Below, in pieces: positions 1 through 26,100 of a stretch of 26,100 nucleotides of DNA (position 1 is its first letter; every line of letters begins with the position of its first letter). A program made the translations under genes and the position numbers. The notes beneath the pieces are model-generated. The model saw only the letters and a program-made list of their open reading frames with translations. It was not told the DNA's origin and ran no database searches. This stretch comes from a virus, in the IMG/VR virus record IMGVR_UViG_3300040960_002183, positions 1 to 26,100 of that record. One strand, written 5' to 3'.

Positions 1-1272
1 ATTAATCACATCTTCATTAGTAGCATCACTTACAACGCCTTCATACTTGTCCGCAGTATCAATGATTTCATCCAAACTATATGTATAGTCGGGACCATAA
101 TAAAGGTCATTGATTTGTGCGGGAAGGGGAACATTCTCCTTACCTTCTTGAGTTTTGTAGTAGACATAGAGAGCAGCGCCAATAGCAGTGCCACCATCAT
201 TACTTACAGGTTCAACGAAGAGGTTGATACCGTCCTTCTGCAGCTCTTCGAGATACCAATAGTTAGCAACACAATTCAGACCATATCCACCAGAGAGAAC
301 AACATTCTTCTGACCAGTAAGATCAACTGCCTTACGGATTAGTTTAAGAACTGCTTCTTGAGTCTCTGTCTGAACAGCATAAGCAACATCCCTACGGTTC
401 TGTAGTTTAGTGATGTCCTCATGATCATGATTATTCAGGTAATCATACTCCTGAACATTAATATGTGCAGCATTAGGATAGGTAGGAATCATCACATTCC
501 TATCTACAGTTCCAGTCTTCTTAAAGATCTTAGGTACATCCTCATTAGGAGCACCGTAGGGGAACAGACCCATGGTCTTGCCTGCTTCAATAGCATGCCA
601 ACCACAATACTGAGTCGCTGCTTCGTATGCTTTTACAATACCTGCAGTCTCGTCCAGAATATATTCAAACTCTCCCTCTTCTCCAGGATATGCCTCTGCA
701 TTGGGCATCTTTTCAACATAGTTTGTGGTGCAGGGACCACGAGTTCCTAAGTGTTTGTAGACTGTGTTGATACCATGAGGGAAGGTGCAATTATAGATGC
801 TTTCAGTCTCCCAAACTGTCTCAGTAAATCCCATAACCTGAAAGTTAAGGAAGGTTCCTGCACCATCAACAACAACAGCAGCTGCCTTCTCAAAACCAGA
901 ACGGTAGAAAGCACAAGCAGCATGAAGTTTGTGGTGAATGTTACCCACATCCACAACTTGAGGATGAAGCTTCTCAGGATCAGGACTTACATCTTTAATG
1001 AGACCCAACTTCCTTGCCATGCCAACATAGACTGGTTCATGCGAGTACTCAAGTCTACCAGCATCTTGACTCATCAACTGAGTGTGTGCCACTACAAGAT
1101 AGTCAAGTTTATCAGTGTACTCAAGGATCTTCAGCATGGAAGCAAGAGGACCGCCGTCATACTTACGACGGGAAAGTCTCTCTTCTTCTACAGCAAAGAC
1201 GAGTTCACCATCTTTGAGGAGACATACTCCTGCGTTATGTCCCCGTGTAATAGCAGCAATCCACTGTGTCAT
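1..1272 (-). CDS. Carbamoyltransferase, NodU/CmcH family (C-terminus cut by window edge)
   Basis: Enzymes of this family move a carbamoyl group from carbamoyl phosphate, through carbamoyl-adenylate, onto a hydroxyl, usually of a sugar or antibiotic. The N-terminus reads MTQWIAAITRGHNAGVCLL, with the family's early GHNAG motif. It is followed by VEEERLSRRKYDG (about residues 28-40), and a later GGYGLNCVANY block matches the family signature GGxxLNCxANG. The 424 codons visible are open to the left edge, so the carboxy-terminal domain lies outside. The ATG at 1272 overlaps the stop of the upstream GT9-like gene as ATGA, which fixes the start and implies translational coupling. With that glycosyltransferase next door, a sugar or glycan hydroxyl is the likely acceptor; the actual substrate cannot be read from the sequence. 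Confidence 0.85.
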   Translation of the reverse strand, partial: MTQWIAAITRGHNAGVCLLKDGELVFAVEEERLSRRKYDGGPLASMLKILEYTDKLDYLVVAHTQLMSQDAGRLEYSHEPVYVGMARKLGLIKDVSPDPEKLHPQVVDVGNIHHKLHAACAFYRSGFEKAAAVVVDGAGTFLNFQVMGFTETVWETESIYNCTFPHGINTVYKHLGTRGPCTTNYVEKMPNAEAYPGEEGEFEYILDETAGIVKAYEAATQYCGWHAIEAGKTMGLFPYGAPNEDVPKIFKKTGTVDRNVMIPTYPNAAHINVQEYDYLNNHDHEDITKLQNRRDVAYAVQTETQEAVLKLIRKAVDLTGQKNVVLSGGYGLNCVANYWYLEELQKDGINLFVEPVSNDGGTAIGAALYVYYKTQEGKENVPLPAQINDLYYGPDYTYSLDEIIDTADKYEGVVSDATNEDVIN

Positions 1273-2270
1273 TTGCCAAATCCTTTAGTAGTTTTTTCTT
1301 TCTTATCTTCTTTCCAGGACATGTCTGCCTGCTTCTTTACTGGTTTGCCCAGTTTATCTTTACATGATTTCAGAACTTGTTGAACCTGCTCCTCTGTCAT
1401 CTCCATGCATTCATCATTTTGATAGTCAGCATAGTCTTCCATTGTCAGTCTAATGGGAGAGAACGACCTCTTGTCCTCACCAAGATCAATTATATCAAAG
1501 TTTGGATCTTCTGGGTAGGAGATATTGACAGGGTAAGTAGAACCAATGACTGCAGTTACAGAAGTATCAACTGCCTTGGCAATGTGCTGACCAACAGAGT
1601 CACAACCAAGGAAATGATCTGCCCGACCAATGATCGATGCCCAGATACGGATGTCAGGAATCTGTGGAAGGATAAACGGTTGATCAGACTCACCTTCCTC
1701 TGTTTGGAAGGGGAACTCAGACATTACGATGACGCAATAATCTTTCTTGAGTTCATTAATGATCTTACTGATGTCACCAAGGTTGAAACTTCTAGAGGTA
1801 GGATCGAAAATGTATCCACCGTTATCCTGTACACCTCTACCGAAAGGTTGAACAACAATAACCTTTTCCTTTCCAGTAACTTTGATTGCTTCATCAACCA
1901 ACTGAAGACCTTGAATGCCTTCATGCTTTGCAAGTTTGATGGTTGGTTTAGGAAGTTCTCTGGGTTCTTCGACACCATTAATTTCCATATCAAATGCCTG
2001 AGCAATGCTACACTCTTGGTTGTAGTAATGCCAGCGGCGATACGGTTCTGGAGTGACACAATCTCTATGCTTGATCTGATCTTCGAACAGATTCTTGTGC
2101 CAGTTATCGTAAGCGTGTTTGTGGAGAGTAGGGTGTGCCTTATAGAAGTTCATCCCACCTTCACAGACGATAATAAAATCGTCGTGGGTTTCTGCATATT
2201 TTTCAAGTGCAGGGATGGAGGTAATGACTCTACCAGCTCCTCCGTTAATGAAGAATGCTTTAGATCTCAT
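1269..2270 (-). CDS. GT9-like (heptosyltransferase-type) glycosyltransferase, putative
   Basis: The 333-residue product starts MRSKAFFINGGAGRVITSIP, which resembles the N-terminal glycine-rich loop of GT-B heptosyltransferases (family GT9). The second half has a VVQPFGRG strand-loop (near residue 140) and ASIIGRADHFLGCDSVGQHIAKA. This recalls the GT9 C-terminal nucleotide-sugar site, where a D/G-S-G-x-x-H-x-A pattern is usual. The tail after about residue 300 is rich in Lys and Glu and probably disordered. There is no signal peptide or membrane segment. It is coupled to the downstream carbamoyltransferase by ATGA, so the two probably act on one glycan. Donor and acceptor are unknown. The family call rests on motif resemblance only. 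Confidence 0.6.
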   Translation of the reverse strand: MRSKAFFINGGAGRVITSIPALEKYAETHDDFIIVCEGGMNFYKAHPTLHKHAYDNWHKNLFEDQIKHRDCVTPEPYRRWHYYNQECSIAQAFDMEINGVEEPRELPKPTIKLAKHEGIQGLQLVDEAIKVTGKEKVIVVQPFGRGVQDNGGYIFDPTSRSFNLGDISKIINELKKDYCVIVMSEFPFQTEEGESDQPFILPQIPDIRIWASIIGRADHFLGCDSVGQHIAKAVDTSVTAVIGSTYPVNISYPEDPNFDIIDLGEDKRSFSPIRLTMEDYADYQNDECMEMTEEQVQQVLKSCKDKLGKPVKKQADMSWKEDKKEKTTKGFGK

Positions 2271-2296
2271 ACTGATTGTTTCAACGATTTATTTAG

Positions 2297-3034
2297 TTAC
2301 AGAAAGAAAACCTGATTCACTCGATTGTGTTCGGTGAACATCCCATGATCAATGTTCTGCGAATGCATTACATCAGCTTCATAAAAGATACATCTATTAT
2401 ACACCATCTCTGCTTCGTATTCAACTTTCCATTCTCTATCACCATACAACCACTCTCTAATATATGGGTAACACTGCTCTGGTTTTGTAACCTCATTGTC
2501 AAAACCTTCAGGTTTATCAATATAATCTATCACATTATATGGAACAGACATCTGACCCTTGTAAGAATACAAATTAGTTCCTCCCTGACATTCGTCGGGG
2601 GTATTCAGATAAACTACAACACCAAATTGATTAAAGTCAGTTTTACTATCGGTTGTATAAGAATCTTGATGGGGAATACTACACCAAGGTGCATGGAATA
2701 CTCCATGATAATTTAAAATATTACACATGAACCCAACAGCATTCCATTGAAATTCATACATTTTTTGATGAGTATGCTTACTCCACAAAGAGTTATCTAA
2801 GCAGTACTTATCAAAAAATGGTTTGAGTTTTTTCCTTACTTCTGATGTCTTTTGGAATACTCTCTGACCAGGAAGACCATTGATTAAATTCTTATCATCT
2901 TTCTTTTCAGATCTTAATGCAAGTTCTCTTACTTCATCTGGATTTTTATAAAAATTATCGACAATAACAATAGTTCTATTCTGTGGTCCTACTTTTTTAA
3001 TAGTAACATCAGGGTTATCATTCAGTTCAAACAT
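2297..3034 (-). CDS. DUF6445-like protein with Fe(II)/2-oxoglutarate oxygenase fold
   Basis: The 245-residue product has the layout of a double-stranded beta-helix oxygenase. It shows an HxD metal pair at H122-Q-D124 (PHQDSY), strands FGVVVYLNTPDECQGGTNLY at 137-156, a distal H224 (MHSQN) and R238 near the end, where such enzymes hold the 2-oxoglutarate carboxylate. The overall pattern looks like the DUF6445 family, which I recall being found beside tryptophan-halogenase-like genes; a halogenase-like gene is present at 14730-15836. The ATG at 3034 has a clear ribosome-binding site (TGAGG, about six bases upstream). A terminator lies just upstream, so the gene needs read-through or its own promoter. 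The substrate is unknown. Confidence 0.6.
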   Translation of the reverse strand: MFELNDNPDVTIKKVGPQNRTIVIVDNFYKNPDEVRELALRSEKKDDKNLINGLPGQRVFQKTSEVRKKLKPFFDKYCLDNSLWSKHTHQKMYEFQWNAVGFMCNILNYHGVFHAPWCSIPHQDSYTTDSKTDFNQFGVVVYLNTPDECQGGTNLYSYKGQMSVPYNVIDYIDKPEGFDNEVTKPEQCYPYIREWLYGDREWKVEYEAEMVYNRCIFYEADVMHSQNIDHGMFTEHNRVNQVFFL

Positions 3035-3049
3035 AAAATCCTCAGAGAT

Positions 3050-3080
3050 AAAAAAATTCTGGGAAATTTTTTCCCAGAAT
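3050..3080 (-). terminator. Rho-independent terminator after the downstream Gly/Cys-rich gene
   Basis: Positions 3056-3066 and 3070-3080 form a perfect 11-bp inverted repeat (ATTCTGGGAAA / TTTCCCAGAAT) with a three-base loop. On the minus strand it is followed by seven T (3050-3056). It lies 27 bases after the stop of the 3107-3985 gene and closes the tail-fibre transcription unit. Confidence 0.9.
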
Positions 3081-3106
3081 CTTGTAACTAAAAAGTCAAA
3101 TTAGTT

Positions 3107-3985
3107 TTAGGACCAAGTGGTAACAACCACGAGTCCACCACCACCCCAGTCACCCCAGCATTGTCCACCTTGAGTGGATCCAGAGTGACCACCACCGCCA
3201 GGGAACAAGGAAGGAGCGGAACAGCAACCTCTGTTGTTGCCATAAGAGCAACGACCTACGCCAAAGTTACCACCTTGTTGCCAAGGACCAACAGGACCAG
3301 AAGCAACAGACCAAGAGAATGAGTGGCAGTTAACATGCTTCAGTTCTCCGCCAGAGAGTCCACAGATATAAAATTCATTCTCAGGGTTCTGGGAATCAGG
3401 TTTAGTTCTAGCATCAGGCCAAGAAGCAGAACAAGCATTAAAGCAGTTTGTTCTTTGGGCAACTTTTGTACAGGAATAGCAAGACTCAGTACATCTTTGA
3501 CCAGCATAAGATCCACCTTGCATGCAGAAGGTGCCAAGTCCACCACCCAATACAAAGGAAGGACAACCATAGAAACCACAACCAGTTCTACCATGGCAAC
3601 AACCACAGCAAGAGCATCTACTAGTAGATCCAGCACAGATAGTATATTGAGTAGCACCAGCGGTAAAGTGTCCACAGTTAGCATACTGCATCTTGGTGGC
3701 ATACCCACCACCACCTCCACCCATTCCAGGACCGTTACCACAGCAACGACCACCAGCTCCAGATCCGCCACCAGATACAATTTCAAACTGGATAGTGGTT
3801 ACACCATTAGGAACTGTCCAAAGGTAACAGCATCCACCGTTACAAGGAACATTGTGACAGCAGTTAAAGTAAAAATTTCTACAGACAATTCCTGTGGAGA
3901 TTCCAGTTACTTTTGTTGGTCCAACTGTACCATTGATAAATGCATCATCAGCATCGATCTTTTTAAAACTCTGGTAATCCGCCAT
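3107..3985 (-). CDS. Gly/Cys-rich tail-associated protein, copy 2 (adhesin candidate)
   Basis: The 292-residue product contains 29 cysteines and many glycine runs, and is about 85% identical by eye to the 4756-5637 product. It begins MADYQSFKKIDADDAFING, followed by the conserved glycine-rich blocks (GGGSGAGG, GMGGGGGGY, GDWGGGGLVVVTTWS). Between these blocks are short segments that differ from the paralogue (near residues 160-166, 222-225, 236-255 and 268-275). There is no signal peptide, so it is made in the cytoplasm. It starts five bases after the stop of the chaperone-like gene; AGGAG in that gene's end serves as ribosome-binding site. Glycine-rich motifs alternating with variable loops recall T-even gp38 adhesins, but I see no direct gp38 homology. 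The structural role is inferred from position. Confidence 0.7.
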   Translation of the reverse strand: MADYQSFKKIDADDAFINGTVGPTKVTGISTGIVCRNFYFNCCHNVPCNGGCCYLWTVPNGVTTIQFEIVSGGGSGAGGRCCGNGPGMGGGGGGYATKMQYANCGHFTAGATQYTICAGSTSRCSCCGCCHGRTGCGFYGCPSFVLGGGLGTFCMQGGSYAGQRCTESCYSCTKVAQRTNCFNACSASWPDARTKPDSQNPENEFYICGLSGGELKHVNCHSFSWSVASGPVGPWQQGGNFGVGRCSYGNNRGCCSAPSLFPGGGGHSGSTQGGQCWGDWGGGGLVVVTTWS

Positions 3986-3990
3986 AGATC

Positions 3991-4722
3991 TTACTCCTGA
4001 GGTGCAATATAGTCAGATCTATCTACTCCATCATCGTCTCCAGGATCCCCAGGTTCTGTAGGCCAAACAATCAAATAAGTATCTTCACCAACACTTGCCC
4101 ATCGATCAGGAAGGTCTCTCAGTTTTTGACGATACGCTCTCCACTCGGTAAACGCAGTTGCAGGAGCATCAACAGGAATTTTGTTATCACTTGCTTCAAG
4201 CAGTCTGTTTCTAGCCGACCGCACTACATCCCAACCAAATGTTTTTTGAACTTCACCATCTTCTGACCACTCATCTTCTTCAGTGTGGGGACCAGAGAAT
4301 CTGCCAGTGTTCCAGCTCTCCGTCTCAAAATTATAATGGAAGGAGCACATGTCAAACACTTCATGGAAGTGATGCCAATCCGCAAGAACAGGGTTTGGTT
4401 CATCATCAGGACCAGCAGGAGTTTCAATCATCATGGGTCCGTCAATACCACCCCAAAGAGCAATAGCATTCATCGTATGAGTTCTTGCATCCAACTCTAC
4501 GACTCTAGCATCAATGGGGGGATCTCTATCCTCGGGTTCATCGGATGGGAAAGAATGCTCCTCTACCCACTTAGGATTCTCTTCAGTACCAATGTTCCTA
4601 TACCAAACGGTAATACGGTCAGGACCATTGTATGTGCAAATACCACTCGCGTTGGTATCTTGGTCGTCAGTATACCACTTTACAGGAATAGGATAAATGA
4701 TAGTCTTTGTGATGTTTGCCAT
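3991..4722 (-). CDS. Tail-fibre assembly chaperone-like protein
   Basis: The 243-residue product has a beta-rich N-terminal half (MANITKTIIYPIPVKWYTDD) and a helical C-terminal segment. That segment, TEWRAYRQKLRDLPDRW followed by IVWPTEPGDP, matches the W-x-x-Y-R-Q-x-L-R-D plus WPxxP signature of phage tail assembly chaperones (Phage_tail_APC type, seen at the end of many tail-fibre assembly proteins). A very acidic stretch (SEDGEVQKTF and neighbours) is charged enough for a chaperone. The gene sits between the two Gly/Cys-rich paralogues. It has its own GGAG ribosome-binding site (TAGGAGTACGC) and a late-type promoter box just upstream. A role in folding or attaching the Cys-rich proteins or the long fibre is a reasonable inference. 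Confidence 0.65.
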   Translation of the reverse strand: MANITKTIIYPIPVKWYTDDQDTNASGICTYNGPDRITVWYRNIGTEENPKWVEEHSFPSDEPEDRDPPIDARVVELDARTHTMNAIALWGGIDGPMMIETPAGPDDEPNPVLADWHHFHEVFDMCSFHYNFETESWNTGRFSGPHTEEDEWSEDGEVQKTFGWDVVRSARNRLLEASDNKIPVDAPATAFTEWRAYRQKLRDLPDRWASVGEDTYLIVWPTEPGDPGDDDGVDRSDYIAPQE

Positions 4723-4746
4723 TGTTAAAGCGTACTCCTATAGTTG

Positions 4747-4754
4747 TATTTATT
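4747..4754 (-). promoter_or_regulatory. T4-late-type promoter box (AATAAATA)
   Basis: The minus strand reads AATAAATA, one base from the T4 late consensus TATAAATA. It is 25 bases upstream of the ATG at 4722, so the transcript would start only about a dozen bases before the ribosome-binding site. It lies at the end of the preceding gene, where no other promoter is visible. Confidence 0.5.
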
Positions 4755-4755
4755 A

Positions 4756-5637
4756 TTAAGACCAAGTGGTGACAACGACAAGTCCGCCGCCGCCCCAGTC
4801 GCCCCAGCACTGGTTGCCATCACAAGTATTAGCACTGTGACCACCGCCACCAGGGAACAGGGAAGGAGCGGAACAGCAACCTCTAACTCTAGCAGTAGAG
4901 CAACGAGATACACCAAAGTTTCTTTGAGACTGCCAAGGACCAACAGGACCAGAGGCAACAGACCATGCACCAGAGTGACAGTCCACATGCTTCAGTTCAC
5001 CACCAGACAAACCGCAAATATAGAATTCATTCTCAGGGTTCTGGGAATCAGGCTTGGTTCTAGCATCAGGCCAAGCAGCAGAACAAGCATTAAAGCAGTT
5101 TGTTCTTTGGGCAACCTTCAAGCAGGAATAGCAGCTGTTGGTGCATCTATGAGTGGAGTAAGAACCACCCTGCATACAGAATGTACCAAGTCCACCACCA
5201 AGAACGAACGAAGGACATCCATAGAAACCACATCCTGTTCTACCGTGGCAACAACCGCAGCAAGAACATCTGCTAGTAGATCCAGCACAAATGGTGTACT
5301 GGGTGGAACCTGCAGTGAAGTGGTTGCAGTTAGCATACTGCATCTTAGTAGCGTAACCGCCACCTCCACCTGCCATACCAGGACCGTTACCACAACAGCG
5401 AGCACCAGAACCAGATCCGCCACCAGATACAATTTCAAATTGGATGCTGGTTACACCATTAGGAACTGTCCAAAGGTAACAACAACCGCCATTACAGGGA
5501 ACATTGTGACAGCAGTTGAAATAAAACATCCTGCAGACAATGCCAGTGGAAATACCCGCTACTTTTGTAGGTCCGATAGATCCATTCAATACGGCATCGG
5601 CAGCATCGATCTTTTTAAAAGTCTGATAATCAGCCAT
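4756..5637 (-). CDS. Gly/Cys-rich tail-associated protein, copy 1 (adhesin candidate)
   Basis: This 293-residue protein is the paralogue of the 3107-3985 product. It has 30 cysteines with mostly conserved spacing, including the dense cluster RCSCCGCCHGRTGCGFYGC around residues 122-140. It shares the glycine-rich blocks and the C-terminal GDWGGGGLVVVTTWS. The differences are concentrated in short patches (SYSTHRCTNS, SGAWSV, SQRNFGVSRCSTARV, ANTCDGN), as expected for exposed, selected loops. There is no signal peptide or membrane segment. It follows the long tail fibre, separated by a terminator and a possible late promoter, so it can be expressed on its own. A virion tail-tip or adhesin role is inferred; no known family is certain. 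Confidence 0.7.
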   Translation of the reverse strand: MADYQTFKKIDAADAVLNGSIGPTKVAGISTGIVCRMFYFNCCHNVPCNGGCCYLWTVPNGVTSIQFEIVSGGGSGSGARCCGNGPGMAGGGGGYATKMQYANCNHFTAGSTQYTICAGSTSRCSCCGCCHGRTGCGFYGCPSFVLGGGLGTFCMQGGSYSTHRCTNSCYSCLKVAQRTNCFNACSAAWPDARTKPDSQNPENEFYICGLSGGELKHVDCHSGAWSVASGPVGPWQSQRNFGVSRCSTARVRGCCSAPSLFPGGGGHSANTCDGNQCWGDWGGGGLVVVTTWS

Positions 5638-5668
5638 TGCTTCTTATTCTAAAGGAAGATTCGTATTA

Positions 5669-5676
5669 GTATTTAG
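5669..5676 (-). promoter_or_regulatory. Possible late-type promoter box (CTAAATAC)
   Basis: The minus strand reads CTAAATAC, a weaker relative of the late consensus. It lies about 32 bases upstream of the ATG at 5637 and directly after a terminator, the place where a new promoter is needed. The spacing matches the boxes before 4722 and 10217. Confidence 0.35.
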
Positions 5677-5687
5677 TAAACATATAA

Positions 5688-5714
5688 CAAAAATAAGGGG
5701 AGGTTGCCCTCCCC
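5688..5714 (-). terminator. Rho-independent terminator after the long tail fibre
   Basis: A seven-base G/C-rich stem (GGGGAGG at 5697-5703, CCTCCCC at 5708-5714) with a four-base loop is followed on the minus strand by TTATTTTTG. It lies 11 bases after the fibre gene's stop. Confidence 0.85.
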
Positions 5715-5724
5715 AGTAGAAGAA

Positions 5725-8700
5725 TCAGACGGTGATGATTCTCCAACCTTGTGTGCCATCATAGTAAACAAGTTCAAATGCAGCACCTTCAGTTGTAACT
5801 GTCAAGTTGCTGGTGGAACCCATGATTCTTGTTCCATTAGGAGCAATCGTCAGAGCGTTGGAATCAAATGTGTTAGCGACATCGAAGATTCTAACTCTGT
5901 CTCCTTTGTTGGGAGTAGCAGGCATGTTAACTGTAAATCCACCACCAGAGGTGTTACAGAATGCTTGCTGGTAGTTTGCCAGAGTTGTTCCAGAGGAGAC
6001 ATCTACATTGGCGAAGTTACCAACGGGAACCCAGTTAGATCCGTTATAGAACTCAAAGATGTTTGCATCAGTGTCGTAACGGAGACCGCCTTCATGCAGA
6101 TCATCGCCAGTCGGGCGAGTTGCTTGAGCACCACGCGGGGGAACAAGGATACCAGCGGTTCCATCCATCTTAGCGCGAGTCAGGAAGCCACGAACTGCTT
6201 TCTCAGTAGGACATGCCTGGTTGGAGTTACCACCCATGGTCTCGTCAGACGAGAATTCGTTAATTGCTTCACCGATCTGACCACCGATAGCACCCAGTCT
6301 CAGTTCTGTCAAACCAGACAGGTTGAAGGCAGAGGCGTCCAGGGTAGCAGCACCAGTCAACTGGTTAACGGAGAAGTATTCACCAACTCTGAAGTTACCA
6401 CCTTGGTCGGTAGAAACATAGAAGATCTTACCAGAGTTAACGATGTTTGTTTCGTTACCTTGTGCGGCAGTGTTCTCATCAACATCAGGATAATTGGTTT
6501 GTGCAGTGTTACCTGTACCAATCAGCAGGAAGTCGTGACCAGTGAGTCTTACTTTAGAGAACTTCGTTCTCATTGTGAACTCTTGATTATCCAGGGAAGA
6601 AGGAGCAGATGCCTTGGCAGGAGCAACACTGATTGTTGCACGACCAGTTCCAGAGTTATAATCAGTTACGGTTCTGATGATGTAAGTATTGACATCAGAG
6701 TAACCAAGTCCAACGGTGGAGAATCCAAGAGCGTCACCAACGATCGGAGTTGTGCTCAGTCCAGTTACCTCAAACAGAGCGTCCTTCTGACCAGAGACAG
6801 CGTTGGATCCAGTACCGATTCTAAAGTATCCAGTAGCACCAGCACCGACGGAATCAAGTTCGACATACTCACCAGGGGTGAAGACGGTAGTACCAACACC
6901 AACAGCACCGTTAGCACCATCGGCGTTACCGAATCCAGAGTCATACTTAAAGTAGATAGCGTCAGAAGCAGACTGGTCGTTAGTCAGTACAGCGCGAGCA
7001 CCAGACTCAGTACCACGCATCGTAGCACCGACAGACAGGTCACCGACATATGTACCAACAACGGTTGTCATCTTATCGCCATAGAGGCGACCAGTTCTAG
7101 CAACCTCAAGAGTGGAGAATCCAACAGCGATTGCACCATAATCTCCATAGGAGTTGTTACCAGACAGAGATCTAATCTCCGATCCCTGAGAAGAAACATA
7201 ACCGAATGCACAGTAGTAAGTGAAGCAGGATACAACCTCAGCGAGAGCATCGTCTTCCAGATAGAATCCTACACCACCAGAGTGAATGTTGGTGAATGCG
7301 TCGAACACCATCGACTTAGCACCTGATCCTTCAGGTTTACCCTCGTGAACACCACCCTCAATGTAAATACCGATTGCACCGCCGTGACCAGTTCCATCAG
7401 TGGTTACATCAGAGAAAGCAGTACAGTCTTTGATGTAAGGAGAACGCTCAAGAATCGGAGTCTCGGGGTTCAATCTGAAGTATACTCCACAGGCAGTCGA
7501 TCCAACACCAGTTTTATTCTGCCACTTATCTGTTTCGAAAGGATCGTTTACATCGTAGTCGAAACCTTGGAGACCACGAAGAGTAACTGCCTGAACAGTA
7601 GTAGAGTCAGAGACAAAGAACATCGTCTGACGAGAGTTGGGACGCAGACCGTCAGTGGAAAGACCAGCAGCAGGTTCAATCGTCGTACCTCTCAGAACAT
7701 CACCAGCAATGGAGAAGTTCTTAGGAAGAACAATCGGAAGTTGCTCAGCGAATACACCCGCAGACAACTTCAGAATGATTGGAGATACATCAGTAACTTC
7801 ACCACCGCTTACATAGGTGTGGGCAATGGTGGAGATACCAACATTGGTTACGAATGTATCGGAGTCAGTAACGGAGTCAACCTTAAAGAAGAATCCTTGT
7901 GTACCATCAGGGAAGATTGTTGTGGTAACACCAGCGTGAGCAGCACCACAAGTAAAGGCGATACCAGACAGTTTAACCTGACCGTTCGGGAACAGACCGT
8001 GAGATGAAGCAGTAACTGTAGCAACACCACTAGTCTCGTCATAAACAAAGTTAGTGATGTCTCTTCTTCTCTGACCAGCAGTAGAAGCATAAGCGATCGT
8101 TCCCCAAGCGTTGTCAGGTGTCAGACCAGTGTTGTTGTCATTACCTTGCTGTGCGTCTACGAAGTAAACCTTAGTACGCAGACCAGGATACTGCCATTCA
8201 ATCTCGTCGTTAGCAGATACTCTCAGGTATGTACCTTGCGTACCAATACCCTGTCTTGTCGGACCAGTACCGTCTCTGGTAAGCAGGTCGCCTTTGGTTG
8301 TCAGCAGAGCGGCGCTATCACCGATAGCGAATGCTGCCCACATGGTAGCAGCAGTACCAGGCTGGACATTAATGTTGGAGGAAGCAATCGAGATGTAAGC
8401 AGAGGAAGAATACTCAGCAACATCACCGATTTCATAAACATTAGAACCACTCCAAGTGCTTCTCCAGTTGAAACCTCTGTTCAGCAGAGACCAACCATTA
8501 ATGCCACTGTCGGTTTGAGTAATGCCATTACCAACAGGTCTCTTATCATTACCAATGAGAAGATCATCAGCAATATAAGTATTACCACCAAGAGTTACAA
8601 TCTGACCTCTGGCATATTGAGAACCAGGATTATAGGTAGAACCACCAGCAGTACCGATACCACCAACGACCAGACGCCACAGGTCGGGGTTCTCGTTAGG

Positions 8701-9384
8701 TTGTGCTCCGTAGGGGTTGGTGCCGATAGCAACATAAGAGGCACCTCTAAACTCTACGACATCGCCCTTTTCATATCGGGCAACAGAATCATAGAGACCT
8801 TCGTTAGTGAATCCAGCGGAGAACGAAGCAAACCTATTGGCAGGAGGATAGAAAGCATCAGAACCGATACCTGTAGTATCATGCAGAGAGGAAGATACTC
8901 CAGAAGCAGTCAGGTCAGATGCAACTTGGAAGGGAGAAGTACAACGGAATTCTTGACCACCATAGGTAACAACATCGTTGATACCATAGTAGGTGTCAGT
9001 GGTAAAGGCACCTCTAAAGTTCAGACCCTCGGAATACAGTTCCCAATACGCGGGGAAATCTGCAGAGTACCAGTTGCTCTGGATACCAGTAGAAGTGTGC
9101 TGTGCCGTACAGATATATTGATTACCGCCTTCCTTGACGATATCGTTTACAACATATCCAGTATTCGTCGCCCACTCGCCAGCAAAATTCTGACCCTCGG
9201 TATGGAGGGACCAGTTTGCACTATCGTTCGGAAATCCAGTAGAGGAAGCATCCGATGTGTGGTTGCCAGTACATACATAAGAGCTGGCACCGTATCTAAC
9301 GATGTCATCAATTACATATGCAGTAGAAGCAGCCCAGGCTCCACGCCAGTTAAACTTCAGTCTGCCAAGTCTAAATTCTGCCAT
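5725..9384 (-). CDS. Long tail fibre / tailspike-like protein with carbohydrate-binding-like repeats
   Basis: This 1219-residue structural protein is modular. Residues 11-352 hold about six tandem copies (near 11-60, 66-117, 122-150, 193-240, 246-302 and 305-352) of a motif such as W-x(4-6)-Y-x-x-x-D-I-V-x-x-x-G-x-x-Y-x-C/A. This resembles small chitin-binding (CBM5/12-type) modules. A hinge (TTKGDLLTRDGTGPTRQGIG) precedes VYFVDAQQGNDNNTGLTPDN at about 406, the usual entry to a right-handed beta-helix of tailspikes. Near the end is RPTGDDLHEGGLRYDTDANI, then a beta-rich C-terminal domain ending YDGTQGWRIITV. It should bind host surface glycan; no depolymerase active site can be assigned. It begins 12 bases after the small upstream structural gene and has a terminator behind it. 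Confidence 0.85.
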   Translation of the reverse strand: MAEFRLGRLKFNWRGAWAASTAYVIDDIVRYGASSYVCTGNHTSDASSTGFPNDSANWSLHTEGQNFAGEWATNTGYVVNDIVKEGGNQYICTAQHTSTGIQSNWYSADFPAYWELYSEGLNFRGAFTTDTYYGINDVVTYGGQEFRCTSPFQVASDLTASGVSSSLHDTTGIGSDAFYPPANRFASFSAGFTNEGLYDSVARYEKGDVVEFRGASYVAIGTNPYGAQPNENPDLWRLVVGGIGTAGGSTYNPGSQYARGQIVTLGGNTYIADDLLIGNDKRPVGNGITQTDSGINGWSLLNRGFNWRSTWSGSNVYEIGDVAEYSSSAYISIASSNINVQPGTAATMWAAFAIGDSAALLTTKGDLLTRDGTGPTRQGIGTQGTYLRVSANDEIEWQYPGLRTKVYFVDAQQGNDNNTGLTPDNAWGTIAYASTAGQRRRDITNFVYDETSGVATVTASSHGLFPNGQVKLSGIAFTCGAAHAGVTTTIFPDGTQGFFFKVDSVTDSDTFVTNVGISTIAHTYVSGGEVTDVSPIILKLSAGVFAEQLPIVLPKNFSIAGDVLRGTTIEPAAGLSTDGLRPNSRQTMFFVSDSTTVQAVTLRGLQGFDYDVNDPFETDKWQNKTGVGSTACGVYFRLNPETPILERSPYIKDCTAFSDVTTDGTGHGGAIGIYIEGGVHEGKPEGSGAKSMVFDAFTNIHSGGVGFYLEDDALAEVVSCFTYYCAFGYVSSQGSEIRSLSGNNSYGDYGAIAVGFSTLEVARTGRLYGDKMTTVVGTYVGDLSVGATMRGTESGARAVLTNDQSASDAIYFKYDSGFGNADGANGAVGVGTTVFTPGEYVELDSVGAGATGYFRIGTGSNAVSGQKDALFEVTGLSTTPIVGDALGFSTVGLGYSDVNTYIIRTVTDYNSGTGRATISVAPAKASAPSSLDNQEFTMRTKFSKVRLTGHDFLLIGTGNTAQTNYPDVDENTAAQGNETNIVNSGKIFYVSTDQGGNFRVGEYFSVNQLTGAATLDASAFNLSGLTELRLGAIGGQIGEAINEFSSDETMGGNSNQACPTEKAVRGFLTRAKMDGTAGILVPPRGAQATRPTGDDLHEGGLRYDTDANIFEFYNGSNWVPVGNFANVDVSSGTTLANYQQAFCNTSGGGFTVNMPATPNKGDRVRIFDVANTFDSNALTIAPNGTRIMGSTSNLTVTTEGAAFELVYYDGTQGWRIITV

Positions 9385-9396
9385 TGTAGGTTCTCG

Positions 9397-9747
9397 TTAA
9401 ACAGGTCCAGGGTATGAATAGGTGCCGTTGACTTGAAGAGTTAGATACCCGTCAGAGTCTAGGTAATAAAAAAGGTTTCGCCTGTCAAAGCGTATCTGTT
9501 GATATTTATCTTGCGGGTTATTGGCAAGTGCTTTTTGTTCGGTTGTCTCTTCAACATAATCATCATAATCACCGAACTCTTCCACTTGAGTTCCATCAAG
9601 ACGGAACGGATCAAAAGATTCCGTTGTTGATGCAGCACTTACTTTGGTGAACCAAAGCATATCATCTTCATCTCTTCTCAGAGCATACACATAATATCCC
9701 GTAGAATCTTTGGGTTCAAAATGCGCGTTACTTAAAGTGAGTGCCAT
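9397..9747 (-). CDS. Small virion-associated protein, function unknown
   Basis: The 116-residue product is acidic and beta-rich (MALTLSNAHFEPKDSTGYYV, then LRRDEDDMLWFTKV and FYYLDSDGYLTLQVNGTY). It has no signal peptide, membrane span or enzyme motif. It is locked between two structural genes: its ATG overlaps the upstream stop as TAATG, and its stop lies 12 bases before the long fibre. It is probably a tail or baseplate connector, or a fibre accessory. This is inferred from position only; I do not recognise the family. Confidence 0.65.
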   Translation of the reverse strand: MALTLSNAHFEPKDSTGYYVYALRRDEDDMLWFTKVSAASTTESFDPFRLDGTQVEEFGDYDDYVEETTEQKALANNPQDKYQQIRFDRRNLFYYLDSDGYLTLQVNGTYSYPGPV

Positions 9748-10217
9748 TAGCTAATGATTCTCCAATAACTACCTGTCCACAAGAACATAACAGTCACGCC
9801 CGAAACATCTAAGTTTACAGGACCATCATCAATGTTGCCAATAGCATCTTTGAATTGATGCGAAGCTGAGGTCAATATAACATTATTTATATTCCAGTTT
9901 TGTCCGCCATCCGCAATCTCAATGCTGTCTCCAATAGTGAGGTTAACGATTGGCATGGTTGCATTCACAACACCGTTAGTGGTGTTAATCAGATATCTTT
10001 TATTAACAACCAACTGAGTCGTAAGTGGACCATCAACCTGGGCAAAGACGGGAGTAGCACCTGTTGCAGCAGAAGCAACGGTCTCTACATTATCACCGAC
10101 TCTAACATAGATTTTTTGGTCAACTATATTAATCGCCATTTCGCCATCTTCTAGGTCGTTAAGACCAGGAATTTGACCTTGCGTTAGACTCCGTTTTGGT
10201 TTAATGCGAGTAGGCAT
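9747..10217 (-). CDS. Small tail-fibre-like structural protein (Mtd-N-like start)
   Basis: The 156-residue product opens with PTRIKPKRSLTQGQIPGLND and then LEDGEMAINIVDQKIYVRVG. This is the common virion-attachment motif (kRs...g..P.xL..GElaiN..d.klyv..) of phage fibre N-termini such as the Mtd N-terminal domain. The C-terminal half (NKRYLINTTNGVVNATMP to FLWTGSYWRIIS) has the same beta pattern and ending as the C-terminal domain of the 1219-residue fibre. It is probably a short fibre or adaptor that joins fibres to the baseplate. It is the first gene of the fibre unit, with a late-type promoter box 29 bases upstream. Confidence 0.7.
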   Translation of the reverse strand: MPTRIKPKRSLTQGQIPGLNDLEDGEMAINIVDQKIYVRVGDNVETVASAATGATPVFAQVDGPLTTQLVVNKRYLINTTNGVVNATMPIVNLTIGDSIEIADGGQNWNINNVILTSASHQFKDAIGNIDDGPVNLDVSGVTVMFLWTGSYWRIIS

Positions 10218-10245
10218 TACGACAAAAAGAAAATGAGCTTCTTAG

Positions 10246-10253
10246 TATTTATC
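10246..10253 (-). promoter_or_regulatory. T4-late-type promoter box (GATAAATA)
   Basis: The minus strand reads GATAAATA, one base from the T4 late consensus. It sits 29 bases before the ATG at 10217 and overlaps the stop of the preceding oxygenase gene by two bases. It is the natural start of the tail-fibre transcription unit. Confidence 0.6.
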
Positions 10254-10737
10254 AGAAGTAACTTACCGATAAAACAATTCTAACTTTCTGATCTGTACAT
10301 GTTGTGCTTCGATGAGGAGTTGATCCATCAAACAGCACGACTCTATTCTCAACACTCTCAACCTTTGTACCATCCTCAAATCCAGTATATCCATCACAAG
10401 TATTGAAATATAATACTGCTGTGTTGTGAGGATACTTATAATCCTCATGAAGATCGTGCTCAATAAACTTACCAATGTTGGGATATAGATTCACTCTTGC
10501 TCGAATCAAAGACTTTATGTTCAAATGTTTAACAAGAAGATCATCAATCTCATTCATAAAAGAACTCTGTGGTTCGAATCTATCATACAATCTGTGCGTA
10601 AAGAAGAAGTGATCATCATTCATCTCCCCTAGATTTGCAACCTCATTGCAAAAAATCCAAGGAAACTGTGTACTAAACACACAGTTCTTTAGATGCTCAA
10701 AGTAATCCCTCGGAAGGAATTCATCTATCACTTTCAT
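10252..10737 (-). CDS. 2-oxoglutarate/Fe(II)-dependent oxygenase
   Basis: The product shows a complete 2OG-Fe(II) oxygenase triad. Counted from MKVIDEFLPRDYFEHLKN, H97-E-D99 (HDLHEDY) forms the HxD pair, H142 (TPHRS) is the distal histidine, and R153 (KVRIVLSVSYF) should bind 2-oxoglutarate. The 161-residue length fits a minimal beta-helix domain. I place the start at the ATG at 10737 because the domain begins there. Another ATG lies three codons earlier (10746) and a GTG at 10800, but that one would overlap the upstream gene by 80 bases. None of them has a strong ribosome-binding site. The substrate is unknown; position beside tail genes suggests a protein or glycan target, which is a guess. 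Confidence 0.75.
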   Translation of the reverse strand: MKVIDEFLPRDYFEHLKNCVFSTQFPWIFCNEVANLGEMNDDHFFFTHRLYDRFEPQSSFMNEIDDLLVKHLNIKSLIRARVNLYPNIGKFIEHDLHEDYKYPHNTAVLYFNTCDGYTGFEDGTKVESVENRVVLFDGSTPHRSTTCTDQKVRIVLSVSYF

Positions 10738-11320
10738 AGTATTCATAGAGATTGAACGCGATTGAATATCTTGGGTGGTCTGAACAGTTAACTCCAACAC
10801 TATGTTGGAAAGAAGAAGGGAACAAGAGCATCAACCCATCACTAGGTTGGAGAGACATATCTGTATGTTGTATGAGAGACAGATTATGATAATCATGGTG
10901 CATGAATTGAATATCTCCTGAGTCTTCAGGGACATTAATATAGAGAACACCTGCAAGTATAGATCCAGGATGAGTGTGAGCTGTATTGTATGACCCCTTG
11001 TAATTTATATTGAACCACATGTTAGAGAGTCTAGGAATACAATTGATATTGCTATCTTCATTCTTTTTAAACTCATCAACTAAGTCAAGTATCCTTTCGC
11101 TCATGTAATTCAAAAAAGGAGAAAAACTTTTCTCCTTATAAAAATCATCTGGACTTTGATATCCGTTTACATTGCTTCTATAATTTTGCTGATAGACTTT
11201 TGCATAATTGTCCATCCAATTTACGAATTCATCTTTGATTTGAAAAAAGTTTTTATCAGATGAACTTGCCATAACATATGGCAAGACAACATCAGAGTCT
11301 ATACTTTCATACTCAATCAC
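10721..11320 (-). CDS. 2OG-Fe(II) oxygenase-like protein (TIGR02466-type)
   Basis: The 199-residue product contains MWFNINYKGSYNTAHTHPGS (residues 101-120), then LAGVLYINVP, LLFPSSFQHSVGVN (165-178) and R184-YSIAFNLY. This is the pattern I know from the TIGR02466 group of putative 2OG-Fe(II) oxygenases in phages and marine bacteria. H115, H117 and H173 are candidate metal ligands. The usual HxD aspartate is absent, so catalysis is unproven. The start is a GTG at 11320, overlapping the upstream stop as GTGA, which argues for coupling. It is followed at once by a second oxygenase gene of different sequence. Confidence 0.7.
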   Translation of the reverse strand: MIEYESIDSDVVLPYVMASSSDKNFFQIKDEFVNWMDNYAKVYQQNYRSNVNGYQSPDDFYKEKSFSPFLNYMSERILDLVDEFKKNEDSNINCIPRLSNMWFNINYKGSYNTAHTHPGSILAGVLYINVPEDSGDIQFMHHDYHNLSLIQHTDMSLQPSDGLMLLFPSSFQHSVGVNCSDHPRYSIAFNLYEYYESDR

Positions 11321-11970
11321 TTAATAAATCCCTCCGCCTCTAACCAGGCACGAGTCAATGGGGTAGGAGGATAGACTTCCCACATGTTACCAGCAGCACA
11401 TGCCTCTAATGCCTTCTGTGTCATTCCCTCAGTTTTGCCTGCCCAAGTTGCCTCTGCTTCCCAGGGCACAGCAGACTTTGGATATATTTTCTCCACCATC
11501 TCACGCCACATCTTAGGAACATCTTCCTCATTCTTGATGATAGCAATCATACTATTATCAATACTACCTGCCATACAATCTTGAGCAGCATGCCAACCCT
11601 CATGACGCATGACACTCATGAGTACATGAGGACGATGCATGTATGCTTTATTAAGATAGAAGTTATTACTAACAGTGTGATACACTCCACGGTGACCAAC
11701 TGGAAAGTATTTCTGATCAGCAAGATACACTTTTACACCAATTTGATTTAGTGACATGAGCATGTTATTAAACTCTTGTGTCACTGGCATAAAGGAATCT
11801 ATATCATTGTAGGTAGAACTGATGTCCAACATAGTACGGACTTGAACTACACCATCAGTACACTCTCTTAAGATCATACACCCCATAGCATCATAGGTGT
11901 TATAACCTTTAGTAGGTTCTGCCATGGCAGGAGATGCTGCAAGCAGTAAGGCAAGAAGAAGTTTTTTCAT
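11317..11970 (-). CDS. Secreted HExxH metallopeptidase-like protein
   Basis: The 217-residue precursor begins with a textbook signal peptide (MKKLLLALLLAASPAMA, cleavage predicted after residue 17). It contains MRHEGWHAAQD with an HExxH zinc motif at H123-H127. About 45 residues on, PWEAEATWAG (E171/E173) could supply the third zinc ligand, as in gluzincin-like peptidases. Cysteines at 31, 37, 132 and 191 could form disulfides in the periplasm. The ATG at 11970 overlaps the previous stop (ATGA). In a phage it could act on the cell wall or periplasmic proteins during infection or lysis. No cell-wall-binding domain is visible, and the family is not one I can name. Confidence 0.6.
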   Translation of the reverse strand: MKKLLLALLLAASPAMAEPTKGYNTYDAMGCMILRECTDGVVQVRTMLDISSTYNDIDSFMPVTQEFNNMLMSLNQIGVKVYLADQKYFPVGHRGVYHTVSNNFYLNKAYMHRPHVLMSVMRHEGWHAAQDCMAGSIDNSMIAIIKNEEDVPKMWREMVEKIYPKSAVPWEAEATWAGKTEGMTQKALEACAAGNMWEVYPPTPLTRAWLEAEGFIK

Positions 11971-12242
11971 ACTCTGAAATGAATGAGTTCTGATTCGGGC
12001 AGTGATTGTTGGGTATCAAGTTCTTGACCGTTGACTCTGATCTTGCCAGCAGGAAGACCTTGCTGTCCAGGCAGCTGCTTATCTACAGTAGCAGTGATGT
12101 CAATTACTTGGTCTTGTAGATACTTATTCTTTCTATAAGTTCTATTGGTATGCATTGAACAAAGATTCATGGCATCCCTTTCCCATCCACAATCTGCAAT
12201 CTTGCGTCCGTCTTCATAGACAGACCAGTATTCGTGTTGCAT
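11967..12242 (-). CDS. Hypothetical small protein downstream of psbD
   Basis: The 91-residue soluble product (MQHEYWSVYEDGRKIADCGW...) has an N-terminal half with aromatic and charged residues. Its C-terminal half looks beta-hairpin-like (GKIRVNGQELDTQQSLPESE). No family is recognised. Its stop overlaps the metallopeptidase start, so both are translated from one message. The ATG directly follows the T-run of the psbD terminator and there is no ribosome-binding site. A -10 box at 12270-12275 would start a transcript with the terminator hairpin as its 5' end. Confidence 0.6.
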   Translation of the reverse strand: MQHEYWSVYEDGRKIADCGWERDAMNLCSMHTNRTYRKNKYLQDQVIDITATVDKQLPGQQGLPAGKIRVNGQELDTQQSLPESELIHFRV

Positions 12243-12268
12243 AAAAAAAGAAGGGTGTATACCCTTCT
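12243..12268 (-). terminator. Rho-independent terminator after psbD
   Basis: An eight-base stem (AGAAGGGT at 12249-12256, ACCCTTCT at 12261-12268) with a four-base loop is followed on the minus strand by seven T (12243-12249). It ends psbD 14 bases after the stop codon. The next gene's ATG begins at the base after the T-run. Confidence 0.85.
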
Positions 12269-12269
12269 A

Positions 12270-12275
12270 ATTATA
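12270..12275 (-). promoter_or_regulatory. Possible extended -10 promoter (TGATATAAT)
   Basis: The minus strand reads TGA-TATAAT, an extended -10 element with a perfect hexamer. It lies between the psbD stop and the terminator stem. No good -35 box is present. It could serve the 12242-10252 gene set. Confidence 0.35.
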
Positions 12276-12282
12276 TCACAAA

Positions 12283-13338
12283 TTAAAGTGCATTGCCACG
12301 AGGTAAAACTTCTTCTGGGAAGATAAAGTTTTCATGTGGTTGATCTACTGGAGCCATCCAGGCACGGAGTCCTTCATTGAGGAGGATATTTTTCGTATAG
12401 AAAGTTTCAAACTCTGGATCCTCTGCTGCTCTAACTTCCTGAGACACAAAGTCATAAGCACGAAGATTAAGTGCGAGACCGATGATACCAATAGAACTTG
12501 TCCAAAGTCCCATGACAGGAACGAAAAGCATAAAGAAGTGAAGCCAACGCTTATTGCTGAAAGCAATACCAAAAATCTGAGACCAGAAACGGTTAGCAGT
12601 GACCATGGAATAAGTTTCCTCTTCCTGAGTCGAATCAAATGCTTTAAAAGTGTTTGCCTGATCACTGTCTTCATACAAGGTATTCTCTACAGTGACACCA
12701 TGGATTGCTGAGAGCAGAGCACCACCTAGGATACCTGCTACGCCCATCATATGAAAAGGATTCAGCGTCCAGTTGTGGAACCCTTGGAGGAACAGGAGGA
12801 AACGGAAGATTGCTGCGACTCCGAACGACGGCGCGAAGAACCACGACGACTGTCCCAGAGGATAGATAAGAAAAACACTAACGAATACAGCAATAGGACC
12901 TGAAAAAGCAATTGCATTGTAAGGACGAATTCCAACGAGACGGGCAATTTCAAACTGCCGAAGCATAAAACCTATGAGAGCAAAGGCTCCGTGGAGCGCC
13001 ACAAAAGGCCAGAGTCCCCCAAGTTGGCACCAGCGGACGAAATCTCCCTGAGACTCAGGACCCCAAAGTAGAAGAAGAGAATGACCCATAGCGTCAGCAG
13101 GGCTTGACACAGCTGCTGTAAGGAAATTGCAACCCTCAAGGTAAGAAGACGCAATCCCGTGGGTATACCAGCTTGTAACAAACGCCGTGCCAGTAAGCCA
13201 GCCACCAATTGCAAGATAAGCAGTGGGAAAAAGTAGTAGTCCAGACCAACCCACAAAGACAAAGCGATCCCTTTTAAGCCAGTCATCGAGGACATCGAAC
13301 CACCCCCTCTGTGGAATTGTTAGTGTACTTGTTGTCAT
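12283..13338 (-). CDS. psbD: Photosystem II reaction-centre protein D2
   Basis: This is full-length D2 (351 residues; hosts usually have about 352). With D1 it forms the photosystem II core and carries TyrD, pheophytin, QA and non-heme iron ligands in the thylakoid membrane. It begins [20 protein letters not shown] and shows the five expected membrane spans. The TyrD-equivalent is Y159 ([12 protein letters not shown]) and the P680/chlorophyll histidine H196 ([10 protein letters not shown]). The QA/iron region holds [20 protein letters not shown] and [13 protein letters not shown]. The end, [11 protein letters not shown], is intact, and there is no intron or frameshift. The ATG at 13338 has an AAAGG ribosome-binding site. 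It lies downstream of psbA across a terminator and ends in its own terminator. It supports photosynthesis in the infected cell. Confidence 0.98.
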
Positions 13339-13432
13339 TAGTTTTAACCTTTGAATCTTTTAACCAGTATAACTGAGGGTAAGTATCCATAATTATTTCC
13401 CTCAATTTGTATGGAGTATCTGTACTAATCAT
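13283..13432 (-). CDS. Possible 49-residue ORF overlapping the psbD start
   Basis: Between the psbA terminator and psbD, an open frame starts at ATG 13432 ([20 protein letters not shown]) and runs 56 bases into psbD in another frame before a TGA. The second in-frame ATG at 13390 is preceded by GAGG nine bases upstream, a better ribosome-binding site than psbD's own. The first 20 or so residues look protein-like; the part overlapping psbD ([13 protein letters not shown]) does not. It may be a leader peptide tuning psbD translation, or chance. Confidence 0.3.
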
Positions 13433-13437
13433 TGGAG

Positions 13438-13462
13438 AAAAAAATAGGGGTCCGAAGACCCC
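13438..13462 (-). terminator. Strong psbA terminator with a cUUCGg tetraloop
   Basis: The minus strand reads GGGGTC-TTCG-GACCCC (13462-13447), a six-base stem closed by the stable C(UUCG)G tetraloop, then TA and a run of seven T (13438-13444). A matching A-run lies on the other side. It sits 23 bases after the psbA stop and separates psbA from psbD. Confidence 0.92.
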
Positions 13463-13485
13463 GTTTTTTTATATCGTACTGACGA

Positions 13486-14565
13486 TCAACCGATAGCGGG
13501 AGCAGTCAGAGCGACAGGAGTGGACTCAGCAGCAGCGAGATCCAGGGGGAAGTTGTGAGCATTACGCTCGTGCATGACTTCCATACCAAGACCAGCACGG
13601 TTGAGAACATCAGCCCAGGTGTTCAGGACATGACCCTGATTATCCATGATGGACTGGTTGAAGTTGAAACCGTTCAGGTTGAACGCCATCGTGGAGACAC
13701 CTAGAGCGGTGAACCAGATACCGACAACAGGCCATGCTGCGAGGAAGAAGTGCAGCGAACGGGAGTTGTTGAAGGAAGCGTATTGGAAGATCAGACGACC
13801 GAAGTACCCGTGGGCAGCAACGATGTTGTAGGTCTCTTCTTCTTGACCGAACTTGTAACCATAGTTCTGGGACTCGTTTTCGGTGGTTTCACGAACCAGC
13901 GAAGAGGTAACCAGCGAACCGTGCATTGCACTGAACAGAGAACCACCGAACACGCCAGCAACGCCGAGCATGTGGAAGGGGTGCATCAGAATGTTGTGCT
14001 CTGCTTGGAAGACAAGCATGTAGTTGAAGGTGCCACTGATACCCAGAGGCATGGCGTCAGAGAAAGAACCTTGACCGAAAGGATAGACGAGGAACACTGC
14101 ACTCGCAGCAGCGACAGGAGCCGAGTATGCTACACAGATCCAAGGACGCATACCGAGACGGTAAGACAGTTCCCACTCACGACCCATGTAGGCATAGATG
14201 CCAATCAGGAAGTGGAAGACAACGAGTTGGAAAGGACCACCGTTGTAGAGCCACTCATCGAGAGAGGCTGCTTCCCAGATGGGGTAGAAGTGAAGACCAA
14301 TAGCGTTAGAAGAAGGAACAACGGCACCAGAGATGATGTTGTTACCATACATCAGAGAACCAGCAACGGGTTCACGGATGCCATCGATGTCCACAGGGGG
14401 AGCACCAACGAAAGCGATGATGAAACAGATTGCTGCAGCGAGCAGCGTAGGGATCATCAGAACACCGAACCAACCGACATAGAGACGATTGTCAGTGCTG
14501 GTTACCCAGTTACAAAACTGTTCCCAAGCGTTAGATTGTTGTTGTTGTTGAAGAGTAGATTGCAT
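13486..14565 (-). CDS. psbA: Photosystem II reaction-centre protein D1
   Basis: This is full-length D1 (359 residues). In photosystem II it carries TyrZ, most Mn4Ca ligands, half of P680 and the QB site, and it is the subunit most often replaced after light damage. All key residues are in register: Y161 (TyrZ), D170, E189, H190, H198 (P680), H215 and H272 (iron), S264 (QB), H332, E333, D342 and A344, after which the 15-residue tail is cleaved. Residue 130 is Glu, the form associated in cyanobacteria with high-light D1 isoforms. There is no intron, and no homing endonuclease gene beside it. A late-type box and a 150-base leader lie upstream. The ATG has no clear ribosome-binding site. Confidence 0.99.
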
Positions 14566-14721
14566 TGTTTTGAACTAAAAGTAAGACCACTAGGGATGCG
14601 GTGGAGTTACTATTTCTCTGACACCCTCAGTCAGAGATATGAGAGACTGTGTTTATACTCCCCATAGGTCTCGGTTAGGTAGAGTTTATTAGGACTCGTT
14701 ACATTTCGTAACTCGTTTGTT
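14566..14721 (-). promoter_or_regulatory. psbA leader region with hairpin
   Basis: This 156-base non-coding stretch lies before psbA. It contains a seven-base stem, CTCTGAC/GTCAGAG (14616-14636, seven-base loop), and a smaller GTTAC/GTAAC stem near 14697-14715. The minus strand also has GAGTATAAAC around 14675, an AT-rich -10-like patch without a clear -35. I see no gene in it. If transcription starts at the late box upstream, all of it becomes a structured 5' leader. Confidence 0.5.
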
Positions 14722-14729
14722 TATTTATC
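14722..14729 (-). promoter_or_regulatory. T4-late-type promoter box (GATAAATA) upstream of psbA
   Basis: The minus strand reads GATAAATA immediately after the stop of the halogenase-like gene and about 157 bases before the psbA ATG. It matches the box before 10217 exactly. Confidence 0.5.
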
Positions 14730-15836
14730 TTAACACAAAGACTGAGTTCCGTCAATCCAGTTGTGGAAGGTGGTGGTGTACCAATGACCATAGGTAGGTG
14801 TATCGTCATTGATGAGTTCAATCCTTGTCTTTGACTTGGCGTCAGTAATAAAATCGAAGAACCGCTGATCATAAGAATGAGAGCGACTCATCTCTTCCGC
14901 TGCTGACCAGAACATTGTAGCATACCGAGACCCGTTAGCGTAATGCCATAGGATGAAATTCTGTACCTCTTCCACATCTGTCACAAGCTCTTGAAGGATG
15001 GACCGTTTGGACCTTCCATCAAAGATCCATTCGCAAACTAAAGAAGTCCAGCGATAATATGTTTCCACCGAACTTGCTTCCAATGGTTCAATGAAAAGCA
15101 ACCTGTTTCCATTCAGGATAACCTTGTCATTTTGAATTGGTTTCCTAGCAAGATAGTTTTTGAAATGCAAAGTATCTGTTGGTTTCACACCAAAGATTTT
15201 TTGTATGTTTATCTTTGCCTCTTCATTAGAAGTATACTTGTCGTTATACAAGTATCCATATGAAGTAAATCCTTTATTAGGAATACCGAAGCACCATCCA
15301 TCTGGGGTAGCAATACAGCGTGTCCAATGTTGATCTGGATCTCTGTAACTATCTTGACCCAAGACTACACTATTGAGAGGATTCTTTAAGATGTTGTAGT
15401 AAGAAAAGTCTTTGGGAGTTCCTCTACAGTCGAAGACATAATCACAATCCAATTCATTACAATCTTCGACATGTTGTTCTATAAACTTACATACTTTATT
15501 CTTGATCATACACTCTCTCAGTTTATCTGGAGAGTAATGTACTGCCATGTAGTCCATAGGGAATGGATGGAAGAACTTATCCTTCTTGGTTCCCCACCCC
15601 TCATACAAAATACCAGATTTAAATGTGGCGTCGATCTCATTATTGAACCAATCAACACCAAGGATCTCATGAATGAGACCCACAAAGTTTACAAGAGACC
15701 CCTGTCCTACTTTCTCAATAGGAATCTTAGGATCATAGTAGACTTCAATCTCTACATCCTGTCCATATGTTTCTTTGAGCAAAAATAGGGCAACGACCAA
15801 TCCGCCGTTGCCCCCACCAACAATACCAATCTTCAT
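14730..15836 (-). CDS. Tryptophan-halogenase-like FAD-dependent enzyme
   Basis: The 368-residue product starts MKIGIVGGGNGGLVVALFLL, with a GxGxxG FAD loop at residues 7-12. F72-K73 (ATFKSGILYEGW) lies where flavin-dependent tryptophan halogenases carry the catalytic lysine. W181-C-F-G-I-P186 is a slightly changed form of the family's WxWxIP motif. NRLLFIEPLEASS at 244-256 matches the conserved EPLE block near the active site. Such enzymes use FADH2, oxygen and halide to chlorinate or brominate aromatic rings. The length is shorter than the usual 500 or so, so activity and substrate are open. It overlaps the 54-residue gene upstream by ATGA. A reductase must come from the host or another locus. 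Confidence 0.8.
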   Translation of the reverse strand: MKIGIVGGGNGGLVVALFLLKETYGQDVEIEVYYDPKIPIEKVGQGSLVNFVGLIHEILGVDWFNNEIDATFKSGILYEGWGTKKDKFFHPFPMDYMAVHYSPDKLRECMIKNKVCKFIEQHVEDCNELDCDYVFDCRGTPKDFSYYNILKNPLNSVVLGQDSYRDPDQHWTRCIATPDGWCFGIPNKGFTSYGYLYNDKYTSNEEAKINIQKIFGVKPTDTLHFKNYLARKPIQNDKVILNGNRLLFIEPLEASSVETYYRWTSLVCEWIFDGRSKRSILQELVTDVEEVQNFILWHYANGSRYATMFWSAAEEMSRSHSYDQRFFDFITDAKSKTRIELINDDTPTYGHWYTTTFHNWIDGTQSLC

Positions 15837-15997
15837 TGGGAATATTCATTCAGCATGTCTAGAAATCTATTGAGCATGTCATGAGCACCGTCATGCCAGT
15901 CTCCAGACTTGTCACACTGCTTACCATCATACAATTCATTTTTCATCTTATAGACTCTTGCGAGCACATCAGGTTTATTCATTCTTCCTCTAGGCAT
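15833..15997 (-). CDS. Small conserved-looking hypothetical protein, 54 residues
   Basis: An uninterrupted frame from ATG 15997 encodes MPRGRMNKPDVLARVYKMKN followed by an acidic, helical C-terminal part (DWHDGAHDMLNRFLDMLNEY). It is soluble and probably all-helical. Its stop overlaps the halogenase ATG (ATGA), and its start lies two bases after the upstream stop. This tight packing supports it as a real gene despite its size. No family is recognised. Confidence 0.65.
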   Translation of the reverse strand: MPRGRMNKPDVLARVYKMKNELYDGKQCDKSGDWHDGAHDMLNRFLDMLNEYSQ

Positions 15998-15999
15998 GA

Positions 16000-16227
16000 T
16001 TAAGGTAGGGGAATAGCAGGACCAGTAACCTTGGGCATTTCTGGCATTGCCTCATCAATCTTTCCAGGCAGTGCTTCTGTTACTGCAGCAGTGGCAGACT
16101 TGATGATCTCTTCTTTGGCACTCTCAATGAGAGCATCTTTATTAAGAAGTAGATATCCACCACCAGCAATCAAAGCGACAGAAGTCAATCCAGAAAGCAG
16201 AGCAACAACATTGATTAGTTTTTGCAT
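16000..16227 (-). CDS. Small membrane-anchored protein, 75 residues
   Basis: The start is taken as ATG 16227 (MQKLINVVALLSGLTSVALI), because an earlier in-frame codon would lie inside the upstream terminator. A hydrophobic segment of about 22 residues (6-28) is followed by a charged helix (DALIESAKEEIIKSATAAVT) and a Pro-rich tail (MPKVTGPAIPLP). This suggests an inner- or thylakoid-membrane anchor with a soluble C-terminal part. No family is recognised. It is the first gene after the peroxiredoxin terminator and no clear ribosome-binding site is visible. Confidence 0.65.
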   Translation of the reverse strand: MQKLINVVALLSGLTSVALIAGGGYLLLNKDALIESAKEEIIKSATAAVTEALPGKIDEAMPEMPKVTGPAIPLP

Positions 16228-16236
16228 CGTGCTATT

Positions 16237-16264
16237 AAAAAGGGACACCCTATATAGGTGTCCC
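16237..16264 (-). terminator. Rho-independent terminator after the peroxiredoxin gene
   Basis: An eight-base stem (GGGACACC at 16242-16249, GGTGTCCC at 16257-16264) with a seven-base loop is followed on the minus strand by TTTTTAATAG. It ends the Hli-ferredoxin-peroxiredoxin operon six bases after its last stop codon. Confidence 0.85.
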
Positions 16265-16269
16265 AAATA

Positions 16270-16815
16270 TTATTCTTCTTCGTCTTGGATTCCAAGATGT
16301 TCTTTGATACGCCTATATGCGTTCAGAGGAGTTGATTCCTCATAAGGATCTCCCACAAGATTGTGGCACATACCTTCTTCATCGAGCATCAATTCAATCT
16401 CGCCATCAACAACATATGCTGCGTAGCGCCAAGAACGATTACCAAATCCAACATTAGTCTTCTTGACAAGCATACCAATGCCATCAGCAAGTTCAGCGTT
16501 TCCGTCAGGAATCATCTCAACTTTTTTAATTTCAAGAGACTTTGCCCATGCTTCCATCACATAGTCATCATTAACACTGGTGCAATAGATAGCATCAATG
16601 CCAAGATCCTTGACGAACTTATCATAAAGATCTTCATATGCAGGAAGCATTTCGTTGGTGCATGTAGGAGTAAATGCACCAGGAAGTCCGAACAGAATTA
16701 CTTTCTTTCCAGCAAAGTAATCTGCGGTATCAACAATTTGATACCCTTCCATTTCACCGTTTTCATCGGGGATAGGGGATCCCTGAAGATGGAATCTTGC
16801 GTGAGGAATTCTCAT
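16270..16815 (-). CDS. Peroxiredoxin (Prx5/PrxII-type redoxin)
   Basis: The 181-residue product carries KKVILFGLPGAFTPTCTNEM, with the peroxidatic cysteine at C52 in PxxxTxxC form. It is followed by IDAIYCTSVNDDYVMEAWAK and NRSWRYAAYVVDG, typical of Prx5/PrxII enzymes that reduce H2O2 and alkyl hydroperoxides with thioredoxin or glutaredoxin. I start at ATG 16815 because the Hli stop is one base upstream (TGATATG); any longer frame would overlap the Hli gene completely. In an operon with Hli and ferredoxin, it should protect the photosynthetic machinery from light-driven oxidants during infection. Confidence 0.85.
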   Translation of the reverse strand: MRIPHARFHLQGSPIPDENGEMEGYQIVDTADYFAGKKVILFGLPGAFTPTCTNEMLPAYEDLYDKFVKDLGIDAIYCTSVNDDYVMEAWAKSLEIKKVEMIPDGNAELADGIGMLVKKTNVGFGNRSWRYAAYVVDGEIELMLDEEGMCHNLVGDPYEESTPLNAYRRIKEHLGIQDEEE

Positions 16816-16816
16816 A

Positions 16817-16936
16817 TCACCAAATACCAGGGATGATTTGACCAGTGGTGAAGTATGCACCAACAGCGGCAACAAAACCAATCATTGCCAGGCGAGCATT
16901 GAGGATCTCTGCCTCAGGAGTAAAGAGTTTTTTCAT
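16817..16936 (-). CDS. hli: High-light-inducible protein, short form (39 residues)
   Basis: The frame from ATG 16936 encodes MKKLFTPEAEILNARLAMIG and then a single membrane helix ending GQIIPGIW. ExxNxRxAMxGF is the chlorophyll-binding signature of Hli/SCP proteins, which bind chlorophyll and carotenoid and dissipate energy around photosystem II. At 39 residues it is among the shortest of the family, almost only the helix. It is tightly packed: one base after the upstream stop and one base before the peroxiredoxin ATG. Confidence 0.92.
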   Translation of the reverse strand: MKKLFTPEAEILNARLAMIGFVAAVGAYFTTGQIIPGIW

Positions 16937-16937
16937 T

Positions 16938-17072
16938 TTAGTATTGTGTGTAGAGTTTAGGATTCAGATAAGGACGACTAAAAACTTGACTTACAGGCAT
17001 TGTTTTTAGAATTTCTTTATCTTCTTGGGAAAGTTTTCCCCAACGAAGACGAGCAATAATATACTTAAGCAT
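16938..17072 (-). CDS. Hypothetical small protein, 44 residues
   Basis: The frame from ATG 17072 encodes MLKYIIARLRWGKLSQEDKE and ends PYLNPKLYTQY. It is basic, with an amphipathic N-terminal helix and no membrane span. Its start overlaps the upstream stop by eight bases and its stop is one base before the Hli ATG, so it belongs to the operon. No family is recognised. Confidence 0.6.
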   Translation of the reverse strand: MLKYIIARLRWGKLSQEDKEILKTMPVSQVFSRPYLNPKLYTQY

Positions 17073-17331
17073 TATATGGATGTTTTTGTTTTAATTCTGG
17101 GTTGGGTTGAGAAGGAACAACTGGGTTCCTAGTTACATTTTCAATGACAATAAAAGCATCATTCTGATAACTGACCGTGCCGAAAGGTTTTGCCCATTTG
17201 GGATTAGCACCTTCAGTCTGGTGGATGCCACTATTGGCAACTCCACCAATCTTCACACGAATTTCATCATTCGCATCCCAGTTTAATTCTTGAAGAGCAA
17301 CTCCGAGTTGCCCAAGCATGTTAGCACTCAT
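17065..17331 (-). CDS. Hypothetical protein, 88 residues, in the photosynthesis operon
   Basis: The soluble, beta-rich product starts [20 protein letters not shown] and has no membrane span, signal peptide or known motif. Both ends overlap neighbours: ATGA with the 38-residue membrane peptide upstream, and eight bases with the 44-residue gene downstream. I do not recognise it. Its place among Hli, ferredoxin and peroxiredoxin genes suggests a photosynthesis or redox accessory role, by context only. Confidence 0.7.
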   Translation of the reverse strand: MSANMLGQLGVALQELNWDANDEIRVKIGGVANSGIHQTEGANPKWAKPFGTVSYQNDAFIVIENVTRNPVVPSQPNPELKQKHPYNA

Positions 17332-17444
17332 GGAAAGAAAATAATACTAAGGGTAAATACAACAAAAATGATAACTGTAAATATCATTAAACCTACACCT
17401 GCCCAGGGAACCCAGTCGGGCATAGGTTCATTATTGTGTTTCAC
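17328..17444 (-). CDS. 38-residue single-span membrane peptide
   Basis: A GTG start at 17444 overlaps the ferredoxin stop as GTGA. The frame encodes [20 protein letters not shown] followed by a strongly hydrophobic run ([17 protein letters not shown]) and ends by overlapping the next ATG as ATGA. Overlap at both ends in a continuous operon supports a real gene. The shape, a short polar N-terminus with WVPW and one helix, is like small photosystem or cytochrome b6f subunits, but I cannot match it to any named one. Confidence 0.6.
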
Positions 17445-17734
17445 AGATTCTCTTCTTGCTCAGTTAGAATCACACAATCGCTAGTGGGGTATGCGACACA
17501 GGTGAGTACCCAACCTTCTTCAAGTTGTTCATCATCCAGGAACGACTGTTCCTCATTATCTACGGTGCCAGAGATGAGTTTCCCTGCACAAGCACTACAA
17601 GCGCCTGCTTTGCACGATGAAGGGAGATCAACACCAGCTTCTTCTGCTGCTTCAAGAATGTACTGATCGTCTGCACATTCAATTTTAGTTTCAGTGCCAT
17701 CGGGGGATTGAAGGGTGACGCTGTAGATAGACAT
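17441..17734 (-). CDS. petF: Plant-type [2Fe-2S] ferredoxin
   Basis: The 97-residue product has cluster ligands C41, C46, C49 and C79 in the exact plant-type spacing ([15 protein letters not shown] and [11 protein letters not shown]). It carries electrons from photosystem I to acceptors such as ferredoxin-NADP reductase, thioredoxin reductase or bilin reductases. The start is the ATG at 17734, overlapping the 28-residue peptide stop as TAATG. It is acidic, as expected for partner docking. It could feed host or phage reductive enzymes when host ferredoxin falls. Confidence 0.95.
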
Positions 17735-17820
17735 TAATAGGTCTCGCAAAGTTTTTCAACAGATGCTGCCAGGAGAATGAACCAGGCAACGGATACCATT
17801 GTAAAGAAAATCTGTGTCAT
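17734..17820 (-). CDS. 28-residue single-span membrane peptide
   Basis: The frame from ATG 17820 encodes [20 protein letters not shown] plus VEKLCETY, one hydrophobic helix with a short charged end. A good ribosome-binding site (AGAGGG, about eight bases upstream) and the TAATG overlap with ferredoxin support translation. It is about the length of PetN or PsbT-type subunits but its sequence does not match those I know. Confidence 0.6.
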
Positions 17821-17834
17821 TGTCAAACCCTCTG

Positions 17835-18038
17835 TCAGAAAATCCCAAAAAAGAGTTTGCCAGTGGCAAGGTAAGATGCAGCACCAAAGATGATACCCAT
17901 CATTGCCCAACGACCATTATACATCTCCGTGGTCTGCATGGGGGTGAGCAATCCCTTACGGTTGTACTCTTGATAAACCATTTCGGGCTCCTTAGCCCAC
18001 ATGTTCATCTGACCTTGTTCGTTAGTTGTTACTGTCAT
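17835..18038 (-). CDS. hli: High-light-inducible protein, 67 residues
   Basis: The C-terminal half has EMYNGRWAMMGIIFGAASYL, the ExxNGRxAMxG chlorophyll-binding helix of Hli/SCP proteins, ending GKLFFGIF. The N-terminal 35 residues are polar (MTVTTNEQGQMNMWAKEPEM). Such proteins protect photosystem II and chlorophyll under light stress. It is the first gene of the operon, with a sigma70-like promoter immediately upstream. The ATG has no strong ribosome-binding site. Confidence 0.93.
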   Translation of the reverse strand: MTVTTNEQGQMNMWAKEPEMVYQEYNRKGLLTPMQTTEMYNGRWAMMGIIFGAASYLATGKLFFGIF

Positions 18039-18061
18039 TATTAAGAATTGTTACTAACGAT

Positions 18062-18090
18062 ATTATATAGCAAAAATAAAGAGGGGTCAA
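18062..18090 (-). promoter_or_regulatory. Sigma70-type promoter of the Hli-ferredoxin operon
   Basis: The minus strand reads TTGACC (18090-18085), 17 bases, TATAAT (18067-18062), a near-consensus housekeeping promoter. The transcript would begin near 18054, giving a leader of about 16 bases. The -35 box lies inside the terminator stem-loop of the preceding gene. Confidence 0.7.
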
Positions 18091-18097
18091 GCCCCTC
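18071..18097 (-). terminator. Terminator overlapping the Hli promoter
   Basis: A six-base stem (GAGGGG 18081-18086, CCCCTC 18092-18097) with a five-base loop is followed on the minus strand by TTTATTTTTG. It lies 22 bases after the stop of the 68-residue gene. Confidence 0.75.
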
Positions 18098-18118
18098 TCG
18101 TTAATGTATCCTGACAAA

Positions 18119-18325
18119 CTAATTATCAAGATCTGAAATAATACGCTCACACTCTTTCAAGTTTTGCTTGCAGAATGCATGAACATAACTGTTCGCATCT
18201 GTGCTCATAGTATAGTGAGCGTGAGTATGTACCAGTTCAATCACCGCTAAGAACCCAACACACAGGGCTACGAAGTGGCATATAGGACTTGTGGCACAGC
18301 ATGTCAGGTTTTTTTTCCAGTTCAT
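18119..18325 (-). CDS. Small membrane protein, 68 residues, putative
   Basis: The product starts MNWKKNLTCCATSPICHFVA, with a hydrophobic span near residues 16-34, then a His-rich stretch (VHTHAHY) and a helical tail with two cysteines. No family is recognised. Its ATG directly follows the T-run of the upstream terminator, leaving no room for a ribosome-binding site, so an internal start (ATG at 18208, giving only the soluble tail) is possible. Confidence 0.45.
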   Translation of the reverse strand: MNWKKNLTCCATSPICHFVALCVGFLAVIELVHTHAHYTMSTDANSYVHAFCKQNLKECERIISDLDN

Positions 18326-18348
18326 AAAAAAAGGGGACCGAAGTCCCC
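18326..18348 (-). terminator. Terminator with cUUCGg tetraloop
   Basis: The minus strand reads GGGGAC-TTCG-GTCCCC (18348-18333) then seven T (18332-18326). It closes the small beta-barrel-like gene 13 bases after its stop. Stem and loop are the same design as the psbA terminator. Confidence 0.9.
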
Positions 18349-18361
18349 AGATTCAGTTAGA

Positions 18362-18733
18362 TCAGAAGGCAAACTTCAGACCAGCCTTGGTGCCGTAAGA
18401 ACGATCAACACCAGCAACACCACTGCCCAGGAAGGAAACTTCGCCGTAAGCAGACAGTTGCTCGGTCAGACCAGCAGACAGACCTGCCTTACCAGAGGGA
18501 ACGGTGTCGGAAGCACCAGCGTCGGGAGCGATAATGGTAGCGCCACCTTGGACATACCAGGAAGCGGACTCACCCAGAGCACCTTCGTAACCGATATGAG
18601 TATCGATATTCGTGCCAGTGTAGTTGCTACCAGTGAAACCAGAGTTGGCTTCGACATTCACATAAGGACCTGCCATAGCAGCGCCAGCGAAAAGGGGAGC
18701 AGCAGCCAGAGCTGCGATAGTGGACTTAAGCAT
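18362..18733 (-). CDS. Secreted outer-membrane beta-barrel-like protein, 123 residues
   Basis: The product has a clear signal peptide (MLKSTIAALAAAPLFAGAAM, cleavage after residue 21). A roughly 100-residue mature part follows, built of alternating polar and hydrophobic strands (GPYVNVEANSGFTGSNYTG, THIGYEGALGESASWYVQGG, LSAYGEVSFLGSGVAG). It ends in an aromatic residue (KAGLKFAF), the usual outer-membrane insertion signal. It would make a small barrel or periplasmic beta-sandwich. GAGG about nine bases before the ATG is the ribosome-binding site. It has its own late promoter, long leader and terminator, so it is a single-gene unit. Its role is unknown; altering the host envelope is a guess. 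Confidence 0.65.
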   Translation of the reverse strand: MLKSTIAALAAAPLFAGAAMAGPYVNVEANSGFTGSNYTGTNIDTHIGYEGALGESASWYVQGGATIIAPDAGASDTVPSGKAGLSAGLTEQLSAYGEVSFLGSGVAGVDRSYGTKAGLKFAF

Positions 18734-18888
18734 TTGAAAAAACCTCGTTAAAATTTACTTGCGGAATGGTTACCCGCAGATGATGGATCGGATTCGACTT
18801 CCCGATCGCATTTAAAGATTATAGCACAGAATGGAGCGCGAGTAGTTGAGGCGGTCATTCCATGAACTGTCACATGTGACAGTTGTAA
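18734..18888 (-). promoter_or_regulatory. Structured leader of the beta-barrel-like gene
   Basis: This 155-base non-coding stretch contains a perfect 20-bp palindrome at 18865-18884 (AACTGTCACA/TGTGACAGTT). It also holds a GATCGG/CCGATC hairpin with a ten-base loop (18786-18807) and a TGCGG/CCGCA hairpin (about 18761-18780). The two inner stems may suggest a tRNA, but no tRNA fits. Transcribed from the late box next to it, the palindrome would be at the extreme 5' end of the RNA. Confidence 0.5.
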
Positions 18889-18896
18889 TATTTATA
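18889..18896 (-). promoter_or_regulatory. T4 late promoter, perfect box (TATAAATA)
   Basis: The minus strand reads TATAAATA, identical to the T4 late consensus. It lies a few bases past the end of the glycan operon and about 155 bases before the 18733 ATG. Confidence 0.7.
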
Positions 18897-18900
18897 CACA

Positions 18901-19692
18901 TTACTTCCCTTCAAAACCAGGGGGTAACCGACCAAGGTAGGGATTGAGATCAAAGAATTGATTCCAGTCCTCAACCATATTGGCATCATTACGCCAGAAG
19001 TTCCAAAGGGCATCATGACATTGCCGATGAAAAACATCAATGTGAATGTCATGAATGTCTGACCCAAGTGCAATCTTGTACATAAAGATTGGCATTGCAT
19101 AAGTCAGACCACTATTGTAGATGAGATCATCTGCAACAGCGCGTGGTTTAATTCTACTATCTAATTTGTACTTCCCGTTCTTTGTGTAAAGATCAAGAAG
19201 TTTGTGTGCGTATCTGCGATTAATGACATAGGCAGCTGTTGAAAAGTCATTCACGAAGCGATAGTGCATCTGCATGACAGGAACCGCAGGGTTGATAATT
19301 GCGATTTGAAGAATGTCCCATGCTACAGGAGCATGGCGAAAGAAATCTTTCCAAGAGAATGGCCAGTGCTTGACCACCTCAAGATCACAATCATCCTCCA
19401 TCATTATAGCATATTCATCAGTGGAAGTTTCCAACCAATGTTGAATTGCTTTGAGGTGAGAAGTTACACAACCAATCTCACCCGATGACATATTGTCTGG
19501 ATACTTACCAGCAATAATATCACTCAGGTCATCATGACGACCATCGTAGGCAGAGATCCTAGTATGCTTTTCAATTTCCCAATAAGCAAATTGATCCTCC
19601 ATAAACTTACGACGATCTTCTTTATCGTCTAAGTTTAACCAATAGATGTGAGGAAGGTCTTTTAGTTTGCTCGCTGATTTATTTTTGTCCAT
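18901..19692 (-). CDS. Glycosyltransferase family 25 (LPS-type) enzyme
   Basis: The 263-residue product shows the GT25 pattern: PHIYWLNLDDKEDRRKFME near residue 14, SSGEIGCVTSHLKAIQHW at 69-86, and the acidic YAIMMEDDCD with E99-D-D101. GT25 enzymes add galactose or similar sugars in LPS or collagen-like glycans. The ATG at 19692 is preferred to a TTG three codons earlier; it overlaps the upstream gene by 14 bases. It is the last gene of the glycan operon. Confidence 0.8.
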   Translation of the reverse strand: MDKNKSASKLKDLPHIYWLNLDDKEDRRKFMEDQFAYWEIEKHTRISAYDGRHDDLSDIIAGKYPDNMSSGEIGCVTSHLKAIQHWLETSTDEYAIMMEDDCDLEVVKHWPFSWKDFFRHAPVAWDILQIAIINPAVPVMQMHYRFVNDFSTAAYVINRRYAHKLLDLYTKNGKYKLDSRIKPRAVADDLIYNSGLTYAMPIFMYKIALGSDIHDIHIDVFHRQCHDALWNFWRNDANMVEDWNQFFDLNPYLGRLPPGFEGK

Positions 19693-20632
19693 GCTTTGCA
19701 ATCACTTCATTCACATTGGGCAGGTAGTGTTTCTGGAGTACATTGCTCCAGTCAAACTCTTTAGCATACTCAAGGATCTCGTTACGATGGGCAACAGAGT
19801 ATTCCCTGTTCTTGATTATAGCATACTCTACATATTCCACATCATCAATCTTAGACTCAGGAATTACTGTAATAAACTCACGATCAAGATCCAGGTTTGC
19901 TGTAGCAAACTCACTGACCACCACACCGAGACCAGCAGCAAATGCTTCCATGATAACCAGAGAGTGTGCTTCACCGTCAGACAGGAGCACAAGGTTACCA
20001 TAGTCAGTCAAATAGTCATGGAGATATTCTTTCTTCCATTCACCGAGATAATTCTTGTTAGCATTGAACCTCTTGTCTGCAATGTTACCAGCAAAGAACA
20101 GACTGTCGATGGACTGGAACTTATGCTGACGCTTACGGTAGTCTACCTTTGCAAGATAGATGCTACGGTCAGGAAACTCTGGTGTGTCTGTAGTACGGAA
20201 GAGATCTAGGTTGACACCATTAGGAACGATGGCAAGTTTCTCCTCAGGGATATCACCAAAGAACTGATATGCTTTCTTAATACCCTCAGACAGACAGAAA
20301 ACATTCGGTCTCGTCTTTTGGAAGTGACCGAAGATCTGCCCATACCCATTCATCTTGTCTGGACGCTCGATGTAGGCAAAGTGGGTGGTACACGCACAAG
20401 GATATTGAACAAAAGGATAGAGGACAATCCAGTCATCATAATGAATGTGGACAAAATCAGGGCGATACGCATTGATTCTTTTGATGATCTCTCTTGGATC
20501 TCCAACATTGATGATGTCAACTTCATGACCAAGTTTCTCCAGAGTAAGTTTATAATCCCAGATCAAACTCTCCACTGCCCCCCATCCTACTGGAGGGATT
20601 GGAGTGTTTGGACCGATGATAGAGAATCTCAT
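19679..20632 (-). CDS. GT4-type glycosyltransferase (GT-B fold)
   Basis: The 317-residue product has an N-terminal glycine loop in MRFSIIGPNTPIPPVGWGAV and an acceptor-side VHIHYDD. The GT4 EX7E donor motif is E221-AHSLVIM-E229, followed by AFAAGLGVVVSE. It is clearly related to the next gene upstream (shared GWGAVExLIWDY start and PESKI block), so the two came from a duplication. The start overlaps the upstream stop (ATGA). The donor sugar is unknown. Confidence 0.85.
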   Translation of the reverse strand: MRFSIIGPNTPIPPVGWGAVESLIWDYKLTLEKLGHEVDIINVGDPREIIKRINAYRPDFVHIHYDDWIVLYPFVQYPCACTTHFAYIERPDKMNGYGQIFGHFQKTRPNVFCLSEGIKKAYQFFGDIPEEKLAIVPNGVNLDLFRTTDTPEFPDRSIYLAKVDYRKRQHKFQSIDSLFFAGNIADKRFNANKNYLGEWKKEYLHDYLTDYGNLVLLSDGEAHSLVIMEAFAAGLGVVVSEFATANLDLDREFITVIPESKIDDVEYVEYAIIKNREYSVAHRNEILEYAKEFDWSNVLQKHYLPNVNEVIAKHGQK

Positions 20633-21591
20633 AGTAACGATTGCAACTTCGGAATGTATTCATAAGCAAGAATGTTTTCAAGACCGAATTCGTTAATGCC
20701 GTATTCTCTGATCTCTTTCCTGTATTGCTTAGATACTTTTTTATTGTTCTCGATTACTTCAAGAACATGTTCAAGGTTATTTATTTTGCTCTCTGGAATG
20801 ACATCAATCCAAGGTTTAGATGTGTCAAGCTCTGGAGTGATTGCTTCTGAGCAAACAATACCCAGACCACAGATCAATCCTTCCTTAATAACAAGAGGTG
20901 TAGTGTTCTCAACCTCACTCAACAATGCCATGTTGGAATAGCATGTGATGTATTCGTTGAGTTTCTCTCTGATAACCTCACCCTTATAGTTTGGATTATT
21001 CTTAGAGAACTTACCACCAAACTCCATACGGCCCATGAAGTCAACGCTGTCAATGTTCTCAAGGAGATACTGACGCTTGCGGTCTACAATCTGAGAGAAG
21101 CATAGAGTTCTATCAAAACTAGCAAACTCATCAAACTTGTATGGGTAAGGACGAACACCAAGTTTACTCATCCAAACACGATTAGGATTAGCACCAAGAC
21201 CAATCCAAGTGTCTGCATCTTTTTGAGAGGAACAGAAGATATGATGCTTTCTATTAGCAGCAATCTTCTGAGCAATTGGTCCGTAGTTATCTCTACCCCA
21301 CATGTGTGGAGTATTAACATATGGATAATGACTTGAGACGATTAGAGCTCCGCATAGAGGAGCCAGGTCATCAATGATGTCATTGAAAACATCATAATGA
21401 AGGTGAACAATGTCATACTTTCCGTAAGCAACTTCAAATTTGATTAGTTCTCTGTCAGGTGTGTTGATAATTTCAACACGATGACCGAGTTCTCTAAGGA
21501 TTACAGTGTAATCCCAGATCAACATCTCTACAGCACCCCAACCTTCTGGTGGAATCTGCATGATGCCAGGACCAATCAGAGCAATTTTCAT
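20629..21591 (-). CDS. GT4-type glycosyltransferase, diverged paralogue
   Basis: The 320-residue product shares MKIALIGPGI...GWGAVEMLIWDY and VHLHYD with its neighbour. Its donor motif is stretched: E228-NTTPLVIK-E237 has eight residues between the glutamates instead of seven, so donor binding may differ or activity may be weakened. ATGA overlaps at both ends keep it in the operon. Confidence 0.8.
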   Translation of the reverse strand: MKIALIGPGIMQIPPEGWGAVEMLIWDYTVILRELGHRVEIINTPDRELIKFEVAYGKYDIVHLHYDVFNDIIDDLAPLCGALIVSSHYPYVNTPHMWGRDNYGPIAQKIAANRKHHIFCSSQKDADTWIGLGANPNRVWMSKLGVRPYPYKFDEFASFDRTLCFSQIVDRKRQYLLENIDSVDFMGRMEFGGKFSKNNPNYKGEVIREKLNEYITCYSNMALLSEVENTTPLVIKEGLICGLGIVCSEAITPELDTSKPWIDVIPESKINNLEHVLEVIENNKKVSKQYRKEIREYGINEFGLENILAYEYIPKLQSLL

Positions 21592-22427
21592 CTATAGTCC
21601 TCCCAATACATAGTTTTTTTAATTTCGTTAATAAAACCAGGGCTATGTTGTGCAAGTGATGCTACATTCTCACATGCACTGTGGAAAGCGAATACCTTTT
21701 CGTACTCATCTTCCTGAGGATTCTTACCATACCACACACCATCAACAAGTTTAAGGTCTTGTTGATCTGCTGCAGCACAGTGATTGAATGCACCGTTAGT
21801 AAATTTATATCCACCAACTTCATTCATAGCAAGACAGAGAACAAGTTCATCTGTCACACCATTGTGCAGTCCACGGTCACCAAAGATATCATTGAAGATC
21901 TCCATGTACCGTTCAAACAGTTTATCATGCTTACCTTTCTGGAAAAGGAATGCTCCAGAGGCAGCATAGTCATAGGTTCCAAGATCTTGAGGGAAGTACT
22001 TACCAAGACCAGTATGATCAACCTCAACATTACGGAGGTAATCTCCTAGAGTAGGCACCCACCAGTGACGAGCGATGAGGAAATCATCCTCTGCTTCCTC
22101 AATCAATTGATCAACACGATCATTGACAACAACACAATCCGTATCGAGATAGATACAATAGTCAGTCTCTACATGCTTGAATACATTGTAACGCTCTGCC
22201 CAGATGTGAGGTTGGAACCAGTTACGATCATCCTCATTACTAATAGCATCGGCATTTGCTTTGACGATCTTGACCTTTGGGTCATCGATATCAAGACGAT
22301 CATCCATGTCAAGGATAACAATCTCATGATCCTGTTCAATCCTTTCAAGAGACTCACAAGCTCTCATGAGGTTGGTGTAATACTTATCATCACCACCAAC
22401 GATAAAACCAAAACTAAGTTTTGTCAT
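21588..22427 (-). CDS. GT-A fold glycosyltransferase, GT8-like
   Basis: The 279-residue product has a DxD metal motif in YCIYLDTDCVVVND (D95-T-D97), preceded by W-x-E-R-YNVFKHVETD. Later blocks are AASGAFLFQKGKHDKLF and FAFHSACENV. This arrangement fits nucleotide-sugar-dependent GT8-like enzymes. The ATG overlaps the upstream stop. Sugar and acceptor are not predictable. Confidence 0.7.
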   Translation of the reverse strand: MTKLSFGFIVGGDDKYYTNLMRACESLERIEQDHEIVILDMDDRLDIDDPKVKIVKANADAISNEDDRNWFQPHIWAERYNVFKHVETDYCIYLDTDCVVVNDRVDQLIEEAEDDFLIARHWWVPTLGDYLRNVEVDHTGLGKYFPQDLGTYDYAASGAFLFQKGKHDKLFERYMEIFNDIFGDRGLHNGVTDELVLCLAMNEVGGYKFTNGAFNHCAAADQQDLKLVDGVWYGKNPQEDEYEKVFAFHSACENVASLAQHSPGFINEIKKTMYWEDYR

Positions 22428-23353
22428 AACAATCTAAGGAGTCCATTAATACGATTGACATAGGTGTGATGCTCTTTGGTATATTGCATCTGCCTGAGAA
22501 TCAAGTTTTTGTCATCTCTATGACGCAAACCTGCTTCAAATAATTCTTCAATATTCTCTCTACAAATGACTTCGGGTCCAGCAAACTCTGCAAGTTTAGG
22601 AGAGTTTGTCAATCCGAGACTACCATAACTCATAGTCTTAAATACTCTACAAGTTTTGGTTCCCCACCTCTTGTGAGTATCATTCCTGAGATCTGGATTG
22701 AGAAAAGACCTTTGCATAAGACCGCGCATTACTTCACCGTCTAGAGGATTGGTCCAAGGGTTAGACCATCCAGTCTTCACACCCATTTTAGCACACAAAG
22801 ATCCAAACTCTTGAATCAGATGTGCATTCTTGAATCTACCCTCATGAGAAATGCTGCCAATAAAATACCAGATATTCTCCCGTTGAATGTTTACCCATTC
22901 CTCATCGAACTCCTCAGGAAGGAGATCAGTTGCCCAAGCGAGGTATGCAATTTCATATCCCTTCTCTCTTGAGGAAATACGATCAACGCATACTCCAGTA
23001 TCTAGTTCTTCAAAGTCAGACAAGTTATGATGGAACTCATAGTTGTCATTCTCCATACTATCTTGATGATAGCGAACATCAATTAGTTTCTTACAATTGC
23101 CAAGATACTTTTCTGGTTTTACACATACATGCACATAGTATACGCAACTTGCCAGAACTGGAATATTCTTGTCGGCATATCCCTCAGTAAAGAATACAGA
23201 GTCTTCATAGTCGAAGTCGGCATGACTAGGATACTCCCCGTCATGGAACCAGTGAACCTGATGTCCTGCCCGTTCTAATGCTTTCTTGAATCCCTCATGT
23301 ACATAAGAATATGTGTCAGTGTGTAGAGGGTATCCCCAAAGAATACATTTCAT
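22424..23353 (-). CDS. Probable glycosyltransferase (GT-B-like), family uncertain
   Basis: The 309-residue product starts MKCILWGYPLHTDTYSYVHE and includes ENIWYFIGSISHEGRFKNAH (near 160). The C-terminal region is TCRVFKTMSYGSLGLTNSPK, then ICRENIEELFEAGL. The latter resembles the spore-type or CgeB-like GT-B C-terminal half, where F-E/K-x-x-x-x-G-x-x-x-x-x-S-x contacts the donor. I start at ATG 23353, which shares one base with the upstream stop (TGATG); the TTG just before it is unlikely. The glycosyltransferase call rests on this block and on its place among such genes. Confidence 0.55.
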   Translation of the reverse strand: MKCILWGYPLHTDTYSYVHEGFKKALERAGHQVHWFHDGEYPSHADFDYEDSVFFTEGYADKNIPVLASCVYYVHVCVKPEKYLGNCKKLIDVRYHQDSMENDNYEFHHNLSDFEELDTGVCVDRISSREKGYEIAYLAWATDLLPEEFDEEWVNIQRENIWYFIGSISHEGRFKNAHLIQEFGSLCAKMGVKTGWSNPWTNPLDGEVMRGLMQRSFLNPDLRNDTHKRWGTKTCRVFKTMSYGSLGLTNSPKLAEFAGPEVICRENIEELFEAGLRHRDDKNLILRQMQYTKEHHTYVNRINGLLRLL

Positions 23354-24054
23354 CAAACTCTCCCCAACATATAATCCTCTGCCTTCTTAGTCTCTCCAGT
23401 CACACACTTCATAGCCTTGATAGTATGGGAGGGAACAAGATCGGGATGAGCCCACCAATCTTCGAAAGGATGCTCATCATCAACAGAAATGTTGTCAGCG
23501 ATCAACTCATAACCGAATGACTCAAGATACTCACGGGAAGCATCACGAACTTCAGGACCATCATTATAAGCATCATGCTCAAATGTAATGGTAGCAAACT
23601 TATACTTATTGAGATCGATTTTTTTCAGTGCTTCAAAAGTCACAGAAGCAGGTTCGCAATCTACTTGAAGATAATCAAAGGTAGGTCCAAGACCAACCTC
23701 TTCAAACAGTTCATCAAAGTCAGCAGTCGTAGCATCACCTACAGCAACTTTTGCCCGACGATGTTTGTTGTATAGTTCTGCTTCGTGTTCTTTAATTTCA
23801 AATCCAATACCATCCCACTCAAAACGAGACTCAAGCAGAGCAGTATTGTTAGAGATCACAGGATGACCAGATCCAATCTCAACAAAAGTTCCTTTGGGTT
23901 TACCATCATTCATACACAGGACAAACATGTCCTGATAGCATTGAGAAAAGTTCTGGTGACTTACCAGTTCATATCCAGAAAATTTGTAACGGAGTTCACC
24001 TGCTTTCTCAGCAGTGTAAAAGGTTGGCATTTGCCAGGCATTAGGGTCGCTCAT
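23353..24054 (-). CDS. FkbM-like SAM-dependent methyltransferase
   Basis: The 233-residue product has GTFVEIGSGHPVISNNTALL (56-75) as the SAM-binding loop. Next come WDGIGFEIKEHEAELYNKHR, VGDATTADFDELF, and YLQVDCEPASVTFEALKKID as the motif after the central strand. This order matches FkbM-type O-methyltransferases, often found in glycan clusters where they cap sugar hydroxyls. ATGA overlaps the upstream GT6 gene's stop. It is probably the methyl-decorating step of the operon's glycan. Confidence 0.75.
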   Translation of the reverse strand: MSDPNAWQMPTFYTAEKAGELRYKFSGYELVSHQNFSQCYQDMFVLCMNDGKPKGTFVEIGSGHPVISNNTALLESRFEWDGIGFEIKEHEAELYNKHRRAKVAVGDATTADFDELFEEVGLGPTFDYLQVDCEPASVTFEALKKIDLNKYKFATITFEHDAYNDGPEVRDASREYLESFGYELIADNISVDDEHPFEDWWAHPDLVPSHTIKAMKCVTGETKKAEDYMLGRV

Positions 24055-24755
24055 ACTTGATAAGATGAATTATCTTTGGCTAGGTGGATAATTTTTTGTT
24101 GGTACGGATAATTGGGGAAGCATTCTGGGAATGCATAGTCTGGAGGTAGAGCGTTTACTCTATCTTGATTCTCAATAAAAAATTTATTAAGGTGACTTTC
24201 ATCATGCCATACGGCAATTATATCATTTTTATAGTCATTGTCAACTCTTTCTCTTAAGAGTTTCATCATGGGAATAATTGACTCAATCTTCCCTCCCCAT
24301 AAACATCCTTGATAATAAGACAACTGATCTCCAGTCACACATGCTTCAGATTCAAGACGCCGCTCAAAGGTCCCAGTTCCAGTATTGTAATGGCATGGAT
24401 GATGGACAGCAATAAAGTCTTTATCCCACTTGAAGAATTCTTCAGGAGAAATTTCCTGATTAACTCTCATGTCAGCATCAAGGAATACTAACCAATCATA
24501 TTCCTCCAAATCTTCTTGCGCTAACAAGATAGTATGGAATCTTTCTAAGGTAATGGATGGCCATTCCTTATGTGGAATTTTAAGGAGAGTTATGTTTGAG
24601 GGAAGATCTCCGTCTAACTCACCATCAGTGAACACAAAGTATTGTTTTTCTAGACTAGGAAAGAGTTTTTCTTCACAGGTCTCATAATAACTGGGAAAGA
24701 AGTTGAGATATCTATTAGTCCCAATAAAAATTATTGCAACTTTTGCACTTCTCAT
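24051..24755 (-). CDS. Glycosyltransferase family 6 (ABO/alpha-1,3-galactosyltransferase family)
   Basis: The 234-residue product matches the GT6 core closely. It has the DxD motif WLVFLDADMRV (D93-A-D95), HHPCHYNTGTG, then ERRLESEACVTGDQLSYYQG with CLWGG (131-154), and AVWHDESHLNKFF (181-193). That last block is almost the same as in the human ABO and alpha-1,3-galactosyltransferases. These retaining enzymes add Gal or GalNAc to a galactose that often carries fucose. There is no membrane anchor, unlike vertebrate members. I start at ATG 24755, which overlaps the fucosyltransferase stop (ATGA). Confidence 0.9.
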   Translation of the reverse strand: MRSAKVAIIFIGTNRYLNFFPSYYETCEEKLFPSLEKQYFVFTDGELDGDLPSNITLLKIPHKEWPSITLERFHTILLAQEDLEEYDWLVFLDADMRVNQEISPEEFFKWDKDFIAVHHPCHYNTGTGTFERRLESEACVTGDQLSYYQGCLWGGKIESIIPMMKLLRERVDNDYKNDIIAVWHDESHLNKFFIENQDRVNALPPDYAFPECFPNYPYQQKIIHLAKDNSSYQV

Positions 24756-25561
24756 ACTACCTCCCAACCTTCACAATACAAATCTTTGGTATTATTAGTT
24801 TGATTCAACGGAGGACCAAACCATTTAGATGGTGCGACTACTCTCTTGTTCTCATTAGTAGAAAGCCATGCTCCCCACCAACTGAAAGAACTATTAGCAA
24901 TAATAAAATCACTGCAGAGAGACATCAAACAAAGATCAAGATATTGATCTCTATTTTCGGAAACCAAGAACCTATCATTGTCGAACAGGTCTTCTTGTAG
25001 GCACCACTCTGGATCATCGGAGAAGATAATCACCTCACGATCAGAGTCAAACCGTGCCAACGCTTCCTTATAGTAATTTATATCACAAATAGGATGGTGT
25101 GAATACTGAGCGTAGTCAGTACGACGAACATGCAGTGCGATGGGGTTGGTTACCTCCTTTCGCATCTTACGACATGGTTCTAGATACTCTTCCTTGAAGG
25201 TAAAGTCAGCAAGCAGATCTTCTCTGATGTGTTTGAAATACTTTTCCGATTGAAAGAATCCAAATAGACTTACAAAGTCAGGACAATTATTGAAAAGATT
25301 CTCATCAAATTCAAAACTCTCTTCTCTAACGAGAGGACGGTCCTGATCGATGTGCTGAACTTGAAGTGCATTAAGACCAGGCAATTCAAAAGGAACGAAC
25401 AGTTGATGCTCGTTCCATTCATCTGCTTTGTTTCTATAATTTGATGGGGGAATACAATAGTTAAATCCCCTATTAGCAGCGATACCTTTTACAGCAGCAT
25501 ACTGAAACATTTGATTGGCAAGACGCTCTTTCATCTTGCCGACATAGTTAATACCAATCAT
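24752..25561 (-). CDS. Alpha-1,2-fucosyltransferase, GT11
   Basis: The 269-residue product has the GT11 N-terminal RLANQMFQYAAVKGIA (13-28), the donor motif HVRRTDY (144-150), and CSDFIIANSSFSWWGAWLS (216-234), all diagnostic of alpha-1,2-fucosyltransferases. It uses GDP-fucose, made by the gene immediately upstream, and it precedes a GT6 enzyme whose vertebrate relatives need this fucosylated acceptor. The start overlaps the synthase stop (ATGA). Confidence 0.9.
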   Translation of the reverse strand: MIGINYVGKMKERLANQMFQYAAVKGIAANRGFNYCIPPSNYRNKADEWNEHQLFVPFELPGLNALQVQHIDQDRPLVREESFEFDENLFNNCPDFVSLFGFFQSEKYFKHIREDLLADFTFKEEYLEPCRKMRKEVTNPIALHVRRTDYAQYSHHPICDINYYKEALARFDSDREVIIFSDDPEWCLQEDLFDNDRFLVSENRDQYLDLCLMSLCSDFIIANSSFSWWGAWLSTNENKRVVAPSKWFGPPLNQTNNTKDLYCEGWEVV

Positions 25562-26100
25562 TTTGTTTGAATATCAGTGTGTTCAATAAACCACTTATAG
25601 GTTTCGCGCAGACCATCTTGAAGATTGTATTTTGGTTTCCAACCTTTATCTAAAAGTTTAGAGTAGTCAAGAGGACGCTTAGGAGTGCCATCAGGTTTGG
25701 AAGTATCCCACTCAATTTTCCCTGTGTACCCAGTTACATTAGCGACCATGTTAGCGAGTTCTGAAATGGTCACATCTTCACCAGATCCAACATTCAACAA
25801 CTCTGCTGACTCATAGTTTTCCATAGCGAAGAGACAAGCGTCTGCAAGGTCATCAACATAGAGAAACTCACGACGAGGGGTGCCTGTACCCCAGCAGGTC
25901 ACTGGAGCGTCTCCTACGGTCCAGTTGTTGAACTTCTGCAGCAGAGCGGGGATTACATGCCCGTTCATGGGATGGAAGTTATCGTTAGGACCATACAGGT
26001 TAGCAGGCATCAGAGAGACACCCTTGAACCCATACTGCTTATAGTAAGACTTTAGCATGTAGATGCCATGGATCTTAGCAAGAGCATACGCATCATTGGT
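25558..26100 (-). CDS. fcl: GDP-L-fucose synthase, C-terminal part (cut by window edge)
   Basis: The 180 residues visible run from TNDAYALAKIHGIYMLKSYY, with the SDR catalytic pair YxxxK. Next are VSLMPANLYGPNDNFHPMNG and HVIPALLQKF, CWGTGTPRREFLYVDDLADA, and a final YKWFIEHTD. All are typical of GDP-4-keto-6-deoxymannose epimerase/reductase (Fcl/WcaG). It makes GDP-L-fucose with NADPH. The N-terminus with the Rossmann loop is outside the window; GDP-mannose dehydratase may lie there too. Confidence 0.92.
   Translation of the reverse strand, partial: TNDAYALAKIHGIYMLKSYYKQYGFKGVSLMPANLYGPNDNFHPMNGHVIPALLQKFNNWTVGDAPVTCWGTGTPRREFLYVDDLADACLFAMENYESAELLNVGSGEDVTISELANMVANVTGYTGKIEWDTSKPDGTPKRPLDYSKLLDKGWKPKYNLQDGLRETYKWFIEHTDIQTK

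Follow-up and report, generated by a model that had tools for sequence, protein, structure and literature searches.

The window, that is, the whole stretch of 26,100 nucleotides that was analyzed (positions 1 to 26,100 of IMG/VR record IMGVR_UViG_3300040960_002183), comes from a T4-like cyanophage and carries both psbA and psbD (Photo_RC); its source is an ocean virus of photosynthetic bacteria. A first-pass annotation, made by reading the letters without database searches, had called two cysteine-rich genes of roughly 880 bp, about 85% identical by eye. Both ORFs (here, copies A and B; Table 1) are where it had placed them on the minus strand, with 30 and 29 cysteines, and its estimate comes close to the computed identity of 81% for DNA and 88% for protein.

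Copy A is the first gene of a unit that runs from A through a chaperone-like gene to B; it has orthologues at the same place in relatives and matches phrog_4205 (E 1.6e-23). Copy B starts only 5 bases past the stop codon of the chaperone gene. The gene directly upstream of copy A, in an order that is kept in relatives, encodes a tail fiber of 1219 residues with several CBM_5_12 matches in a Pfam profile search; this fiber is the candidate carrier of the two proteins, should they be tips. At the other end, the DUF6445/2OG-Fe(II) oxygenase-like gene adjoins copy B downstream and is a constant neighbor in most of the relatives' loci.

Table 1. Features at the cysteine/glycine-rich gene pair. Positions are those of the window; the coordinates of both late-promoter-like motifs were derived from their offsets to the gene starts.
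Feature	Position	Strand	Description
DUF6445/2OG-Fe(II) oxygenase-like gene	2297-3034	minus	PF20043, E 1.3e-14
Terminator-like hairpin after copy B	3053-3083	minus	14-pair stem, then U-rich tail
Copy B, Cys/Gly-rich adhesin candidate	3107-3985	minus	ORF, 292 aa, 29 Cys, 9.9% Cys, 20.5% Gly
Tail fiber assembly chaperone-like gene	3991-4722	minus	243 aa; sits between copies A and B
ATAAATA, late-promoter-like motif	4747-4753	minus	31 bases ahead of the chaperone gene
Copy A, Cys/Gly-rich adhesin candidate	4756-5637	minus	ORF, 293 aa, 30 Cys, 10.2% Cys, 17.4% Gly
CTAAATA, late-promoter-like motif	5670-5676	minus	39 bases upstream of copy A
Terminator-like hairpin, gap between fiber gene and copy A	5697-5714	minus	7-pair G+C-rich stem, U-rich tail
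Tail fiber gene	5725-9384	minus	1219 aa; phrog_9851 tail fiber protein, E 1.6e-245

The gene between the copies had been described as tail-assembly-chaperone-like, and this description holds: residues 166–224 match Phage_tail_APC (PF16778) at 43.2 bits (E 3.5e-11; cut-off 26.6), there are PHROG tail fiber assembly matches, and a homologue adjoins copy 1 in the one-, two-, and three-copy loci that were checked. In its AlphaFold2 model (pLDDT 72.9), the N-terminal part is rich in beta structure and helices follow at residues 164–177 and 192–202, a layout like that of the chaperone gp25 of phage Pam3, which joins an N-terminal beta-sandwich to a C-terminal helical trimerization domain. The best solved match to the model, 2kz6, is nonetheless weak (Z 6.1; the 59 aligned residues lie in the C-terminal part), and gp25 itself is not among the structure matches listed for it. 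In Pam3, the chaperone gp25 wraps and folds the neighboring fiber gp24, and mass spectrometry of the virions found gp24 and did not find gp25 (PMC9608196).

When the upstream regions of relatives were compared, the motif nTAAATA was present 29–42 bases ahead of copy A in 14 of 14 and ahead of the chaperone gene in 11 of 11, and in 0 of 7 ahead of copy B. The motif is the core of the T4-type late promoter, and, by analogy with T4-type phages, these copies of it are presumably used for late expression; their position at copy A and the chaperone gene would fit virion proteins. The two terminator-like hairpins lie on either side of A, the chaperone gene, and B and mark them off as one unit.

A cysteine-rich family among cyanophages

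Two IMG/VR scans recovered 106 different full-length members of the family, with ~7–12% cysteine, in loci that hold one, two, or three copies. Cultured cyanophages possess members at the same place, with three copies each in S-SSM7, Sf-FS3, and S-CAM1, two in P-SSM2, and up to three family matches in S-CAM3. These clusters (PSSM2_304/306 in the case of P-SSM2) resemble the one in the window in being glycine-rich with 8–12% cysteine, in having two to three copies after a tail fiber, and in having a chaperone-like gene nearby, as the cysteine-rich cassette does in relatives; they differ in that the proteins are only about a third identical. They have never been named in the records, where all members from cultured phages are annotated as "hypothetical," and both phrog_4205 and phrog_35878, which contain family members, have a PHROG function entry of unknown. 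A tblastn search with copy B against cultured phages returned no match, probably as a result of low-complexity masking together with an identity of ~33%; the cultured relatives were found by gene position and via other family members.

The first-pass annotation knew of no described system of this form. As far as naming goes, this stands, in that a literature search that took in few subscription papers found no paper on cysteine-rich tail tips of cyanophages; it does not stand as a claim of uniqueness, since the genes belong to a widespread, unnamed cyanomyovirus family with one to three copies per locus. A gene from the "adhesin block" of PMC9910659, S-PM2p175, was considered and set aside, as this virion gene of 3.5 kb is of a different kind and lies outside the family. 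Cellular homologues came down to two contigs of one Neomarinimicrobiota MAG, which carry the same phage-type cassette as relative L028 and are, therefore, likely to be binned phage.

A cysteine-poor counterpart is found in Syn9, where the fiber gene gp34 is followed by gp36, gp38, and gp39. These are tandem glycine-rich proteins behind a putative fiber, as in the window, but they possess only 2–8 cysteines and 22–35% glycine, and by this comparison the cysteine-rich proteins look like the cysteine-rich branch of a wider glycine-rich adhesin module. In the Syn9 record, the fiber gp34 is labeled as structural and gp36, gp38, and gp39 are not.

Predicted fold and its nearest relatives

The AlphaFold2 model of copy B, built on 66 family sequences, is of moderate confidence (pTM 0.73, mean pLDDT 68.7), with pLDDT values <50 at residues 1–31, 128–134, and 175–203. 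Its best solved match is the Pam3 tail fiber 7ypx (Z 17.1, rmsd 3.0, 202 residues, 22% identity), followed by Pam3 7yfw (Z 16.5), by the tail tip of Bxb1 (Z 12.8), and by the TNF-like/glycine-rich (TG) domains of ALK/LTK (Z 8.5–9.8), after which the next unrelated fold has a Z of 3.7. What the model has in common with Pam3 gp24 is a TNF-like beta-sandwich that continues into glycine-rich loops; Syn9 gp38 is among the predicted-structure matches. The first-pass annotation had held that a structure with no relation to tail fibers would count against an adhesin; the closest solved folds are those of phage tail tips, and the predicted structure supports a tail-tip adhesin fold.

This kinship was seen by fold comparison only, and profile and single-sequence searches of PDB sequences with the adhesin gave no match. 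Against the Gly_rich_2 profile (PF21722), the copies in the window reach 17.8 and 18.4 bits (the latter for copy A), below the cut-off of 24.3. Relative L090 (26.5 bits), S-SSM7 (24.9), and the cysteine-poor Syn9 gp38 (41.4; E 2e-10) all pass it, so that the copies in the window are connected to Gly_rich_2 through intermediates. L090 also matches ALK_LTK_GRD (E 6e-4).

The likeness to Pam3 gp24/gp25 (7ypx/7yfw; PMC9608196) takes in the TNF-like and glycine-rich fold, an adjacent chaperone, a cyanobacterial host, variable distal loops, and a place at the C-terminal end of a tail fiber unit. Unlike gp24, A and B are separate tip-sized proteins behind the long fiber and occur in a family with one to three copies. 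A long N-terminal docking helix of the Pam3 kind was not predicted in the model, in which residues 1–31 have a pLDDT of about 37–40. The composition is different too, with 10% cysteine in A and B, whereas the Pam3 domain is a glycine-dominated lattice with 39% glycine.

The first-pass annotation had proposed the design of the T-even gp38 adhesins. This survives insofar as variable loops lie between conserved cysteine/glycine blocks, and gp38 of S16 (6f45) and PP01 is likewise a separate, small tip protein with a conserved framework and variable loops. It is not borne out for the fold, which matches the Pam3 gp24 type: there was no Pfam match to T-even gp38, and S16 gp38 (6f45) is absent among the structural matches listed. 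In gp38, one finds a polyglycine-II sandwich and a beta-helix domain, in contrast to the dense cysteines of A and B; the resemblance is probably an analogy of design only, a polyglycine-II sandwich not being demonstrable here.

Framework, loops, and exchange between the copies

The other 29 genes in the window average 1.46% cysteine, and at that rate at least 29 cysteines in 292 residues would be expected with P ~1e-15. Mean values are 0.9% for T4 proteins and 1.4% for the disulfide-network phage Milano, with 2.1% for its structural proteins (PMC10811340). Among 29 close relatives, 28 of the 29 cysteines are invariant, and mean site entropy is 0.006 for cysteine and 0.35 for glycine as against 0.57 for the remaining residues; cysteine makes up the conserved framework to an even greater degree than glycine does. 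The cysteines are not placed mainly at loop tips, as 19 of the 29 are in loops versus 167 of 259 residues (64%). Two cysteine pairs suggested by simple correlation (165–181 and 112–272) were gone in a tree-based co-change test, in which no pair survives correction for the number of tests.

The differences between A and B had been said to fall in a few short patches, and so they do: averaged over nine phages, the copies differ at 1.5% of amino acids in residues 121–158, at 24% in 159–190, and at 30% in 217–250. The enrichment of variation in loops, on which the first-pass annotation had staked its reading, was likewise found, the entropy of residues other than cysteine and glycine being 0.65 in long loops versus 0.38 in strands (P 0.0016). 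Hot patches are at residues 160–168, 191–198, 217–225, and 236–244, with an extra variable patch at 13–22, which is N-terminal and outside the adhesive fold. Values of dN/dS are 0.38–0.40 in 216–250, 0.17–0.21 in 156–180, and 0.014–0.023 in 118–142. Strong positive selection can be set aside, as no region has a dN/dS >1 (highest, 0.40); the loops would be relaxed or diversifying relative to the scaffold.

Recombination between the copies, also suggested in the first pass, is supported by runs tests, conversion tracts, and a swapped segment. Within a phage, A and B are 80–84% identical in DNA, whereas identity between equivalent copies of distant phages is often no higher than 75–77%. Identical synonymous codons are clustered in most of the nine phages that were tested (sum-of-squares; P 0.0002–0.006 in eight, 0.06 in one). 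In the comparison of relatives L007 and L008, 117 copy-shared and 25 genome-shared sites form only 9 runs (P <0.0002), with conversion tracts at residues 104–131 and 182–199. Segment 246–280 has been swapped, in that A of the window is nearest to B of L007 and B of the window is nearest to A of L007 (86% and 87% vs. 76% and 72%); segment 216–245 has stayed with its position (88% and 90%). An assembly chimera is unlikely to have produced these mosaics, because independent samples (L003, L004/L005, and L010) yielded sequences that are almost identical. From such clustered within-genome tracts, for which orthology is no explanation, A and B are best read as paralogues diversified by gene conversion.

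The clade of the window grows out of single-copy relatives, and the duplication is, therefore, recent. The opposite regime holds in three-copy loci, where the tree has copies 1, 2, and 3 as old positional orthologues. Sites 16 (V in A, F in B) and 223 distinguish the copies in every one of the nine two-copy phages; as they stay fixed despite exchange, we read the copies as differing in attachment and ligand while having the rest in common and trading it. One may ask whether the pair is simply redundant, with B a recent duplicate that adds dosage but has no role of its own and with exchange doing no more than homogenize the two. This would agree with a young duplication within a single-copy clade, with close relatives that are without B (L014 and L015), and with the concerted evolution of A and B, but we hold it to be improbable, given the two fixed sites, the divergence in 217–250, and the positional orthology in three-copy loci. 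Overall, the genes represent a genuine and conserved, as yet unnamed, cysteine-rich branch within the phage tip family that has the TNF-like/glycine-rich fold, and in this phage the gene has been duplicated and its copies recombine.

State of the cysteines and role of the pair

Disulfides are the most likely state of the cysteines, with metal as the second choice, although the prevalence of odd cysteine counts and the failure of any pair to stand out in the co-change test count against pairing. An extensive network of disulfides is known from phage Milano (PMC10811340), and Pam3 fibers are anchored to the baseplate by disulfides, according to work cited in PMC11821841; together, they set a precedent for disulfides in phage tails whose work is extracellular, as would be that of A and B. 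In Milano, unlike here, the cysteines are spread thinly (2.1%) across many tail proteins and are not packed into the tip.

Should the same tips use their cysteines, and some histidines, to bind zinc, iron, or iron–sulfur, they would be metal-stabilized or metal-carrying adhesins. Cysteine counts are odd in 45 of 68 family representatives, there are dense CC/CxC/CxxC clusters with adjacent histidine (CCHNVPCNGGCC, CSCCGCCHGRTGC), and iron or zinc is known in the tail tips of other phages (T4 gp37 and T4 gp12), all of which we count for this reading. Even so, we regard it as unlikely, as PHROG and Pfam searches matched no known metal-site family, extracellular use in oxic surroundings favors disulfides, and many cysteines shift position between subfamilies (80 cysteine columns with 257 inferred changes), which one would not usually expect of a fixed metal site. 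Less probable still is that A and B are not on the virion at all but are late non-structural proteins (for example, a co-chaperone or an infected-cell decoration) that share the fold by chance, for although they are without a structural label in the cultured-phage records examined and the fold is also found in ALK/LTK receptors, their genes directly follow a tail fiber together with a fiber chaperone, the solved structures nearest to them are the tail tips of two phages (Pam3 and Bxb1), and their loop variation resembles host recognition.

We consider it likely that A and B are receptor-binding tips that are made late, depend on the chaperone, arose by a recent duplication, and have diversified through exchange, with their cysteines most likely in disulfides. 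On the tail fibers of this T4-like cyanophage, each tip protein would comprise a short, copy-specific N-terminal segment (residues 1–33), a TNF-like beta-sandwich, and long loops, which, as in Pam3 gp24, would pack side by side to give a distal, glycine-rich, host-facing domain. A, the chaperone, and B would be synthesized late from one terminator-bracketed unit, with the chaperone aiding the plastic loops in folding and trimerization. The rigid framework of ~29 invariant cysteines would replace much of the stabilizing role that the glycine lattice has in cysteine-poor relatives; once the particle is in oxic seawater, these cysteines would oxidize to disulfides and the variable loop patches would be held in place. 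The copies would keep distinct positions or partners, and gene conversion and segment swaps would reshuffle their loops. The virion location, the trimer, the disulfides, the binding of a receptor, and the effect on host range are what we infer. In this picture, the virus seems to have two host-gripping "hands" that are interchangeable and probably cross-linked, plus its own folding helper.

A bolder version, which we think doubtful, would be an adhesin "wardrobe," in which two to three paralogous tips per virion occupy different attachment points, conversion continually reassorts their loop segments, and the cysteines serve as a lock, covalent or responsive to redox state, which would close once outside the cell and might be opened by reduction or exchange at the surface of the host so as to trigger infection; this would be the first cysteine-locked tip scaffold.

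The T4-like cyanophages of the ocean belong to its most common viruses, and, to our knowledge, their receptor-binding proteins are largely unassigned. With the genes described here, there is a concrete and testable family of candidates for the tip that contacts the host, and the cultured model phages P-SSM2, S-CAM1, and S-SSM7 have members of it. They also pose a puzzle in protein design, that of a glycine-loop adhesin whose framework is about one-tenth cysteine, far above known disulfide-rich phages, and of a cysteine-rich adhesin that would be synthesized under the reducing conditions of the cytoplasm but do its work in oxic seawater. If this reading is true, duplication, together with the trading of loop segments by paralogues, would give adhesins a route to diversity that does not involve a retroelement.

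Divergence between copies and a counterpart in Syn9

Synonymous divergence (pS) between the window's two Cys/Gly-rich candidate adhesin genes, copies A and B, is 0.19 across residues 181-204 and approximately 0.5 elsewhere, and the codons of these same residues are also more similar between phages. A hot spot for conversion, or else constraint acting on the DNA or RNA itself, would account for this pattern.

Cyanophage Syn9 carries the Cys-poor counterpart of the cassette, in which gp39 resembles a second Gly-rich adhesin copy. The first part of gp39 is repeated internally, nearly exactly, and its ends look out of frame; the repeat and ends are possibly a duplication or recombination scar.

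The cassette in a Neomarinimicrobiota MAG

Two contigs of one Neomarinimicrobiota MAG (L105 and L106; 153 and 335 kb) possess the adhesin cassette as found in the relative L028, with an additional second chaperone-like gene after copy 3. They probably represent a large phage binned with this MAG.

Genes around the photosystem genes

The Redoxin/AhpC-TSA gene of this cyanophage, which is peroxiredoxin-like, lies two genes from psbA, with the Cys-rich cassette at no great distance. In Syn9, two tryptophan-halogenase family genes directly follow the Gly-rich cluster; the window also has a gene of this family. The sugar-gene-like run includes Pfam matches to glycosyltransferase families 25 and 11, the remaining glycosyltransferase-, methyltransferase-, and epimerase-like genes having been recognized by eye, and it looks like a sugar-building island adjoining the photosystem genes.

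Features in the window and in Syn9 (L104)
Feature	Position	Strand	Remark
Tryptophan-halogenase family gene	14730-15836		lies upstream of psbA in minus-strand order
Redoxin/AhpC-TSA gene	16270-16881		
Phage_OMP (PF24653)	18362-18733		cyanophage outer-membrane-like beta barrel
Sugar-gene-like run	18901-26100	minus	about nine consecutive genes
Syn9 gp39	L104:17150-18328
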